Below are positions 1 to 64,000 of a DNA stretch of 64,000 nt, in pieces. Source of the DNA: Caulobacter sp. UNC358MFTsu5.1 (GTDB lineage: Bacteria > Pseudomonadota > Alphaproteobacteria > Caulobacterales > Caulobacteraceae). The DNA lies in the NCBI RefSeq assembly GCF_000712075.1, contig NZ_JONW01000005.1, positions 1,307,001-1,371,000 on the forward strand. The letters are read 5' to 3'. The notes under the pieces are model-generated. The model was not told the DNA's origin. It searched no databases and saw nothing but the letters and a program-made list of their open reading frames with translations. Each line of letters opens with the position of its first letter. Position 1 is the stretch's first letter. The translations under genes were made by a program, and so were the position numbers.

Positions 1-225
1 CGCCACGTGGCCACCAACGACCTGATCGGCAAGATCAAGAGCGTCCAGAACTTCGGCGCCGACGACCTGCTGGAAATCACCCCGGCCCTGGGCGGCCAGA
101 CCTGGTACCTGCCCTTCACCCGCGCGGCCGTGCCCGAGGTGAAGATCGCCGAAGGCCTCGTGCTGGCCGATCCGCCGGCCCTGGTGGGCGAGCCCGAAGG
201 CCCGGTCGAGGACGACGATCGCTAG
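1..225 (+). CDS. rimM: Ribosome maturation factor RimM, C-terminal part (cut by window start)
   Basis: RimM helps assemble the head of the 30S ribosomal subunit by binding S19 and 16S rRNA. The reading frame is open from base 1, so this is the 3' end of a longer gene. The visible 75 residues match the C-terminal PRC-barrel: a segment reading DLIGKIKSVQNFGADDLLEI, then the aromatic WYLPF strand and the acidic tail usual in this family. The N-terminal RimM domain lies outside the window. A GTG at base 7 is in frame but is not the natural start. Family recognition is firm despite truncation. Confidence 0.85.
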   Translation, partial: RHVATNDLIGKIKSVQNFGADDLLEITPALGGQTWYLPFTRAAVPEVKIAEGLVLADPPALVGEPEGPVEDDDR

Positions 226-333
226 GGCCCAGGCCCTTGTCCGCATGAAAAATAGGTCATGACAGAGGCTTAACTGGCCTTGTCCGCCGGTCCCCGCCAT
301 CTCGTTTCGAACCGAACGGAGGGGGAATCTGTC

Positions 334-1389
334 TTGCGTAAAGGACTCTGGCTGGCGGCCGCGACCGCCCTGCTTTTCACCTCGGCCCAACCGGCCCTGG
401 CCGCCGAGGAGCTGACCTCGAAACAGGCCGGCCAAGTGGTCGACACCCTGGTCGCCGAGCTGAACGGCTATTTCGATCCCGCCAAGGCCCAGACCGTGCA
501 GGCGGCGCTGAAGGCCCAGCGCGGGCAGTTCGTCCGCATCCACGACCGCGCCGCCCTGGCCGACGCGCTGAGCGCGGTGACCCTGAAGGTCTCGGGCGAC
601 CAGCACATGAAGGTGACGGTGACCACCGCCAACGCCCAGGCCGTCCGGCTCAGCGACGCCGACGAGGTCCTGGTCGACAAGCGCCTGGCCTACGGCCTGA
701 TGGCCGCGCGCCGGCTGCCGGCCAATATCGGCTATCTGAAGCTGCGCTATTTCGAGCAGGGCGAGGAGGGCGCGGCGATGATCGACGCGGCCCTGGGCCT
801 GCTGAAGGACACCGACGCCCTGATCATCGACCTGCGCGAGAACACCGGCGGCGGCGGGGCGACGGACGAGCGGCTGCTGGGCCAGCTGTCGCGCGCGCCG
901 CTGGTCATGGAGGCGATCCGCTGGCGCGATCCCGACGGCAAGACCACGACCCTGTCCCGTCATGTCCGCCAGGGCCCCGGCGACCCGCTCTACGCCGACA
1001 AGCCGGTCTATCTGCTGGTGGGCGGCCAGACCTTCTCGGCGGCCGAGGCCTTCGCCTACACGATGCAGGCCAACAAGCGGGCCGTGCTGGTCGGAACCCG
1101 CACGCGCGGCGGCGGCAACCCGGCCAACCGCCCCAAGCCGAACCTGGGCTTCGGCCTGGTGGCCTTCATCCCCAACGGCCAGGTGGTCCATCCGCTGACC
1201 GGCGGCGGCTGGGAGGGCGTGGGCGTCAAGCCGGACGTCGAGACGCCGCTGGACGGGGCCCTGACCGAAGCCTACCGCCGCGCCCTGGCGGCGGCCAAGC
1301 CCCTGGTCTCGACCCCGAAGTCCGAAAAGGAACGGGCCGACGCCGTCGCCGACCCGGCCAAGGCCCTGATCGCCGACCAGGCGCTCTAG
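334..1389 (+). CDS. S41-family (C-terminal processing type) peptidase, exported
   Basis: This is probably a periplasmic or envelope serine peptidase of the S41/IRBP-like family. I chose the TTG at 334 because a GGAGGGGG ribosome site lies 5-6 bases upstream and the protein then opens with a clean signal peptide (RKGLW, hydrophobic stretch, Ala-Leu-Ala near residue 23). An upstream in-frame start at 280 would bury that signal. The core shows the family's IIDLRENTGGGG strand-loop and a nucleophile Ser at about residue 235 in GQTFSAAEAF. No PDZ domain is evident, so it resembles the short S41 form rather than CtpA. Its substrate is unknown. It ends 4 bases before the convergent tesB. Confidence 0.8.
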   Translation: MRKGLWLAAATALLFTSAQPALAAEELTSKQAGQVVDTLVAELNGYFDPAKAQTVQAALKAQRGQFVRIHDRAALADALSAVTLKVSGDQHMKVTVTTANAQAVRLSDADEVLVDKRLAYGLMAARRLPANIGYLKLRYFEQGEEGAAMIDAALGLLKDTDALIIDLRENTGGGGATDERLLGQLSRAPLVMEAIRWRDPDGKTTTLSRHVRQGPGDPLYADKPVYLLVGGQTFSAAEAFAYTMQANKRAVLVGTRTRGGGNPANRPKPNLGFGLVAFIPNGQVVHPLTGGGWEGVGVKPDVETPLDGALTEAYRRALAAAKPLVSTPKSEKERADAVADPAKALIADQAL

Positions 1390-1393
1390 GCGG

Positions 1394-2248
1394 CTACTTG
1401 CGCACCCGCATCAGGCATTCCTGGGCCACCGAGGCCACCAGCTTGCCGTCGCGGGTGAACATCTGGCCGCGCACCAGGCCGCGGCCGTGCGAGGCTGAGG
1501 GGCTGTCCTGCGAAAACAGGATCCAGTCGTTGAAGTCGAAGGTGTGGTGGAACCACATGGCGTGGTCCAGGCTGGCGGCCTGCAGGCCCGGCGTGGTCCA
1601 GATCAGGCCGTGCGGGCGCAAGGCGCTTTCCATGAAGGCCATGTCCGAGGCGTAGGCCAGGGCGCATTGCTGGGCTCGGACGTCGTCGCCGATCGGCGCC
1701 TTGGCCCGCATCCAGACCTGCTTGGTCGACGACTTGGGCACGGGCTTGGTGGGGTGCTGAGGATCGACCCAGCGCAGGTCCACCGGGCGGGGGAACTCGG
1801 CCAGCTTGACGAACCGCGGATGCAGCTCGTCGCCCAGCGAGCGCAGATATTCCGCCTCGGTCGGCAGGCTCTCGGGATCGGGCGCGTCGGGCATGTCGGC
1901 CTGGTGCTCCAGCCCCTCCTCGGGGGTCTGGAACGAGGCGGCCAGGTTGAAGATCTGCTCGCCGTGCTGGATCGCGGCCACCCGGCGGGTGGTGAAGGTG
2001 CCGCCGTCGCGGGCCCGCTCGACCTCGTAGAGGACCGGGGCGTTCACGTCGCCGGGGCGGATGAAATAGGCGTGCAGCGAATGGCAGATGCGGTCGGGCA
2101 CGGTGCGGTAGGCCGCCATCAGGGCCTGGGCGATGACCAGCCCGCCGAAGATGCGGGGAAAGCCGTCATTGGGGCTGACGCCCCGGAACAGGTTCACCTC
2201 GATCGGTTCGAGGGTCAGGATTTCGGCGAGGTTCTCGGGCGTGCGCAT
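1394..2248 (-). CDS. tesB: Acyl-CoA thioesterase II
   Basis: It hydrolyses medium- and long-chain acyl-CoA to free fatty acid and CoA in the cytoplasm. The 284-residue length and double-hotdog arrangement are standard for TesB. The N-terminal hotdog contains FGGLVIAQALMAA and HSLHAYFIRPGD. The C-terminal one contains the DHAMWFHH and DSPSASHGRGLVRG segments and ends with Q-E-C-L-M-R, placing the expected Asp, Ser/Thr and Gln catalytic residues. It is convergent with the S41 peptidase and divergent from the deacetylase gene. It is one of four hotdog thioesterase genes within 6 kb. Confidence 0.9.
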   Translation of the reverse strand: MRTPENLAEILTLEPIEVNLFRGVSPNDGFPRIFGGLVIAQALMAAYRTVPDRICHSLHAYFIRPGDVNAPVLYEVERARDGGTFTTRRVAAIQHGEQIFNLAASFQTPEEGLEHQADMPDAPDPESLPTEAEYLRSLGDELHPRFVKLAEFPRPVDLRWVDPQHPTKPVPKSSTKQVWMRAKAPIGDDVRAQQCALAYASDMAFMESALRPHGLIWTTPGLQAASLDHAMWFHHTFDFNDWILFSQDSPSASHGRGLVRGQMFTRDGKLVASVAQECLMRVRK

Positions 2249-2327
2249 GGGGGTTCGTTAGGCGCGCAGGCGGGACAGGGCAAGTCGTGAGCTTGCGCCG
2301 GGGCGATGCGCTCACCATCGTTGCGTC

Positions 2328-3248
2328 ATGGCCACGCCTTTTCCCCCGCCCATCGTCCACCACCCCGCCTTCCGCGCCGAGATGCCGGCCGGCCACCGCT
2401 TCCCGATGGACAAGTTCTCGCGCCTGGCCGCGGTGCTGGAGGCCGAGGGCGTGGCGGGCCCGGCGGGCTTCGTGCTTCCCGAGCCGATCGACCTGGAGAG
2501 CCTGCTGCTGGTCCACGACGAGGCCTATGTGCGCGGCGTGATCGATCTGACCCTGCCGGCCGAGGTGGCGCGGCGGGTGGGTCTGCCCAACACCGGGTCG
2601 GTGGCGAAACGGGCCCAGGCCGCGGTGGGCGGCACCCTGGCGGCGGCGCGCCTGGCGCTGGCGCACGGGATCGCCTGCAACACCGCCGGCGGCAGCCATC
2701 ACGCCCAGGCCGACACGGGCGCGGGCTTCTGCGTGTTCAACGACGTGGCGGTGGCGGCGCGGCGACTGCTGGCCGAGGGCGCGGTCGGCCGGGTGCTGGT
2801 GGTCGATCTCGACGTCCACCAGGGCGACGGCACGGCGCGGATCTTCGAGGGCGATTCCAGCGTCTTCACCTTCTCGATGCACGCCGAGAAGAACTTCCCG
2901 GCCCGCAAGGCGGTCAGCGACCTGGACGTCGCCCTGCCCGACGGCACGGGCGACGCGGCCTATCTGGAGACGCTGGGGGAGGTCCTGCCGGACCTATTGG
3001 CCCGGACGGCGCCGGACCTGGTGTTCTTCAACGCCGGAGTCGATCCGCACGCGGACGACAAGCTGGGGCGTCTCAGCCTGAGCGACGAGGGCCTGGCGCG
3101 GCGCGAGGCGTTCGTCCTGGGCTCATGTCTGGAAAGGGGGATCCCCGTGGCGGGGGTGATCGGCGGCGGATACGACGCCGACATCGATCGATTGGCGCAT
3201 CGTCACGCCCTTCTCCACCGGGCGGCCCGAAAGGCTCTCGAAGCCTGA
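2328..3248 (+). CDS. Histone deacetylase-family (arginase/deacetylase fold) hydrolase
   Basis: This is a zinc-dependent amidohydrolase of the HDAC superfamily; bacterial members deacetylate lysines, acetylpolyamines or small amides. At 306 residues it is a single compact domain. It has the tandem catalytic histidines H124-H125 in GGSHHA, the metal ligands D162 and H164 in DLDVHQGDG, the third metal ligand D239 in NAGVDPHADD, and a late Tyr in GGGYD. The short form and the opening VHHPAFRAEMPAGHRFPM resemble class IV-type bacterial enzymes. The physiological substrate cannot be told from sequence, and neighbours give no metabolic hint. Confidence 0.85.
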   Translation: MATPFPPPIVHHPAFRAEMPAGHRFPMDKFSRLAAVLEAEGVAGPAGFVLPEPIDLESLLLVHDEAYVRGVIDLTLPAEVARRVGLPNTGSVAKRAQAAVGGTLAAARLALAHGIACNTAGGSHHAQADTGAGFCVFNDVAVAARRLLAEGAVGRVLVVDLDVHQGDGTARIFEGDSSVFTFSMHAEKNFPARKAVSDLDVALPDGTGDAAYLETLGEVLPDLLARTAPDLVFFNAGVDPHADDKLGRLSLSDEGLARREAFVLGSCLERGIPVAGVIGGGYDADIDRLAHRHALLHRAARKALEA

Positions 3249-3284
3249 GGGGTCGCTCTCCGGTGGAGGCTACGCGGCGATCAC

Positions 3285-3383
3285 TTAGAAGCTCGAGACG
3301 AGCGAACCGGCGATCACGACGAGGGGCAGCATGGCCAGGACGATGCTGGCGAAACCCGAGAAGGCGTTGTTCGAGAAGGTCAT
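3285..3383 (-). CDS. Small single-pass membrane protein, 32 residues
   Basis: This short gene encodes MTFSNNAF, then a hydrophobic helix (about residues 9-29, rich in Ala, Ile, Leu and Val), and ends Ser-Ser-Phe. An AGGGAACC ribosome site sits about 6 bases before the ATG. A Caulobacter-like promoter is visible some 50-75 bases upstream, and a 7-bp inverted repeat lies farther up. Because it has its own promoter, start signal and membrane segment, I think it is real although too short for ordinary gene calling. Function is unknown. Regulatory peptides and toxin-like membrane peptides have this shape, but nothing here identifies it as either. Confidence 0.6.
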   Translation of the reverse strand: MTFSNNAFSGFASIVLAMLPLVVIAGSLVSSF

Positions 3384-3433
3384 TGTCTTGGTTCCCTGAA
3401 AGTCCGGCGCGACGACCGCGTCCGGTGATCAGG

Positions 3434-3457
3434 GGTATAGGCCCGCGGGATGGTGAA
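3434..3457 (-). promoter_or_regulatory. Candidate housekeeping promoter of the 32-residue membrane protein
   Basis: On the minus strand TTCACC (3457-3452) is followed after 10 bases by CCTATACC (3441-3434). This is close to the Caulobacter sigma-70 pattern TTGACGS-N10-14-GCTANAWC. It would give a leader of roughly 45 bases before the ATG at 3383. Confidence 0.4.
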
Positions 3458-3514
3458 CACCCGTTACCTTTGCTTCATGAAGCGTTTTTAAGAAACATTG
3501 ATGCCGCCAACCCG

Positions 3515-3532
3515 CATTACAGAGGTGTAATG
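3515..3532. promoter_or_regulatory. Perfect inverted repeat CATTACA-N4-TGTAATG
   Basis: Two 7-bp arms flank GAGG in a locally AT-rich intergenic stretch between the small membrane protein and the tandem thioesterase genes. The 11-bp half-site spacing suits a dimeric repressor or activator. A second palindrome, GCTTCATGAAGC, lies at 3472-3483. No regulator gene is adjacent. Confidence 0.4.
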
Positions 3533-3594
3533 TGATTGTTTTCGATCGTTACAGTGGAAACTTTTACCGTTGATACCATCGTTCGGCGGGTCGA

Positions 3595-4014
3595 TCACTC
3601 GTCGGCGGAGGTCAACAGGAAATGACCGCGCAGGGCCGCGATCGGGGCGGCGCGCTGCTCCTGCCAGGCCTCGACGTGCACATTGGCGATCCGTCGGCCG
3701 ACCTTCTTGATCTGGGCGCGGGCGAAGGTGGTCAGCGGACGGCCCGAGCGCAGGTACTCGATCGAGACGTCGATGGTCCGGGGCTGGCGCTTCAGCGGCT
3801 CGGCCACCGACAGCTGGGCCAGGGCCGTCATCTCCATGAAGGCGCCCAGCACCCCGCCGTGGATGGCCGGCAGCAGCGGATTGCCGACGATGTGGTCCGA
3901 GAACGGCAGGATGGCGGTCATCTCGTCGCCGGCCAGTTCGGCGTGCATGCCGATGAACCGGGCGTAGGGGATCGAGCCGAGCACGGCGCTGAGGCGGGTG
4001 GCGGCGTCGGTCAT
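3595..4014 (-). CDS. PaaI-type hotdog thioesterase, second gene of a tandem pair
   Basis: Single-hotdog protein of 139 residues, probably an acyl-CoA thioesterase. The ATG at 4014 was chosen because it overlaps the stop of the upstream thioesterase gene by four bases (ATGA), which implies translational coupling. The longer in-frame extension is shadow sequence. It contains GNPLLPAIHGGVLGAFMEMT, corresponding to the hotdog helix with its active-site Glu/Asp region, and the strand DVSIEYLRSGRPLTTFARAQ. Substrate is unknown. The paired organisation suggests two different hotdog subunits or sequential activities. Confidence 0.8.
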   Translation of the reverse strand: MTDAATRLSAVLGSIPYARFIGMHAELAGDEMTAILPFSDHIVGNPLLPAIHGGVLGAFMEMTALAQLSVAEPLKRQPRTIDVSIEYLRSGRPLTTFARAQIKKVGRRIANVHVEAWQEQRAAPIAALRGHFLLTSADE

Positions 4015-4511
4015 ACGGCGTCTCCCTGTCCGCCCGACGCCTTGGCGCGGGGCGGCTTGAGGTTGGCGCCCGGCTTCTTGCCGGCGCTGGAGTCCAGCAT
4101 GAAGGCGGCCTGGGCGGCGGCGATCGGGTCGTCGGGATCGTCCTCGTAGGCCACGGCCCGCACGAAGGCGACCGAGCGGGTGACCTTGTAGCAATGGGCC
4201 CGGGCCAGCACGTCGCGCCCCGGCTGGGCCGGCCGCATGTAGTCGATGCGCAGGTCCAGGGTGGCGATCGAGGTCCATTCGGCCAGGGCGGCGTGCACCG
4301 CCTGGCCGCTGGCGTGGTCGAGCAGGGTGGTGACCACCCCGCCGGCGATCACCCCGGTCTCAGGGTCGCCGACGATCTCGGGACGGTACGGCGCCTTGAG
4401 GATGGCGACCGCGTCGCCGATCTCCAGGGTCACCAGGCCCAGGGCGCGTGCCTGGGGACTGCCTGCGTTCATCGCGTCGGCGATGAACCGGTGCTGTTCG
4501 TCACTGCTCAT
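4011..4511 (-). CDS. PaaI-type hotdog thioesterase, first gene of a tandem pair
   Basis: A 166-residue hotdog-fold protein. It shows GVIAGGVVTTLLDHASGQAV, the typical helix with catalytic Asp in LLDH, followed by ATLDLRIDYMRPAQPGRDVL, the standard second signature of PaaI thioesterases. The C-terminal 25 residues are basic and low-complexity (KKPGANLKPPRAKAS). Its stop overlaps the next gene's ATG, so the two are co-translated. It starts divergently from the exonuclease gene at 4553, with only about 40 bases between them. The acyl-CoA substrate cannot be assigned. Confidence 0.85.
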   Translation of the reverse strand: MSSDEQHRFIADAMNAGSPQARALGLVTLEIGDAVAILKAPYRPEIVGDPETGVIAGGVVTTLLDHASGQAVHAALAEWTSIATLDLRIDYMRPAQPGRDVLARAHCYKVTRSVAFVRAVAYEDDPDDPIAAAQAAFMLDSSAGKKPGANLKPPRAKASGGQGDAV

Positions 4512-4552
4512 GGGGATAGGTTTATAGCCAGGCGCGTTCCCATATCCAGCCG

Positions 4553-5560
4553 ATGAAACCGCAGGACCTGATCTGTCCGAAGCCCGACGGGCTCTACTGC
4601 CCGCCCGGGGACTTCTATATCGACCCCGTCCGCCCCGTGGACCGGGCGGTGATCACCCATGGCCACGCCGACCACGCGCGGGCCGGACATGGCGTGGTGG
4701 CGGCCACCCCCGAGACCCTGGCGATCATGGCCGAGCGCTACGGCGAGGACTTCGCCGGCCAGCGCCACCCGGTGGTCTATGGCGAGACCTTCACCCACAA
4801 CGGCGTCGAGGTGGGCCTGGTCCCCGCCGGCCACGTGCTGGGCTCGGCCCAGGCCGTGGTGCGCTGGAAGGGCATGACCATCGTCGTCTCAGGCGACTAC
4901 AAGCGCCGCCGCGACCCCACCTGCCCGGCCTTCGAGCCCGTGCCCTGCGACGTGTTCGTGACCGAGGCGACCTTCGGCCTGCCGGTGTTCCGCCATCCCG
5001 ACGACCGGGGCGAGATCGCCGCCCTGCTCAAGTCGGTCGAGCAGTTCCCCGAACGCAGCCACATCGTCGGGGCCTACGCCCTGGGCAAGGCCCAACGGGT
5101 GATCCGGCTGCTGCGCGAGGCGGGCTGGGACAAGACCATCCACGTCCACGGGGCGATGGACCGGCTGAACCGCCTCTACGGGCGGCACGGCGTGGAACTG
5201 GGCCTGCTGGCCCCGGCCACCACGGGCGCGAAGAAGGACTTCGAGGGCGCGATCATCGTCGCCCCGCCCTCGGCCCTGGCCGACCGCTGGAGCCGGCGCT
5301 TCCCCGATCCGGTCGACTGCTTCGCCAGCGGCTGGATGCGCGTGCGGGCCAGAGCCCGCCAGCGCGGAGTCGAGCTGCCGCTGATCATCTCGGACCACGC
5401 CGACTGGGACGAACTGACCGCCACCCTGGACGAGCTGCGCCCCGGCGAGGTGTGGATCACCCACGGGCGCGAGGAGGCCCTGGAGCGCTGGTGCGAACTC
5501 CAGGGCATCCCCGCCCGGGCGCTAAGGCTCGTCGGCTATGACGAGGAAGAGGGCGAGTAG
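4553..5560 (+). CDS. Ligase-associated DNA exonuclease (metallo-beta-lactamase/beta-CASP fold)
   Basis: This is predicted to be the nuclease partner of the ATP-dependent DNA ligase repair set. The 335-residue protein has the metallo-beta-lactamase metal motif H36-G-H38-A-D40-H41, a further GDYK strand near the middle, and a C-terminal HADWDELTATLDELRPGEVW segment typical of the beta-CASP ending. The family name reflects its usual linkage to the ligase. Here the ligase is at 7894, separated by three opposite-strand or unrelated genes. No Lhr-type helicase or PdeM phosphoesterase is in the window. Confidence 0.85.
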   Translation: MKPQDLICPKPDGLYCPPGDFYIDPVRPVDRAVITHGHADHARAGHGVVAATPETLAIMAERYGEDFAGQRHPVVYGETFTHNGVEVGLVPAGHVLGSAQAVVRWKGMTIVVSGDYKRRRDPTCPAFEPVPCDVFVTEATFGLPVFRHPDDRGEIAALLKSVEQFPERSHIVGAYALGKAQRVIRLLREAGWDKTIHVHGAMDRLNRLYGRHGVELGLLAPATTGAKKDFEGAIIVAPPSALADRWSRRFPDPVDCFASGWMRVRARARQRGVELPLIISDHADWDELTATLDELRPGEVWITHGREEALERWCELQGIPARALRLVGYDEEEGE

Positions 5561-5562
5561 GC

Positions 5563-6525
5563 TCAGCTGATCAGGTCGGGACCGCCGGACGGCGGCGTGG
5601 ACCCGGCCGAAACCGTCTTCTTCTTGCCGCCCATCACCTTGCGGACCCAGGCCGTGACGCTGGCGAAGGCGGCCGCGATGACCACGAAGCCCTTCTTCAG
5701 CACGATCAGCAGGATCGCCAGCAGGCCGAACTTCTTGGCCGCGGCCAGGCCCAGGCCCGCCGCCACCAGCCCGGCGACGCCGAACTCGGCGGCCTTGTCG
5801 CCCTTGGCATGGTCGGCATAGGTCGAGCCGGGATCGAAGACCGCCGCCTGGGCGATGCTGCCGGCGGCCGCCCGGACGTCCTGCAGGTCGCCCATCGACG
5901 AGATGACGTTCAGGCTCAGCACGCCCTGCCGGTTCAGCAGGCGGATGTCGTAGTTCAGCGAGTGGGCCTCGCCGCCGCCGATCGCCAGGTCCTGGGCCCA
6001 GATCACCAGGTGACGCGTGGGATCGTAGGAGGGCTGTTCGGCCCAGCCGGCCAGGTGGATCGTCGGATAGCCCGCGTCCTTGCGCCGGGCGTTGGACTCG
6101 TCCTCGGACTCGCGCAGCTGGTCCAGCAGCTTCTGCTGGTCGATCTTGCGGGCGTCCTTGTCGGAGACGTAGCCGACGTCCTGGTAGGTGACCACCGCGC
6201 CCCACGACGCCGCCTCGAGCGGCTTGAACCGCGTCGGGACGATCATGCCCAGCACGCCTTCGCCGGCCTCGGGCGGGTTGCCCCAGCCCTCGGTCAGGAC
6301 GCGCTTGGCCGCCGCGGCGTCCAGGAAATAGTAGTCCGGACCCAGGTTCAGCTTGGCGTGGGCGTCCGGCAGGGCGATCTGCCCGGTATGATGCTGGAGC
6401 CGGTCCTGCCAGGAGATGTCCGGCTGGGACGCGGCGATCGGCGCCGGCGGTTGATCCGAAGCAAAGGCCGACGCGGCGGCGCCGACGAAGACGACCGCCA
6501 CGACGGGCGCGAGAAACTGACGCAA
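5563..6525 (-). CDS. DUF2167-family membrane protein
   Basis: I start this at the TTG at 6525. A GGGGG ribosome site lies six bases upstream, and the product then begins RQFLAPVVAVVFVGAAASAF, a good signal peptide; a GTG at 6549 is the alternative. The 320-residue protein has the DUF2167 pattern: ALPDAHAKLNLGPDYYFLD near the start, the GVLGMIVPTRF strand, and two hydrophobic segments near the C-terminus (about residues 240-290) followed by a basic tail. It is therefore probably membrane-anchored with a large periplasmic domain. Function of the family is not established. The stop codon lies two bases from that of the convergent exonuclease gene. Confidence 0.8.
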   Translation of the reverse strand: MRQFLAPVVAVVFVGAAASAFASDQPPAPIAASQPDISWQDRLQHHTGQIALPDAHAKLNLGPDYYFLDAAAAKRVLTEGWGNPPEAGEGVLGMIVPTRFKPLEAASWGAVVTYQDVGYVSDKDARKIDQQKLLDQLRESEDESNARRKDAGYPTIHLAGWAEQPSYDPTRHLVIWAQDLAIGGGEAHSLNYDIRLLNRQGVLSLNVISSMGDLQDVRAAAGSIAQAAVFDPGSTYADHAKGDKAAEFGVAGLVAAGLGLAAAKKFGLLAILLIVLKKGFVVIAAAFASVTAWVRKVMGGKKKTVSAGSTPPSGGPDLIS

Positions 6526-6591
6526 AACAAACCCCCAAAGATTCCCCACGGCGAAGCTAGCGGAGGTTGTATGGCTTGGCCAGGGAGGGGG

Positions 6592-7002
6592 CTATACGAC
6601 TTTGAAGGTCGCCCGGGCCCGCGCCACCGGCTTGTCGTCGGCCCGCACCGTGGCCTCGGCGTAGCAGAGGCTCTTGCCCGGCTTGATGAAGTCGGTGTCG
6701 AAGGCCAGCCACTGGCCCAGCTGGGCGGCGGCGATGTAGTCCAGGCCCAGCGAGACGGTGATCAGGCCCTTGCTGGGGATCTTCAGCCGGCTCAGCACCA
6801 CGCCGCACGACAGGCCCATGGCGTTGTCGGCCAGGGCGGCGATCAGGCCGCCGTGCGGACCGCCGCGCGAATTGGTGTGCGGCTCGCGCACCTCCACCGC
6901 CAGCACCCAGCGATCGTCGCGGATGTCGGCGAAGATCGGCTCCCACGGCGTGGTCAGCGGGCTCTTGCGGGGATGGGGGACGAAGGGTTCGGGCGGGGTC
7001 AT
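6592..7002 (-). CDS. PaaI-type hotdog thioesterase, stand-alone
   Basis: A 136-residue single-hotdog acyl-CoA thioesterase. A strong CAGGAGG ribosome site precedes the ATG at 7002. The protein contains SRGGPHGGLIAALADNAMGL, the typical GG-L-x-A-L-x-D helix holding the active-site Asp, and KGLITVSLGLDYIAAAQLGQ for the second strand. Unlike the tandem pair at 3595-4511, it is transcribed alone. A perfect 20-bp palindrome (7035-7054) sits about 35 bases upstream of its start, so it is likely controlled by a dimeric regulator shared with the divergent gene at 7121. Confidence 0.85.
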   Translation of the reverse strand: MTPPEPFVPHPRKSPLTTPWEPIFADIRDDRWVLAVEVREPHTNSRGGPHGGLIAALADNAMGLSCGVVLSRLKIPSKGLITVSLGLDYIAAAQLGQWLAFDTDFIKPGKSLCYAEATVRADDKPVARARATFKVV

Positions 7003-7034
7003 GGTCGCCTCCTGTCCGGCGTTCGGACCCCATC

Positions 7035-7054
7035 ATTCAAACAGATGTTTGAAT
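7035..7054. promoter_or_regulatory. Palindromic operator candidate in a divergent promoter region
   Basis: ATTCAAACA-GA-TGTTTGAAT is a perfect 9-bp inverted repeat with a 2-bp centre. The CAAAC/GTTTG half-sites resemble sites of acyl-CoA-responsive TetR-family regulators such as PsrA and FadR-like proteins. It lies between a thioesterase gene and a membrane protein gene and touches the -35 of a promoter predicted for the latter. Confidence 0.55.
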
Positions 7055-7084
7055 TGACTTCAAGCGGCGGCGGCGTGCTAGCGT
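7054..7084 (+). promoter_or_regulatory. Candidate promoter of the membrane protein at 7121
   Basis: TTGACT at 7054-7059 and GCTAGCGT from 7077 approximate the Caulobacter housekeeping -35 and -10 elements. The spacing, about 17 bases between hexamers, is slightly long for that consensus. The -35 abuts the palindrome at 7035-7054, so binding there would block RNA polymerase. Confidence 0.35.
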
Positions 7085-7120
7085 CAGCCTGTCCCGAGCG
7101 GGACCGGATCGGGGGATCGC

Positions 7121-7849
7121 ATGGCCAATCGCAACGGCGCCGGCGCGCTGAAGCTCGACGCCGACAAGGTGGTGCTGACGCTGGATCACCTGAAGGCCCG
7201 GGTGACCGAGCGGTTCCCGGCGTCCGGCCTGGCGGAGGTCTGCGACCAGCTGACGGCCGTGGCCCGGGTCACCGCCAGGCGGGCCCGGCGGCTGTCGCGG
7301 CCCTATCTGGGCCTGCGGACCCTGGTGGCCGTGATCGCGGTCCTGGCGCTCGGCGCGGAAGCCGCGCTGATCGGCCGGCTGGACTGGCTGGCCAGCCTGC
7401 GCAACGCCGGGGCCCTGAGCCTGGCCACCAGCCTGGAGCCGGCCGTCAACCTGCTGCTGCTGTCCGGCGCGGCGATCTGGTTCCTGGTGTCGCTGGAGTC
7501 GCGCTGGAAGCGTTCGCGGGTCCAGAAATCCCTGCACGAGCTGCGGTCGTTCGCCCACGTCATCGACATGCACCAGTTGACCAAGGACCCGACCCTGGTG
7601 CTGGGCCCGCGCACGGCCTCGTCGCCCGCCCGCGAGATGAGCCGCTTCCAGCTGGCCCGCTACCTGGACTACTGCGCCGAGATGCTGGCCCTGACCGCCA
7701 AGCTGGCGGCGCTCTACGCCGGCGAGACCAACGACCCGGTGATCGTCGCCGCCGTCAACGACATCGAGACCCTGACCTCGGACCTGGGCCGCAAGATCTG
7801 GCAGAAGATCATGATCCTGGGCCAGCTGGACGAAAGCCGGGCGGGCTGA
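7121..7849 (+). CDS. Conserved-type membrane protein of unknown function with two hydrophobic helices
   Basis: I do not recognise this 242-residue protein. It has a soluble N-terminus of about 65 residues, a first helix near residues 66-86 (LRTLVAVIAVLALGAEAALI), a second near 108-127 (NLLLLSGAAIWFLVSLESRW), then a basic, helical cytoplasmic-looking C-terminal half of about 115 residues ending LGRKIWQKIMILGQLDESRAG. The GGGGG-containing leader gives a plausible ribosome site before the ATG. It is divergent from a thioesterase across a shared palindrome and lies 44 bases upstream of the DNA ligase gene, so it could be co-transcribed with that gene. No enzymatic motif is seen. Confidence 0.75.
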   Translation: MANRNGAGALKLDADKVVLTLDHLKARVTERFPASGLAEVCDQLTAVARVTARRARRLSRPYLGLRTLVAVIAVLALGAEAALIGRLDWLASLRNAGALSLATSLEPAVNLLLLSGAAIWFLVSLESRWKRSRVQKSLHELRSFAHVIDMHQLTKDPTLVLGPRTASSPAREMSRFQLARYLDYCAEMLALTAKLAALYAGETNDPVIVAAVNDIETLTSDLGRKIWQKIMILGQLDESRAG

Positions 7850-7893
7850 AGTCCGCGACTTGAACCGAAGCGCAAGCGCGACATTTCTTTCCC

Positions 7894-9498
7894 ATGCGCG
7901 CCTTCGCCCATCTTCTCGACCGGCTGTCCCTGACCAGCTCGCGCAACGCCAAGCTGACCCTGATCAAGGACTTCCTGGCGGAGACGCCCGATCCCGAGCG
8001 CGGCTGGGTGCTGGCGGCCCTGACCGGGGCGCTGTCGTTCAACGCGGCCAAGCCGGCCTTCATCCGCAAGGCGGTCGAGAGCCGGATGGACGCCCAGCTG
8101 TTCGCCTGGTCCTACGACTATGTCGGCGACCTGGCCGAGACCGTCGCCCTGGTCTGGCCGGAGAAGCCCGGGGCCAACCGCGAACCCGATCTGTCCGAAG
8201 TGGTCGAGAGCCTGCGCACCGCCTCGCGGGCCGAGGTTCAGCGGCTGATCGAGGGCTGGCTGGACGCCCTGGACGCCGACGGACGCTGGGCCCTGCTGAA
8301 GCTGATGACGGGCGGCCTGCGGGTCGGCGTCTCCGCGCGGCTGGCCAAGCAGGCCTGCGCCGACTTCGGCCAGGTGGAGATCGGCCAGGTCGAGGAGGTC
8401 TGGCACGCCATGGCCCCGCCCTACGGCGACCTGTTCGCCTGGCTGGAGGGGCGGTCCGAACAGCCCTCGCCCGACGCGCCGGGCCGCTTCCGGCCGGTGA
8501 TGCTGGCCCAGGCGATCGACGAGGCCGTCGACTTCGCCAAGCTGGACCCCGCCGACTACGCCGCCGAATGGAAGTGGGACGGCATCCGCGTCCAGGCGGT
8601 CAGCGAGCGGGGCGAGAAGCGCCTCTACACCCGCACCGGCGACGACATCTCGGCGACCTTCCCCGATGTGGTCGAGGCCCTGACCTTCGAAGGGGCGATC
8701 GACGGCGAGCTGCTGGTGATGCGCGACGGCGCGGTGGCCAGCTTCGGCGACCTGCAGCAGCGGCTGAACCGCAAGACGGTGGACGCCAAGCAGCTGCAGG
8801 CCTTCCCCGCCGGCATCCGCGCCTACGACCTGCTGCTGGACGGCGAGACCGACCTGCGCGGCCTGCCGTTCGCCGAGCGGCGGAAGCGACTGGAAGCGTT
8901 CGTGGCGAAAGCCGCCAGCCCGCGCATCGACCTGTCGCCGATCCGGCCGTTCGCGACCTGGGACGAGTTGGCCGCCCTGCGCGCCGCCCCGCCGGCGGGC
9001 GACCCCGTCATCGCCGAAGGCCTGATGCTCAAGCGCTGGGACAGCGTCTACGAGCCGGGCCGCCCCAAGGGGCCGTGGTTCAAGTGGAAGCGCGATCCCC
9101 GCCTGATCGACGCGGTGCTGATGTACGCCCAGCGCGGCCACGGCAAGCGGTCCAGCTTCTACTCCGACTACACCTTCGGGGTCTGGCGCGAGGACGAGAC
9201 GGGGACGCGCCATCTGACCCCCGTCGGCAAGGCCTATTTCGGCTTCACCGACGAGGAGCTGAAGCAGATCGACAAGTTCGTGCGCGACCACACGGTCGAG
9301 CGCTTCGGGCCGGTGCGCTCGGTGCGGGCCGACCTGGAGTTCGGCCTGGTCTTCGAGGTGGCCTTCGAGGGGCTGCAGCGCTCGACCCGCCACAAGTCCG
9401 GCGTGGCCATGCGCTTCCCCCGCATCAACCGCATCCGCTGGGACAAGCCCTCGCGCGAGGCCGACGAACTGGCCACCCTGGAGCGGATGCTGGATTGA
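7894..9498 (+). CDS. ATP-dependent DNA ligase (ligase-associated repair type)
   Basis: This enzyme seals DNA nicks using ATP through a lysyl-adenylate. The 534-residue protein has an alpha-helical N-terminal DNA-binding domain (about 1-200) and an adenylation domain with nucleotidylated Lys227 in the motif KWDGIRVQ. Motif III-like DGELLVM follows, then EGLMLKRWDS and GPWFKWKRDP (motifs IV-V) and a C-terminal OB fold. The length and N-terminal domain fit the LigC/cisplatin-damage-associated bacterial family rather than LigD, since no polymerase or phosphoesterase domain is attached. Its usual partner exonuclease is at 4553. It probably supplements the essential NAD-dependent ligase. Confidence 0.9.
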   Translation: MRAFAHLLDRLSLTSSRNAKLTLIKDFLAETPDPERGWVLAALTGALSFNAAKPAFIRKAVESRMDAQLFAWSYDYVGDLAETVALVWPEKPGANREPDLSEVVESLRTASRAEVQRLIEGWLDALDADGRWALLKLMTGGLRVGVSARLAKQACADFGQVEIGQVEEVWHAMAPPYGDLFAWLEGRSEQPSPDAPGRFRPVMLAQAIDEAVDFAKLDPADYAAEWKWDGIRVQAVSERGEKRLYTRTGDDISATFPDVVEALTFEGAIDGELLVMRDGAVASFGDLQQRLNRKTVDAKQLQAFPAGIRAYDLLLDGETDLRGLPFAERRKRLEAFVAKAASPRIDLSPIRPFATWDELAALRAAPPAGDPVIAEGLMLKRWDSVYEPGRPKGPWFKWKRDPRLIDAVLMYAQRGHGKRSSFYSDYTFGVWREDETGTRHLTPVGKAYFGFTDEELKQIDKFVRDHTVERFGPVRSVRADLEFGLVFEVAFEGLQRSTRHKSGVAMRFPRINRIRWDKPSREADELATLERMLD

Positions 9499-9556
9499 TC
9501 TTCAAATTCGGCTCATCTCGAAACGGTCAAGCTTGAGCCAAACTTGACAATAGACC

Positions 9557-10843
9557 CTAGTGGCCGCCCCCGACGCCCTCCAGGGCCGGCGCGCCGGAGC
9601 CCGCGTGGAACATCCGGCCCCGCTCGGTGATCAGCACGGCGACCAGGCCGGCCAGGCCGAAGCCGGCGAAGCCCAGGGTCAAGGGCACGGTGGTGCCGTC
9701 GAACAGCTGGCCGATCCAGAAGCCGAACAGCGCTCCGCCGATCGTGGTGATGAAGCCCTGCACCGAGGCGGCCGTGCCGGCCAGGTGGCCCAGCGGCTCC
9801 ATGGCGATCGCCCCGAAGTTCGACATCACCATGCCGAAGCAGAACATCATGCCCGCCTGCAGCAGGGAGAAGGTCCAGAGGGTCTCGTGGCCGCTCACGG
9901 CGACCAGGGCGTGGACCACCGCGAAGCCGAGATAGCCCATCAGCGAGACGTGCGAGACCAGGCGCATGCCCAGGCGCTCGACGATGTGCGAGTTGAGCAG
10001 GGACGAGACCGCGATGCCGCCGGCGATGGCCGCGAAGATCAGGGTGAACAGCTTGCCCGCGCCCAGCACGTCGACGAACACCTGCTGGGCCGAGTTGAGG
10101 AAGCCGAACAGTCCGCCCAGCACCAGGGTGGCGGCCAGGGTGTAGCCCACGGCGATCCGGTTGGTCAGGCACACCTTGAAGGCCGCCAGCACGGGTCCGA
10201 TCTCCAGGGGCGTGCGGTCTTCCGGATGCAGGGTCTCGGGCAGCTTGACCCACGACCAGGCGATCACCGCCAGGCCGAAGATCGCCAGCACGCCGAACAC
10301 CCACGGCCAGGGCGCGACCAGCAGGATGGCCTGGCCCACCGAGGGGGCGATGATCGGCACGCCCAGGAAGACGATGAACGACAGCGACATCACCCGCGCC
10401 ATCTGCCGGCCGCTGTAGCAGTCGCGGACGATCGACACCGACAGCACGCGCGTGGCGGCCGCGCCCACGCCGCACAGGGCGCGGGCGATCAGCAGCATCG
10501 GGAACGAGGTCGCGAAGGCGCACAGGGCGGCGAAGACGACATAGAGCGACAGCCCGACCAGCAGCACCGGCTTGCGGCCGTAGCGGTCGGCCAGGGGGCC
10601 GTAGACGATCTGGGCCGCGCCGAAGCCCAGCAGGTAGGCGGTCAGGATCCACTGCCGCTCGTTGTCGGTCGCCACGCCCAGGGCGTGTCCGATCTGCGGC
10701 ATGGCCGGCAGCATCGAGTCGATGGCCAGGGCGTTGGTGGCCATCATCGCCGCGATCAGGGCGACGAATTGGCCGAACCCCATGCCTGGGTGTGGGCCGG
10801 GGCGGATTGCGGCGGGACTGGACGACATGACGCTCTTCTTCAC
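9557..10843 (-). CDS. Bcr/CflA-family multidrug efflux MFS transporter
   Basis: An inner-membrane drug/proton antiporter of the major facilitator superfamily. The 428-residue protein has the 12-helix layout. It opens with the Bcr/CflA signature region LALIDSMLPAMPQIGHALG (as ALAIDSMLPAMPQIG), contains the loop 2-3 motif GPLADRYGRKPVLL, and the helix 5 stretch VGAAATRVLSVSIVRDCYSG typical of this family. The start ATG at 10843 is followed by a short basic N-terminus, and a downstream Met before the first helix is possible. Substrate range is unknown. It is convergent with the ligase gene, with about 60 bases between them. Confidence 0.85.
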   Translation of the reverse strand: MKKSVMSSSPAAIRPGPHPGMGFGQFVALIAAMMATNALAIDSMLPAMPQIGHALGVATDNERQWILTAYLLGFGAAQIVYGPLADRYGRKPVLLVGLSLYVVFAALCAFATSFPMLLIARALCGVGAAATRVLSVSIVRDCYSGRQMARVMSLSFIVFLGVPIIAPSVGQAILLVAPWPWVFGVLAIFGLAVIAWSWVKLPETLHPEDRTPLEIGPVLAAFKVCLTNRIAVGYTLAATLVLGGLFGFLNSAQQVFVDVLGAGKLFTLIFAAIAGGIAVSSLLNSHIVERLGMRLVSHVSLMGYLGFAVVHALVAVSGHETLWTFSLLQAGMMFCFGMVMSNFGAIAMEPLGHLAGTAASVQGFITTIGGALFGFWIGQLFDGTTVPLTLGFAGFGLAGLVAVLITERGRMFHAGSGAPALEGVGGGH

Positions 10844-10929
10844 GGGCCGGACGCCGAAGCGCCGGCGGGCGCGAGACGCGATGGTCGCGATATAGGTCAG
10901 GCTTGGCCGTCCGCCAAACGGGTCCGGGT

Positions 10930-11811
10930 CTAGGAGCCCATCTGGAACTGGATGCTCACCGTCTGGTCATCGCCGACCTTCGAGGCGCCTTCCTGCGACT
11001 GCCCCACGCTGGCCACCCGCAGCAGCGGCTGCGAACCGGGCTGGGCGGGCGGCGCGTTGCGCAGGACGCCCAGGGCGGGCTGAGCGGTGGTCAGGGCCTG
11101 ATGGAAGGCCGCCGCCCGGCGCAGGGCCAGGCTGGCCGCCTGCTGCCCCTCGGCGCTGAACGCGTCGAGATTGGTCTGGGCCACGACATTGACGACCGAC
11201 AGCTTGGGTCCCTCGTCCTCGCAGCCCGCGCCAGGAGCGACGCCGTAGCCCAGGCAGGGAAGGCGCTTCATCAGGACCTGGGCCACGTCGCCGGCGATGC
11301 GCCGGCCGTCGGCCGACAGGTCGGCCGTTCCCGGCGAGAACAGCTGGTCGGCCCGGAAGGCCAGGGAGCCGCCGGAGGGGTCGCTGGCCAGCGCCACCTT
11401 CATGTCGCGCAGATCGGCATCCAGCGATTGCATCAGCAGCTTCTGGGCGTCGGCGACCGAAGCGGTCGGCGCGCCGGCCTTGGGCGGCGAGAAGCCGAAG
11501 CAGCGACGCTCGCCCGCCGCGCCCGCGCCGGTCTCCGACAGGGCGGTCTCGGGCAGGCACACCACCTGGGCCTTGTAGTCGATCTCGATGTCGGCCGTCT
11601 TGGGCTGGAGGTTCGCGGTCGTCTGCAGCAGGGCCGCCGTCTCCGGATGCTTGGCCGCGGTCAGCTTGGCGGTCGTCGAGCGGAACTCGAAGGCGAAATA
11701 GCTGAGCATGATGATGAAGATGAAGATCACCCCCACCATCATGTCGGTCATCGAGACGTAGTAGCTTTCGCCTTCCTCGACATCGACGGTCCGGCCGCGC
11801 TTGCGCCCCAT
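10930..11811 (-). CDS. MotB/OmpA-like membrane protein, partner of the MotA/ExbB-like gene
   Basis: A 293-residue protein with one N-terminal membrane helix (residues 20-43, MTDMMVGVIFIFIIMLSYFA) that carries Asp23, positioned like the proton-binding Asp of MotB. The C-terminal periplasmic domain is OmpA/MotB-like (LFSPGTADLSADGRRIAGDV, about 157-175). Four cysteines at 85, 104, 186 and 197 could form two disulfides, which is unusual for MotB. Its ATG shares one base with the stop of the preceding gene (TGATG), so the pair is translationally coupled. The helix resembles ZorB of Zorya systems, but no other Zorya gene is present. Function is unknown; a proton-driven stator-like complex is inferred. 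Confidence 0.75.
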   Translation of the reverse strand: MGRKRGRTVDVEEGESYYVSMTDMMVGVIFIFIIMLSYFAFEFRSTTAKLTAAKHPETAALLQTTANLQPKTADIEIDYKAQVVCLPETALSETGAGAAGERRCFGFSPPKAGAPTASVADAQKLLMQSLDADLRDMKVALASDPSGGSLAFRADQLFSPGTADLSADGRRIAGDVAQVLMKRLPCLGYGVAPGAGCEDEGPKLSVVNVVAQTNLDAFSAEGQQAASLALRRAAAFHQALTTAQPALGVLRNAPPAQPGSQPLLRVASVGQSQEGASKVGDDQTVSIQFQMGS

Positions 11812-12560
11812 CAAACCGCGCCCACGCGGGCGGGCTTGCCGGCCAGGGCCGCCTCGATGCGGCCCAGGACGGCCAGCTGCTCCAGCATCACCTTCTCGGG
11901 CGGGGCGAAGCGCACGCAGGCGTCCAGCAGCGCGAAGAAGTGGGCCTCCTGCGCCTCGATGGCCTGCCGGCGGCGGCGCGCGGCCAGCCGCAGGATGATC
12001 GAGGCCAGCACCCCGGCGATCGAGGTCCAGAACTTGGTGGCGGCGATGGTGAGCAGATTGATCAGCGCGCCCTGCATGGCCGCGCCGCCGCCGCTCATGG
12101 CCGAGGTCGCCTCGGTCAGGGCCGCGACGATGCCCATGAAGGTGATCACCAGGCCGATCGCCACCATGATGTTGGCCCACCATTCCAGGGTGCGGGCCGG
12201 GGTGTCGGCGAGCTCGAAGGCGTCGGAGGCGTGGATGGAGGCCGCCAGGCGTCCGTCCTCGGTCGGGGTCAGCTGGCTGCGATAGTGCGCCCAGCCCAGT
12301 TCGAGGACGGGATGGGCGATGCCGCCCAGGTGCTTGTCGATCGCCTCGAAGGTTTCGGCGAAGGCCTTCTGGCGATCGCCGCGCAGGTCGTCGAGCAGGT
12401 CGGCGCGACGGCGCAGGTCGTTCATCAGCGGCGTGTATTCGAAATGTCCGGACTGGAAGATCAGCCCCACGGCGAACACCAGGATGGCCCCGGCCATCAG
12501 GAGCGCGGCGCCAGGCATGCTGAACACCGCGACTACGAACGACGTCACCGGATCGTGCAT
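11811..12560 (-). CDS. MotA/TolQ/ExbB-like proton-channel protein
   Basis: This 249-residue protein has three predicted membrane helices: about 7-35, 128-149 and 164-194. A helical cytoplasmic segment of about 90 residues lies between the first two, and a basic C-terminal tail follows. The last two helices carry the small-residue and Thr-rich pattern (GALINLLTIAATKFWTSIAG) seen in MotA/ExbB pores. The ATG at 12560 was preferred over a very long in-frame upstream extension that is only antisense shadow of the aminotransferase gene. With the next gene it forms a two-component stator-like unit. It is far shorter than Zorya ZorA, lacking the long coiled-coil tail. Confidence 0.75.
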   Translation of the reverse strand: MHDPVTSFVVAVFSMPGAALLMAGAILVFAVGLIFQSGHFEYTPLMNDLRRRADLLDDLRGDRQKAFAETFEAIDKHLGGIAHPVLELGWAHYRSQLTPTEDGRLAASIHASDAFELADTPARTLEWWANIMVAIGLVITFMGIVAALTEATSAMSGGGAAMQGALINLLTIAATKFWTSIAGVLASIILRLAARRRRQAIEAQEAHFFALLDACVRFAPPEKVMLEQLAVLGRIEAALAGKPARVGAV

Positions 12561-12622
12561 CTGAACCTTCGAATCAACCTCCGGCCACAATACCCCGGGG
12601 TGAGGCCGGAATGGGGCGGAGT

Positions 12623-13783
12623 TTAACCGTTGAAGGCGCGGATCGAGTCGATGATGCGCTGCTGGTCGCCTTCCGCCAGGTACGGATGCATCGGCAGGGC
12701 CAGCACGGTCTCGGCCTTGGCCTCGGTCACCGGCAGGCCGCCGGCCCCGCGCGGGAAGTCGGCGTAGGGCGCCTGCACGTGCATCGGCACCGGATAATAG
12801 ACCGCCGTCGGGATGCCCTGGGTCTTCAGATGGGCGGCCAGGCCGTCGCGGTTGTCGTGCTCGATCACGTACTGGGCCCAGACCGAGACGCCGCCGTCGA
12901 TGACCTTGGGCGTGGCGATCACCGCCCCCTTCAGGCCCTCGGCGTAGCGGTTCGCCACGACCTGCCGCAGGTCGATCTCCTCCTGGAAGATGGCCAGCTT
13001 CTCGATCAGGATCGCCGCCTGGATCGTGTCCAGCCGCGAGTTCATGCCGATGCGGGTGTTCAGGTACTTGGTGTCGTGGTCGAAGGTGCGGCCGACCAGG
13101 TCGGGGGCCACGGCCTTGCCGTGCACCCGGAAGCTGTCCATCAGGTCCCACAGGTCCTGGTCGTTGGTCAGCACCGCGCCGCCGTCGCCGTAGCAGCCCA
13201 GGGGCTTGGCCGGGAAGAAGCTGGTGGTGGCCACGTCGGCCCAGTGCAGCGGATGCTTGCCGTCCAGGGTGCAGCCGAAGCCCTGGGCGCTGTCGGAGAC
13301 CAGCTTCAGGCCTTCGCGGTCGCAGATGGCCTTGATCGCCGGATAGTCGGCGGGCTGGCCGAACAGGTCGACGGCGATCACCACCTTGGGGGTCAGCTGG
13401 CCCTGCGCCTTCACGCCGGCGATCGCCGCTTCCAGCTTGGCCGGATCGAGGTTGAAGGTGTCGGGCAGCACGTCGACGAACACCGGCGTCGCCCCGACCC
13501 ACGGCACGACTTCCGGCGTGGCGGCGAAGGTGAACGACGGGCAGAACACCGCGTCGCCCGGACCCACGCCCCAGGCCATCAGCGGCAGGGCGATGGCGTC
13601 GGTGCCGTTGGCGCAGGACAGGGCCAGCTTGGCCTGGCCGAACGCCGCCAGCTTGACCTCGAACTCGCGCACCTGCGGGCCCATCACATAGGCGCCGCTG
13701 TCGAGGACGGCGGCGATCGCCGCGTCGATCTTGGCGCGGATCCGGCGCTGCTGCGCGGCGAGGTCGATGAAGGACATGCTCAT
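12623..13783 (-). CDS. DegT/DnrJ/EryC1/StrS-family sugar aminotransferase (WbpE/WlbC-like)
   Basis: A PLP-dependent enzyme that transfers an amino group to a keto-sugar nucleotide, probably UDP- or dTDP-linked, for LPS or glycan synthesis. The 386-residue protein starts FIDLAAQQRRIRAKIDAAI and has the internal aldimine Lys193 in SFFPAKPLGCYGDGGA. Other family marks are CANGTDAIALPL near residue 57 and DSAQGFG for the PLP-stacking region. I took the ATG at 13783; an ATG six bases downstream is equally possible. The closest functional type by eye is the 3-amino-sugar WbpE/WlbC group. No matching dehydrogenase or acetyltransferase is adjacent. Confidence 0.85.
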   Translation of the reverse strand: MSMSFIDLAAQQRRIRAKIDAAIAAVLDSGAYVMGPQVREFEVKLAAFGQAKLALSCANGTDAIALPLMAWGVGPGDAVFCPSFTFAATPEVVPWVGATPVFVDVLPDTFNLDPAKLEAAIAGVKAQGQLTPKVVIAVDLFGQPADYPAIKAICDREGLKLVSDSAQGFGCTLDGKHPLHWADVATTSFFPAKPLGCYGDGGAVLTNDQDLWDLMDSFRVHGKAVAPDLVGRTFDHDTKYLNTRIGMNSRLDTIQAAILIEKLAIFQEEIDLRQVVANRYAEGLKGAVIATPKVIDGGVSVWAQYVIEHDNRDGLAAHLKTQGIPTAVYYPVPMHVQAPYADFPRGAGGLPVTEAKAETVLALPMHPYLAEGDQQRIIDSIRAFNG

Positions 13784-13930
13784 GGGCGGCGCTCTTAGAG
13801 GCGGATCGGCTCGGTTTCGAGCCAATTGATGTAACGGAGTGTTTCCACAGGACGAAGCGATACCGAGCGGGGAACGCGTCTTCGGCGTGGTTCGTTGACG
13901 GGTCGGCGCGGGGGCGCCATCGAGAGAGTC

Positions 13931-14914
13931 ATGCAGACCAAGCCGAGCCTGATCCCCGCCGACGCCACGCTCCCCTCCCTCGCCAATGTGAAAGCCGACG
14001 AGACGATGTTCGGGCATTTCCTCGACTGGCTGGGCAAGCTGGCGGTGAACCTGGTGGTCGCCACCCTGATCCTGGTCGTCACCTTCTGGGTGGCCGGCTG
14101 GCTGGCGGGCGTGGCCCGGCGCGCCCTGGGCCGGGTGCATCGCAAGAACCCCGACCCGACCCTGGAGAGCTTCGTCTCGTCCCTGGTGCGCTACGCCGTG
14201 GTGGCCGTGGGCCTGGTGGCGGTGCTGCAGCAGCTGGGCGTGCAGGCCACCTCGATCATCGCCGTGCTGGGCGCGGCCTCCCTGGCCATCGGCCTGGCCC
14301 TGCAGGGCGCGCTGTCGAACGTGGCGGCCGGGGTGATGATCCTGCTGTTCCGGCCCTACAAGGTGGGCGACGTGATCGAGACCTCGAGCCGCAACGGCAC
14401 GGTCAAGTCGCTGGACCTGCTGTTCACCGAGATCGCCACGCCCGACAACGTCAAGGTGATGATCCCCAACAGCAAGGTGTTCGGCGACGTCATCCTCAAC
14501 TACTCGACCCACCGCAATCGCCGCGCCGACGTGGTGTTCAAGGTGCCGCTGAAGACCGACCTGGTCACGGTGCTGCAGAAGATGCGCGAGCGGGCCGAGG
14601 GCGATCCGCGGGTGCGCAAGGACCCGGCGGTGATGATCGAGGTCGTGGACCTCAGCGAGGCCTTCGCCCAGGCCGCGATCCGCGTCTGGACGGCCAAGGA
14701 GGACTACGGCCCGGTCAAGACCGACCTGATGCTGGCCGCCCACCTGTGGGCCGAGGACCCGACGCGGGAGCTGCCGCCGCCGCGCAAGTCCAAGGCCCCC
14801 GACCCGTCGCCGGCCATGCCCGGCGACGCCGGGCATCACCTGTTCAGGTTGCCAAAGCCTCGGAGAGGTCGGCAATCAGGTCCTCGCAGTCCTCGATCCC
14901 CACCGACAGCCTGA
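13931..14914 (+). CDS. MscS-family small-conductance mechanosensitive channel
   Basis: An inner-membrane channel that opens under membrane tension to release solutes during osmotic downshock. The 327-residue protein has three membrane helices in the first half. The pore helix shows the Ala/Gly-rich pattern VLGAASLAIGLALQGALSNVAAG split across residues about 108-130, then FRPYKVGDVIE, the beta-domain signature. IPNSKVFGDVILNYS marks the end of the cytoplasmic beta domain. The last 70 bases run past the 3' end of the convergent gene at 14844, so the proline/arginine-rich C-terminus (RGRQSGPRSPRSPPTA) is unlike the family and may be an extension gained by loss of an earlier stop. Confidence 0.85.
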   Translation: MQTKPSLIPADATLPSLANVKADETMFGHFLDWLGKLAVNLVVATLILVVTFWVAGWLAGVARRALGRVHRKNPDPTLESFVSSLVRYAVVAVGLVAVLQQLGVQATSIIAVLGAASLAIGLALQGALSNVAAGVMILLFRPYKVGDVIETSSRNGTVKSLDLLFTEIATPDNVKVMIPNSKVFGDVILNYSTHRNRRADVVFKVPLKTDLVTVLQKMRERAEGDPRVRKDPAVMIEVVDLSEAFAQAAIRVWTAKEDYGPVKTDLMLAAHLWAEDPTRELPPPRKSKAPDPSPAMPGDAGHHLFRLPKPRRGRQSGPRSPRSPPTA

Positions 14915-16019
14915 TCAGGGTGTCGGAGATGCCCAGGGCGGCGCGCTGATCGGCCGGGATCGAGGCGTGGGTCATGATGGCCGGATGCTCGATCAGGCTC
15001 TCGACCCCGCCCAGGCTTTCCGCGAGCGTGAACAGCCGCGTGCGCTCCAGCATCCGCCGGGCGGTGTTCACGTCGCCCTTCAGCTCCACCGAGATGATCC
15101 CGCCGAAGCCGCCCAGCATCTGGCGCTTGGCCAGCTCGTGCTGCGGATGGCTGGGCAGGCCGGGATAGATCACCCGCTCGACGTCCTTGCGGGTGGACAG
15201 CCACCTGGCGATGGCCAGGGCGCTGTCGCAGGCCCGCTGCATCCGTAGGGCCAGGGTCTTGACCCCGCGCAGGGCCAGGAAGCTGTCGAACGGCCCCAGC
15301 ACCGCCCCGACGGCGTTCTGCAGGAACTTCAGCTTCTCGGCGATCTCGGCGTTGTCGCCCACCACCGCCACCCCGGCCACCACGTCGGAGTGGCCGTTCA
15401 GGTACTTGGTGGCCGAGTGCATGACGATGTCGAAGCCCAGCTCCAGCGGCCGCTGGACGAACGGGCTGGCGAAGGTGTTGTCGGCCACGGTGATCAGGCC
15501 GTGCTTCTTGGCCAGGGCCGCGATGCCGGAGAGGTCCGCCAGGCGCAGCATCGGGTTGGTGGGCGTCTCGACCCAGATCATCTTCGTGGCCGGCGTGATC
15601 GCGGCCTCGATCGCGGCCAGGTCGCCCATGTCGACGAAGCTGAACGTCAGGCCCGCCGAGCGCTTGCGCACCTTGTCGAACAGCCGGAACGAGCCGCCGT
15701 AGAGGTCGTCGCTGGCGATCACGTGCGCGCCGCTGTCCAGGATCTCCAGGATCGTCGAGGCCGCCGCCAGGCCCGAGGCGAAGGCGAAGCCGGCCGCGCC
15801 GCTCTCCAGGTCGGCGATGCAGCGCTCGAAGGCGAAGCGGGTCGGGTTGTGGCTGCGGCTGTACTCGAAGCCCTTGTGCTCGCCCGGGCTGGACTGGACG
15901 TAGGTCGAGGTCGCGTAGATCGGGACCATCACCGCCCCGGTCGTCGGATCGGGGAACTGGCCGCCGTGGATCGTGCGGGTGGCGAAGGCCAGGCGGTTCT
16001 TGCCGGGAACGTCGGTCAT
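14844..16019 (-). CDS. Cystathionine gamma-lyase / gamma-synthase-family PLP enzyme
   Basis: This Cys/Met-metabolism PLP enzyme has 391 residues, with the cofactor Lys205 in HSATKYLNGHSDVVAG and the substrate-binding YSRSHNPTR segment near residue 54. The GLAAASTIL and DDLYGGSFRLF regions are also typical. Gamma-lyase, gamma-synthase and O-acylhomoserine sulfhydrylase cannot be separated reliably by eye. The neighbouring cystathionine beta-synthase on the same strand makes gamma-lyase in reverse transsulfuration (homocysteine to cysteine) the best inference. A GCTACAAA element at 16050-16057 may be its -10. The two pathway genes are separated by an opposite-strand sulfotransferase gene. Confidence 0.85.
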   Translation of the reverse strand: MTDVPGKNRLAFATRTIHGGQFPDPTTGAVMVPIYATSTYVQSSPGEHKGFEYSRSHNPTRFAFERCIADLESGAAGFAFASGLAAASTILEILDSGAHVIASDDLYGGSFRLFDKVRKRSAGLTFSFVDMGDLAAIEAAITPATKMIWVETPTNPMLRLADLSGIAALAKKHGLITVADNTFASPFVQRPLELGFDIVMHSATKYLNGHSDVVAGVAVVGDNAEIAEKLKFLQNAVGAVLGPFDSFLALRGVKTLALRMQRACDSALAIARWLSTRKDVERVIYPGLPSHPQHELAKRQMLGGFGGIISVELKGDVNTARRMLERTRLFTLAESLGGVESLIEHPAIMTHASIPADQRAALGISDTLIRLSVGIEDCEDLIADLSEALAT

Positions 16020-16152
16020 GGGGCGACTCTCACTGGAGGGCTAGGACGGTTTGTAGCGAATTTCCGGTGCGGGAAGCGACCGCCGCGGCGCAAAGGCCCG
16101 GGATCTCGGGGCTCAAAAAGCTTCCGGATGCTGTTGAGCGCGCCAAGGGGCT

Positions 16153-16983
16153 GTGTCAGATACCACCTTGGATAGATTATTGAGTAAGGCCGTGGTTTCA
16201 ATGCCTGTTGAGTTTCGCACAAACCTTTTCTTCCTTCATATTCCAAAGACCGCTGGAACCAGCTTCGTGGACACCCTGAAGCCCTGGTTTCCAGAATACA
16301 GCCGTGCGAACTATATCGAAGGCCTGTCGCCGAACGACCGAATGGAGTTGTCCGGCAAGCAATTCATATCGGGACATATCTTCTTCGACGAAATCCGGCG
16401 TCTTCCGTATATTTCGGAGTATTCTTTGGTTTCGGTTTTCCGGGACCCCTATGCTCGCCTGGCGTCCCATATCCGATACATGGATCGCTACAATCAGACC
16501 GAGTATGAGGCGGCCTTCAACCACCTTGGCGACGATCTGAAGGCGATCGTCAGGACCATCGGGCAACTGGATTTTCAGCGACCGGACGATTTGGAGCGCC
16601 TGTTCGCCAAGCTCCCGGCCTGGGGACGCGCCGCCTACGAGAACTGCCAGACCCGCTTCCTGGTCTGCGACCTGGAATCGACCGTCGCCTCGCCGTACGA
16701 GGACCTGCCGGACGGCGCGCTCGACCTCGCCCTGGAACGCCTGGAGTCGCTGGACCTGATCGGCATCAGCGAGGCGCTGGACACCACGGTCGGACGCCTG
16801 GCCGCGCTTCTGGGCCGACCGACCGCCCTCGCGCCGCGCTCGAACACCGCCTCGTCCGCCCGAGCGCTCGACCACACCGATCCGCGCATCCGCGAAGTGA
16901 TGCGCCCGCTTCTCGGCCTTGACGAGGCGGTCTACGCCCGCGCCAAGACGCTGTTCGACCAGCGCCTCGACGTCGCGATCTGA
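16153..16983 (+). CDS. Sulfotransferase family-2-like protein
   Basis: Predicted to transfer sulfate from PAPS to a sugar or other acceptor. The diagnostic 5'-phosphosulfate loop FFLHIPKTAGTSF lies near residue 27, and SVFRDPYARLASHIRYM near residue 95 matches the 3'-phosphate-binding Arg/Ser motif. Together they cover both PAPS sites in a 276-residue protein. Start is uncertain: GTG at 16153 has AAGGGG immediately upstream, whereas ATG at 16201 is the conventional alternative. The first 400 bases are clearly less GC-rich than the rest of the gene and than neighbours. The gene interrupts the cysteine-metabolism pair, suggesting insertion by transfer. Acceptor is unknown; LPS sugars are possible. 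Confidence 0.75.
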   Translation: MSDTTLDRLLSKAVVSMPVEFRTNLFFLHIPKTAGTSFVDTLKPWFPEYSRANYIEGLSPNDRMELSGKQFISGHIFFDEIRRLPYISEYSLVSVFRDPYARLASHIRYMDRYNQTEYEAAFNHLGDDLKAIVRTIGQLDFQRPDDLERLFAKLPAWGRAAYENCQTRFLVCDLESTVASPYEDLPDGALDLALERLESLDLIGISEALDTTVGRLAALLGRPTALAPRSNTASSARALDHTDPRIREVMRPLLGLDEAVYARAKTLFDQRLDVAI

Positions 16984-17015
16984 CAGGCGGCGCCCCGAGC
17001 GCGCCCCAAGGTCCA

Positions 17016-18416
17016 TCAGGCGCTCATGCGCAGGTGGTTGATCAGGTCGACGCGGGTGATCACGCCCACGAACTCGTCGCCGTCGCAGACCAGGGCCACC
17101 TCGTCGCGATCGAACACTTCCGGCAAGGCGTCGACGCCCTGGGTGGATTGCAGCGTGTTGACCGCCTTGGTCATCGCCTTGCCGACCAGGGTCTTGAACT
17201 TGGGGCCCCGATCGTCGTCCGCGCCCTCGACGGCGGCCAGGATGTCGCTCTCGTCCAGGATGCCGACCAGCTTGCCGTGGTCCACCACCGGCAGCTGGCT
17301 GATATCGCTGCTGCGCATGCGGTTGTAGGCGGTCAGCAGGGTGTCGTCCGGCCCGATGGCGATCACCCCGCCGTCGGCGTAGCGCTTGGCGATCAGGTCG
17401 CGCAGGTCGCCATGCAGCTCGCGCTGATCGAAGCCGTGGGCCGCCAGCCACAGGTCGTTGAACATCTTGGTCAGGTACTTGGCCCCGGTGTCGCAGACCA
17501 GGGTGACCACCCGCTTCGGCTCGGTCTGTTCGCGGCAGTAGCGCAGGGCCGCCGCCAGCAGGGTGCCCGAGGACGAGCCGGCCAGCACGCCCTCCTTGCG
17601 CAGCAGCAGGCGGGCGGTGTCGACGCTCTCGCGGTCGCTGATCGAATAGGCGTGCTTGACGAAGCTCATCTCGGCCACGGCCGGGATGAAGTCCTCGCCG
17701 ATGCCCTCGACGATCCACGAGCCGGCCTCGCCGTAGCTGCCGGTGGCCACGTATTCGCAGAGGATCGAGCCGACCGGGTCGGCCAGCACCATCCGCGTCT
17801 TGGGCGAGTGCTGGGCCATGAAGCGGCCGATGCCCGTCAGGGTGCCGCCGGAGCCGACGCCAACCACCACCGCGTCGACGTCGCCGTCCATCTGCTCGAA
17901 GATCTCGGGCGCGGTCGTGGTCTCGTGGGCCTTCGGGTTGGCCGGGTTCTCGAACTGGTTGACGTAGATCGCGCCGGGGATCGACTGGGCCAGGGTCTGG
18001 GCCATGTCCTGGTAGTAGTCCGGGTGGCCCTTGCCGACGTCGCTGCGGGTCAGGCGCACGTCCACGCCCATGGCCCGCAGGTGCAGGATCTTCTCCCGCG
18101 CCATCTTGTCGGGCACCACCAGGATCAGCTTGTAGCCCTTCAGGGTCGCCACCTGGGCCAGGCCCAGGCCCGTGTTGCCGGCCGTCGCCTCGATGATCGT
18201 CCCGCCCGGCTTGAGGCTGCCGTCCGCTTCCGCCGCCTCGATCATCGAGCGGGCCACGCGGTCCTTGATCGAGCCGCCGGGGTTCTGGTTCTCGAGCTTC
18301 AGGAACAGCCGGCAGGGGCCGGTGTCGAGGTTGCGGACCTCGATCATCGGCGTGCGGCCGATCAGATCGAGCGCGGAACCGACGACCGGAGGAAGGGCGG
18401 ATTTGGGGTCGTTCAT
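17016..18416 (-). CDS. Cystathionine beta-synthase with C-terminal CBS domain pair
   Basis: It condenses homocysteine with serine to cystathionine, the first step of reverse transsulfuration. The 466-residue protein has a fold-type II PLP domain with Lys51 in NPGGSIKDR, the GNTGLGLA asparagine loop, and the phosphate-binding GVGSGGTLTGIG. It is followed by two CBS modules (about residues 340-400 and 405-465) that usually bind adenosyl ligands and set activity. The tail distinguishes it from plain cysteine synthase. It is transcribed in the same direction as the gamma-lyase-type gene at 14844, with a foreign-looking gene between them. There is no obvious ribosome site before the ATG. Confidence 0.88.
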   Translation of the reverse strand: MNDPKSALPPVVGSALDLIGRTPMIEVRNLDTGPCRLFLKLENQNPGGSIKDRVARSMIEAAEADGSLKPGGTIIEATAGNTGLGLAQVATLKGYKLILVVPDKMAREKILHLRAMGVDVRLTRSDVGKGHPDYYQDMAQTLAQSIPGAIYVNQFENPANPKAHETTTAPEIFEQMDGDVDAVVVGVGSGGTLTGIGRFMAQHSPKTRMVLADPVGSILCEYVATGSYGEAGSWIVEGIGEDFIPAVAEMSFVKHAYSISDRESVDTARLLLRKEGVLAGSSSGTLLAAALRYCREQTEPKRVVTLVCDTGAKYLTKMFNDLWLAAHGFDQRELHGDLRDLIAKRYADGGVIAIGPDDTLLTAYNRMRSSDISQLPVVDHGKLVGILDESDILAAVEGADDDRGPKFKTLVGKAMTKAVNTLQSTQGVDALPEVFDRDEVALVCDGDEFVGVITRVDLINHLRMSA

Positions 18417-18517
18417 GGCGCAACTCGGCGACAGAGAGAAATGATCTCCCTATCTAGGCCGGTTTTGTGAAAGCGCAAACAGCGTTACGCGAGCTTGGCC
18501 GCAACCCCTTGCCGGGC

Positions 18518-18570
18518 CTAGAGCGTGGCGGCCGAAAGTGTGAGCGGTTTCGGCGCCCGCCACGCTCTAG
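18518..18570. repeat. Palindromic intergenic element (outer CTAGAGCGTGGCGG arms)
   Basis: Outer arms CTAGAGCGTGGCGG and CCGCCACGCTCTAG-like pair almost completely, and an inner CCGAAA/TTTCGG pair closes a second stem. The element can form a long hairpin on either strand. It lies between CBS and a small gene. Such dispersed palindromes are common between Caulobacter genes; copy number cannot be judged here. Confidence 0.55.
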
Positions 18571-18580
18571 ATGCTTGATC

Positions 18581-18621
18581 TGAGCCTTTTAGACGCCTCA
18601 CATCGTGAGGCTAAAGGCTCA
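18581..18621 (-). terminator. Imperfect hairpin at the 3' end of the 77-residue gene
   Basis: TGAGCCTTTTAGACGCCTCA pairs imperfectly with TGAGGCTAAAGGCTCA across a short CATCG loop. The stop codon of the minus-strand gene (18619-18621) lies at its edge, so it could end that transcript. A run of T after the stem is weak. Confidence 0.35.
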
Positions 18622-18852
18622 GGCTCCGCAGGCGCCGAGCCGATCCATCCGCCATTCGCGGGCGAACTTGCGGCCCACCACGGCGTCCTCGAACACCACC
18701 TTGCGGCGCTCGCCCGACAGGTCCGGGGCGTCGTGGATCATCACGAAGGGGAAGCCGTTGCGGGCCAGGAAATCCCGGACGAATCCCGAGAAGCGCAGGG
18801 CCTCCTCGGCGGAGGCGATGCAGATCTCGACGGCGAGGTCGGCGGCGTTCAT
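18619..18852 (-). CDS. Small protein of unknown function, 77 residues
   Basis: I do not recognise this protein. It starts MNAADLAVEICIASAEEALR, is neutral to acidic in the first half, and ends with a short basic segment (RKFAREWRMDRLGACGA). No membrane helix or signal is visible; a small alpha/beta fold is likely. A GGGAGCG ribosome site precedes the ATG at 18852 by five bases, which with typical codon use supports a real gene. The phrase FVRDFLARNGFPFVMIHDAP suggests a helix-strand unit. A hairpin closes the 3' end. It stands alone between CBS and the transaldolase gene. Confidence 0.6.
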   Translation of the reverse strand: MNAADLAVEICIASAEEALRFSGFVRDFLARNGFPFVMIHDAPDLSGERRKVVFEDAVVGRKFAREWRMDRLGACGA

Positions 18853-18922
18853 GGCGCGCTCCCGAAAGCGGTTACTGGGAGCCTAACGCATGAACTCGCA
18901 AATGCGAACAACCTTCGCAGGT

Positions 18923-18958
18923 GCAAAAATAAAACGGCCCCGGATCGCTCCGGGGCCG
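18923..18958 (-). terminator. Rho-independent terminator of the transaldolase gene
   Basis: A perfect 9-bp stem (CGGCCCCGG and its complement, 18935-18943 and 18950-18958) has a six-base loop. Read on the minus strand it is followed by a T-rich tract, TTTTATTTTT. It lies 44 bases beyond the stop of the gene at 19002. Confidence 0.8.
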
Positions 18959-19001
18959 CTCGAGGGATCGGAGGCGGTCGGAACCGCCTGGAGGATCGCC
19001 G

Positions 19002-19655
19002 TTACAGGATGGATTGGCCCGTGCCGGCCCAGTCCTTCAGGAACTGCTCCAGGCCCTTGTCGGTCAGAGGATGCTTGAACAGATCGCCGAACACGGCCGG
19101 CGGGATGGTCACCACGTCGGCGCCGACGATGGCCGCGTCCTTGACGTGGGCGACGTTGCGCACCGAGGCGGCCAGGATCTCGGTCTCGTAGCCGTAGTTG
19201 TCATAGATGGCGCGGATGTCGCGGATCAGGTCCATGCCGTCGAAGCCGTAGTCGTCCAGGCGGCCGATGAACGGCGAGACGAAGGTCGCGCCGGCCTTGG
19301 CGGCCAGCAGGGCCTGGGTCGGCGAGAAGCACAGGGTGACGTTGGTCGAGATGCCCTCGCCGGCGAAGGCGGCGCAGGCGATCAGGCCGTCGCGGGTCAG
19401 CGGGATCTTCACGACCACGTTGGGGGCGATGCCGGCCAGCTTCTTGCCCTCGGCGATCATGGCGTCGGCGGTGGTGGCGGCGACCTCGGCGCTGATCGGG
19501 CCCGGCACCAGGTCGCAGATCTCGGCGATCACCTCGAGCATCGGACGGCCCGCCTTGGCGATCAGGGTCGGGTTGGTGGTCACCCCGTCCACCAGGCCGG
19601 TGGCGGCCAGGTCGGCGATGACCTTGGTGTCGGTGCTGTCGAGGAAGATCTGCAT
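19002..19655 (-). CDS. tal: TalC-type transaldolase (fructose-6-phosphate aldolase-like)
   Basis: A class I aldolase of the small transaldolase family, acting in the non-oxidative pentose phosphate pathway (sedoheptulose-7-P plus glyceraldehyde-3-P). The 217-residue length fits the TalC/FSA type rather than the 310-residue TalB type. Visible marks are the N-terminal [21 protein letters not shown], the Schiff-base Lys in [10 protein letters not shown] near residue 85, and [19 protein letters not shown]. The ending [18 protein letters not shown] is typical. Transaldolase and FSA activity differ by single residues, so transaldolase is the likelier but not certain label. Transketolase is encoded at 25198. 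Confidence 0.88.
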
Positions 19656-19729
19656 GGGTCTGCGCTTTGTTTTGGGGGTTTCAGGCTCGTTTATCCGCCC
19701 AGGCCCTCCGCGCCAAGCGGGGAAAGTCC

Positions 19730-20269
19730 CTAGGACGGGTTCGGCGGGAACCGGTCGCCCAGGCTTTCGCGCAGGAAGGCCAGCAGGTCGCCGCCGCGGA
19801 ACCGCAGGCCCTCGACCCCCGCCCGGCGGGCCGCCTCGACGTCCGAACCCTTGTCGCCGACCAGCACGGTCTCCTCCGGCGCCAGCGACCAGTCGGCCAG
19901 GCCGCGCAGGATCATGCCGGGATTGGGCTTGCGGTCGGGATGGTCGGGATGGCGATAGCGCGCGTCGACGGCGTCCTCGTGATGGGGCGCGACATAGAAG
20001 GCGTCGATCCGGCCGCCCGCCTCGGCCAGTCCGGCCTGCAGGGCGTCGTGAAAGAGGTCGACCTGGGCCTCGGTGAAATAGCCCCGCGCCACGCCCGACT
20101 GGTTGGTGACGACCAGCACCTTCACGCCGGCCGCGTTCAGCGCCGCCACCGCCTGGCGCGCGCCATCGACCCAGTCCAGCCGTTCGGGCTCGCAGACATA
20201 GCCGTGGTCGAGGTTCAGCACCCCGTCGCGATCGAAGAAGACGGCTTTCAGCGGCGCTTTTCCGGACAT
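19730..20269 (-). CDS. gmhB: HAD-family sugar phosphatase, GmhB-like (heptose bisphosphate phosphatase)
   Basis: It probably removes the C7 phosphate from D-glycero-manno-heptose 1,7-bisphosphate for ADP-heptose synthesis. The 179-residue protein has the HAD nucleophile motif FFDRDGVLN, the second motif [13 protein letters not shown], the lysine motif RKPNPGM and the Mg-binding [11 protein letters not shown]. The Cys/His zinc-binding loop usual in E. coli GmhB is missing here: the equivalent segment reads [17 protein letters not shown] and has no cysteine. That could alter substrate or stability, so a related histidinol-phosphatase or other sugar phosphatase role remains open. HldE, the enzyme on either side of this step, is encoded at 59920. 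Confidence 0.75.
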
Positions 20270-20400
20270 GGTCCCGCCTTACGCCAGGGCCGGCGACGCC
20301 ACAAGACGGGCAAGGCGCGCGGGGTTGGCGAACCCGGGCGCGACGGCCTAGAACGGCCCCAGCCTACGATCTCCGCCCCAGGGCCGCCCAAGGATCACCG

Positions 20401-21558
20401 ATGACCGACGACTTCGCCCGCCTCGTCCGCCTGCGCGACGAGCTCAAGGCCTGGGCCCTGGAGCACGCCTTCCCGGTCTGGTGGGAGGTCGGCGCCGACA
20501 AGGTCCAGGGCGGGTTCTTCGAGAAGATCGCCCTGGACGGGACGCCGGTCGAGGCCCCGCGCCGGGCCCGGGTCCAGCCGCGCCAGATCTATTCCTACGC
20601 CGTGGCCGGCCTGCTGGGCTGGGACGGCCCGTGGAAGCGGGCCCTGGAGCACGGGCTGGACTTCTATCTGGGCAAGTACCGTCGCCCGGACGGCTTCATG
20701 CGCACCCTGGTGGCCAGCGACGGCTCCCCCCTGGACGACAAGGTCGACCTCTACGACCAGGCCTTCGGCCTGTTCGGCCTGGCCATGGCCAGTTCGGTGC
20801 TGCCCGAGCGCGCCGACCTGCCGGCCCTGGCGGTCGACCTGCGCCAGGCCCTCTACGCCAAGCTCAAGCACCCCGTGGCCGGCTTCGAGGAGAGCAACCC
20901 GCGCACCCTGCCCCTGCTGTCCAACCCGCACATGCACCTGTTCGAGGCCAGCCTGGCCTGGGTGGAGGCCGGCGGCGACGCCCAATGGCGGGCCATGGCC
21001 GACGAGATCGCCGAGCTGGCCCTGGCCAGGTTCATCGATCCGAAGAGCGGCGGCCTGCGCGAATACTACGACGGCGACTGGAACCCCGCCCCCGGCGTCC
21101 AGGGCCGGATCGTCGAGCCGGGCCACCAGTTCGAATGGGCCTGGCTGCTGCTGCGCTGGGGCAAGCTGGCGGGACGCGACGACGCCGTGGCCGCCGCCCT
21201 GCGCCTGATCGCCATCGGCGACGGCCCCGGCGTCGATCCGGCCCGCGGCGTGGCGATCTTCTCGCTGCTGGACGACATGAGCGTGCACGACGACGTGGCG
21301 CGGCTGTGGGCCCAGACCGAGCGGATCAAGGCCGGGGTGCTGGCCGCCCTGACCACCGGCGACGACCGCTGGTGGACCACCGCCGCCGAGGGCGCCGAGG
21401 GGCTGATCAAGTATTTCGACGTGCCGGTGAAGGGGCTGTGGCGCGACAAGCTCCAGGCCGACGGGACCTTCGTCGACGAAGCCGCGCCGGCCAGCTCGTT
21501 CTACCACATCGTCTGCGCGATCCTGGAGCTGGACCGGGCGGTCAGCGCCAGATCGTGA
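20401..21558 (+). CDS. AGE-family sugar epimerase/isomerase
   Basis: A member of the N-acylglucosamine 2-epimerase superfamily (alpha6/alpha6 barrel), 385 residues. Members interconvert N-acetylglucosamine/N-acetylmannosamine, glucose/mannose or mannose-6-P/fructose-6-P. The sequence shows RQIYSYAVAGLLGW, DLYDQAFGLFGLAMA, NPHMHLFEASLAW and EPGHQFEWAWLLLRW, the last holding the conserved His and Glu of the active site. AAGGATC provides a ribosome site. The neighbour, convergent by 17 bases, is mannose-1-phosphate guanylyltransferase, so a mannose or mannose-6-phosphate isomerase role is the likeliest inference. Substrate is not decided by sequence. Confidence 0.8.
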   Translation: MTDDFARLVRLRDELKAWALEHAFPVWWEVGADKVQGGFFEKIALDGTPVEAPRRARVQPRQIYSYAVAGLLGWDGPWKRALEHGLDFYLGKYRRPDGFMRTLVASDGSPLDDKVDLYDQAFGLFGLAMASSVLPERADLPALAVDLRQALYAKLKHPVAGFEESNPRTLPLLSNPHMHLFEASLAWVEAGGDAQWRAMADEIAELALARFIDPKSGGLREYYDGDWNPAPGVQGRIVEPGHQFEWAWLLLRWGKLAGRDDAVAAALRLIAIGDGPGVDPARGVAIFSLLDDMSVHDDVARLWAQTERIKAGVLAALTTGDDRWWTTAAEGAEGLIKYFDVPVKGLWRDKLQADGTFVDEAAPASSFYHIVCAILELDRAVSARS

Positions 21559-22858
21559 CCAACAGGACCGACGCCGGGCCGGCGGCGGCGGCGGTCGGGC
21601 TGACGAGCTCGAGACGGTCGCCCGCCGTTGCGGCGCGGCCGTCCAGCGTCACCTCGCCGGACAGGACCTGGACGCTGGCGGCCGGCAGCGTCGCCGCCGC
21701 GCCCGCCTCGAATCGCCAGAGCTCGACGCCGGCCTGGTCGGTATAGGTCACCGACCGCCGCTCGACCCCGCCGCCGCTGACCGTCGAGTGACGCTCGGCC
21801 AGGTCGCGGCCCTTGGCCTTGAGCCCGTCGACCAGCGCCTTGACCGCCTGGGCGTCGTCGCGGCGGCAGACCAGGACGGCGTCGGGTTCGGCGACGATCA
21901 TCAGGTCGCTGACCCCGATCGCGCCGACGAAGGGGCCGGTCGAGCGGGCCAGGACGCCGGTGGTGTCGACCAGGGTCACGTCGCCCTGGGCCGCGTTGCC
22001 GGCGCCGTCCTGCGGCGAGGCGCCCCAGATCGCGTCCCAGGCGCCCAGGTCCGACCAGTCGAAAGCGGCCGGCACGACGGCGGCCTTGTCTGTGCGCTCC
22101 ATCACCGCGTAGTCGATCGAGATGCTGGCGGCGCGGGCGAACCCCGTCGCGTCCAGCCGCACCAGACCGGGCTCGACCACCGCGTCGGCGAACGCCGCCC
22201 GGGCGCCCTCGGCCACGGTCGGCTCGAATCTGCGGAGCTCGCCCAGCAGGGTCGCGGCCTGGAAGGCGAAGTTGCCGCTGTTCCACAGATAGCCCTCGGC
22301 GACGTAGCGGCGGGCGGTCTCCAGGTCGGGCTTCTCGACGAAGGCGGCGACCCGGAACACGCCCTGGTCGGCCGGCTCGCCCGGACGGATGTAGCCGAAG
22401 CCCGTGGCCGGGCCGGTGGGCCGCACGCCGAACGTGACGATCAGGCCCTGGCCGGCCGCGGCCGCCGCCACCCGCGCGGCCTCGCGGAACGCCTCGGGCT
22501 CGCCGACATGGTGATCGGCGGCCAGCATCAGCATCACCCCGCTAGGATCCAGGCGCTCGACCAGGACGGCCGCGGCGGCGACGGCCGGGGCGGAATTGCG
22601 GGCCTGGGGCTCGACCAGCACCGTGATCGCGGCCCCGATCTCGCGGGCCTGGTCGCGGACCATCTCGACCATGCCCGCCCCGGTGACGACGATGACGTCG
22701 CGGTCCTGGGCCAGGTCGCGGACCCGCAGCAGGGTTTCCTGGAAGCTCGAATGGGCGCCCAGCAGCTTCAGGAACTGCTTGGGGCGGTCGGGACGGGACG
22801 CCGGCCACAGGCGCGTGCCCGCGCCGCCGCACAGGATGACGGGAAAGATGGCGGTCAC
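21542..22858 (-). CDS. manC: Mannose-1-phosphate guanylyltransferase
   Basis: It makes GDP-mannose from GTP and mannose-1-phosphate, feeding mannose, fucose or perosamine residues in surface polysaccharide. The GTG at 22858 was chosen: GGGGAAG lies five bases upstream and the product then starts immediately before FPVILCGGAGTRLWPASR. A longer in-frame start would add an unlikely basic tail. Other marks are PKQFLKLLG, LEPQARNSAPA as LVEPQARNSAP, VEKPDLETA and FDWSDLGAWDA. At 438 residues it keeps a beta-helix tail but shows no second isomerase domain. No regulator is seen. Confidence 0.88.
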   Translation of the reverse strand: MTAIFPVILCGGAGTRLWPASRPDRPKQFLKLLGAHSSFQETLLRVRDLAQDRDVIVVTGAGMVEMVRDQAREIGAAITVLVEPQARNSAPAVAAAAVLVERLDPSGVMLMLAADHHVGEPEAFREAARVAAAAAGQGLIVTFGVRPTGPATGFGYIRPGEPADQGVFRVAAFVEKPDLETARRYVAEGYLWNSGNFAFQAATLLGELRRFEPTVAEGARAAFADAVVEPGLVRLDATGFARAASISIDYAVMERTDKAAVVPAAFDWSDLGAWDAIWGASPQDGAGNAAQGDVTLVDTTGVLARSTGPFVGAIGVSDLMIVAEPDAVLVCRRDDAQAVKALVDGLKAKGRDLAERHSTVSGGGVERRSVTYTDQAGVELWRFEAGAAATLPAASVQVLSGEVTLDGRAATAGDRLELVSPTAAAAGPASVLLVTIWR

Positions 22859-22949
22859 GGAATCTTCCCCGAGGGCGCGTCGTCGAGCTTCGTCATGCGC
22901 CTTCCTAGCACGCCGCAACCCGACCGGAACACGGGACCGCCCCGCTGAC

Positions 22950-24998
22950 TCAGGCCGGGGTTCCCGCCCGCAGCTCGGCCAGCCAGACGTCGGCCGTCGC
23001 GTCCGACGGCATCCGCCAGTCGCCGCGCGGCGACAGCGCCCCGCCCGACGAGATCTTCGGCCCGTTGGGCATGGCCGAGCGCTTGAACTGGTTGGCGAAG
23101 AACCGCTTCAGGAACAGCTCCAGCCACCGCTTGATCTCGGCCAGGTCGTAGGCGCGCTTGGCGCCCTCGGGAATACCGACCGGCCACGCCCCGGCGGCCG
23201 CGTCACGCCAGGCGGTCCAGGCCAGGAAGGCGATCTTCGAGGGCGCCATGCCGTAGCGGGTCAGGTAGTAGAGATTGAAGTCCTGCAGGGCGTAGGGCCC
23301 CACGAAGCTCTCGGTGGCCTGGACCTCCTCGCCCGGCACCAGTTCCGGCGAGATCTCGGTGGCCAGGATGTCCTCCAGGAGGTCGCTGGTCGCCGCGTCC
23401 ACGTCGCCCGAGGCCGCCACGAAGCGGATCAGGTGCTGGATCAGGGTCTTGGGCACGCCGGAATTGGGATTGTAGTGGCTCATCTGGTCGCCGACCCCGT
23501 AGGTGCACCAGCCCAGGGCCAGTTCCGACAGGTCGCCGGTGCCCACCACCATGCCACGGTGATGGTTGGCCAGGCGGAACAGGTAGTCGGTGCGCAGGCC
23601 CGCCTGGACGTTCTCGAAGGTCACGTCATAGACCGGCTCGCCCTTGGCGAAGGGGTGGCCCAGGTCGGCCAGCATTTGCTGGGCCGCCGGGCGGATGTCG
23701 AGCTCCTCGGCCGTGACGCCCATGGCCCTCATCAGCTTCCAGGCGTTCGACTTGGTGCCTTCCGAGGTGGCGAAGCCCGGCAGGGTGTAGGCGCGGATGT
23801 CCGAGCGCGGCCGGCCCAGCTGGTCCATGGCCTTGGCGGCGACGATCAGGGCGTGGGTCGAGTCCAGGCCGCCGGAGACCCCGATCACCAGGCTCTGGGA
23901 TCCGGTGGCCTCGACCCGGCGGGCCAGGCCCTGGACCTGGATGTTGTAGGCCTCGTAGCAGTTCTCGGCCAGCTTGGCCGGGTCGGACGGGGTGAACGGG
24001 AAGCGTTCGATCGGCCGCTCCAGGGCCAGGTCGCCGGCCGGCGGGACGAAGTCCAGGCCGACGATCCGGAACGGCGCGGCGGGCGGGTTCAGGGCCATGG
24101 AGTCGCCGTAGCTGCCCACCCGCATCCGCTCCTGGCGCAGCCGCTGGACGTCGACGTCCGCGATGGCCATCACCGGTCCGGTCGAGAACCGCGGGCTCTG
24201 GGCCAGCAGGGTCCCCATCTCGTGGATGTCGACATGGCCGTCCCACGCCAGGTCGGTCGAGCTCTCGCCCGCGCCCGCCGCCGAATAGACATAGGCCGCC
24301 ACGGCCCGCGCCGACTGGCTGGCGCACAGCAGGCGGCGGGTCTCGGACTTGCCGATGGTGATGTTGCTGGCCGACAGGTTCAGCAGGATCTCGGCCCCGG
24401 CCATGGCCTGGGCGGTGCTGGGCGGCGCGGGGGTCCAGACGTCCTCGCAGATCTCGACCCCGACGGTGAACGCCACGTCTCCCCCGGAGCTCGGGGCGTT
24501 GCGCAGCAGGATGTCGGTCCCGAACGGCACGGCCTGGCCAGCCAGGTCCAGGGTGCGGCCGACCACGCCCGCGCCCGGCGTGAACCAGCGGCGTTCGTAG
24601 AACTCGCGATAGTTGGGCAGGAAGCTCTTGGGGATCACCGCCCGCACCCGGCCGCCCTGGATGGCGACGGCGGTGTTGTAGAGCCGGCCGTTGTCGCGCA
24701 GCGGCGCGCCCACCACGACCAGCGGCGAGAACGACGCGCTCTCTCGGGCCAGGGTGGCGATGGCCGCCTCGACGGCGTCGAGCAGGGCGTCCTGTTGCAG
24801 CAGGTCGTCGATCGTGTAGCCGGTCAGGCCCAGCTCGGGCAGCACCAGCACCGCCACGCCGGCGTCATGGGCCTGGCGCGCCAGGGCCAGGGCGCTCTGG
24901 GCGTTGGCGGCCGGATCGGCCAGCCTGACCTTGGGAACCGCGGTGGCCACCCGGACGAAGCCATGGCGGTAGGGCGAGAAGAACGAGGGAGAACTCAA
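22950..24998 (-). CDS. nadE: Glutamine-dependent NAD+ synthetase
   Basis: The last step of NAD synthesis: amidation of deamido-NAD using glutamine-derived ammonia and ATP. The 682-residue protein joins an N-terminal nitrilase-type glutaminase domain (about 1-290, with Glu in [10 protein letters not shown], Lys in [17 protein letters not shown] and Cys in [10 protein letters not shown]) to a C-terminal synthetase domain whose P-loop is [11 protein letters not shown]. The start is a TTG at 24998 preceded by AAAGG nine bases upstream. A perfect inverted repeat lies 20 bases upstream and overlaps the likely promoter, so repression according to NAD status is plausible. It is divergent from tkt. 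Confidence 0.92.
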
Positions 24999-25017
24999 GC
25001 GACCCGGCCTTTCGAGG

Positions 25018-25038
25018 TTATGCTAAAAATGAGCATAA
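25018..25038. promoter_or_regulatory. Inverted repeat TTATGCT-N7-AGCATAA between nadE and tkt
   Basis: Perfect 7-bp arms around AAAAATG lie 20 bases upstream of the nadE start and just upstream of a predicted tkt -10. The minus strand also offers CTGACTT followed 13 bases on by GCATAACC as a nadE promoter, which the repeat overlaps. The arrangement resembles sites of NAD-biosynthesis repressors such as NadQ, but the regulator is not identified here. Confidence 0.55.
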
Positions 25039-25049
25039 GTCAGTCCCCA

Positions 25050-25057
25050 GCTATAAC
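25050..25057 (+). promoter_or_regulatory. Candidate -10 element of the transketolase gene
   Basis: GCTATAAC fits the Caulobacter -10 consensus GCTANAWC exactly. No convincing TTGACG box is seen upstream; its place is taken by the inverted repeat at 25018-25038. Transcription would start about 130 bases before the ATG. Confidence 0.35.
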
Positions 25058-25197
25058 GCCTGCGGACGTTGTTGCATAGCGCCCACGCGAGGGGGCCGGT
25101 AGGTCTCGCGGGCGGGCTCGCGGGTTGACCCCGGGGGGTCATCGTGCGACTCGCGCCTCGCGCAGCCCCGCCAAATCAAGAACAAGCCGGAAGCCCC

Positions 25198-27162
25198 ATG
25201 CCCGTTTCGCCCGTCAAGATGGCCGACGCGATCCGCGTCCTTTCCATGGACGCCGTCCACAAGGCCAAGTCCGGCCACCAGGGCATGCCGATGGGCATGG
25301 CCGACGTCGCCACGGTGCTGTGGGGCAAGTTCCTGAAGTTCGACGCCAGCAAGCCCGACTGGGCCGACCGCGACCGCTTCGTGCTGTCGGCCGGCCACGG
25401 TTCGATGCTGCTCTATTCCCTGCTTCACCTGACCGGCTTCAAGGCCGTGACGATGAAGGAGATCGAGAACTTCCGTCAGTGGGGTTCGCTGACCCCGGGC
25501 CACCCCGAGGTGCACCACACCCCGGGCGTGGAGACCACCACCGGCCCGCTGGGCCAGGGCCTGGCCACCGCCGTCGGCATGGCCATGGCGGAAGCGCACC
25601 TAGCCGCCCGCTTCGGCAAGGACGTCGTCGACCACCGCACCTGGGTGATCGCCGGCGACGGCTGCCTGATGGAGGGCGTCAGCCACGAGGCCATCAGCAT
25701 CGCCGGCCGCCTGAAGCTCAACAAGCTGACGGTGCTGTTCGACGACAACAACACCACGATCGACGGTGAAGCCACCATCGCCGAGACCGGCGACCAGCTG
25801 GCCCGCTTCAAGGCCGCCGGCTGGGCGGTCAAGGCCGTCGACGGCCACGACCACGGCAAGATCGCCGCCGCCCTGCGCTGGGCGACCAAGCAGGACAAGC
25901 CGACCCTGATCGCCTGCAAGACCCTGATCTCCAAGGGCGCCGGTCCCAAGGAAGGCGACCCCCACAGCCACGGCTACACCCTGTTCGACGACCAGATCCG
26001 CGACGCGCGCCTGGCCATGGGCTGGGACGCCGCGCCGTTCACCGTGCCGGACGACATCGCCAAGGCCTGGAAGAGCATCGGCCGCCGCGGCGCCCGCGTC
26101 CGCAAGGCCTGGGAAGCCGTGGTCAAGGCCTCGCCCTTGGCCGACGACTTCGCCCGCGCCATGAAGGGCCAGCTGCCGGCCGACGCCTTCAAGGCCCTGG
26201 ACGCCCACATCGCCGAGGCCGCCAAGACCAAGCCGGGCAACGCCACGCGCGTCCACTCGGGCGCGGCCCTGGACCAGCTGATCCCGACCGTCATCGACAT
26301 GGTCGGCGGCTCGGCCGACCTGACCGGCTCGAACAACACCTTCGTCAAGGGCATGAAGCCGTTCGACGCCCCCGACTACGCCGGCCGCTACGTCCACTAC
26401 GGCGTGCGCGAGTTCGGCATGGCGGCGGCCATGAACGGCATGGCCCTGCACGGCGGCGTCATCCCCTATTCGGGCACCTTCCTGGCCTTCGCCGACTACA
26501 GCCGCCCGGCCATCCGCCTGGGCGCCCTGATGCAGGCCCGGGTGATCCACGTGATGACCCACGACTCCATCGGCCTGGGCGAGGACGGCCCCACCCACCA
26601 GCCGGTCGAGCACGTGGCGTCCCTGCGCGCCATCCCGAACCTGCTGGTCTTCCGTCCGGCCGACGCGGTCGAGACCGCCGAATGCTGGAAGATCGCCCTG
26701 CAGCACGAGACCACCCCGTCGGTCATGTGCCTGTCGCGCCAGAAGGTCCCGGGCGTGCGCGGCGACGCCGACGAGAACCGCTCGGCCAAGGGCGCCTACG
26801 AGCTGCTGGCCGCCGAGGGCGGCGAGGCGGCCGTGACGATCTTCGCCTCGGGCACCGAGGTGTCGGTCGCCGTGGCGGCGCGCGACATCCTACAGGGCCA
26901 GGGCAAACCGACCCGCGTCGTCTCGACCCCCTGCTGGGAGCTCTTCGAGCAGCAGACCGACGCCTACAAGGCCTCGGTGATCGGGACCGCCCCGACCCGC
27001 GTCGCCGTCGAGGCCGCGGTCCGCATGGGCTGGGACCGCTTCATCGGCGTGGACGGCAAGTTCGTCGGCATGACCGGCTTCGGGGCCTCCGCGCCGTTCG
27101 AGCGCCTGTACAAGGAGTTCGGCATCACAGCCGAAGCCGTGGCGGCGGCCGCCGCCGGCTGA
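25198..27162 (+). CDS. tkt: Transketolase
   Basis: A thiamine-diphosphate enzyme exchanging two-carbon units between sugar phosphates in the pentose phosphate pathway. The 654-residue protein starts at the ATG at 25198; an upstream in-frame start would add an unsupported 18 residues. It shows [15 protein letters not shown], the PGHPE segment, the ThDP/Mg motif [15 protein letters not shown], and in the second half [22 protein letters not shown] and [17 protein letters not shown]. The length and all three domains are complete. It is followed by a hairpin and about 225 bases before the polysaccharide locus. With tal it provides sedoheptulose-7-phosphate, the precursor for LPS heptose. Confidence 0.93.
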
Positions 27163-27234
27163 CGTCCGCCCGCCTCACGGGAGCGGCTTCAAAAGCATCA
27201 GGCCCGCTTCCATCCGCCCCCTGATAATCCAGAA

Positions 27235-27270
27235 ACGCGGCCCGCCGGTCTTTCTCCCCGCGGGTCGCGT
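27235..27270. repeat. Hairpin in the tkt downstream spacer
   Basis: ACGCGGCCCGC and GCGGGTCGCGT pair over 11 positions with one G-T wobble and a 14-base loop. No T tract follows, so it is a weak terminator candidate for tkt. The remainder of the 27163-27388 spacer is AT-richer than its surroundings, with no other clear signal. Confidence 0.4.
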
Positions 27271-27388
27271 CTCGGGATGGACAATATTTAAACAAGCCGT
27301 TACGCGTTTGGCGGGAGCTCGCATGGCCCGCGCCAAGCGAACGATAATGATCGCCAATAACATATATCCAACTGGGGTCTGATAGTCG

Positions 27389-30300
27389 ATGAAATCGCTA
27401 AGCGCTCGGGTGTTGATGCTTCGCATTAGAGAGCGACAGTGGATCAAGGCGATTTCTTCCAGCGATCTATTCGATCGTGAGTATTATCTTTCGTCACACG
27501 ACGATGTCCGGCTCGATGGCATCGATCCGATTTTGCACTATGTGAGATACGGCGCCCAGGAAGGCCGCAACCCTTCACCGACCTTCAGCACCCAGTTCTA
27601 CCTGAACGGCAATCCAGACGTCGCCCGTTCCGGCATCAATCCGCTTTATCACTACCTGAAGTACGGCAGATCCGAGGGGCGCGTCGCCACTGATCTGAGC
27701 GCCCAGGTCGAATATATTGTCGCGAGCGGACTGCTGGACCGCGATTTCTATCTGCGGACCTATGCCGACGTGGCGGCGGCCGGCATGGATCCGGCGGTCC
27801 ACTATCTTTCCAGCGGGCACCGGGAAGGCCGCAATCCGAGCGGCCTCTTCGACACCCAACAATACCTGGCCGACAATCCCGAAGTCGCGGCGCAGGGCGT
27901 CAATCCCCTGATGGACTTCCTGGCGCGGGGCGGCCGGCGCGACGACCTGGCCGGCGAGACCCGGGCCCAGATGCGCCTGGTCTCGACCAGCGGCCTGCTG
28001 GATTCCGCCTACTACCTGGCCCGCCACCCCGAGGTGGCCGCCGCGGGGGTCGACCCCATCTGGCACTATATGGAGCGGGGCTGGCGCGAGGGGCATAACC
28101 CCAGCGAGAAGTTCTCGACCCGGCGCTACCAGCGCCGCTACCTGCAGGACGACAGCGTGAACCCGCTGTTGCACTACCTGCTGATCGGGCGCGGCCGGGG
28201 TTACGAGATCTCTCCGCCGCTGTCGCGAAACCACGAAACCTGGGGATCAACGTCGCGCCAGGACTGGACGGTGCTGTTCCAGGAGAGGCTGGCCGAGCGG
28301 GTGAAGGCGCTCGAAACCATGGACCTCGGCCGGGTCACCAAGGGCGCCGCGCCGACCTTCTCGATCATCACGACGATCTACGACACCGACCCCAAGTTCC
28401 TGGACGCCCTGGCCCGGACGATCCAGGCCCAGGCCTATCCGTTCTTCGAATGGGTGATCCTCGACAACGGCTCGAAGACGCGGAAGACGATCGACGCCTG
28501 CGTCGAGATCGCCGCGCGCGACCCGCGCTTCCGACTCTTCCGGGTCGAAGACAACCTGCACATCATCGGCGGCAATCGCTACGTCTTCGAACGGGTCAAG
28601 GGCCACTACGTCGTGCCCGTCGACTCCGACGACATCCTCTATCCCGACTCCCTGGCCCTGTTCGCCAAGGCGCTGAGGGAGGCCGGGGACGAAAAGCCCG
28701 TCCTCATGTTCAGCGACGAGCAGAAGGTCGACGAGGACGGCGAGCCCGTCGAACTGATCTGGCGCTGGGACTTCGCGTTCGCGCACGCGATGGCCACGGC
28801 CCCGGCGGCGCACCTGATGGTCTATTCGACCGCCGTGGGCCGCGAGGTCGGCGTCTATACCGACGACTACGCACGCGGGTCGCACGACTGGGACACGGCC
28901 CTGCGCATCACGGAGAACGGCGGACGGGCCGTGCATGTCCGCGAGGTGCTGTACGGCTGGCGCATGCACGCGGAGTCCACCGCCCTGGCCACCTCGGCCA
29001 AGGACTATATCGGCGGCTCGCAGTACGAGGTGATGGAGCGGTCGCTCGCCCGCCGGGGCCTGCAGGACAAGTTCCAGGCCGGCTCGCTGTTCGAGGGCGT
29101 CGTCGGCTGGTACGCCACCCGGCGCAAGGAAATCCGCGACGTCGGCGTCCACGTCGATCTCGTCCTCCAGGACATCGACGATCTCGACACCCTCCGGCAC
29201 AATCTCGACATGGTCGCCGGGGCCGCCACGGTCCGGCGCGTGCTCTATCCGACCCGGCTCAAGGACCAGGTCCAGGACCTGATCGCCGACGCGGGGCTCG
29301 TGACCAAGGCGTACGGCTCCGACAGCGCCCTGGCGACCCTGATCAACCAGGCGCCGGCCAAGGCCTTCGCCAAGGTGATCGTCTCGTCGAAGGTCGCGAT
29401 CCAGAACCGCCGGGCCCTCTGGGAAGCCGTGGGGACCCTGGAGCTGGACCTCAATTGCGGCGTGGTCGGCGGACCCGTGACCGACGCGGAAGGCACGGTG
29501 TTCAGCGCCGGTCTCCTGGCCGGCCTGCAGGGCTTTGTCGCCTCGCCCTTCTACGAATGGCTGAAAACCGAGACGCCCGGCCACATCTGGTCGATCGCGC
29601 GACCGGTGACGGGCCTCCCGGCGTTCTTCCTGGCCATCCGCGCCGACCTGCTGAGGCAGGGCCTGTCCCTCAAGGGACTGGACGTCGACGACGCCCTCCA
29701 CGGCCTGGAGCTGGGCCTCGACGCCGCCGCCATGGGCTATGGCGTCGTCCACGTGCCGGAGATGGAAAGCATTTCCGAGCAGGCCCTTCCCGAACTGATC
29801 GGGGCGGGCACCCCCGAGCGCACGCGCCTGCGGCGCAAGTTCGCCGGCATCCTGGACCAGGGCGCCTTCCCGAGCGTGCTCTCCCGTCAGGCGAACCGCT
29901 TCGGCATGCTGCGGCGGCCCGAGGAGCAGCTCCTCTCGACCGCGGTCGATCCGAAACTGTTCGCGCCGGCCGTGCCCCTGTCGCTGCGCGTGAGCCGCGA
30001 CCCGACGGGCCAGCCCACGATCAACCTGCTGCTGCCGGCCATCCGGATGGCCAGCATGTCCGGCGGCCCCAACACCGCGCTCAACCTGGCCTACCGCCTG
30101 GGCAAGGTCGGCTTCGCCGTGCGCCTGATCTCAACGGACGCGCCCATCGACGCCGACCATGAGCCGATCTGGCGTCACATCCAGGCGATCTCCGGCGTCG
30201 AGGAACGCCTGCCCAACGTCGAGCTCGTCGACGCCTCGGACCGCCGCAAGACCATCACCATCCACGAAAAGGACCTGTTCTTCGCGACCGCGTGGTGGAC

Positions 30301-33300
30301 GGCCCAGATGGCCAAGGCCGCCTCGCCGCTGGTGGGCGGACGGCCGTTCATCTACCTGATCCAGGACTTCGAGCCGATCCTCTACCCGGCCTCGAGCCAC
30401 TACGCCCTGGCCCTGGAGACCTACGGCCTCGAGCACATCCCGGTCGTCAACACCAAGCTGCTGAGCGACTTCCTGGTCGAGAACGGCATCGGCCGCCACG
30501 CCGATCCGGCCTTCGCCCGGACCGCGATCTCCTTCGAACCGGCCGTCTCGCGCGACGATTTCCATCCCGAGCCCCGCAAGGGCAAGAAGCGCAAGCTGCT
30601 GTTCTACGCCCGGCCCAACACGGGCGTGCGCAACCTCTACGAACTCGGCGTCGCGGCGCTGCAGATGGCGATCGCCTCGGGCGACCTGGGCGCGGGGTCC
30701 TGGGACTTCGTCGGGATGGGCGAGCCCTTCACGAGCGTCCCGCTCGGCCAGGACGCCACGCTGGAATGCGCGCCCTGGCTGGGCTTCGACGCCTATGCCA
30801 GCCAGATGCGGCAGGCCGACATCCTGCTGTCGCTGATGATGTCGCCCCACCCCAGCTACCCGCCGCTGGAGATGGCGGCGTGCGGCGGCCTGGTGGTCAC
30901 CAACGAATACGCCAACAAGGACGCGGAGCGGCTGGCGGCCGTCTCGTCCAACATCATCGCGGTCCCGCCGACCGTGGAAGCCGTGGCCGCGGCGCTGTCG
31001 CGCGCCGTCGACCGGCTGGAAGACGTCGAGGAACGCCACGAAGCGGCCAAGCTCGACCTGCCCCACACCTGGAGCCAGGCCCTGGCGCCCGTGCTGGAGG
31101 CCCTCTCCCGGCGGCTGATCGAACAGGGCGTCAAGCCCGACGCCCTGGAGATCGGCAAGAACGAGCCCCGCCGCCTGCCCCTCCCCGACCCGGAACGCGG
31201 CGTCGACGAGTACAACGCCTATCTCCGCGAGGCGCTCGCCGATCGCAAAGGGCTGTATCCCGCCGTCCAGGAAACCGGGCTGCTCAGCTTCGTGACCACG
31301 GTCTGGAACACCCCGCCCGCGTTCCTGGACGTGCTGGCGCGCAGCCTGGAGAACCAGGAGGGCGGCGCGGATTTCGAGTGGTACATCCTCGACAACGGCT
31401 GCACGCGCCCCGACGTCATCGCCTACCTGGCCAAGCTGGCCGAGAAGCCCTACGTGCGCCTCGAGCGCGTCGAGAAGAACCTCGGCATCATCGGGGGCAT
31501 GCGCCGCTGCCTCGAGCGCGCCAAGGGGCGCTATATCCTGCCCCTGGACTCCGACGACTACCTGACGCCCGACTGCGTCCGCATCGTCACCTGGCATCTG
31601 CGGAAGCACGGCTATCCCGCGCTGGCCTACACCGACGAAGACAAGCTCATGGGCGCCGAGCTCAGCGGCCCCTACCTGAAGCCCGACTGGGATCCCGTCC
31701 TCTTCGTCAACTCCTGCTACATCGCCCATCTCTGCGCGATCGACCGCAAGATGGCGCTCGAACTGGGCGCCTATACCGACGCCGAGGCGGAGGGCAGCCA
31801 CGACTGGGACACCTTCACCCGCTTCGCCCTGGCCGGCCACACGCCGCGGCACATCCCCGAAGTGGTCTACAGCTGGCGCATGCACCAGCAGTCGACGGCG
31901 TCGAACATCAATTCCAAGCCGGTGGTCTTCGGCTCACAGCGCGCCGTGCTCACCCGCTTCCTGAAGGGCCACGCCAAGGGCAAGCTCTTTGAACTGACGA
32001 AGAACCCGATGTTCGGCGAGACGCCGGACTGGTGGCTGCGCCGCCGTCGCGCGCCGGCCGCGCCGGGCCTGACCACGGTCGTGGTCTCCAACGGCTCGTC
32101 GCCCAAGAAGCACACGCTGCGCGTGCCCGCCAAGGTCGACCACCAGGTCTTCCACGTCGACCTGGCCAAGGGTCCCCACGCGCTGGTCGAACACGCCCGC
32201 GCCGCGGCGAAGGAAGGACGCCTGTTCCACGTCATCGCGGACGAGGTGGCGCCCGACAACGACGAGTGGTTCCACGAGGCCGTCGGCCATTTCGAGCTCT
32301 TCCCGGACGCCGTCATGATCGGGGGACGCATCCACTCCTACGGCGAGGTGCTCGCCGCCGGCTACGTCTTCGGCTTCGGCAAGGGCTGCGAGTGCCCGGA
32401 CCGCGGCCGCCGCCTCGCCGACCCGGGCTACGCCGCCCAGATGTGGAAGCAGCATTCGGTCAGCGCCGTGTCGGCGCTGCACGCGGTGATCAAGCCGGAC
32501 TTCCTGATCCGCGCCCTCGAGGAGATCGCGCCCTGGGGGCCGTCGACCGCGATGCTCGGCGCCTGGCTCGGCGCCAACGCGCGCAAGCACGGCGAGCGGG
32601 TGATCTATTCGCCCTTCGTCTCGGGCGAGACGGGGATCGACTGGGACAGCCTGGTCCAGGACGCGGAACACGCGCGGTTCGCGTCGTACGCCGCCGACAT
32701 CATCCCCGAACGCCAGCTGCTGCACCCGGACCTGGGCCTGACCCGGGCGACGGCCTATCGCCCGGTTCGCCGCTCCAAGTCGTCGGCCTCGCCGGCGGCC
32801 TATCCGGTGTGGCACGACCTCCAGGCCAAGGCCCGGACGGCGGTCGCCCCGGGCGGTCCGGTCAAGACGCGCTTCTCGCTGCTCACGACCCTGTACATCC
32901 GCACCGACGAGGCCCTGTTCCGCCGCACGGCCGAGACCGTGTTCGCGCAGCGCGACGTCGGTTTCGAATGGGTCATCCTGGCCCACGGCCCGATCAGCAA
33001 GGGCCTGAGGGCCTACCTGCGCACCCTGGCCAACGATCCGCGGGTCAAGCTGCACTATCTCGACGAGAACCTCGGCATCATCGGGGGCATGCAGCACGTG
33101 CTCGCGGCGGCCAAGGAGGACTACATCCTCCCGCTGGACGGGGACGATCTGCTGACGCCCGACTGCCTCAAGCTGCTGGCCCAGGCCATCGAGCACGCCC
33201 CGAATCCGCCGGCCTTCCTCTACACCGACGAGGACATCGTCATCGGCGAGGCCCTGCAGGCGCCCTACCTGCGCCCGGCCTGGGATCCGGTCCTCGACCT

Positions 33301-34330
33301 GGAGAACTCCTGGATCTGGCACGCCTGCGCGTTCCGTCGCGACCTGGCCCTGAGCCTGGGCGTCTATACGTTCAAGCCGAGCGAATACTGCCACGACTGG
33401 GACACGGCCTACCGCTTCTCGCGGGCGGGCCACCCGCTGGTCCACGTGCCGTCGATCGTCTACCACTGGCGCCACCACCAGGGCAGCACGTCCAACAACG
33501 GCGAGACCAGCAACGGATCGTCGAAGTCGGTCCAGGCCCTGCTGGCCGCGAAGATCGAGGACCGCGGCCTGTCGGCGGTCTGCGAGGTCGCGCCCTTCCC
33601 GATCTTCCGCGGCGCCGAGGAATGGTGGATCAAGCGCAACGCCGAGAACCTTCCCGACATCGTCGCCGTGGAGGTCTCGGCCTCTGACGCCCTGGGTCCG
33701 TTCACCGTCGGGCGCCGCGCGCGCGGCAAGGCCGTCCCGGCCTCGGCGTTCGTCGAGCAGGTGCGCGGCGCCAAGCCCGGCGACCTGGTGCTGATCCACT
33801 CGACCAAGGCCCAGAAGCCCCGCCAGGAGCTCCTGCTGGAAGCGGTCAAGATGTTCGAGTTCCACGACGACGTCGCCGTGGTCGCCGGACGGCTGGTGAA
33901 CGACGTGGCCGTGGTCGCCGCGGGCTGGATGGCCGACGGCCAGGGCCACCTGCACGCGCCCTACGATCAGCTGGCGCTGACCGATCCCGGGCCCTTCGTC
34001 CTTGGCTGGAAGCCGCAGACCATCTCGGCGGGCGTCATCGACCTCTGCCTGGTCAGGGCGGACTTCCTGCACGAGGCCCTCGCCGCGGCGCCGGCCGGCC
34101 TGGCCCCCGCCGAACTGGGCCTGTGGCTGGGCGCCTTCGCGGACCGCTCGGGCCGCCGGGTCGCCTACAGCCCCCTGATCGAGGGCAAGGTGCGCGGCCG
34201 GCCGCTCCATCCGACCGACAAGGCGAGCGTGCAGGTCGCCTGGAACGCCTTCACCGCCGGCTCCGCCGCCGGCGGCGAGGCCACCCCCGTCCGCGGCGCG
34301 GGCGGCTACGGCCTCAAGCGCTTCATCTGA
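27389..34330 (+). CDS. Giant multidomain glycosyltransferase: six repeats, three GT2 modules and one GT4-like module
   Basis: This 2313-residue cytoplasmic protein probably builds or extends the O-polysaccharide. Residues about 28-275 hold six units of roughly 35 residues with the pattern F-D-x-x-Y-L-x-x-N-P-D-V-A-x-x-G-x-(D/N)-P-L-x-H-Y-L-x-x-G-x-x-E-G-R. GT2 domains start near residues 318, 1297 and 1826; their acceptor/metal motifs are VDSDDILYPDS, LDSDDYLTPD and LDGDDLLTPD. Each is followed by a GT2-like companion lacking the DxD motif. A GT4/WsaF-like module (about 870-1250) has GGPNTALNLAYRLG and MSPHPSYPPLEMAACGG. No membrane helix is seen. The 5' end is less GC-rich and the ribosome site is weak. 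It sits beside methyltransferases and upstream of CDP-sugar and export genes. Confidence 0.88.
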   Translation: MKSLSARVLMLRIRERQWIKAISSSDLFDREYYLSSHDDVRLDGIDPILHYVRYGAQEGRNPSPTFSTQFYLNGNPDVARSGINPLYHYLKYGRSEGRVATDLSAQVEYIVASGLLDRDFYLRTYADVAAAGMDPAVHYLSSGHREGRNPSGLFDTQQYLADNPEVAAQGVNPLMDFLARGGRRDDLAGETRAQMRLVSTSGLLDSAYYLARHPEVAAAGVDPIWHYMERGWREGHNPSEKFSTRRYQRRYLQDDSVNPLLHYLLIGRGRGYEISPPLSRNHETWGSTSRQDWTVLFQERLAERVKALETMDLGRVTKGAAPTFSIITTIYDTDPKFLDALARTIQAQAYPFFEWVILDNGSKTRKTIDACVEIAARDPRFRLFRVEDNLHIIGGNRYVFERVKGHYVVPVDSDDILYPDSLALFAKALREAGDEKPVLMFSDEQKVDEDGEPVELIWRWDFAFAHAMATAPAAHLMVYSTAVGREVGVYTDDYARGSHDWDTALRITENGGRAVHVREVLYGWRMHAESTALATSAKDYIGGSQYEVMERSLARRGLQDKFQAGSLFEGVVGWYATRRKEIRDVGVHVDLVLQDIDDLDTLRHNLDMVAGAATVRRVLYPTRLKDQVQDLIADAGLVTKAYGSDSALATLINQAPAKAFAKVIVSSKVAIQNRRALWEAVGTLELDLNCGVVGGPVTDAEGTVFSAGLLAGLQGFVASPFYEWLKTETPGHIWSIARPVTGLPAFFLAIRADLLRQGLSLKGLDVDDALHGLELGLDAAAMGYGVVHVPEMESISEQALPELIGAGTPERTRLRRKFAGILDQGAFPSVLSRQANRFGMLRRPEEQLLSTAVDPKLFAPAVPLSLRVSRDPTGQPTINLLLPAIRMASMSGGPNTALNLAYRLGKVGFAVRLISTDAPIDADHEPIWRHIQAISGVEERLPNVELVDASDRRKTITIHEKDLFFATAWWTAQMAKAASPLVGGRPFIYLIQDFEPILYPASSHYALALETYGLEHIPVVNTKLLSDFLVENGIGRHADPAFARTAISFEPAVSRDDFHPEPRKGKKRKLLFYARPNTGVRNLYELGVAALQMAIASGDLGAGSWDFVGMGEPFTSVPLGQDATLECAPWLGFDAYASQMRQADILLSLMMSPHPSYPPLEMAACGGLVVTNEYANKDAERLAAVSSNIIAVPPTVEAVAAALSRAVDRLEDVEERHEAAKLDLPHTWSQALAPVLEALSRRLIEQGVKPDALEIGKNEPRRLPLPDPERGVDEYNAYLREALADRKGLYPAVQETGLLSFVTTVWNTPPAFLDVLARSLENQEGGADFEWYILDNGCTRPDVIAYLAKLAEKPYVRLERVEKNLGIIGGMRRCLERAKGRYILPLDSDDYLTPDCVRIVTWHLRKHGYPALAYTDEDKLMGAELSGPYLKPDWDPVLFVNSCYIAHLCAIDRKMALELGAYTDAEAEGSHDWDTFTRFALAGHTPRHIPEVVYSWRMHQQSTASNINSKPVVFGSQRAVLTRFLKGHAKGKLFELTKNPMFGETPDWWLRRRRAPAAPGLTTVVVSNGSSPKKHTLRVPAKVDHQVFHVDLAKGPHALVEHARAAAKEGRLFHVIADEVAPDNDEWFHEAVGHFELFPDAVMIGGRIHSYGEVLAAGYVFGFGKGCECPDRGRRLADPGYAAQMWKQHSVSAVSALHAVIKPDFLIRALEEIAPWGPSTAMLGAWLGANARKHGERVIYSPFVSGETGIDWDSLVQDAEHARFASYAADIIPERQLLHPDLGLTRATAYRPVRRSKSSASPAAYPVWHDLQAKARTAVAPGGPVKTRFSLLTTLYIRTDEALFRRTAETVFAQRDVGFEWVILAHGPISKGLRAYLRTLANDPRVKLHYLDENLGIIGGMQHVLAAAKEDYILPLDGDDLLTPDCLKLLAQAIEHAPNPPAFLYTDEDIVIGEALQAPYLRPAWDPVLDLENSWIWHACAFRRDLALSLGVYTFKPSEYCHDWDTAYRFSRAGHPLVHVPSIVYHWRHHQGSTSNNGETSNGSSKSVQALLAAKIEDRGLSAVCEVAPFPIFRGAEEWWIKRNAENLPDIVAVEVSASDALGPFTVGRRARGKAVPASAFVEQVRGAKPGDLVLIHSTKAQKPRQELLLEAVKMFEFHDDVAVVAGRLVNDVAVVAAGWMADGQGHLHAPYDQLALTDPGPFVLGWKPQTISAGVIDLCLVRADFLHEALAAAPAGLAPAELGLWLGAFADRSGRRVAYSPLIEGKVRGRPLHPTDKASVQVAWNAFTAGSAAGGEATPVRGAGGYGLKRFI

Positions 34331-34339
34331 CGCGAAAAC

Positions 34340-34366
34340 GGCGCCGGAATCCTGGATTCCGGCGCC
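34340..34366. terminator. Perfect inverted repeat between convergent genes
   Basis: Two 13-bp arms (GGCGCCGGAATCC and complement) meet at a single T. It lies 10 bases after the giant gene and 35 bases before the end of the opposing methyltransferase. It likely terminates from both sides, although no T tract follows on either strand. Confidence 0.5.
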
Positions 34367-34400
34367 GCCCGCGGTCGTCCTGTCCGGCGATGCGCGCCGA

Positions 34401-35171
34401 TCAGGCCTTGCTGATGATCAGGGCGTCCTGCCCGCCCTCGGGATAGGGCCAGTAGCCCGACCACGACCCCAGGGCGATGCGCTCCAGCGTCAGGCCGGAC
34501 GCGCCGACCAGGGCCTTCAGGCGCTCCTCGTTGTAGGCTACCGCGCCCAGGGGGTGCTGCGGATCGTTGATCAGGCAGCCCTCGCCCCAGGGATGCTCGA
34601 ACCTCAGGTCGAAGGGCGTCAGGTTGGTCTCCCGCGCCTTGGCCAGCACGGCGTCGTTGTAGAGGAAGCAGGTCAGGAAGGCCCGGCCGCCGGGCTTCAG
34701 CACCCGCTGGAACTCGCCCAGATAGTAGGTGATGTAGTCCGACAGCATGTGCGTGAAGACGGACCAGGCGAAGACCCCGTCGACGCTGTTGTCTTCCAGC
34801 GGCATCTTGAAGGACCGCATGTCCTCCGTGCCCGTCGGATTGTGCAGCTGATCCGCCACATTGTAGTGGTGGAAATTGAAGTTGGGATGGCGCGGCGTGA
34901 GGTTGGCCGACAGCCAGGCGATCGAGTCGCCGATGATGTCCACGCCGTCGTAGCGGCCCTCGGTGATGATCTCGGTCAGCGGGATGGCGTCGCGGCCGAT
35001 GCCGCAACCGATTTCGAGAAGCCGTGAATCGCTCTTGATCCCGAGATAGCGGCGCAGGTCGGCGATGTGGGCCGTGGAGATCGCATCGAACGAGTCGGGG
35101 CCGCCGCCCGTCAGGTTCACTAGTCGTTCAGGGAGGTCATAACCTTTGAAGTTAAAGGTGTTTTCTGACAT
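34401..35171 (-). CDS. Class I SAM-dependent methyltransferase
   Basis: A 256-residue cytoplasmic methyltransferase. The SAM-binding motif I is LLEIGCGIGRDAIPL (about residue 51), followed by the acidic YDGVDIIGDSI strand, SVDGVFAWSVFTHM, and VLKPGGRAFLTCFLYND as motif III. It probably modifies a sugar of the O-polysaccharide or caps its end, judged by position between the giant glycosyltransferase and two other methyltransferase-type genes. The substrate is not determined by sequence. Its 5' leader up to 35293 is AT-rich, and it is separated by about 120 bases from the next gene on the same strand. Confidence 0.8.
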   Translation of the reverse strand: MSENTFNFKGYDLPERLVNLTGGGPDSFDAISTAHIADLRRYLGIKSDSRLLEIGCGIGRDAIPLTEIITEGRYDGVDIIGDSIAWLSANLTPRHPNFNFHHYNVADQLHNPTGTEDMRSFKMPLEDNSVDGVFAWSVFTHMLSDYITYYLGEFQRVLKPGGRAFLTCFLYNDAVLAKARETNLTPFDLRFEHPWGEGCLINDPQHPLGAVAYNEERLKALVGASGLTLERIALGSWSGYWPYPEGGQDALIISKA

Positions 35172-35293
35172 TTCTGCTCTCTACCGAAGAAAAAACGACG
35201 CATCGGGACCAAGATTTCAGACAAGTTATAAGTTGAGTGGGGCCTCGAGCAACGAAAGTCTTTGACGCCTTCGGAGGCGACGGCGGATCCGGT

Positions 35294-36373
35294 TCAGGCG
35301 CGGGGCGCCACGAACAGCTTCTCCGTGAACGCCGGGATGACCTCGTCCACCGCCTCCAGCACGGTGGACCATCCGGCGGGGGCCGGCAAATTCGTCGACC
35401 GGAAGTCGAAGGCGTCGTGCTCGTTGCGCCAGACCGTCCAGTTCTTGGTGTAGATCGCCTTGGAGGCGGCGCTCATCATGTTCATGTAGGCGGCGATCTG
35501 CTCGGGCCTCATCTCGTGCAGGGCGGAGATCGCCGCAAAGCAGTCGACGATGCCGGCGGGGACATGCCGCAGCTGGTCGATCGTGAAGATCGCGATGTCC
35601 GCGGCCATGACCTCGTCGGCGACCTCGTCCCAGCGCGCGAAGGGCCGCCAGCGGAAGATCTTCCGATCGGGAAGCGCCTCCGCCAGATGCCATTCCGCCA
35701 CCGCCAGGGCCGGCGGGATGTCGAAGATCCAGTAGCGCAACGGCTTCAGCTGGCTCGCGACATAGCCCAGCCGCCCGTATCCCGCCCCGATCTCGGCCAG
35801 GATGGGGCGCTCGCCTTCGAGGACGGGCCGCATGCGGGTGAACTCGCGCAGCGAATTGGCCAGGTCCTGCGAAACGGCCCGGCCCTGGACATTGATGGGA
35901 ATGGGATTGCCGACCGCCGCCTCGGCCAGCTTGTCGCCGTCGCCCGGAGCCGCGCGCTTGGTCGCGTGCCACCACAGCAGGCCGACGAACAGCGTGTAGC
36001 CGCGCGCCGCGCTGGGCGAGAGCAGATAGCTGGTGTCGTTGATGCTGAGCACCGCCGGATCGCCGAGCAGCTCGGCCTCCAGCGGCAGGGCGCTGGGATC
36101 GTCCGCCCATTCGCGCAGCAGGCTCTGCATCTGCGGGTCATTGGGGCCTTCGACGGCCCAGTTGAAATAGTTCTGCGCCAGAGTCCGCTTGAAGTTCTCG
36201 ACGCCGTGCCGCGACAGCAGCGCCTCGTTCTGGCCGCCGATGTCCGCCCAGAAGCGTCCAGCCTGGAACAGTTCGGGTCCGGCCTCGAGCAGGCGGCGCA
36301 TCGCGGTCGAGCGTGCGAGGAGCGCCTCGGTCACCGCCGGCTGTCGGGGTTTCATCGGTTCGTGAGTACGCAT
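35294..36373 (-). CDS. Putative sugar O-methyltransferase
   Basis: This 359-residue protein resembles the family annotated as putative sugar O-methyltransferases of polysaccharide clusters. A glycine-rich SAM motif, ILAEIGAGYGRLGYVASQ, lies near residue 196. The N-terminal half shows FKRTLAQNYFNWAVEGPNDP and GYTLFVGLLWWHATKR, and the C-terminus ends with a short conserved segment. I chose the ATG at 36373 because AAGGAAG sits five bases upstream; a start at 36505 would overlap the divergent gene's leader. O-methylated sugars, such as 3-O-methylglucose, have been reported in Caulobacter O-chain, consistent with such a role but not proof. Confidence 0.75.
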   Translation of the reverse strand: MRTHEPMKPRQPAVTEALLARSTAMRRLLEAGPELFQAGRFWADIGGQNEALLSRHGVENFKRTLAQNYFNWAVEGPNDPQMQSLLREWADDPSALPLEAELLGDPAVLSINDTSYLLSPSAARGYTLFVGLLWWHATKRAAPGDGDKLAEAAVGNPIPINVQGRAVSQDLANSLREFTRMRPVLEGERPILAEIGAGYGRLGYVASQLKPLRYWIFDIPPALAVAEWHLAEALPDRKIFRWRPFARWDEVADEVMAADIAIFTIDQLRHVPAGIVDCFAAISALHEMRPEQIAAYMNMMSAASKAIYTKNWTVWRNEHDAFDFRSTNLPAPAGWSTVLEAVDEVIPAFTEKLFVAPRA

Positions 36374-36495
36374 TGAGCTTCCTTGGCGGACTTGGTCCTC
36401 CGCCCTTACCGCAGAATCATCACGCTTTCGCCTGGCGACGTTTGTCATTAGGCAGGGGTTGATCAACGAATCGAAGCTTGCCGGGAGCTTGCGTG

Positions 36496-37227
36496 ATGAC
36501 GGCATCGACTTCCCCGCCCGTGCGCCCGCCGATCGGCGCGTTCAAGCCCTACTACCGCGACGCCGACCTGACCGCCGAAGAGCAGCAGATCGTCGACCGC
36601 TTCCACGACCTCTACTATTCCAAGCTCGACGGCGGCGTGGGCCTGCACACGATCGTCCTGGCCTGGATGGGCCACGAGATGTTCAAGTGCCCGATGGACC
36701 TCTGGCTCTATCAGGAGCTGATCGTCCTGCGGCGACCGAACCTGATCATCGAGACGGGGACGTACAAGGGCGGCAGCGCGTTGTACCTGGCGTGCATCTG
36801 CGACATGGTCGGCGAGGGCTCGGTCGTGACGGTCGATATCGACGACACCCATCGCGCCATCCAGCCGCAGCATCCGCGCCTGCGCTATGTCAGCGGCTCG
36901 AGCACGGCCCCCGAAATCTTCGCCCAGGTCGCCGCCCAGGCCGCGGCGGCCGGTCCCGAGGTGATGGTGATCCTCGACAGCGATCATCGGCGCGACCACG
37001 TCCTGGACGAGCTGCGCCTGTACAGCGAGCTGGTGCCCGTGGGCGGCCTGCTGGTCGTCGAAGACACCAACGTGAATGGGCATCCGACCTATCCCGAGTT
37101 CGGACCGGGCCCCTGGGAGGCCGTCGACGCCTTCCTGGCCGAGAACCCCCGGTTCGTGGCCGATCGGTCCTTCGAACGCTTCCTGCTGACCATGAACCCG
37201 CGCGGCGTCCTGCGGCGCGTCGAATAG
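36496..37227 (+). CDS. CmcI-family (cephalosporin hydroxylase-like) methyltransferase
   Basis: A Rossmann-fold protein of 243 residues in the CmcI family, whose members in polysaccharide loci are SAM-dependent methyltransferases acting on sugars. Key segments are LIIETGTYKGGSALYLA (SAM loop, about residue 84), VTVDID, VILDSDHRRDHVLDEL (the conserved Asp-Ser-Asp-His), and LLVVEDTNVNGHP. The ATG at 36496 has GGGAGC about eight bases upstream. An in-frame TTG at 36478 is less likely. It is divergent from the sugar O-methyltransferase across roughly 120 bases and runs into a GT2 gene 42 bases downstream, so the two probably share a transcript. Confidence 0.78.
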   Translation: MTASTSPPVRPPIGAFKPYYRDADLTAEEQQIVDRFHDLYYSKLDGGVGLHTIVLAWMGHEMFKCPMDLWLYQELIVLRRPNLIIETGTYKGGSALYLACICDMVGEGSVVTVDIDDTHRAIQPQHPRLRYVSGSSTAPEIFAQVAAQAAAAGPEVMVILDSDHRRDHVLDELRLYSELVPVGGLLVVEDTNVNGHPTYPEFGPGPWEAVDAFLAENPRFVADRSFERFLLTMNPRGVLRRVE

Positions 37228-37269
37228 CGACGCGAACGCCCCCCTCCCACCTACGGAACGTCGAGTTTC

Positions 37270-38835
37270 ATGTTCTCCGTCCTTATCCCCAGTCGGAATC
37301 GACTCAACCTGCTCAAACTCGCCGTCGAGTCGGTCCGGCTGCAGGATTTCGGCGACTTCGAGATCGTGATTTCCGACAACGCCTCGGACGACGACTATCG
37401 CGGCTATGTCGACGAGCTCGGCGATGCGCGCGTGCGCTATCTGCGGTCGGATTCACCGCTGTCTGTGACCGAGAACTGGAATCGCGCCCTGGAGGCGGCC
37501 CAGGGCGACTATGTCGTCATGCTGGGCGACGACGACGCCATGGCGCCGGGCTATCTCAGCCATCAGGCGTGGCTGATCTCGGCCTTCGATCGACCCGACG
37601 TGCTGTACGCCAACTGCTACCACTACACCTATCCCGGCGTGATCGCCGGCGCGCCGGACGGCTATCTGGCGACGGTCGACAACAGCGTCCTCTTCCACGA
37701 TCGCAACGCGCCCTACGAGGTGGACCTGGACTGGGCGCGACGCCTGGGCGTCATGGGGCCCGCCTTCCGTCACCAGATCAGCTTCAACGCCCAGCACTAC
37801 ATGTACCGGCGCGACTACATCCTGTCGCTCGCCGACCTCGGACCGTTCTACCAATCGCCCTATCCGGACTACTATGTCAGCTTCCTGACCTTCCTGACCG
37901 CGGCGCGGATCATCGCCGATCCGCACCCGCGCATGATCATCGGGATCGCCAAGCAGTCGTTCGGCTTCTACTTCATGAACCAGCGCGAGGAGGAGGGACG
38001 GCTCCAGTTCCTCAGCGCGCCCGTCGACACCGCCTTCCTGTCAGGCGGCGACCCTGCCGTCGTCGAGGCGATCGAGCGGCCGGGGGTCGCCCACGTCCGC
38101 AACTGGCTCCTGGCCGCCCTGCAGCTGAAGCAAAGGCTGGCCGGACGCATCGAGGTCGCGGTGGACCTGCGCCGGTACCGACGCCTGCAAACGATGGAGA
38201 TGGCGCTCCTGGCCGGCTACGAGACCCGCGAGCCGCGCCGCGCCTATTACGACTACATGCGGGGCCTGAGGGGCGCCGACCTGGCCTTCGCGCGACGCGC
38301 CCTGCGCTCGGCCATGACGGTCAAACGCCTCAAACTGCCCGACACCCGCTCGATCATGTGGGGCTATCAGAGCCTTCTCAACACCTACCATCCCGCCACC
38401 GTCGCCTATCACGGGATCCCGAGCCACCAGGACATCCTCGACGCCGTGCGGTGGCTGGCCCTCCCGGCCGAGGCCGCGCCCGAGCCCGAGCCGGCGACCG
38501 CCGCCCCCAGCCTGGAAGAGCAGCTGGCGCGGAGCCAGTCGCAGCTCCAGTCCCTCAACGAGGCCCACGCCGCGCTCGCCCGACGGGGCGATGAACTGGC
38601 CGCCGCCGCCGAGCAGGCCGCCGGCGAGACGCTAAGGCTGGCCGCCGAGCTTGAATCGACCGTCCGGTCGCGGAAGGCCGGCCAGGAACGCGAACGCCTG
38701 CTGACCGCCGAACGCGACGAACTGCTGGGTCAGCGCGCCGCGCTGGAACGCTCCCTGCCCTGGCGCGCCACCCGGACCCTGCGGGCTTTCCTGGCGCGCC
38801 TGGACCGGAAGCCGCCGGATCTCACGCCGCTCTAG
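37270..38835 (+). CDS. GT2 glycosyltransferase with C-terminal coiled coil
   Basis: The 521-residue protein begins with a canonical GT-A domain: FSVLIPSRNRLNLLKLAVES, FEIVISDNASDDDY, and the metal motif VMLGDDDAMAPGYLS near residue 90. The catalytic domain ends by about residue 290. Residues about 405-490 are Ala/Glu/Leu/Arg-rich heptads predicted to form a coiled coil, and the ending SLPWRATRTLRAFLARL is an amphipathic basic tail common in O-antigen glycosyltransferases, possibly for membrane contact. Sugar specificity is unknown. It follows the CmcI-like gene. About 200 bases then separate it from the CDP-sugar operon. Confidence 0.85.
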   Translation: MFSVLIPSRNRLNLLKLAVESVRLQDFGDFEIVISDNASDDDYRGYVDELGDARVRYLRSDSPLSVTENWNRALEAAQGDYVVMLGDDDAMAPGYLSHQAWLISAFDRPDVLYANCYHYTYPGVIAGAPDGYLATVDNSVLFHDRNAPYEVDLDWARRLGVMGPAFRHQISFNAQHYMYRRDYILSLADLGPFYQSPYPDYYVSFLTFLTAARIIADPHPRMIIGIAKQSFGFYFMNQREEEGRLQFLSAPVDTAFLSGGDPAVVEAIERPGVAHVRNWLLAALQLKQRLAGRIEVAVDLRRYRRLQTMEMALLAGYETREPRRAYYDYMRGLRGADLAFARRALRSAMTVKRLKLPDTRSIMWGYQSLLNTYHPATVAYHGIPSHQDILDAVRWLALPAEAAPEPEPATAAPSLEEQLARSQSQLQSLNEAHAALARRGDELAAAAEQAAGETLRLAAELESTVRSRKAGQERERLLTAERDELLGQRAALERSLPWRATRTLRAFLARLDRKPPDLTPL

Positions 38836-38950
38836 AGCGGCGCCGCGCGGCCCGGAAAACCGGCGGCGAGCGACGGCGTCCCGCGGCGCGTCCGTAAATT
38901 GAAGACCGCGCGGTCGCTGTCGCAAAACTTTTACTCAACGAGACCGCCAA

Positions 38951-38974
38951 AAGCCCAGATCGGGCCTTTTTTCC
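38951..38974 (+). terminator. Weak hairpin with T tract upstream of the CDP-sugar operon
   Basis: GCCC-AGATC-GGGC forms a 4-bp stem followed by CTTTTTT. It lies about 115 bases after the GT2 gene and just before a predicted promoter, a logical boundary between transcription units. The rest of the 38836-38950 spacer holds GC-rich sequence with no clear signal. Confidence 0.4.
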
Positions 38975-38978
38975 TCGG

Positions 38979-39008
38979 TTGTCATTCTCGCGCGGGCTCC
39001 GCTATAGG
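38979..39008 (+). promoter_or_regulatory. Candidate promoter of the CDP-sugar/export operon
   Basis: TTGTCA (38979-38984) and TATAGG (39003-39008) are 18 bases apart. Transcription from here would have a leader of about 30-45 bases before the first gene and could run through Wzm and Wzt to the terminator at 45449. Confidence 0.4.
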
Positions 39009-39040
39009 GTACGGACGAGGCCTAAGTGCTTCGGCTCAAA

Positions 39041-39877
39041 ATGGGGATGAGAATACTCGTGCGCTCAGATGTACCTGTCTTCATTTTGTGCGGCGGCCTC
39101 GGCACCCGCCTGCGGGAACAAACGGAGTTTCGCCCGAAACCAATGGTCCCGATCGGCGGTCAGCCGGCGCTTTGGCACATCATGCGCCTCTACGCGCATT
39201 TCGGCTTCCGTAAGTTCGTCCTCTGCATGGGATATCGCAGCGAAGTCATTCGGGAATATTTCCTGAACTTTCATCGCATGACTTGCGACGCGACCGTTCA
39301 ACTGGGCACCGACCAGGTGACGTTCCATTCCGTGGAAGGCCTCACCTCCGAGGCGGATTGGGAAGTGACGCTGGCCTATACCGGCGAACTGACCATGACC
39401 GGCGGCCGCGTGTTCCAGGCGGCCTCGCGCTACCTGGGCGACGCCGAGCATTTCGCCGTGACCTACGGCGACGGCGTCACCGACGCCCACATCGGCAACG
39501 AGTTCAAGGATCACGTCGCCACCGGCAAGATCGGCACCGTCCTGGGCGTCAATCCGCCGTCGCGGTTCGGCGAGTTCAAGTTCGACAACGGCGAGGCCTT
39601 CGGCTTCGAGGAAAAGCCCGAGATCGAGGATCACTGGATCAACGGCGGGTTCTTCTTCTTCAAGCGCCAGTTCATGTCCTACCTGAACGACGATCCGGCC
39701 CTGGTCCTGGAGCAGAACCCGCTGCGCAAGCTGGCGGCCGACCGCCAGTTGAACGTCTTCAAGCACAGCGGCGAATGGGCCTGCATGGACACCCAGCGCG
39801 ACGTCGAGACGCTGAACAAGGCGTGGACCGAAGGCCGGGCGTTCTGGGATCCGTCGCACCTGCCGCCCCGCACCTAA
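39041..39877 (+). CDS. rfbF: Glucose-1-phosphate cytidylyltransferase
   Basis: It makes CDP-glucose from CTP and glucose-1-phosphate, the first step towards CDP-linked deoxysugars. The nucleotide-binding loop FILCGGLGTRLRE is followed by RPKPMVPIGGQPALWHIM and the RfbF-type core MGYRSEVIREYFLNF, YGDGVTDA and GFEEKPE. Length (about 278) matches the family. The start is uncertain: ATG at 39041, ATG at 39047 and GTG at 39059 are all in frame, and the GTG has the better-spaced GGGATGAG upstream. The next gene, CDP-glucose 4,6-dehydratase, begins 12 bases after the stop, confirming the pathway. Confidence 0.9.
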   Translation: MGMRILVRSDVPVFILCGGLGTRLREQTEFRPKPMVPIGGQPALWHIMRLYAHFGFRKFVLCMGYRSEVIREYFLNFHRMTCDATVQLGTDQVTFHSVEGLTSEADWEVTLAYTGELTMTGGRVFQAASRYLGDAEHFAVTYGDGVTDAHIGNEFKDHVATGKIGTVLGVNPPSRFGEFKFDNGEAFGFEEKPEIEDHWINGGFFFFKRQFMSYLNDDPALVLEQNPLRKLAADRQLNVFKHSGEWACMDTQRDVETLNKAWTEGRAFWDPSHLPPRT

Positions 39878-39889
39878 ATCAGGCCAGTC

Positions 39890-41035
39890 ATGTCATCCTC
39901 GTCCATCGCGCCCGCGTCGGGTCCGAAATCCGCCGACGCCGCGCTCCTGGGAGTCCCCAATCCGGCCTTCTGGGCGGGCCAACGGGTCTTCCTGACGGGC
40001 CACACCGGGTTCAAGGGCGGCTGGCTGGCGTTGTGGCTGGCGCAGATGGGCGCGACCGTGCGCGGCTATGCGCTGGCGCCGTCCACGAGCCCGTCGCTGT
40101 TCGACGTCGCCAAGGTCGCCGAGGTCACCGAGAGCGTCATCGGCGACATCCGTGACGCCGAGCGCCTGAACGCCGAGATCCAGGCCTTCAAGCCCACCGT
40201 GCTAATCCACATGGCCGCCCAGGCCCTGGTGCGTCCGTCCTATGACGATCCCGTCGAGACCTATTCGTCGAACGTCATGGGGACGGTCCACGTCCTGGAG
40301 GCCTCGCGCCGCTGCCCCAGCCTGGGCGCGACGATCATCGTCACCAGCGACAAGTGCTACGAGAACCAGGAAGTCATCTGGGCCTATCGCGAGACCGATC
40401 GCCTCAACGGCCACGACCCCTACAGCAACAGCAAGGCCTGCGCCGAGCTGGTGGCCTACGCCTACGGCCGCAGCTTCTACCACCAGCTGCCCGACCACGC
40501 CCTGGTGTCGGTGCGCGCGGGGAACGTGATCGGCGGCGGGGACTGGTCCAAGGACCGGCTGCTGCCCGACCTTCTCGAAGCGTTCGCCGCCGGGCGCGAG
40601 GCGATCATCCGCCGCCCCAAGGCCGTGCGCCCCTGGCAGCACGTTCTGGAACCGCTCTCCGGCTATCTCGTCGCGGCCCAGGCCAGCTTCGGGCGCGGCT
40701 CGTCCGAGAACCTGGCCTGGAACTTCGGCCCGCGCGAAAGCAGCAACCAGCCCGTCGGCACGCTGGCCAAGGTGGCCAGCGCCCTCTGGGGCGACGCCGC
40801 GAAATTGACCATCCAGGAAGATCCTAACGCCGTGCACGAGGCCGGGCTGTTGACGCTCGACTCGACCAAGGCGCTGATCGAGCTTCAATGGCGGCCGCGC
40901 TGGAACCTCCACGACGCGGTCGCCAACACCGTCGCGTGGCGCAAGGCGTTCGGCGAAGGCGCCGACATGGGCGCCGTCACGCGTCAACAGATCCAGCAAT
41001 ACGTCGCGACCGCCGCGGACGGCGCCGCTCAATAA
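39890..41035 (+). CDS. rfbG: CDP-glucose 4,6-dehydratase
   Basis: It converts CDP-glucose to CDP-4-keto-6-deoxyglucose with bound NAD. An extended SDR of 381 residues with the fingerprint FLTGHTGFKGGWLALWL, the TSDKCYEN segment containing the catalytic Thr/Asp/Lys area, and the YxxxK pair in DPYSNSKACAE. The RAGNVIGGGDWSKDRLLPD and RPWQHVLEPLSGYL motifs are characteristic of RfbG and separate it from dTDP-glucose dehydratase at 55152. It lies between RfbF and a C-methyltransferase in a tight operon (one base from the next ATG). The product is the branch point for the following genes. Confidence 0.92.
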   Translation: MSSSSIAPASGPKSADAALLGVPNPAFWAGQRVFLTGHTGFKGGWLALWLAQMGATVRGYALAPSTSPSLFDVAKVAEVTESVIGDIRDAERLNAEIQAFKPTVLIHMAAQALVRPSYDDPVETYSSNVMGTVHVLEASRRCPSLGATIIVTSDKCYENQEVIWAYRETDRLNGHDPYSNSKACAELVAYAYGRSFYHQLPDHALVSVRAGNVIGGGDWSKDRLLPDLLEAFAAGREAIIRRPKAVRPWQHVLEPLSGYLVAAQASFGRGSSENLAWNFGPRESSNQPVGTLAKVASALWGDAAKLTIQEDPNAVHEAGLLTLDSTKALIELQWRPRWNLHDAVANTVAWRKAFGEGADMGAVTRQQIQQYVATAADGAAQ

Positions 41036-41036
41036 G

Positions 41037-42296
41037 ATGTCTACGGGAACCCTGACGATGCACGTTTCTCAGAGCTGCAGGCATTGCGGCCAACCAGTGA
41101 ATGTGGTGATGGCCGATCTCGGCGCCACGCCGGTTTCCAACGACTACCTGCGCCCTGAAGCGGTGGACGGGCCCGAGCCCTATTATCCCCTGCGCGCCCT
41201 GGTCTGCGAAAGCTGCAAGCTCGTCCAGCTGCAGGACTTCTTCAAGGAAGACGACCTGTTCCGCAGCGACTACGCCTATTTCTCGTCGTTCTCGACCAGC
41301 TGGCTCAAGCACTGCGAAACCTACGCCAACGCGATGATCGCCCGCTTCGGCCTGGGCGCCGACAGCCAGGTCGTCGAGATCGCCAGCAACGACGGCTACC
41401 TGCTGCAGTACTTCAAGCAGAACGGCGTCAAGGTGCTGGGCGTCGAGCCCAGCCTGTCGGTCGCCCAGACCGCCATCGACAAGCACGGCATCCCCACCGA
41501 GGTGGCCTTCTTCGGCTCGGCCACGGCCCAGGCCCTGGTGGACCGCGGCGTCCAGGCCGACCACATGGCCGCCAACAACGTCCTGGCCCACGTGCCGGCC
41601 ATCAACGACTTCCTCGACGGCTTCCGCATCCTGCTGAAGCCGCAGGGCGTGATCACCTTCGAATTCCCGCACCTGCTGCGCCTGATGGAGCAGTCGCAGT
41701 TCGACACGATCTATCACGAGCACTTCAGCTACATCTCGCTGCTGGCCGCCGAACGCATGCTCGACGTGGCCGGCCTGCGCGTGTTCGACGTCGAGGAGCT
41801 GCCCACGCACGGGGGCTCCCTGCGCCTGTTCGTCTGCCACAAGGACGCGGACTACGCCCAGGAGCCGCGCGTCGCCGCCGCCCGGGCGGCCGAGGACGCC
41901 GCCGGCCTGGGCGACATCGACACCTATCGCAAGTTCAGCGACGCCGTCCGCAAGGTGAAGCGCGACCTGCTCAAGCTGCTGGTCGAACTCAAGGAGGGCG
42001 GCGCCCGGATCGTCGGCTACGGCGCGGCGGCCAAGGGCAACACCCTGCTGAACTACTGCGGCGTCGGCGCCGACATGATCGACTACGTGGTCGACATGTC
42101 GCCGCACAAGCAGGGCCTCTACCTGCCGGGCACCCGCCTGCCGATCCTGTCGCCCGACCAGATCCAGAAGGACCGTCCCGACTACGTCCTGATCCTGCCC
42201 TGGAACATCAAGGACGAGGTCATGTCGCAGCTGGACGGCATCCGCGCCTGGGGCGGCAAGTTCATCGTCGCGATCCCCTCGCCCCGGGTCCTGTGA
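41037..42296 (+). CDS. SAM-dependent sugar C-methyltransferase (TylCIII/NovU type)
   Basis: Predicted to add a methyl group to carbon of a 4-keto sugar nucleotide, creating a branched sugar. The 419-residue protein has the three-part build of this family: an N-terminal zinc-binding segment with two Cys-x2-Cys pairs (CRHC near residue 14 and CESC near 58), a SAM domain with VVEIASNDGYLLQYF and VLGVEPSLSVAQTA, and a C-terminal domain with GYGAAAKGNTLLNYCG. Relatives act at C3 of dTDP-sugars in antibiotic pathways. Here the operon implies a CDP-4-keto-6-deoxyhexose substrate. The first ATG overlaps the preceding gene's end closely, and a second ATG lies 21 bases downstream. Confidence 0.82.
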   Translation: MSTGTLTMHVSQSCRHCGQPVNVVMADLGATPVSNDYLRPEAVDGPEPYYPLRALVCESCKLVQLQDFFKEDDLFRSDYAYFSSFSTSWLKHCETYANAMIARFGLGADSQVVEIASNDGYLLQYFKQNGVKVLGVEPSLSVAQTAIDKHGIPTEVAFFGSATAQALVDRGVQADHMAANNVLAHVPAINDFLDGFRILLKPQGVITFEFPHLLRLMEQSQFDTIYHEHFSYISLLAAERMLDVAGLRVFDVEELPTHGGSLRLFVCHKDADYAQEPRVAAARAAEDAAGLGDIDTYRKFSDAVRKVKRDLLKLLVELKEGGARIVGYGAAAKGNTLLNYCGVGADMIDYVVDMSPHKQGLYLPGTRLPILSPDQIQKDRPDYVLILPWNIKDEVMSQLDGIRAWGGKFIVAIPSPRVL

Positions 42297-42300
42297 TCCC

Positions 42301-42861
42301 ATGCGGAAGCTCGACGAACCTCTCGCGGGCTGCAGGCTGCTGGAGGGACCGATCTTTCATGACGAGCGCGGCTATTTCCGGCGGCTGAACACCGCCGGCG
42401 ACGCCGTCGCCAACGGCATGCCGGAGAGCTTCCGCCAGCAAGGGGCGTCCTTCAACCTGCAACGCGGCACGGTTCGCGGCCTGCATTTCCAGAAGGCGCC
42501 GTTCCTGGAGCACAAGCTGGTGCAGTGCGTGCGCGGGGCGATCTTCGACGTGATGGTCGACCTGCGCCCGGACTCGCCGACCTACGGCCGGCATTTCGCG
42601 GCGGAGCTGTCGGAGACCAACGGCCACATGCTGTACAGCGAGCCCGGTTTCGCCCACGGCTTCCAGGCCCTCACCGACGACTGCCTGGTGCTGTACCAGA
42701 TCTCGCCCGACCTCGTTCCGGGCGGCGCCGGCTCCGTGCGCTGGGACGATCCCGAGCTCGGTATCGCCTGGCCGCTGGACGCCGTGAACGTATCGGAAAA
42801 CGATCGCCGGGCGCCTTTATTTCGACAGCATGATCCGGCCCTAACCGCGCCGCGGCCTTAA
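42301..42861 (+). CDS. RmlC-family sugar-nucleotide epimerase (CDP-sugar branch)
   Basis: A cupin-fold epimerase of 186 residues. It contains GTVRGLHFQKAPFLEHKLVQ, with the catalytic His, VRGAIFDVMVDLRPDSPTYG, and EPGFAHGFQALTDDCLVLYQ with the second conserved His and Tyr. The family epimerises C3, C5 or both in 4-keto-6-deoxy sugars. Here it follows the C-methyltransferase by four bases, so its likely substrate is the methylated CDP-4-keto sugar. It is distinct from the dTDP-rhamnose RmlC at 54399, of similar length, showing that the chromosome keeps two copies for different pathways. Confidence 0.85.
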   Translation: MRKLDEPLAGCRLLEGPIFHDERGYFRRLNTAGDAVANGMPESFRQQGASFNLQRGTVRGLHFQKAPFLEHKLVQCVRGAIFDVMVDLRPDSPTYGRHFAAELSETNGHMLYSEPGFAHGFQALTDDCLVLYQISPDLVPGGAGSVRWDDPELGIAWPLDAVNVSENDRRAPLFRQHDPALTAPRP

Positions 42862-42875
42862 GCACGAGAACCGTT

Positions 42876-43820
42876 TTGGCTTCGTCTGTCCTCTTCACGG
42901 GCGCCAGTTCCTTCACCGGTCTTTGGTTCGCCGAGGCCATGGCCGAGCGCGGCCTGCGCGTGGTCGCGCCGCTACGGGGATCCGCGGACTCCTACGAGGG
43001 CGTGCGCAGTCGGCGGGTCGAACGTCTGCAGGCCTGCGCCGAGGTGGTGTTCGACTGCCCGTTCGCCACCCCGCGCTTCCTCGAACTGGTCGAGGCCGGA
43101 ACCTGGGACGCCCTGGCGCACCACGCCGCCGACATCGACGGCTACAACGGGTGGAGCTTCGATCCGGTCAGGGCGGTCCAGCGGAACGCCGCGGGCGCCG
43201 ATGTCGTCTTCGCCAAGATGGCCGAGCGCGGCGCCAAGGCCGTCGTCGTCACCGGCACCGTGTTCGAGGCCGGTTCGGGCGGCGCGCCCGGGTCCCTGGC
43301 CGCCAACCCCTACGGACTCTCGAAAACGCTCACCACCGAGACCCTGCGCCATTTCGCGGCCTGGTCGAACCTGCGTTTCGGCCGCTTCGTCATCGCCAAC
43401 CCCTTCGGCCCGTTCGAAGAGCGGCGCTTCGGCTGGTACATGTTCAAGACCTGGCTTTCGGGGAACGTCCCGGTCGTGCAGACGCCCGATTATGTACGTG
43501 ACAACGTTCCGGCGCCCGTGATAGCCGCCGCGTACGCGGACTATGTCGAGGCCATGATCAACGAACCGGCGACACCCGCCGCCCGGCGGCCTTCCGGATA
43601 CGTCATGAGCCAAGGCGCGTTCGCGCAGTTGATGGCCAAGGAGGCGTCCCATCGCCTGGGGCGCGATCTGTCCGTCGACTTCGCGCGGCAGATCGAGTTC
43701 TCCGAGCCCTATCTTCGCGTGAACGACGAGTTCAGCTTCGATCTCGCGGACATCCCACGGTTCTGGGATCAGTACGTCGAATACTACTCCGCACTGCACA
43801 AATCTGGAGACCTGAATTGA
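42876..43820 (+). CDS. NAD(P)-dependent sugar epimerase/reductase (extended SDR)
   Basis: The 314-residue Rossmann protein opens SVLFTGASSFTGLWFAEAM and carries the SDR catalytic pair in NPYGLSKT (Tyr-x-x-x-Lys) together with VVTGTVFEAG. By position it should reduce the 4-keto group of the CDP-sugar, completing the pathway. It is more divergent than RfbG or RmlB, so a 4-epimerase role cannot be excluded. The start is a TTG at 42876, the only start near the SDR fingerprint; the ribosome site is weak. The gene ends 28 bases before the exporter permease. Confidence 0.75.
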   Translation: MASSVLFTGASSFTGLWFAEAMAERGLRVVAPLRGSADSYEGVRSRRVERLQACAEVVFDCPFATPRFLELVEAGTWDALAHHAADIDGYNGWSFDPVRAVQRNAAGADVVFAKMAERGAKAVVVTGTVFEAGSGGAPGSLAANPYGLSKTLTTETLRHFAAWSNLRFGRFVIANPFGPFEERRFGWYMFKTWLSGNVPVVQTPDYVRDNVPAPVIAAAYADYVEAMINEPATPAARRPSGYVMSQGAFAQLMAKEASHRLGRDLSVDFARQIEFSEPYLRVNDEFSFDLADIPRFWDQYVEYYSALHKSGDLN

Positions 43821-43847
43821 TCGACCTTACTATCGGGTGCGCTGCGG

Positions 43848-44675
43848 ATGAGTAATCCTTCGAAGAACGGCGCTCGACGCCTGATGCGTCTCACGCCGAC
43901 CAACGCGTTCATCGAGCTCGGCGACTCCCTGGGCCTGTGGCGCCTGTGGCTGTCCATGGGCTGGTCCGACATCAAGCAACGCTATCGCAACTCGGTGCTG
44001 GGGCCGTTCTGGCTGGCCAGCGGCCTGGCGCTGACCATCGCGGGCATGTCGCTGCTCTACAGCCAGATCCTGCACGTCGCCTTCCAGGACTTCGCGCCCT
44101 ATCTGGCGGCCGGCCTGATGATCTGGTCGTTCATCGCCAGCGTCGCGACCGAGAGCTGCCATAGCTACGTGCTGGCCGAGGGCCTGATCAAGTCGCTCCA
44201 GGTCCCCTACTTCGTCTACATCTTCCGGGTCGTGGCGCGGAACCTGATCGTCCTGGCGCACAACCTGGTCGTGGTGGCGATCATCTGGGTCGTCTTCGGC
44301 AAGGTCATGGACATCAAGCCGCTGGAGACGCTCGCCGGCATCGCGCTGCTGACCCTGTTCTCCATCGGCATGGCCACGGTCTTCGCGTCGCTCGGCGCAA
44401 TGTTCAAGGACTTCATCCAGATCGTCACCCAGGTGTTCCAGATCCTGATCTTCGTGACCCCGGTCTTCTGGCTCACCAAGGCGATCAGCCCCCGGTCGGC
44501 GTTCCTGCACCTCAATCCGTTCTACTACCTGATGGAAGTCGTGCGCGAGCCGCTCCTCGGGACCACACCCACCGCCTTCGTCTTCACGGGAGCCGTGGGC
44601 TTCACCTTCGCCAGTCTGATCGCGGGCATCATCGCCTACGCCGTCAGCCGCAAGTCGGTCGTGTTTTACGTATGA
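43848..44675 (+). CDS. wzm: Polysaccharide ABC exporter, permease (Wzm)
   Basis: The membrane subunit that moves undecaprenyl-linked O-polysaccharide across the inner membrane. It is a 275-residue ABC-2 type protein with an N-terminal amphipathic cytoplasmic segment and IKQRYRNSVLGPFWLASG, the hallmark of Wzm/KpsM proteins. About six hydrophobic helices follow, with FAPYLAAGLMIWSFIA and LNPFYYLMEVVREPLLG. Its stop overlaps the ATG of the ATPase by four bases, so the two subunits are co-translated. Presence of Wzm/Wzt instead of Wzx/Wzy in this locus indicates ABC-dependent, cytoplasmic chain completion. Confidence 0.92.
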   Translation: MSNPSKNGARRLMRLTPTNAFIELGDSLGLWRLWLSMGWSDIKQRYRNSVLGPFWLASGLALTIAGMSLLYSQILHVAFQDFAPYLAAGLMIWSFIASVATESCHSYVLAEGLIKSLQVPYFVYIFRVVARNLIVLAHNLVVVAIIWVVFGKVMDIKPLETLAGIALLTLFSIGMATVFASLGAMFKDFIQIVTQVFQILIFVTPVFWLTKAISPRSAFLHLNPFYYLMEVVREPLLGTTPTAFVFTGAVGFTFASLIAGIIAYAVSRKSVVFYV

Positions 44676-45430
44676 GCCCAGAACGTCTTATCTCGCTGCG
44701 CGGCGTCACCGTCGATCTGCCGGTCCAGGAAACGCGCGCTCGATCGTTGCGCAAGGCCGCCCTGGGCATCGCCGTCGGCGGCGTCCTGATGCGGTCGCGC
44801 AACGACCAGGTCACCGTCCGCGCGCTCACCCAGATCAATCTGGACGCCCACAACGGCGATCGCATCGCCCTGGTCGGGTCGAACGGCGCGGGCAAGAGCA
44901 CGCTGCTGCGGGTCCTGGCCGGGATCTATCCACCCACCTCGGGCACGATCACCACCTCGGGCACCATCAGCGCGGTCTTCGACAGCTCGCTCGGCCTCGA
45001 CATGAACCTGAGCGGTTACGACAACATCGCCGTCGCCTGCCGCTACCGCGGCATCGACCGGGCGACGATGGAATCGCTGCGCCCCTCGATCATCGAGTTC
45101 TCCGGGCTGGGCGGGTTCATCCACCTGCCCATGCGCACCTACTCGCTGGGCATGATGGCGCGTCTGGCCTTCGCCGTGACCACGTCGATGACGCCCGACA
45201 TCCTGGTGATGGACGAGTGGCTGGCGACCGGCGACGCCGCCTTCATGGAGCAGGCGCAGAGCCGGCTGCACGAGCTGGTCGACGAGGCCCGGATCCTGAT
45301 CCTCGCGACCCACTCGATGTCCCTGGTCAAGACCCTGTGCAACAAGGTCGCCGTGCTGGACCACGGGCGGATCGCCTATTTCGGCCCGATCGAGGACCTC
45401 CCCCCCGGCGTCTATCCGCCGCTGGCCTGA
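44672..45430 (+). CDS. wzt: Polysaccharide ABC exporter, ATPase (Wzt) without carbohydrate-binding domain
   Basis: The ATP-binding subunit partnering Wzm. Walker A is GSNGAGKST with Lys75. The signature is the Wzt-type YSLGMMARLAF in place of LSGGQ, Walker B is DILVMDEWLATGDAAF, and the switch His is in LATHSMSLV. At 252 residues it is just the nucleotide-binding domain. The C-terminal carbohydrate-binding domain that reads the chain end in E. coli O8/O9a Wzt is absent. Chain length is therefore more likely set as in exporters lacking that domain. A strong terminator follows 20 bases after the stop. Confidence 0.92.
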   Translation: MSPERLISLRGVTVDLPVQETRARSLRKAALGIAVGGVLMRSRNDQVTVRALTQINLDAHNGDRIALVGSNGAGKSTLLRVLAGIYPPTSGTITTSGTISAVFDSSLGLDMNLSGYDNIAVACRYRGIDRATMESLRPSIIEFSGLGGFIHLPMRTYSLGMMARLAFAVTTSMTPDILVMDEWLATGDAAFMEQAQSRLHELVDEARILILATHSMSLVKTLCNKVAVLDHGRIAYFGPIEDLPPGVYPPLA

Positions 45431-45448
45431 GGCCTCGCCGACACCAAA

Positions 45449-45485
45449 GAGCGCCCCGCGGTCAGCCGATCGCGGGGCGCTTTTG
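45449..45485 (+). terminator. Rho-independent terminator of the exporter operon
   Basis: GCGCCCCGCG and CGCGGGGCGC form a perfect 10-bp stem with a ten-base loop, then TTTT. The stop codon of the convergent gene (45462-45464) lies inside the loop, so the structure also overlaps the end of that gene's coding sequence. Confidence 0.8.
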
Positions 45486-46280
45486 CGTTCGCCAGCCCGG
45501 CAGCGTGCTCCGGCTGCGGTAGACGCCCCAGGACTGGCCCGCCAGAAGGTCGCGCTCGGGGCGCTGCAGGGCGTCGAAGTGGCGGGTCTGGTTGTCGCCG
45601 ACCAGGAGATTGGTCTGCCGGCCCTGCCGGAAGCCGTCGGACCACGGCCACCAATCGATATCGTAGCCCCGCCCGTTGCGCCCCACCGTCAGCACGCGCA
45701 GATCGCGCGCCAGCACGCGGTTGGTCATGCTGAGCGCGCCGCTCTCGAACATGAAGGCGTCGCGCCGGCCCTCGATGGCGACGTCGGCAGTGATCGCGTG
45801 CAGCAGGGCGACGTCGAGCATGAACCCGTTGGTCCGCAGGTGCGGGTTGGGAAAGGCGGGGAAGTCGGGATCGATGACGTGGAGGCTCTCGTAGGACCCC
45901 GTGGCCCCGACCAGCCCCACGCCGGGCGCGTCCAGGTTCCGGTCCAGCTTGAGCAGCCAGCCGTCGCAGAGGATCTGGCTGTGGCTGTTGAGGAAGCACA
46001 CCCGGGGTTCGTCGATCCGCCGGCTCATGGTCAGGTAGGCGCCGATGTCGCGTCCGGCTTCCTCGACGACCACCGGCACGTGCGGGACGGTCGCGCACAG
46101 GACGGCCGCCTCGGCCACCGCCGCCTCGGTGTCGAAGCCCTTCAGGGCGATGTAGAGCCGGTGGCCCACGCCCGCGTCGAAGGCCGCGTAGGACGCCAGG
46201 AACCGGCGCGCGTGGGCGCGCCAGCCGGCGTCCTCCCAGCGGAGCAGGAACACGACCGCGATGGTGGGGCTTGGGGTCAT
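45462..46280 (-). CDS. Predicted glycosyltransferase-like protein of the polysaccharide locus
   Basis: A 272-residue soluble protein that I assign to polysaccharide synthesis only tentatively. It begins TIAVVFLLRWEDAGW, has VVVEEAGRDIGAYLTMS, which recalls the G-R-D-I-G-P stretch of rhamnan-synthesis proteins, and VCFLNSHSQILCDGWLLKL, comparable to the strand bearing the donor-site Asp in GT-A enzymes. The ATG at 46280 overlaps the stop of the preceding gene by four bases, so both are one unit. A longer in-frame start at 46421 would lie inside that gene. No classical DxD is visible, so the activity is uncertain. Confidence 0.6.
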   Translation of the reverse strand: MTPSPTIAVVFLLRWEDAGWRAHARRFLASYAAFDAGVGHRLYIALKGFDTEAAVAEAAVLCATVPHVPVVVEEAGRDIGAYLTMSRRIDEPRVCFLNSHSQILCDGWLLKLDRNLDAPGVGLVGATGSYESLHVIDPDFPAFPNPHLRTNGFMLDVALLHAITADVAIEGRRDAFMFESGALSMTNRVLARDLRVLTVGRNGRGYDIDWWPWSDGFRQGRQTNLLVGDNQTRHFDALQRPERDLLAGQSWGVYRSRSTLPGWRTQKRPAIG

Positions 46281-48085
46281 GGGTTGGACAACTTCATCGC
46301 CACGCGGTGGGTCGCCGGCCGCGTCGTCAGGGCGTCCTCGCGGTAATAGGGATCCCGGGCGCAGGATTCCGGCCAGGTCTGCTGATGCCAGGTCACCGCT
46401 TCGGGCCTCGGCGCGCGCCATCGGGCCATGGAGAGCTCGGCGCCGGGCGTGTGCGCGATCAGCCGGCCGCGCCGGGCCAGCTTCAGGCAGTAGTCGAGGC
46501 CCTCCAGGTCCGGACCCAGTCCGTCCACGAATCCGCCCACGGCGATGAAGTCATCGACGCGGGTGGCGAGGCACGCCCGGCTGACCCCCAGCACGTTGCG
46601 CGGCACGAGGGGCGCGACGCCGGCGGTCTCGACGCGGATCGGAGCGGGCTCCCCGTCGTCGTTGGTCAGGCCCACATGCCGCATGCCGGTGGCGCGATCG
46701 ACGAGGACGGGCCCCACCGCCGCCACGGCGCCGTCCGCGAGCGGCGCGACCAGGGCCTCGATCCACGCCGGCGACGCGCCAGTCAGGTCCTCGTCGACGA
46801 ACACCAGCACGTCGTGGCGATCCGCCAGCCCGCCCAGCCAGGGGGCGGGGGGAGCGGGCGCGACGGTCTTCGCCGACGGCCGGACCTCGTGCACGATCTC
46901 GACGAAGGGATAGTCGGTCGGCGGCGGCGGACGGCCCGAGCCGCGCCCCCGGACCACCAGCAGGACCCTCGGCTGGGCGTCGCCGGCGGCGGGCGGCGGC
47001 GACGTTTCGGTCGCGACGCGTCCGGCGTCCGCCAGCAGCCCCTCGGCGTCGTCGGCGGGGCGATGCAGCAGCACGCGGGGTATGCTCGCCACGCGCGCGC
47101 CGTCGGGCCCGACGGCGCGGACCAGCCGCAGGCGATCGGCCGGACCGGCGTATCCCAGCCGATTGGAGAACGCGGCCGCCCGGCCCAGATAGTTGGCCGC
47201 CGCCAGATAGGTCGGGCTCCAGTCGGGCTTGAAGAACGGCTCCCGCCCCACGCCGTCGGCGTCGATCAGGTCCTCGTCGCCATGGAGGACGTCCAGGGCC
47301 GGGTCCGCGTTGATACGGTCCGCGAAGGCGTAGAGGGCGTCCTCGGCCAACCGGTCGCCAGCGCGCAGGAACATCCTGTAGCCCGTTCCGTCGCGCGCCG
47401 GCGGCGGGGTCTCGCCCTCGGCCAGATCGTGGATCTCCAGGTCCGGATAGATCTGGGCGGCCAGGGACGCGCGGGTGGCTTCGGAGTCGCCGCCTCGCGC
47501 CGCCTCGACGAAGACCTCGAAGCGCGGGCGCGCGGTCATCAGCGGCAGGTGCGCTTCGAACTCGCGCCTTTCCAGGGGCCGCCAGGCCGCCGCCAGGTCG
47601 GTCCAGGCCGCGTAGTCGACACGCTGCGGCAGCGGCTGGCGCAGCCCCAGCGACAGGAACAGCGTCGTCGAAAGCGCGCGCCAGACGCCGGGATGGAGCT
47701 CGACCTCGACACGGATCAGGTGCGCGCCGCGGTTCAGTTGCAGGGCCAGTTCGAAGCCGCAGGCCTCGGCGTAGGGCGGCGAGCGGTGGAAGGCCTCGCG
47801 CACGTCCGCGCGGGCCATCACCCGAACGGGATAGAGCGCCCGATTGACCTTGATCCGCACGCGGGGCGGATCGACCCGGTCCTTGAGGACGGCCCAGCCC
47901 CTGAGCACGCAGCGCCCCCGAATGGCGCGGAGCGGACGCTGTCCTCGCGGTTCGTCGATGGCGTAGAGCAGGCGGTCGGGCGCGGGCGAGCCCCGGAACA
48001 GCATGAAATAGAAGCGTCGGATCAGCGCCTTGGCGGGCCCCGGCAAGGACTGGAACATATTCGGCGAAAACCTTGCTTCCGACAT
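46277..48085 (-). CDS. GT2-like glycosyltransferase with an N-terminal Ig-like region
   Basis: This roughly 602-residue protein follows the architecture seen in some O-antigen glycosyltransferases. An N-terminal beta-rich segment (RCVLRGWAVLKDRVDPPRVR, about residues 55-150) is followed by GT-A-like sequence with LDVLHGDEDLIDADGVG and FFKPDWSPTYLAAANYLGRA. A later GT2-like core has VLVFVDEDLTGASPAWIEAL, and it ends EDALTTRPATHRVAMKLSNP. The N-terminal catalytic half looks degenerate. Start is uncertain: ATG at 48085 and ATG at 48058 are both possible, and long upstream extensions are not credible. It is the first gene of a two-gene unit facing the exporter operon. Confidence 0.7.
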   Translation of the reverse strand: MSEARFSPNMFQSLPGPAKALIRRFYFMLFRGSPAPDRLLYAIDEPRGQRPLRAIRGRCVLRGWAVLKDRVDPPRVRIKVNRALYPVRVMARADVREAFHRSPPYAEACGFELALQLNRGAHLIRVEVELHPGVWRALSTTLFLSLGLRQPLPQRVDYAAWTDLAAAWRPLERREFEAHLPLMTARPRFEVFVEAARGGDSEATRASLAAQIYPDLEIHDLAEGETPPPARDGTGYRMFLRAGDRLAEDALYAFADRINADPALDVLHGDEDLIDADGVGREPFFKPDWSPTYLAAANYLGRAAAFSNRLGYAGPADRLRLVRAVGPDGARVASIPRVLLHRPADDAEGLLADAGRVATETSPPPAAGDAQPRVLLVVRGRGSGRPPPPTDYPFVEIVHEVRPSAKTVAPAPPAPWLGGLADRHDVLVFVDEDLTGASPAWIEALVAPLADGAVAAVGPVLVDRATGMRHVGLTNDDGEPAPIRVETAGVAPLVPRNVLGVSRACLATRVDDFIAVGGFVDGLGPDLEGLDYCLKLARRGRLIAHTPGAELSMARWRAPRPEAVTWHQQTWPESCARDPYYREDALTTRPATHRVAMKLSNP

Positions 48086-48296
48086 ACGACCCACGCGGCG
48101 CGGCCTTCCCGGCGCTGGACGTCCCTCTACTGGCTGTCCCCGGCCAGGGCAAAGCAAATCGCCGGATCGGACGGCGGCGCGCCGGAGCGCACAACGGAGT
48201 TGGCGCGACGGACGATTGGTTGTTACAGCAACGCGGCGCGTCGGTCCCGGCCGGCGGCGCTCATGCTTCGGCGACCACCAAGGCCTGCGTATCTTC

Positions 48297-49499
48297 ATGA
48301 CCCTCGACATCACCGCCATCCGCGCCGCCGCGGCCCGCCTCGCCGGCCAGATCGAGCGCACCCCCTGCCGCTATTCCAAGACCCTGTCGAAGATCACCGG
48401 CGCCGAGGTGTGGGTGAAGTTCGAGAACCTGCAGTTCACCGCCGCCTACAAGGAGCGCGGGGCGCTCAACAAGCTGATGCTGCTGTCCGACGCCGAGAAG
48501 GCAAAGGGCGTCATCGCGGCCAGCGCGGGCAACCACGCCCAGGGGCTGGCCTATCACGGCGCCCGCCTGGGCGTGCCGGTGACCATCGTCATGCCCAAGA
48601 CCACCCCCTTCGTGAAGGTGCAGCACACCCGCGACTTCGGGGCCAACGTGGTCATCGAGGGCGAGACCTACGACGACGCCGCCGCCCATGCGCGCAAGCT
48701 GCGCGACGAGCAGGGCCTGACCTTCGTCCACCCGTTCGACGACTATGACATCATGGCCGGCCAGGGCACGATCGCCCTGGAGATGCTGGAGGACGCCCCC
48801 GACCTGGAGGTCCTGCCGGTGCCGATCGGCGGCGGCGGCCTGATCAGCGGCGTGGCCACGGCGGCCAAGGCCATCAAGTCCGACATCCACATCATCGGCT
48901 GCGAGCCGGCCATGTACCCGTCCTTCACCGCCAAGATGCGCGGCGTGGCGGCCCATTGCGGCGGCCAGACCATCGCCGAGGGCGTGGCGGTCAAGACGGT
49001 GGGCGAGCTGACCTACGGCGTGGCCCGCCCCCTGATCGACGACGTGCTGCTGCTGGAAGAGCCGCACATCGAGCAGGCCGTGGCCCTCTATTGCAACGTC
49101 GAGAAGACCATCGCCGAAGGGGCCGGCGCGGCCTCGCTGGCGGCCCTGCTGGCCTATCCCGAACGGTTCCGCGGCAAGAAGTGCGGCCTGATCCTGTGCG
49201 GCGGCAACATCGACACCCGCCTGCTGGCCTCGGTCCTGACCCGCGAGCTGGTGCGCGCCCAGCGCCTGGTGTCCCTGCGCATCGTCGGCGACGACCGCCC
49301 GGGCCTGCTGTCGACGGTGGCCAGCGTGATCGGCGGCATGGGCGCCAACATCATCGAGGTCAACCACAACCGCCTGGCCCTGGACGTGCCGGCCAAGGGC
49401 GCGGAGTTCGACATCACCATCGAGACCCGCGACGCCCAGCACACCCAGGACGTCATGGACGCCCTGCGCGAGAAGGGCTACCCGCCGCGCGCGGTGTGA
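48297..49499 (+). CDS. ilvA: Threonine ammonia-lyase with C-terminal ACT domain
   Basis: It deaminates threonine to 2-oxobutyrate, the entry step to isoleucine, using PLP. The 400-residue protein has the cofactor Lys52 in TAAYKERGALNKL, the SAGNHAQGLAY loop, and the glycine-rich PIGGGGLISGVATA phosphate site. Residues about 325-400 form a single ACT domain (VSLRIVGDDRPGLLSTVA) that would bind an amino acid effector. This is the shorter type, not the 510-residue E. coli IlvA. The ATG at 48297 follows AAGG at a rather long 12-base distance. The 210-base spacer to the upstream minus-strand gene has no clear signal. Confidence 0.88.
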   Translation: MTLDITAIRAAAARLAGQIERTPCRYSKTLSKITGAEVWVKFENLQFTAAYKERGALNKLMLLSDAEKAKGVIAASAGNHAQGLAYHGARLGVPVTIVMPKTTPFVKVQHTRDFGANVVIEGETYDDAAAHARKLRDEQGLTFVHPFDDYDIMAGQGTIALEMLEDAPDLEVLPVPIGGGGLISGVATAAKAIKSDIHIIGCEPAMYPSFTAKMRGVAAHCGGQTIAEGVAVKTVGELTYGVARPLIDDVLLLEEPHIEQAVALYCNVEKTIAEGAGAASLAALLAYPERFRGKKCGLILCGGNIDTRLLASVLTRELVRAQRLVSLRIVGDDRPGLLSTVASVIGGMGANIIEVNHNRLALDVPAKGAEFDITIETRDAQHTQDVMDALREKGYPPRAV

Positions 49500-49505
49500 C
49501 CAGAT

Positions 49506-49602
49506 CCTCCCCCTCTGGGGGAGGTGGCCCGAAGGGCCGGAGGGGGACCGACCGCGCGGACCCCCTCAGTCGCTTCGCGACAGCTCCCCCAAGAGGGGGA
49601 GC
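49506..49602. repeat. Complex palindromic intergenic repeat with five short hairpins
   Basis: Five adjacent inverted pairs can be read: CCTCCCCC/GGGGGAGG, GGCCC/GGGCC, GAGGGGG/CCCCCTC, GTCGC/GCGAC and GCTCCCCC/GGGGGAGC. The outer parts can also pair with one another. It fills the gap between convergent ilvA and galU, and presumably acts as a boundary or terminator. It resembles dispersed repeats of Caulobacter-type genomes. Confidence 0.7.
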
Positions 49603-49608
49603 ATCCTT

Positions 49609-50475
49609 CTACAGCAGCCCCTTGATCATTTCCCGGGCCGCGTCGGCCAGGTCCGGGCGCTTCAGGGCCAGGGCGACATTGGCCCGCAGCAGGCCGATCT
49701 TGTCGCCGCAGTCGTAGGTCTCGCCCTCGTATTCCAGGGCGTGGAAGTCCTGGGTCTGCAGCAGGGTCAGCATCGAGTCGGTCAGCTGGATCTCGCCGCC
49801 CGCGCCCTTGCCCTGCTTTTCCAGCAGGTCGAAGATTTCCGGCTGCAGGATGTAACGGCCCGAGATGAACAGGTTCGAGGGCTCGGTGCCCTTCGGCGGC
49901 TTCTCGACCATGCCGGTCATGCGGTTCAGGCGGCCTTGCTGGCCGTCCAGGGCGACGATGCCGTACTGGTGGGCCATGCCCTCCGGCGCCGGCTCGACCA
50001 CGACGATGTTGCCGCCCTTCTGGTCGTAGGCCTCGATGGCCTGGGCCAGGGCGGGCTTGCCGGCCGACATCACCATGTCGGGCAGCATCACCGCGAACGG
50101 CTCGTCGCCGACGATGTCGCGGGCGCACCACACCGCGTGGCCCAGGCCCAGCGGGGCCATCTGGCGCACGAAGCTCATCTCGCCCGGACGGGGCAGCTCG
50201 TCGCGCAGCTCCTTCAGCAGGGCGGTCTTGCCCTTGGCCTCCAGCGCCGCCTCCAGTTCGACCTGGTGGTCGAAATAGTCCTCGATCGCGCCCTTGTTGC
50301 GGCCCGTCACGAAGACGAAGTGCTCGATGCCCGCGGCCCGACCTTCCTCGACGATGTAGGACAGGATCGGCCTGTCCACGACGTTGAGCAGCTCCTTCGG
50401 GGTGGTCTTGGTGCCGGGCAGGACCCGGGTGCCGAAGCCCGCGACGGGAAGGACGGCTTTGCGGACGGGTTTCAT
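49609..50475 (-). CDS. galU: UTP-glucose-1-phosphate uridylyltransferase
   Basis: It makes UDP-glucose for LPS, exopolysaccharide and glycan synthesis. The 288-residue protein begins KPVRKAVLPVAGFGTRVLPG, continues TKTTPKELLNVVDRPILSYI, and has the VTGRNKGAIEDYFD and VLPDM segments, here MLPDMVM, plus EKPPKGTEPSNLFISGRYIL. The ATG at 50475 was chosen because GAGG lies five bases upstream and the coding signal starts there; a longer frame reaching 50565 lacks support. It is convergent with ilvA across a palindromic repeat and divergent from the FKBP gene. Confidence 0.93.
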   Translation of the reverse strand: MKPVRKAVLPVAGFGTRVLPGTKTTPKELLNVVDRPILSYIVEEGRAAGIEHFVFVTGRNKGAIEDYFDHQVELEAALEAKGKTALLKELRDELPRPGEMSFVRQMAPLGLGHAVWCARDIVGDEPFAVMLPDMVMSAGKPALAQAIEAYDQKGGNIVVVEPAPEGMAHQYGIVALDGQQGRLNRMTGMVEKPPKGTEPSNLFISGRYILQPEIFDLLEKQGKGAGGEIQLTDSMLTLLQTQDFHALEYEGETYDCGDKIGLLRANVALALKRPDLADAAREMIKGLL

Positions 50476-50647
50476 GAGGGCCTCGTGAGCAGTCACTGGG
50501 TGGGGACGGTTTCTAGGGCGCGCCGCGATATCGCGCCACCACTGTTCTGTGACTGTCCGTGTCAAAACGAGGGCCGCCCAAAATCGGCGCGCGACAGACC
50601 GCGAAATGGTCTAGCACGGACGAATAATCGTCGGAGCCCGTCGTCCC

Positions 50648-51175
50648 ATGGTCCGCCCCCTCGCGCTGGTCCCCAAAATCGCCCTCGCCGTCGCCCTCGG
50701 CGCGACCCTGGCCCTGTCGGCCTGCGGCCCCAGCAAGAAGCAGCAGGAAACCCTGGCCGCCGCCCAGGTCTTCATGAACCAGAACGCCAAGCAGCCCGGC
50801 GTCGTCACCCTGGCCGACGGCCTGCAGTACAAGATCGTCCGCTCGGGCCCCCTCGACGGGGCCAAGCCCAACCCGACCGACGAGGTCAAGGTCAACTACG
50901 AGGGCAAGCTGGTCGACGGCACGGTGTTCGACAGCTCCTACGAGCGCGGCCACCCCGAGTCCTTCCCGCTGCAGGGCCTGGTGCCCGCCTGGAAGGAGGC
51001 CCTGGTCATGATGCGGCCCGGCGACGAATGGATCCTCTACGTGCCGCCCGAACTGGGCTACGGCGCCCAGGACAAGGGCCCGATCCCCGGCAACAGCGTG
51101 ATGATCTTCCGCATCGAGCTGATCGACGTGCTGTCCTCGAAGATCCAGGCGCCCAAGCAGAAGGCGCCGGTCTAG
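50648..51175 (+). CDS. FKBP-type peptidyl-prolyl isomerase, predicted lipoprotein
   Basis: An envelope folding catalyst acting on X-Pro bonds. The 175-residue protein begins with a lipoprotein signal whose lipobox LSAC places the acylated Cys at residue 26, followed by Gly-Pro so not clearly an inner-membrane retention signal. The FKBP domain spans about residues 70-162: VKVNYEGKLVDGTVFDSSYE, FPLQGLVPAWKEALVMMRPG, and YVPPELGYGAQDKGPIPGNS, which are the canonical binding-pocket strands. It carries a short N-terminal linker instead of a dimerisation domain. The C-terminus is basic. Confidence 0.9.
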   Translation: MVRPLALVPKIALAVALGATLALSACGPSKKQQETLAAAQVFMNQNAKQPGVVTLADGLQYKIVRSGPLDGAKPNPTDEVKVNYEGKLVDGTVFDSSYERGHPESFPLQGLVPAWKEALVMMRPGDEWILYVPPELGYGAQDKGPIPGNSVMIFRIELIDVLSSKIQAPKQKAPV

Positions 51176-51212
51176 AGCGCGTCCGCGTTCGCAGGAATCT
51201 CGCCCCCTATCC

Positions 51213-51325
51213 GTTGTCATCCCGGAAGCCTCGCGGAGGCTGTCCGGGACCCAGGTGACCGGGCCAAGACGGTGCAGCCGCCCCTGGGTCCCGGACAAGC
51301 GCCGCGCGCTTTCCGGGACGACAAC
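51213..51325. repeat. Large inverted repeat (GTTGTC...GACAAC class)
   Basis: GTTGTCATCCCGGAAGC at one end pairs with GCGCTTTCCGGGACGACAAC-like sequence at the other, and a second stem is made by TGTCCGGGACCCAGG with CCTGGGTCCCGGACA. The element fills most of the 177 bases between two convergent genes (FKBP and a GST-fold gene). The class looks like a dispersed genomic palindrome rather than gene-specific regulation. Confidence 0.65.
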
Positions 51326-51352
51326 TGTTGGGGGCGCTGGGGTTATCCCCGT

Positions 51353-51985
51353 CTAGACCTTCGGCACGGCCATCCCCCGACGCACGGCGGCCCGCTCGCC
51401 CACCCGCTCCAGCCAGGCGCGCACCGCCGGCAGGGGCGGACGGTCGGGCTGGATCTTCTCCAGCCCCTCCAGGGCCGCCACGGTCCAGGGATAGGCGGCG
51501 ATGTCGGCGATCGAATAGTCGTAGCCGGCCAGGTAGGGGACCTTCTCGAGCCGCCCCTCCATCACGCCCAGCAACCGCCGCACCTCGTCGGCGAAGCGGT
51601 CGATGGCCAGCTCGATGGGCTCGGGGGCGCGCAGGGCGAAATAGCCCAGCTGGCCGGCCATGGGCCCAAGACCCCCCACCTGCCAGAAGGTCCATTCCAG
51701 CGCCGCCACCCGGTCCGGACCCGAGGGGGCCAGCAGCTTGCCGGTCTTCTCGGCCAGATAGACCAGGATCGCCCCGCTCTCGAACACCGACTGCGGGCCA
51801 TCCGGCGCGTCGTGGTCGACGATGGCGGGGATCTTGTTGTTGGGCGAGATGCTCAGGAAATCCGGCGCGAACTGCTGGTTCTGGCCGATGTCGACCGGGT
51901 GCACCGTGTAGTCCAGGCCCAGCTCCTCCAGGACGATGGGGATCTTGCGGCCGTTGGGCGTGGTCCAGGTGTAGAGGTCGATCAT
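51353..51985 (-). CDS. Nu-class glutathione transferase (YfcG/YghU-like disulfide reductase)
   Basis: A 210-residue GST-fold protein. The N-terminal thioredoxin domain opens DLYTWTTPNGRKIPIVLEEL, with the Thr-Pro-Asn-Gly turn typical of YfcG-type nu-class enzymes, then VHPVDIGQNQQFAPDFLSIS and SPNNKIPAIVDHD with the cis-Pro. FESGAILVYLAEKTGKLL provides the Glu-Ser that contacts glutathione. The C-terminal helical domain includes WQVGGLGPMAGQLGYF. Relatives reduce small disulfides with glutathione. It is expressed from the opposite strand to the FKBP gene, with a palindromic repeat between them. Confidence 0.85.
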   Translation of the reverse strand: MIDLYTWTTPNGRKIPIVLEELGLDYTVHPVDIGQNQQFAPDFLSISPNNKIPAIVDHDAPDGPQSVFESGAILVYLAEKTGKLLAPSGPDRVAALEWTFWQVGGLGPMAGQLGYFALRAPEPIELAIDRFADEVRRLLGVMEGRLEKVPYLAGYDYSIADIAAYPWTVAALEGLEKIQPDRPPLPAVRAWLERVGERAAVRRGMAVPKV

Positions 51986-52097
51986 GGGGGCGCCTTCGGG
52001 GGCTTGTCTGTCCGGGCTCGAAGCATAGAACGCGAACGGAGCCGATCGGGGCTCAGTCCCGGTAGGCGCGGGCCGGCGGGCGCGCTAGGGTCGCGCC

Positions 52098-53318
52098 ATG
52101 GTCCCGTCCTCCCAAACCGCGCCGCCCGTCGCGTCGTCCCCGATCTCGTCCTCGGAGACCCTGGCCGCCCGCGCCGTCGACATCCTCTCCACCCTGGTGG
52201 CCTTCGACACCACCTCGCGGCTGTCCAACCTGGCCCTGATCGAGTGGGTCGAGGCCTATCTGGCGGACCTGGGGGTCGCCTCCCGCCGGGTGCCCAACGC
52301 CGACGGGACCAAGAGCAACCTCTTGGCCAGCATCGGTCCGGCGGTGGAGGGCGGCGTCGTGCTGTCGGGCCACACCGACGTGGTGCCGGTTGACGGCCAG
52401 CCGTGGAGCAGCGACCCGTTCGTGCTGACCGAGCGCGACGGACGCCTGTACGGCCGGGGAACCTGCGACATGAAGGGCTTCCTGGCCCTGGCCCTGGCCG
52501 CCGCGCCCGATCTGGCCCGCGCCGAGCTCGACCGCCCCGTCCACCTGGCCTTCTCCTATGACGAGGAAGTGGGCTGCCTCGGCGCGCCGGACATGATCGC
52601 GGTGATCGCCGACGAACTGCCGCGCCCGGCCCTGGTGGTGGTGGGCGAACCCACCGACATGGTCGCCGTGCGCGGCCACAAGGGCATCGCCAGCTTCCGC
52701 GTCACGGTTACCGGCCGCGAGGCCCATTCCAGCCTGACCCACCTGGGCGTTTCGGCCAACATGGTGGCCATCAAGCTGATGAACCACCTGGTCGAGCTGT
52801 CCGAACGGCTGGAGCGCGAGGCCGACCCCGCCTCGCCGTTCACCCCCAAGGGCGCGACCCTGACCATCGGCCAGGTCAACGGCGGCACGGCGGTCAACAT
52901 CCTGGCGCGCGAATGCGTGTTCATCTTCGACCTGCGCGTCCCGGCGGGCCTGGAGCCCAAGGCGATCCTGGCCGAGTTCTTCGCCCTGGCGGAGACGCTG
53001 GACGCCCGGATCAAGGCCAAGGCCCCCGAAGGCGGCGTCCGGGTCGAGACCCGGTCGATGACCCCGGCCTTCGCGCCCGAGGTCGACGGCGCGGCCGAGG
53101 CCTTCGCCCGCCGCATCGCCGGCGACAACGGCCCGCCGCGCGTCGTGCCCTACGCCGCCGAGGCCGGCCAGTTCCAGGGCGCGGGCTTCTCGACCGTGAT
53201 CTGCGGCCCCGGCTCGATCGACCAGGCCCACCAGCCCGACGAATATGTCGAGGTCAGCCAGATGGAGCGCGGCGCGGCCTTCATGCGCCGGCTGGTCGAG
53301 GACCTGTCCCGGGCCTGA
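52098..53318 (+). CDS. argE: Acetylornithine deacetylase (M20 family)
   Basis: It hydrolyses N-acetylornithine to ornithine in arginine synthesis. The 406-residue zinc peptidase-fold protein has the metal motif VVLSGHTDVVPVDGQPW, YGRGTCDMKGFLA with the bridging Asp, YDEEVGCLGAPDMI with the catalytic Glu pair, and a dimerisation domain with GREAHSSLTHLGVSAN. The ArgE assignment rests on these and on length; succinyl-diaminopimelate desuccinylase is a more distant alternative. The ATG at 52098 may be followed by a few variable residues. It stands alone between the GST gene and a convergent GT2. Confidence 0.88.
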   Translation: MVPSSQTAPPVASSPISSSETLAARAVDILSTLVAFDTTSRLSNLALIEWVEAYLADLGVASRRVPNADGTKSNLLASIGPAVEGGVVLSGHTDVVPVDGQPWSSDPFVLTERDGRLYGRGTCDMKGFLALALAAAPDLARAELDRPVHLAFSYDEEVGCLGAPDMIAVIADELPRPALVVVGEPTDMVAVRGHKGIASFRVTVTGREAHSSLTHLGVSANMVAIKLMNHLVELSERLEREADPASPFTPKGATLTIGQVNGGTAVNILARECVFIFDLRVPAGLEPKAILAEFFALAETLDARIKAKAPEGGVRVETRSMTPAFAPEVDGAAEAFARRIAGDNGPPRVVPYAAEAGQFQGAGFSTVICGPGSIDQAHQPDEYVEVSQMERGAAFMRRLVEDLSRA

Positions 53319-53327
53319 CCCGGCGGC

Positions 53328-54380
53328 CTATCGGGCCGAGGGCCGGTAGCGCCTGATCACCAGCCGCCGGCCGAAGAAGGCCACCGGGTCCAGGGCCATG
53401 ACCCGCAGGATGTCGAGCGCGCCGGCCTTGCGGGCGGCCTGGACCTGACGACGCGAGACCAGGATCGGGTCGAGGTCCTGGCGCTTGAGGGCCGCGCGGA
53501 CGCCCCGCCAGGCCGGACCCGCGTCGCCCCGCCGCCAGTGCAGCAGCAGGAGGCCGGCCGTCACCGCCACGTGCAGCGGCAGGGTCAGCCACAGCAGCGC
53601 CAGCGGCGTGTTCTTCAGGAAGGTCCAGACGCGGTTGCGCGAGCCGTGGAAGACCGAGAAGTCCGACCGCACCCCGGTGCTGGCCGAGCCCACGTGCTCG
53701 ACCACCGCCGCCGGCAGCAGCAGGGTCGGCTCGCCCGCCAGCCGCAGGCGGTAGCCCAGGTCGACGTCCTCGCAATAGCAGAAGAACCGCTCGTCGAAGC
53801 CGCCCAGCTCCAGGAACAGCGCGCGGTCGATGATCGTCGCGGCCCCGCAGGCCGAGAACACCTCGCCCTCCAGGAGGTCGGCCGGACGGCGGCGACGATA
53901 GCCGCCGCGGAACGGGATGCCGGCCGAGGTCATCACGTCGCCGGCCCCGTCCATCAGGTCCGGCTCGTCGGCCACCATCTGCAGCGAGGTGAAGCAGCGC
54001 ACTTCCGGATGGCGACGGGTCCCGGCGACCAGGGCCTCCAGCCAGTCGGGCCGGGCGTAGGCGTCGGGGTTGAGCAGCACCAGCCAGCGGCCCCGGGCCT
54101 GCCCCGCCGCCAGGTTGTTGCCCGCCGCGAAGCCGAGATTGGCCCCCGGCTGCAGGAACCGGATCGCCGGGTCGGCCGCCGCCGCGGCCTGGGGCGCGCC
54201 GTCGGTCGAGGCGTTGTCGACCAGCAGGATCTCGAAATCGGTGAAGGTCTGGGCCCGCAGCGCCTCCAGGCAGCGCGCCAGGGTGGGGCCGCTCTGGTAG
54301 GAGACGACGATCACGCTGACCGTCGGTCCAGGCTCCCTCTTGTCATCGCCGCTCGGGCAAGCCATGCCTGACGAACTCAT
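53328..54380 (-). CDS. GT2 glycosyltransferase, probable rhamnosyltransferase (WbbL-like)
   Basis: A 350-residue inner-face membrane-associated GT-A enzyme. It has VSVIVVSYQSGPTLARCLEA near residue 21, ILLVDNASTDG, the donor motif LLNPDAYARPDWLEALVAGT, and GGFDERFFCYCEDVDLGYRL, the ED-x-D catalytic region. A hydrophobic segment near residues 270-295 (LLWLTLPLHVAVTAGLLLLH) may anchor it. It is divergent from the dTDP-L-rhamnose operon with only 18 bases between starts, which favours rhamnose transfer; this is inference. The start is uncertain: ATG at 54380 has a poor ribosome site and ATG at 54365 is an alternative. Confidence 0.82.
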   Translation of the reverse strand: MSSSGMACPSGDDKREPGPTVSVIVVSYQSGPTLARCLEALRAQTFTDFEILLVDNASTDGAPQAAAAADPAIRFLQPGANLGFAAGNNLAAGQARGRWLVLLNPDAYARPDWLEALVAGTRRHPEVRCFTSLQMVADEPDLMDGAGDVMTSAGIPFRGGYRRRRPADLLEGEVFSACGAATIIDRALFLELGGFDERFFCYCEDVDLGYRLRLAGEPTLLLPAAVVEHVGSASTGVRSDFSVFHGSRNRVWTFLKNTPLALLWLTLPLHVAVTAGLLLLHWRRGDAGPAWRGVRAALKRQDLDPILVSRRQVQAARKAGALDILRVMALDPVAFFGRRLVIRRYRPSAR

Positions 54381-54398
54381 TTCTCGAAGGGTTGAATC

Positions 54399-54983
54399 GT
54401 GAAGATCACGCCGTTGGCGATTCCCGAGGTGCTGCTTATCACGCCCGCGCGCCATGGCGACGAGCGGGGTTGGTTTTCGGAGACCTTTCGTCAGTCGGCG
54501 TTGACCGAGGCCGGTTTCAAGGGCGGCGCGTTCGTCCAGGACAACCATGTGCGCTCGACCACGCGCGGCATCCTGCGCGGCCTGCACTTCCAGAAGCCGC
54601 CGCACGCCCAGGACAAGCTGCTGCGCTGCGTGCGCGGCGCGATCTTCGACGTGGCCGTCGACATCCGCCGGGGCTCGCCGACCTTCGGCCAATGGGTCGG
54701 GGCCGAGCTGTCGGACGACAACGCCCGGCAACTGCTCGTGCCCAAGGGCTTCGCCCACGCCTACTGCACCCTGACCGACGAGTGCGAGGTGCTCTACAAG
54801 GTCACCGACTACTACGCGCCGCAGTCCGAGGGCGCGCTGCGCTGGAACGACCCGGCCGTCGGCGTCGCCTGGCCGATCCCGCCCCAGCAGATCTCGACCA
54901 ACGCCCGCGACGGCGCGGCCCCGTTGCTGGCCGACCTGGACACGCCCTTCACCTACGGCGAGGCGGCGCGGGCCCTGGTCTGA
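54399..54983 (+). CDS. rmlC: dTDP-4-dehydrorhamnose 3,5-epimerase
   Basis: It epimerises dTDP-4-keto-6-deoxyglucose at C3 and C5 in dTDP-L-rhamnose synthesis. A cupin of 194 residues starting at a GTG with GAAGGG upstream. Marks are DERGWFSETFRQSALTEAG, QDNHVRSTTRGILRGLHFQK with the catalytic His, RCVRGAIFDVAVDIRRGSPT and LVPKGFAHAYCTLTDECEVL with the Tyr/Asp partner. It heads the rml set C-B-D-A. About 170 bases, with no obvious signal but an AAAGGA ribosome site at the end, separate it from rmlB. It is closer to classical RmlC than the paralogue at 42301. Confidence 0.92.
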   Translation: MKITPLAIPEVLLITPARHGDERGWFSETFRQSALTEAGFKGGAFVQDNHVRSTTRGILRGLHFQKPPHAQDKLLRCVRGAIFDVAVDIRRGSPTFGQWVGAELSDDNARQLLVPKGFAHAYCTLTDECEVLYKVTDYYAPQSEGALRWNDPAVGVAWPIPPQQISTNARDGAAPLLADLDTPFTYGEAARALV

Positions 54984-55151
54984 GCCGGCCTTCGCTCCCC
55001 GACCGGCGATCCGTCGCATCGAGGTCGAGGGAGAGGGCATGGTGGCTATCGAAGCTATCCGGCAACTGATATTGCGTCCTTTGCGTGCATGCGGACCAAG
55101 CGGATGCAAGCGTTCGAGGGCGTCGTTTCGCCGACCTAAAGGAATTAGGGC

Positions 55152-56213
55152 GTGAAGATACTTGTCACCGGGGGCGCGGGTTTCATCGGGTCAGCGGTCT
55201 GCCGCCATCTGATCGAGAATACCGGCGATCAAGTCGTCAATGTCGACAAGCTGACCTATGCGGGCACGCTCACCTCGGTGGCCGAAGTCGCCGGCTCGCC
55301 CAACTACAGCTTCATCCAGGCCGACGTCGCCGACCGCGCCGCGATCAAGGCGATCTTCGAGACGCACAAGCCCGACGCGGTGCTGCACCTGGCCGCCGAG
55401 TCGCACGTCGACCGCTCGATCGTCGGCGCCGGTCCGTTCATCGAGACCAACATCGTCGGCACCTACGTGATGCTGGACTGCGCCCTGGACTACTGGCGCG
55501 GCCTGGCCGGCGAGGCCAAGGCCGCCTTCCGCTTCGTCCACGTCTCCACCGACGAGGTCTACGGCTCCTTGGGCGCCGACGGCCTGTTCTCCGAGACCAC
55601 CCCCTACGCGCCGACCTCGCCCTATTCGTCGTCGAAGGCCGCCGCCGACCACCTGGCCCTGGCCTGGTGGCACACCTACGGCCTGCCGGTGCTGGTCTCC
55701 AACTGCTCCAACAACTACGGCCCCTACCACTTCCCCGAGAAGCTGATCCCGCTGATGATCCTCAACGGCCTGGATCGCCGTCCGCTGCCGGTCTACGGCG
55801 ACGGGGCCAACATCCGCGACTGGCTGTTCGTCGAGGACCACGCCCGCGCCCTGCGCATGATCCTGGAAAGCGGCCGTCCGGGCGAGAAGTACAATGTCGG
55901 CGGCCGCAACGAACGGACCAACCTGCAGGTCGTGCACGCGATCTGCGACCTGCTCGACGAGCTGGCGCCGTCCGCCGAAGGCTCGCATCGCGACCTGATC
56001 ACCTTCGTCGCCGACCGTCCCGGCCACGACCACCGCTATGCGATCGACGCCACCAAGCTGGAAACCGAACTGGGCTGGAAGGCCCGCGAGACGTTCGAGA
56101 CCGGCATCCGCCGCACCGTCGAATGGTATCTGGCCCGGGCCGACTGGTGGGGCCCGCTCCGCGAAGCCTATGACGGCCGCCGCCTGGGTCTCCTGACCGC
56201 CAAGGCCAGCTGA
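55152..56213 (+). CDS. rmlB: dTDP-glucose 4,6-dehydratase
   Basis: An NAD-dependent extended SDR of 353 residues making dTDP-4-keto-6-deoxyglucose. It has the fingerprint [20 protein letters not shown], the catalytic loop [10 protein letters not shown], the [11 protein letters not shown]yr-x-x-x-Lys pair, and [20 protein letters not shown]. The GTG start at 55152 has AAGGA-type ribosome sequence nearby. It is the second enzyme of the rhamnose pathway and lies between rmlC and rmlD, four bases from rmlD. It is a separate enzyme from the CDP-glucose dehydratase at 39890. Confidence 0.94.
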
Positions 56214-56217
56214 GGCC

Positions 56218-57096
56218 ATGCCGGCTCCCATCCTCGTCTTCGGGCGCAACGGGCAGGTGGCGCAGGAACTGGCTCGGCTGGCCGACACCAGCGGCCGCGC
56301 CATGAGCTTCGCCGGACGCGAGACCCTCGACCTGGCCGATCACGGCGCCATCGAGGGCCTGGTGGCGGCCGTCGCGCCGGCGGCGGTGATCAACGCCGCG
56401 GCCTATACGGCGGTGGACCGCGCCGAAACCGAGACCGAGGCCGCCTACGCCCTCAACCGGGACGCCCCCGCGGCCATGGCCCGGGCCTGCGCGACCCGCG
56501 GCCTGCCCTTCGTGCATTTCTCGACCGACTATGTCTTCGACGGCGCGCTGGAGCGCCCCTATGTCGAGACCGACGCCACCGGCCCCACGGGCGTCTACGG
56601 CGCCAGCAAGCTGGCCGGTGAACAGGCCGTGGGCGCCGTCGGCGGCCTCGCCGCCGTGCTACGCACCTCCTGGGTCTACAGCCGCCACGGCGCGAACTTC
56701 GTGAAGACCATGCTGCGGCTGGCCGCCGACCGCGAGGAGCTGGGCGTGGTCGCCGACCAGCTGGGCCGCCCGACCTGGGCCCGCGACTGCGCCGAGGCGG
56801 CCTTGCGCACGGCGGACGCCCTGGCCGGGACGCCGACCCTGGCGGGCGTCTACCACCTGAGCGGCGCGGGCGACGCCACCTGGGCCGACCTGGCCTCGGC
56901 GGTCTTTGACATCTCGGCCTCGCGCGGGGGCCCGAGCGCCCGCGTCCGGCCGATCGCCACGGCCGACTATCCCACCCCCGCCCAGCGTCCGGCCAATTCG
57001 CGCCTGGACTGCGGGAAGTTCGAATCCGCGCTGGACTGGCGCGGCCGCCCCTGGCGCGACAGCCTGGCCGCCTGCATGACCGAGATGGAGCTCTAG
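56218..57096 (+). CDS. rmlD: dTDP-4-dehydrorhamnose reductase
   Basis: The last enzyme of dTDP-L-rhamnose synthesis, reducing the 4-keto group with NAD(P)H. The 292-residue SDR opens ILVFGRNGQVAQELARLA, contains the NAAAYTAVDRAETE signature, FSTDYVFDGALERPYVE, and the Tyr-Lys catalytic pair in GVYGASKLAGEQAV. RTSWVYSRHGANFVKTMLRL is characteristic of RmlD. It follows rmlB by four bases and its stop is immediately before the rmlA start, indicating tight co-transcription. Confidence 0.93.
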   Translation: MPAPILVFGRNGQVAQELARLADTSGRAMSFAGRETLDLADHGAIEGLVAAVAPAAVINAAAYTAVDRAETETEAAYALNRDAPAAMARACATRGLPFVHFSTDYVFDGALERPYVETDATGPTGVYGASKLAGEQAVGAVGGLAAVLRTSWVYSRHGANFVKTMLRLAADREELGVVADQLGRPTWARDCAEAALRTADALAGTPTLAGVYHLSGAGDATWADLASAVFDISASRGGPSARVRPIATADYPTPAQRPANSRLDCGKFESALDWRGRPWRDSLAACMTEMEL

Positions 57097-57969
57097 TTGT
57101 CCATGAAGGGTATCGTCCTGGCCGGGGGCTCCGGCACCCGCCTGCATCCGCTCACGCGGGCGGTCTGCAAGCAGCTGTTGCCGATCTACGACAAGCCGAT
57201 GGTCTACTACCCGATCAGCACCCTGATGCTGGCCGACATCCGCGACATCCTGATCATCTCCACGCCCAAGGACATCCCGCTGTTCAAGGACCTGCTGGGC
57301 GACGGCTCGGCCTGGGGCGTGCGGTTCCAGTACGCCGTGCAGGAGACGCCGCGCGGCCTGGCCGACGCCTTCATCGTCGGCCGAGAGTTCATCGGCGACG
57401 ACAAGTGCGCCCTGGTTCTGGGCGACAACCTCTATTTCGGTCACGGCCTGAGCGAGATGCTGGCCGAAGCCGCCGCCTCCGACGTCGGGGCGACCGTCTT
57501 CGCCTACCATGTGCACGACCCCGAGCGGTACGGCGTGGTCGATTTCGACGCCGAGGGACGCGCGGTCTCCCTGGAGGAGAAGCCCGAAAAGCCGGCCTCG
57601 AACTGGGCGGTCACGGGTCTGTACTTCTACGACAACCAGGTCGTCGAAATGGCCCGCGACCTGCCGCCCTCGCCGCGCGGCGAGATCGAGATCACCGACA
57701 TCAACCGGCTCTACATGAACCAGGGCCAGCTGTCGGTCTCCAAGCTGGGGCGCGGCTATGCCTGGCTGGACACCGGCACGCACGACAGCCTGGTCGAGGC
57801 CACCGAGTTCATCCGCGCCATCGAGAAGCGCCAGGGCCAGAAGGTCGGCTGCCCCGAGGAGATCGCGTTCGCCAAGGGTTGGCTCTCGCCCGACCAGCTG
57901 GCCGCCCTCGGAGAGGCCATGGGCAAGACCGAATACGGCCAGTACCTGGTCCGGCTGGCGCGGGGCTAG
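57097..57969 (+). CDS. rmlA: Glucose-1-phosphate thymidylyltransferase
   Basis: It makes dTDP-glucose from dTTP and glucose-1-phosphate, step one of rhamnose synthesis. The 290-residue protein shows [40 protein letters not shown] and [15 protein letters not shown], the canonical RmlA motifs, with [15 protein letters not shown] later. A TTG at 57097 has GGAG six bases upstream and is favoured over the ATG at 57103. Order rmlC-B-D-A is complete here. The stop overlaps that of the convergent queG by three bases. Confidence 0.94.
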
Positions 57970-59102
57970 GCGGCCCCGGTCCACTCCGCCCGCACGGCCT
58001 CGTCGTCCTCGATGGCCGTCGCCGCGAGCCGCGCGAACGCCTCGGCGTCCAGCAACCGCCTCGCCGCCCACACCGCCGCGCCGCGCACCACCGGCGAGGG
58101 GTCGGCCAGCAGGGGCTCGACCGTCCGCATCGCCCCGGGATCGCCGCTGTTGCCGATCGCGTAGAGCACGTTGCGCACGAAGCGGTCGCGGCCGATGCGC
58201 TTGACCGGGCTCTTGCTGAACAGGGCCCGGAACGACGGGTCGTCCAGTCCCGCCAGCTCGGCCAGGGACGGACCCTTGAGGGTCTCGCGGGCGTGGAAGG
58301 CCATCTCGCTGGAGAGGCTGGCGAACTTGTTCCAGGGACAGGCCGCCAGGCAGTCGTCGCAGCCGTAGATGCGGTTGCCCAGGGCCGGGCGGAACTCGGT
58401 CGGGATCGGGCCCGACAGCTCGATCGTCAGGTACGAGATGCACCGCCGCGCATCCAGGCGGTTGGGCGCGGGGAAGGCGTTGGTCGGGCAGATGTCCAGG
58501 CAGGCGCTGCACGAGCCGCAGTGGTCGCGCTCGGGCGGATCGGCGGGCAGGTCCAGGGTGGTCAGCACGCTGCCCAGGAACAGCCACGAGCCGAACTGGC
58601 GCGAGACCAGGTTGGTGTGCTTGCCCTGCCAGCCCAGGCCGGCGCGCTGGGCCAGGGGCTTCTCCATCAGGGGCGCGGTGTCGACGAACACCTTCACCTC
58701 GCCGCCGAACCGGCCGTGCATCCAGCGGGCCAGGGCCTTGAGCCGCTTCTTGATCACCTCGTGATAGTCGTCGCCCTGGGCGTAGACGCTGATCGCGGCG
58801 CGGGACCGGTCCTCCAGGGCCAGCAGCGGATCGTGCTCGGGGCCGTAGTTGACGCCCAGCACCACCGCCGTCGTCGCGTCCCGCCACATGGCCGTGGGGT
58901 GGGAACGCCGGTCCAGCGTCTCCTCCATCCAGCCCATGGCCCCATGGAAGCCCTCGGCCACGAATTCGCGCAGCCAGCCGCCGTTGGGCCAGGCGTCGCT
59001 GGCGCTGGCGAACCCGCAGGTGTCGAAGCCCAGCCGAAGGGCTTCGGCTCGGATATCGTCCCGCAAGGTCTCGTTCGGGTGGCTAGAAGTCGAGATCGTC
59101 AT
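57966..59102 (-). CDS. queG: Epoxyqueuosine reductase
   Basis: It reduces epoxyqueuosine to queuosine in tRNA using cobalamin and iron-sulfur clusters. The 378-residue protein has two ferredoxin-like cysteine sets: [16 protein letters not shown] (about residue 195) and [11 protein letters not shown] (about 250), each supplying Cys ligands to a 4Fe-4S cluster. The N-terminal half has [21 protein letters not shown], typical of QueG. A C-terminal HEAT-like region ([20 protein letters not shown]) matches the longer QueG form. Its 5' end overlaps the end of the GST gene by 20 bases, so the two are probably one unit. It is convergent with rmlA. Confidence 0.9.
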
Positions 59103-59769
59103 AGTGCGCGACCGGCGCCAGGCCCGGCCAGCGATCGGCCAGGATGGGTCGGAAGGCGGGCCTGGACTTCAGCTTCATGTACCAGGTCTTGGTGATCGGG
59201 AAGTCCTTCCACGGCACGTCGCCGAAATAGTCGATCACCGACAGGTGGGCGGCGGCGGCGAAGTCGGCCAGGCTCATGCGGCGGCCGGCCAGCCAGTCGC
59301 GGGTGTTCAGCAGGCCTTCGATGTAGTCCATGTGCGCGCGCAGGGCGTCGCGGCCCCGGCGCAGCGACGACAGGTCCGGCGCGCCCAGCCGCAGCAGGCG
59401 CTTCTCCATCTTCTCGTGCAGCAGGAAGCCGTTGACCTCGTTGTCGAACTTTCGGTCGAACCACTGCAGCAGGCGGCGCGCCTCGGCCCGCTCGCCCGGC
59501 TCGCGGCCCAGCAGGGCGGGCTCGGGGTCCTGCTCCTCGATGTGCTCGAGGATCGCGCGGCTCTCGGCCACCACCGTGGTGCGCTGGTGCTTGGTCTCGA
59601 CCAGCACCGGCGGCACGCCCGACGGGTTCAGCTTCAGGAACGCCTCCGGCCCTTCCCAATAGCGGACCTGCACCTCGACGAACGGCAGGCGCTTCTCGCC
59701 CAGGGCGAGGCGCACCTGGCGCGAGGCCGGGTCCAGGGGGAAGTGGTGAAGGGTTCGTTCGACGCTCAT
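59083..59769 (-). CDS. Glutathione S-transferase family protein
   Basis: A GST-fold protein of about 228 residues. It begins MSVERTLHHFPLDPASRQVR, has LNPSGVPPVLVE with the cis-Pro, and VAESRAILEHIEE, the Glu-Ser glutathione contact. The C-terminal domain includes LAGRRMSLADFAAAAHLSVI with the conserved N-capping Asp. I start at ATG 59769; an ATG at 59781 adds four residues. It precedes queG with a 20-base overlap. The substrate is not predicted. The catalytic Ser/Tyr/Cys at the N-terminus is not obvious. Confidence 0.8.
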   Translation of the reverse strand: MSVERTLHHFPLDPASRQVRLALGEKRLPFVEVQVRYWEGPEAFLKLNPSGVPPVLVETKHQRTTVVAESRAILEHIEEQDPEPALLGREPGERAEARRLLQWFDRKFDNEVNGFLLHEKMEKRLLRLGAPDLSSLRRGRDALRAHMDYIEGLLNTRDWLAGRRMSLADFAAAAHLSVIDYFGDVPWKDFPITKTWYMKLKSRPAFRPILADRWPGLAPVAHYDDLDF

Positions 59770-59861
59770 GCCCACGCGCATTCAGGCTGCATCGTTCGAT
59801 CGATGCGCCGTTTTGTTTAACAAGAACTTGCTGAACGCCGGTCTTCCGCCGACTTCACGGC

Positions 59862-59883
59862 CAAAATCAGGTCGTTGGACCTG
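59862..59883 (-). terminator. Hairpin terminator candidate downstream of hldE
   Basis: CAGGTC-GTTG-GACCTG is a perfect 6-bp stem. On the minus strand it is followed by ATTTTGG, a short T run. It lies about 36 bases beyond the hldE stop. Another repeat (GCATCG-N6-CGATGC) is at 59789-59806, upstream of the GST gene. Confidence 0.45.
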
Positions 59884-59919
59884 ACTCTTGACCTGGACCG
59901 CGGACCTTAACTCTTAAGG

Positions 59920-61377
59920 TCAAGCTTTGGCGTTCATCCGGCCGATCAGATTGGTCGTGCTCTGGCCCGCCTTCAGCTCGGCCAGCAGCACCTTGCCGCC
60001 ATAGGCCAGCACCACGTCGGAGCCGACCACGGTCTCCACCGTGTAGTCGGCGCCCTTGACCAGCACGTCCGGGCGGAAGGCCTTGATCAGGTTCAGCGGC
60101 GTCTGCTCGTCGAACAGCACCACCAGGTCCACGGCCGACAGCGAGGCCAGGACGGTGGCGCGGCCGCCCTCCTTCTGCACCGGCCGGGTCGGGCCCTTCA
60201 GGCGCTGGACCGAGGCGTCGGTGTTGAGGCCGACGATCAGCCGGTCGCAGGCGGCCTTGGCCTGGGCCAGCAGCGAGACGTGGCCGGGGTGCAGCAGGTC
60301 GAAGCAGCCGTTGGTGAAGCCCACCTTCAGCCCCCGCGCCCGCCAGCCGGCGACGATGGCCAGGGCCCCGTCCAGGTCGGCGATCTTGTCGGCGATGGGG
60401 TCGGCGTGCTCGCCCCGGGCCGCCTCGACCAGCTCGTCGGCGGTGACCACGTCGGTGCCCAGCTTGGCCACCACCAGCCCCGCGGCCAGGTTGGCCAGGC
60501 GGGCCGCATCCAGCGGACGCGCGCCCTTGGCCAGCGACAAGGCCAGGGTCGCGGCCACGGTGTCGCCGGCGCCCGAGACGTCGAACACCTCCAGGGCCGT
60601 GGCCGGCAGGTGGACGGGCGCCTCGCCGCGCACGGCCAGGGTCATGCCCGCCCCGCCCCGGGTGATCAGGGCGGCGGCCAGGTTGGGGGCCGTGGCCAGG
60701 ATGGCGTCGGCGGCCTCGGCGGCGGCTTCATCCCCGGCCCCGGCGATCCCGGTGGCCTCGGCGGCCTCGCGGCGGTTGGGCTTGATCAGCGTGGCGCCGT
60801 CATAGCGGCTGAAGTCGCGGCTCTTGGGATCGACGATCACCGGCTTGCCGGCGGCGTTGGCGGCGGCGATGGCGGCCTTCAGCACCACCGGCGTCAGCAC
60901 GCCCTTGGCGTAGTCGGACAGCACCACCACGTCGACCTCGCGCAGGTGAGCCTCGAACGCCTTCAGCAGGGCCTGGCCGTCGGCCTCGCCCCGGTCCTCG
61001 CGATCGGCGCGCAGCATCTGGTGCGAGCCGGAGATGTAGCGGGTCTTCTCGGTGGTGCGGCGCTTGGCGTCGACGATCAGGGCCGCGTCCAGGCTGGGTT
61101 CGCGATCGATCAGGCCCAGCAGCGTCCGGCCCGCGTCGTCGTCGCCGACCACGCCCACCAGCACCGCCCGGCCGCCCAGGGCCGCGACGTTGCGGGCCAC
61201 GTTGCCGGCCCCGCCCAGCATCGCCGTCTCGCGCTCGATGGCGATCACCGGCACCGGGGCCTCGGGCGAGATGCGGTCCACCGCCCCGTAGACGAAGCGG
61301 TCCAGCATCACGTCGCCCAGCACCAGCACGGTGGCGCCCGAAAAGGTCGGCGGAAGCTTGGCCAGGGTGTCGTCCAT
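59920..61377 (-). CDS. hldE: Bifunctional heptose-7-phosphate kinase / heptose-1-phosphate adenylyltransferase
   Basis: It catalyses two steps of ADP-heptose synthesis for the LPS inner core. The 485-residue protein has an N-terminal ribokinase-like kinase (about 1-330: VLVLGDVMLDRFVYGAVDRI, GGAGNVARNVAALGG and the catalytic GAGDTVAA near the end). A C-terminal cytidylyltransferase-like domain follows with VGFTNGCFDLLHPGHVSLL and GLNTDASVQRLKGPTRPV. Between these two reactions GmhB (candidate at 19730) acts. The ATG at 61377 gives the standard length; a further 20-residue extension is unsupported. It reads towards a hairpin terminator. Confidence 0.94.
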   Translation of the reverse strand: MDDTLAKLPPTFSGATVLVLGDVMLDRFVYGAVDRISPEAPVPVIAIERETAMLGGAGNVARNVAALGGRAVLVGVVGDDDAGRTLLGLIDREPSLDAALIVDAKRRTTEKTRYISGSHQMLRADREDRGEADGQALLKAFEAHLREVDVVVLSDYAKGVLTPVVLKAAIAAANAAGKPVIVDPKSRDFSRYDGATLIKPNRREAAEATGIAGAGDEAAAEAADAILATAPNLAAALITRGGAGMTLAVRGEAPVHLPATALEVFDVSGAGDTVAATLALSLAKGARPLDAARLANLAAGLVVAKLGTDVVTADELVEAARGEHADPIADKIADLDGALAIVAGWRARGLKVGFTNGCFDLLHPGHVSLLAQAKAACDRLIVGLNTDASVQRLKGPTRPVQKEGGRATVLASLSAVDLVVLFDEQTPLNLIKAFRPDVLVKGADYTVETVVGSDVVLAYGGKVLLAELKAGQSTTNLIGRMNAKA

Positions 61378-61444
61378 CAGGTCGGTCGCTCTAACGTCTC
61401 GGAAGAAGCGCCATTTGGCCCCGCGGAGCCGTCGGGGCAAGCCT

Positions 61445-62386
61445 TCAGAACGGCTCGACCTCGCTGAAGGCCCCCGCGTGCGGCTCGGCGAGGCCGCGCG
61501 GGTCGGGATGCAGCAGGATGTCGGCGGTCGGGAAGGCCTCCAGCACCCGCGCCTCGGCCTCGACCATCAGGGTGTGGGCCAGGACCAGGGGCGTCTCGGC
61601 GTCGAAGTCCATGTGGGCCTGGACGTGGACGAACGGGCCCGAGGCCCGGGTGCGCAACTGGTGCACGCCCATCACCCGGGGGTCGGCGGTCAGCAGGACC
61701 AGGATGCGGGCGCGGTCCTCGTCGGCCAGTTCGCGGTCCATCAGCTGGTGGCTGGCCTCGCGGAACACCCCCATCGCGCCCCAGACCAGCCAGGCGGCGA
61801 CGACCAGGCCGGCGGCGGCGTCCACCCAGGTCAGGCCCAGGAACCCGGCGGCGGCGATGCCGGCCAGGCTGACGGCGTTGGACGCCAGGTCGGCGGCGTA
61901 GTGGGCCTTGTCGCCCGACACCGCCACCGAGCGGGTACGCTTCATCACCTCGGCCTGGGCGCGGATCAGGGCCAGGGTCAGGAGGATCGAGACGACCATG
62001 ACGCCGATGCCCAGCCCTTCGGCGGCGATCGGCTTGGGATGCAGCAGGCCCCGGATGGCCTCCTGGCCGATCAGGGCGCCCGAGGCGAAGACCAGGCCCG
62101 CCTGGGTCAGGCTGGAGAAGGCCTCGGCCTTGCCGTGGCCGAACCGGTGCTCGGCGTCCGGCGGCTCGGCGGCGTAGCGCACGGCGTAGAAGGTGATCAG
62201 CGAGGCGATCAGGTCCAGCCCGCTGTCGGCCAGCGAGGCCAGCATGGCCACCGAATGGCCGGCCAGCCAGGCCGCGCCCTTGATCACGATCAGCACGGTC
62301 GCCACCCCCACCGACAGGGCGGTGACCCGGCGGGTGAGCTTGGCGGACTCGGCGGCGGTCAGGGCGGGGACGGGAGCAACGGACAT
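61445..62386 (-). CDS. Cation diffusion facilitator (CDF) transporter
   Basis: An inner-membrane divalent metal/proton antiporter that exports Zn, Fe, Mn or Co. The 313-residue protein has six predicted helices. Metal site motifs are ASLADSGLDLIASL in helix 2 and HYAADLASNAVSLAG in helix 5 (His-x-x-x-Asp), plus HRFGHGKAEAFSSL in the loop between helices 2 and 3. The C-terminal cytoplasmic domain (about 210-313) has the expected FVHVQAHMDFDAETPLVLAH strand-helix. Two His-Asp pairs favour zinc or iron over manganese, but specificity is not certain. It is read in the same direction as hldE, 67 bases upstream. Confidence 0.88.
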   Translation of the reverse strand: MSVAPVPALTAAESAKLTRRVTALSVGVATVLIVIKGAAWLAGHSVAMLASLADSGLDLIASLITFYAVRYAAEPPDAEHRFGHGKAEAFSSLTQAGLVFASGALIGQEAIRGLLHPKPIAAEGLGIGVMVVSILLTLALIRAQAEVMKRTRSVAVSGDKAHYAADLASNAVSLAGIAAAGFLGLTWVDAAAGLVVAAWLVWGAMGVFREASHQLMDRELADEDRARILVLLTADPRVMGVHQLRTRASGPFVHVQAHMDFDAETPLVLAHTLMVEAEARVLEAFPTADILLHPDPRGLAEPHAGAFSEVEPF

Positions 62387-62449
62387 GCACGCTGTTTAGC
62401 AAGGGCGGCGATGCAGCCCCAGCGAGAACGACTCGCGGTGGACAAAGGA

Positions 62450-62515
62450 GGGGACACACAATCACGGCAAGACCATGCAGGATCGGCTCGGACCGTGGCG
62501 TGAGTGTGTGTCCCC
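62450..62515. repeat. Imperfect 17-bp inverted repeat (GGGGACACACA arms)
   Basis: Arms 62450-62466 and 62499-62515 are complementary at 16 of 17 positions and enclose 32 bases. It lies 11 bases from the end of the citrate-synthase gene (minus strand) and could act as its terminator or be a dispersed repeat. No long T run follows. Confidence 0.6.
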
Positions 62516-62526
62516 CGTTTCACCCC

Positions 62527-63651
62527 CTAGGCCGCCGCCTTGGTCCTGGGCCCCACATAGACCGACTGCGGGCGCACCAGCTTGCCGGTGGCCAGCTGTT
62601 CGCGGGCGTGGGCGATCCAGCCGGCGGTGCGGCCCATGGCGAAGACGCAGGTGAAGCTCTTGGGCGGCAGGCCCAGGGCCTCCAGCAGGACAGCGGTGTA
62701 GAACTCGACATTGGTGTCCAGCGGCCGGTCGGGCTTGTGGTCGCGCAGGATCCGCAGGGCGGCCTGCTCGACGCTCTCGGCGAAGGCCAGGCGGCCGGGC
62801 ACGGCGTTGGACGTCTGGGCCAGCTGGCGGATCGCCGCCTTCAGCGCGTCGGCGCGCGGGTCGCGGACCCGGTAGATGCGGTGGCCGAAGCCCATCAGCC
62901 GGTCGCCGCGCGCCAGGGACGCCAGCAGCCAGGCCTCGGCGTTGTCGGGCGCGCCGATGGCGTCCAGCATCTCGATTACCGGACCGGGCGCGCCGCCATG
63001 CAGCGGGCCCTTCAGGGCCGAGATCCCGGCCAGCACCGCCGAGGTCAGGCCGGCGCGGGTGGAGGCCACCACCCGGGCGGCGAAGGTCGAGGCGTTCAGC
63101 CCGTGGTCGCAGACCGTGACCAGATAGGCGTCCAGCGCCCTCGCCTCCCCGTCCGTGGCCGGGACGCCGCGCGTCATGCGCAGCATGTCGGCCGCGTGCG
63201 ACAGGGCCGGGTCCGGGGCGACCGGCGACTGGCCGCCGGCGACGCGCAGCACGGCGGGGGTGAAGACGGCCGGGGCGGCCAGCAGCAGCAGGGCCGTGTC
63301 CAGCCCGTCGCCGTCGGGCAGGCGGGCGATCAGGGCGCGGACGGCCTCGACCGGATCGCGCCGGGCCAGGCCCTCGTCCAGGGCGGCCACCTCGGCGAAG
63401 GCGCGGGCGCGGGCGGCGCCGAGGGCCGGGGCAAGGTCGGACGGCAGGTCGTCGAAGAAGCCGTCGAGCAGCAGGTGGGCGACGCCCTCGAACCCGGCGC
63501 GGTGGGCCAGGTCCTCGACGGCGTAGCCCCGGATCGTCAGGCGACCGGCCTGGCCGTCGACGTCGGACAGCACGGTGTGGGCGGCGACGACGCCTTCCAG
63601 ACCTTCCGCGACGAAGCCGGCATGTTGGGCGGCAGTAAGACCCTTGGACAT
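62527..63651 (-). CDS. Citrate-synthase-family protein (citrate / 2-methylcitrate synthase)
   Basis: It condenses acetyl- or propionyl-CoA with oxaloacetate. At 374 residues it is a short, type I-like chain. The ATG at 63651 has AAGGAG nine bases upstream. Conserved regions include LKGPLHGGAPGPVIEML with the first catalytic His, LMGFGHRIYRVRDPRADALK with the second His and Arg ligands, and LDTNVEFYTAVLLEALGLPP. The last corresponds to the usual catalytic Asp position, which is Glu here. It is divergent from a second, HTH-bearing member at 63729. Caulobacter is known to carry several citrate synthase paralogues; this pair may be two of them. Confidence 0.82.
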   Translation of the reverse strand: MSKGLTAAQHAGFVAEGLEGVVAAHTVLSDVDGQAGRLTIRGYAVEDLAHRAGFEGVAHLLLDGFFDDLPSDLAPALGAARARAFAEVAALDEGLARRDPVEAVRALIARLPDGDGLDTALLLLAAPAVFTPAVLRVAGGQSPVAPDPALSHAADMLRMTRGVPATDGEARALDAYLVTVCDHGLNASTFAARVVASTRAGLTSAVLAGISALKGPLHGGAPGPVIEMLDAIGAPDNAEAWLLASLARGDRLMGFGHRIYRVRDPRADALKAAIRQLAQTSNAVPGRLAFAESVEQAALRILRDHKPDRPLDTNVEFYTAVLLEALGLPPKSFTCVFAMGRTAGWIAHAREQLATGKLVRPQSVYVGPRTKAAA

Positions 63652-63693
63652 GGATGAGGTCTCCTTTCGCCGCGCAATCCACGACTCCGGAGC

Positions 63694-63724
63694 TTGATCG
63701 TCAATCTTGATCAATGTAATCAAT
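63694..63724. promoter_or_regulatory. TTGAT/ATCAA-rich operator candidate in a divergent promoter
   Basis: The palindromes TTGATCGTCAA (63694-63704) and TTGATCAA (63707-63714) are followed by further TCAAT/ATCAAT half-sites. They occupy the 77-base gap between the two citrate-synthase-family genes, an AT-rich island in GC-rich DNA. An HTH protein is encoded by the right-hand gene and may act here. Confidence 0.5.
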
Positions 63725-63728
63725 ATAA

Positions 63729-64000
63729 ATGGCCGAATGGATCGACGCGGAACAGGCGATGGCGACGCTGGGGGTGCGGGCCCAGACCCTGTACGCCTAT
63801 GTCAGCCGGGGCCGGGTGGGCGCGGTCGCCCATCCCGACGATCCGCGCCGCAGCCTCTATCGCGCCTCCGACGTCGCGGCCCTGGCGGCCAAGAAGGCCC
63901 GGGGCCGGCGCGCCGCCGACGTGGCGGCCGAGGCCATCGCCTGGGGCGAGCCGGTCCTGCCCTCGGCGATCACCACGGTCGAGGGCGGGCGGCTGTTCTA
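63729..64000 (+). CDS. Citrate-synthase-family protein with N-terminal helix-turn-helix (cut by window end)
   Basis: The ATG at 63729 opens a frame that runs off the window after 90 codons without a stop. Residues 4-60 read as a MerR-like winged helix-turn-helix: WIDAEQAMATLGVRAQTLYA, then SRGRVGAVAHPDDPRRSLYR and ASDVAALAAKK. The last 20 residues (WGEPVLPSAITTVEGGRLFY) match the start of citrate-synthase-like domains. So it appears to be an HTH-fused family member of the type annotated as citrate synthase. It is divergent from the gene at 62527. No Shine-Dalgarno is visible; the start lies just after an A/T-rich stretch, so it may be leaderless. Confidence 0.65.
   Translation, partial: MAEWIDAEQAMATLGVRAQTLYAYVSRGRVGAVAHPDDPRRSLYRASDVAALAAKKARGRRAADVAAEAIAWGEPVLPSAITTVEGGRLF

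Follow-up and report, generated by a model that had tools for sequence, protein, structure and literature searches.

The locus considered here raises the question of what a single protein of 2313 residues with several glycosyltransferase modules in one chain might make, and whether it acts as its own polymerase. The DNA analysed is a 64,000-nucleotide stretch of the genome of Caulobacter sp. UNC358MFTsu5.1 (the window), and all coordinates count from its first base.

Module architecture and relatives

The frame at 27389-34330 (+) runs for 2313 codons from an ATG without internal stops, shows the GC distribution over codon positions of a real gene (0.68/0.46/0.92) and encodes one intact protein. 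In the 5.4-Mb genome its one full-length match is itself, the sole other match being a GT2 stretch at 28%. From the N- to the C-terminus the protein comprises helical repeats, a GT2 domain with its companion, a WsaF-type GT4 module and two further GT2-plus-companion units. Pfam detects three Glycos_transf_2 stretches, WsaF_N and WsaF_C, and no methyltransferase domain, in the chain.

27389..34330, + strand: multi-module glycosyltransferase, proposed polymerase (2313 aa, ATG start)
27461..28189, + strand: six matches to a HYxxxGxxEGR repeat (residues 25-267), predicted helical
28337..29137, + strand: GT2 module 1 (residues 317-583); DSDD, HDWD and WRMH intact
29144..29923, + strand: companion 1 (residues 586-845), read as a degenerate second GT2; SSK at the position equivalent to NND
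29972..31138, + strand: WsaF-type GT4 module (residues 862-1250); PHPSYPPLE at residue 1153
31256..32053, + strand: GT2 module 2 (residues 1290-1555); DSDD, HDWD and WRMH intact
32060..32713, + strand: companion 2 (residues 1558-1775), read as a degenerate second GT2; ADE at the position equivalent to NND
32843..33646, + strand: GT2 module 3 (residues 1819-2086); DGDD, HDWD and WRHH intact
33656..34273, + strand: companion 3 (residues 2090-2295), read as a degenerate second GT2; STK at the position equivalent to NND

A preliminary description of this DNA had portrayed one long glycosyltransferase with a threefold GT2-plus-companion module, a GT4-like module between the first two units and four potential transferase centres. 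This picture holds: the stop-free ATG frame and a C. endophyticus match spanning residues 7-2313 establish the single polypeptide, the GT4-like module lies at residues 862-1250, and three GT2 modules and one WsaF-type module look intact by motif. The GT2 domains are mutually homologous (pairwise BLAST E-values of 3e-53, 2e-38 and 9e-65; z-scores of 57-101 against 200 shuffles), with a weaker but significant relationship among the companions (E-values of 1e-5, 3e-5 and 1e-15; z-scores of 8, 10 and 26 against shuffles). All three GT2 domains carry the signatures ascribed to them earlier, namely IIGG, the metal motif as DSDD, DSDD and DGDD, HDWDT in each case, and WRMH, WRMH and WRHH. Across the units of five proteins from Caulobacter, Azospirillum and a metagenome-assembled genome (MAG), DxDD is kept in 13/13 GT2 domains and both aspartates of HDWD likewise in 13/13; the DxDD and catalytic Asp of a first module of the Klebsiella O7 ORF6 type are present in all three window units and in all 13. 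When 34 GT2 domains, none of them from Methylocystis, are placed in a maximum-likelihood tree, each of units 1, 2 and 3 groups into a single clade that spans the proteins (supports of 98-100). Hence, the units diverged before the proteins did, and a recent tandem duplication within the Caulobacter gene is rejected.

The GT4-like module belongs to the WsaF family: WsaF_N (93.6 bits) and WsaF_C (150.3 bits) exceed the Pfam cut-offs of 27 each (PF21374 and PF22772), and its best PDB relatives by sequence are the WsaF crystal structures 2x0d and 2x0e (E-values of 2e-41 and 1e-42). The available text on WsaF gives Tyr247, Arg249, Arg254 and Glu333 as donor-site residues, with Lys302 also important (PMC2943079, in part), and PHPSYPPLE as the active-site signature (PMC3898925, in part). 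By sequence alignment the four donor-site residues are retained as Y1073, R1075, R1081 and E1161, and PHPSYPP[L/I]E is kept in all six fused proteins (the window protein and its five relatives). The position of Lys302, in contrast, is occupied by Trp in 6/6 of these. In two non-fused family members it is Arg (L026) or Lys (L028); both keep PHPS, while the remainder of the PHPSYPPLE stretch is changed. The Trp thus appears to be a peculiarity of the fused proteins, and on its account we name the module WsaF-type rather than WsaF. The donor, or the way in which the leaving group is handled, may accordingly differ in the fused forms, and the donor may be other than dTDP-rhamnose. No match to the WsaF module was found in viral contigs. 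Like the WsaF assignment, the six N-terminal repeat matches go beyond what had been recorded earlier; the repeats match no Pfam family at E<=1 and no PDB fold at E<=0.001 (best E 3.0).

All five relatives share a core order of WsaF-GT2c-GT2c, GT2c being a GT2 with its companion. The C. endophyticus protein (2287 aa) has the same order throughout as the window protein, with 60% identity over residues 7-2313. The A. brasilense HAMBI_3172 protein (2114 aa) consists of a methyltransferase, repeats and the core, and that of A. brasilense ATCC 49958 (2833 aa) of a methyltransferase, repeats, a GT2c, repeats and the core. The Hyphomicrobiales MAG protein (about 1804 aa) and the plasmid-encoded protein of Methylocystis sp. 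MJC1 (1788 aa) consist of repeats and the core; in the latter the first core GT2 has lost DxDD, which means that the relatives differ in how many active centres they have. The companions are retained in frame in all six proteins. Of 153 plasmid records with a match, three were inspected: in one, an A. brasilense protein of 1454 aa has repeats and two GT2-plus-companion units without the WsaF module, and another, from Rhizobium, carries no annotation. The full-length form appears rare, being present in at least 2 of the 75 genus genomes and at least 1 of 385 in a sample of the class (its own genome being counted in the former and being the one in the latter). These are lower bounds, at most five candidates having been scored per genus genome and at most two per class-sample genome. 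WsaF_C scores above cut-off in 4/385 class-sample genomes, including its own. The earlier suggestion that this exact order is not known elsewhere stands in part: C. endophyticus shares it, and no characterised polymerase of identical order is among the matches listed. Likewise, the architecture is not described among the matches listed from the literature on WsaF/WsaE, multi-module O-antigen polymerases, C-methyl sugars and the genera concerned, a set that covers few subscription papers.

Gene neighborhood and proposed function

The genes downstream of the polymerase candidate specify nucleotide-sugar pathways, further transferases and an ABC exporter:

34401..35171, - strand: putative methyltransferase (51% identity with a gene of the L005 cluster)
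35294..36505, - strand: putative sugar O-methyltransferase (TIGR04371, 84.6 bits, cut-off 44)
36478..37227, + strand: CmcI/rhamnosyl O-methyltransferase family protein (PF04989 above cut-off; NF045824 below its cut-off)
37270..38835, + strand: separate GT2 glycosyltransferase
39026..39877, + strand: RfbF-like glucose-1-phosphate cytidylyltransferase (261.9 bits, below the cut-off of 300)
39890..41035, + strand: RfbG, CDP-glucose 4,6-dehydratase (460.7 bits, cut-off 278)
41037..42296, + strand: sugar C-methyltransferase (PF08421 and PF08484)
42301..42861, + strand: RmlC-like epimerase belonging to the CDP-sugar cluster (148 bits, below the rmlC cut-off of 156)
42876..43820, + strand: NAD-dependent epimerase/reductase
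43848..44675, + strand: Wzm-type ABC permease (ABC2_membrane above cut-off; best NCBIfam model galactan Wzm, below cut-off)
44672..45430, + strand: Wzt-type ATPase, 252 aa (best NCBIfam model galactan Wzt, below cut-off)
54399..57969, + strand: rmlC-rmlB-rmlD-rmlA for dTDP-L-rhamnose synthesis, each above an NCBIfam cut-off

The rmlCBDA genes and the CDP-sugar cluster put dTDP-L-rhamnose and a CDP-6-deoxyhexose on hand as donors, the latter probably C-methylated. Beside the polymerase gene, homologs of RfbG and of the RmlC-like protein occur in 5/5 relatives each, and the C-methyltransferase and RfbF in 4/5 each; in the ATCC 49958 DNA examined the C-methyltransferase is absent and RfbF is represented by a partial match. 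The protein family with its clusters points to a CDP-linked sugar, probably C-methyl-branched, in the surface glycans of Caulobacter and Azospirillum. GDP-rhamnose was considered as a donor and rejected, as the genome has no gmd (GDP-mannose dehydratase) above cut-off. The window contains at least two other GT2 genes, at 37270 (+) and 53328 (-), so the 2313-residue protein may not be the sole chain-building enzyme.

The exporter genes lie in the same locus (43848-45430), and Pfam reports no Wzt_C carbohydrate-binding domain for the window's Wzt. Wzm recurs in three of the five relatives, C. endophyticus and both Azospirillum; no Wzt was seen in the C. endophyticus locus DNA examined. Both Azospirillum loci have wzm-wzt directly upstream of the polymerase gene, Wzt_C in their Wzt proteins (80.5 and 92.7 bits, cut-off 30.4) and an N-terminal methyltransferase domain in their polymerases. 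Neither Wzm nor Wzt was found in the L005 DNA examined. According to the available parts of two accounts (PMC11231755; PMC10629545), the polymerase modules of the ABC-dependent class extend a lipid-linked chain, with one module per linkage type in WbdA. Chain length is set there either by a terminator with a coiled-coil ruler paired with a transporter bearing a carbohydrate-binding module (CBM) or, where a terminator is lacking, by coupling extension to export through a transporter without a CBM. The first combination is not seen in the window, in which no terminator was identified, though one of the three stand-alone methyltransferases could be one. As to the ruler, a stretch of the HAMBI_3172 protein looks coiled-coil by eye; Pfam matches in Azospirillum are sub-threshold, and the best windows of a heptad-periodicity scan fall outside this stretch.

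We consider it fairly probable that the protein is a multi-module polymerase of a surface glycan which is exported by the neighboring Wzm/Wzt and contains rhamnose and a C-methyl-branched 6-deoxyhexose. This reading draws on the computed domain identities, motif status, companion homology and gene context. From these we infer that the enzyme is active, which donors and linkages it uses, in what order it adds sugars and how many per repeat, whether it is soluble and what part the companions play. There are several intact modules in one chain (three GT2 and one WsaF-type), and the four intact-looking centres, the Wzm/Wzt pair and the two nucleotide-sugar pathways would fit a self-contained polymerase; one chain could then assemble a whole O-antigen repeat unit and polymerise it, as had been suggested earlier. 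We propose that the WsaF-type module and the three GT2 modules would take turns in adding a sugar to a lipid-linked chain at its non-reducing end, with dTDP-L-rhamnose from rmlCBDA and the CDP-linked, probably C-methylated 6-deoxyhexose from the adjacent cluster as donors. Four linkages per repeat would be expected of the Caulobacter protein under a rule of one module per linkage, although a GT2 module of O7 ORF6 is known to add two sugars. The Caulobacter form, with no built-in terminator or methyltransferase domain and a Wzt without a CBM, would follow an unterminated strategy. In turn, the Azospirillum forms, with their N-terminal methyltransferase and CBM-bearing Wzt, would match the terminated one.

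The product could also be a different ABC-exported glycan, such as a capsule, an exopolysaccharide or an S-layer glycan as in Geobacillus, rather than an LPS O-antigen, a possibility that we regard as unlikely but worth keeping in view. WsaE and WsaF make an S-layer glycan according to the available text of PMC2943079, and the 30 ORFs Pfam-scanned at 20401-62386 include none recognised as LPS-specific; however, they likewise include no recognised oligosaccharyltransferase, and for both Wzm and Wzt the top NCBIfam model, though below its cut-off, is one for galactan O-antigen export. Slightly less likely again, in our estimate, is that the protein is not a polymerase but a fused assembly line for a lipid-linked repeat unit, which is then flipped and polymerised by a Wzy-type enzyme. 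The Methylocystis relative would suit such a route: its gene lies on a 354-kb plasmid that also encodes a tyrosine autokinase, a flippase of the MurJ type and a protein with an O-antigen-ligase domain, and no Wzm or Wzt is annotated in the stretches of that plasmid covered here (60-168 kb), whose gene table is incomplete; the variation in active centres between relatives is also in its favor. It is countered by the presence of an ABC exporter in the clusters of the window, of C. endophyticus (Wzm) and of the two Azospirillum strains, and by the N-terminal methyltransferase domain that both Azospirillum proteins have in common with WsaE. The ABC-coupled polymerase remains our preferred reading.

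The companion domains

The companions had been described earlier as mutually related and devoid of the metal motif, and both points hold, with E-values of 1e-5 to 1e-15 and loss of NND in 13/13. The structure prediction and profile search that had been proposed for them show that they are not unrelated folds but relatives of a second GT2. An AlphaFold2 model of unit 2 (GT2 plus companion, 506 residues; pLDDT 86, pTM 0.85) finds its best Foldseek matches in chains of heparosan synthase 2 and chondroitin polymerase (K4CP), which likewise have two GT-A domains per chain. Since the longest of these alignments span 545-580 columns against a model of 506 residues, they are taken to cover both halves, although the ranges are not printed; their rmsd exceeds 16 A because the two domains are differently placed, and in this relative placement the unit is unlike the two polymerases. 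In heparosan synthase 2 and K4CP both GT-A domains are active.

A profile of the companions, built from the 13 GT2-plus-companion units of the five proteins, matched 19 frames in other loci, in every case (19/19) on the C-terminal side of a GT2 match within that frame. Eighteen of these with matches below 1e-6 (the weakest, L032, was dropped) served as canonical second GT2s, a set chosen by way of the companion-profile matches themselves. In all 18 tandem GT2-GT2 proteins the first module retains DHDD and the second retains both NND and [FY]ND[VI]D, with a spacing from DxDD to NND of 256-262 in 15/18 and of 204 in the other three, where the script picked an earlier NND. Aligned with hhalign, the 13 companions match the 18 canonical second GT2s with a probability of 98.5 (E 3e-15), as expected of homologs, whereas controls (canonical first GT2s, unit GT2s, WsaF, repeats and reversed companions) give probabilities of 0.1-3.0. 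The canonical second-GT2 alignment also matched first-GT2 alignments (97.7 and 99.9), on account of about 90 upstream residues by which it overlaps the first GT2; the part aligned with the companions lies outside this overlap. No companion retains NND, none of the rows of the 13-unit alignment reads ND[VI]D, and the N-terminal nucleotide-binding part is shortened. Two other readings were considered: an unrelated fold is rejected by the fold matches of unit 2 and by the hhalign result, and a metal-less copy of a first GT2 is unsupported (0.7 for canonical first GT2s and 3.0 for unit GT2s).

The homology to second GT2s, the lost NND and the domain order of O7 ORF6 lead us to read the companion as the dead second module of an O7 ORF6-like tandem GT2-GT2 protein, which is the best reading of these comparisons. 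Each GT2 would then sit on a companion derived from the NND-type second GT2 of such an ancestor, which, having lost its metal and catalytic motifs, would serve, if anything, as a structural or acceptor-binding scaffold. Between the two Caulobacter proteins, companions 1-3 show dN/dS values of 0.76, 0.60 and 0.85, whereas the three GT2s have 0.47, 0.27 and 0.49, the WsaF-type module 0.48 and the repeats 0.31 (NG86; dS is unreliable at 92% GC3). This points to weaker constraint, yet the frame is not lost. That the companions are themselves catalytic by a metal-free mechanism, making seven centres, is highly improbable despite the acidic pair in the ADE of companion 2 and the frames kept in all six proteins, given the complete loss of NND and ND[VI]D, the truncated nucleotide-binding part and their faster evolution (0.60-0.85 versus 0.27-0.49 for the GT2 and WsaF-type modules). 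Judged by motif, the modules that would be silenced are the second one in each of the 13 units from Caulobacter, Azospirillum and the MAG, and a single first module in Methylocystis.

A more ambitious proposal, which we advance as doubtful, is that one chain makes a complete C-methyl-branched rhamnan, its linkage pattern set by tandem rhamnosyltransferases fused to a WsaF-type module, with chosen modules silenced in place, an exchangeable terminator at the N-terminus and the helical repeats as a scaffold. If this were true, the status of successive modules in a single gene would reveal the structure of the repeat unit. Chains with two or three modules are described for the polymerases of ABC-exported glycans, and what governs module distribution is called unclear, in the available part of PMC11231755. 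The present proteins form a natural series in which a shared WsaF-GT2c-GT2c core occurs with or without an extra GT2 unit, with or without a terminator and CBM, and with modules off in place. Setting these genes beside sugar structures can hence put to the test both the pairing of terminator with CBM and the principle of one module per linkage. The series also reveals a recurrent, apparently dead GT2 partner.

Comparison with characterised polymerases

WsaE and WsaF of Geobacillus stearothermophilus resemble the system described here in having a WsaF-type GT4 with PHPSYPPLE, two further GT modules and a cluster with wzm/wzt and rml genes, and WsaE shares an N-terminal methyltransferase with the Azospirillum proteins (PMC2943079 and PMC3898925, as far as their available text goes). 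In Geobacillus, however, WsaF is a separate protein, whereas here it is fused ahead of two GT2-plus-companion units; in Caulobacter a third such unit precedes the WsaF-type module, and Lys302 is replaced by Trp. WsaE and Klebsiella O7 ORF6 were both compared through published motif positions. By published residue numbers, the C-terminal part of Klebsiella pneumoniae O7 ORF6 is a tandem GT2 with DxDD first (975) and NxD second (1230), a spacing of 255. The available part of that account has both modules transferring rhamnose from dTDP-Rha in an ABC pathway and one of them adding two sugars (PMC11231755). The second module is active in O7 ORF6 but degenerate in all three window units, and O7 ORF6 additionally has a methyltransferase-kinase and a coiled coil.

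WbdA of Klebsiella O3 and O5, compared by description, is likewise a single polymerase in which each linkage type has its own GT module, giving two modules in O3 and three in O5. Unlike the window protein, its modules depend on GDP-mannose and its terminator, WbdD, is separate; neither WsaF nor a GT2-plus-companion unit is mentioned in the available part of the description (PMC11231755). The nearest characterised relatives in kind are WsaE/WsaF, the three-module O5 WbdA, O12 WbbB and O7 ORF6. Multi-module polymerases of the WsaE/WsaF/WbdA kind are an already known class, and what is new is this module build.

Repeats at the N-terminus of the proposed polymerase

The N-terminal part of the 2313-residue multi-module glycosyltransferase, the proposed polymerase (window 27389-34330, plus strand), holds six repeats of about 38 residues each (window 27461-28189) with the consensus FDxxYYLxxxPDVxxxGxxPxxHYxxxGxxEGRxPS. 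This stretch is predicted to be helical, with the AF2 model reaching a pLDDT of 81 and a pTM of 0.58. A Pfam search of the repeats returned no family at E<=1, and a search against PDB folds gave no match. Many other long frames across the genus and the class match the same stretch.

The neighboring sugar genes

Downstream of the polymerase gene lie the following features:

window 34401-37227: genes for three putative (O-)methyltransferases, lying after the polymerase gene and before the sugar cluster
window 39026-43820: five-gene CDP-sugar cluster, predicted product a CDP-linked, C-methylated 6-deoxyhexose

Homologs of the five-gene cluster adjoin the polymerase core in the relatives, and the methyltransferases might serve in decoration or in separate chain capping. 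The sugar-cluster region (window 34401-45430) has a GC content of about 0.65-0.67 and a GC3 of 0.84-0.94, below most of its flanks, and is patchily distributed within the genus; it may have been horizontally exchanged.

The listed 593-residue minus-strand frame at window 53328-55109 overlaps rmlC, and only its GT2 part (residues ~262-475, Pfam) looks real; hence, the true start is probably further downstream. In the C. endophyticus locus, residues 392-880 of a 905-residue frame (L003:18179-20896) match the GT2 gene at window 37270-38835. Its 5' extension is probably spurious, as a gene on the minus strand (18059-19138), a match to window 35294-36505, overlaps that part of the frame.

Variation in the GT2 units and the WsaF-type module

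In the Methylocystis sp. MJC1 plasmid protein (L077:11284-16650), the first core GT2 unit has lost the DxDD motif, with NADG in its place, and the second retains DADD; judged by its sequence, the first is a module apparently switched off in place. A 1454-residue protein from an A. brasilense plasmid (L078:5836-10200) combines repeats with two GT2-plus-companion units and lacks the WsaF module, indicating that this unit also occurs without WsaF.

The position of WsaF Lys302 is occupied by tryptophan in all six fused proteins (window 29972-31138 and the five relatives), despite retention of the remaining WsaF donor-site residues; two non-fused members of the WsaF family have arginine or lysine there.
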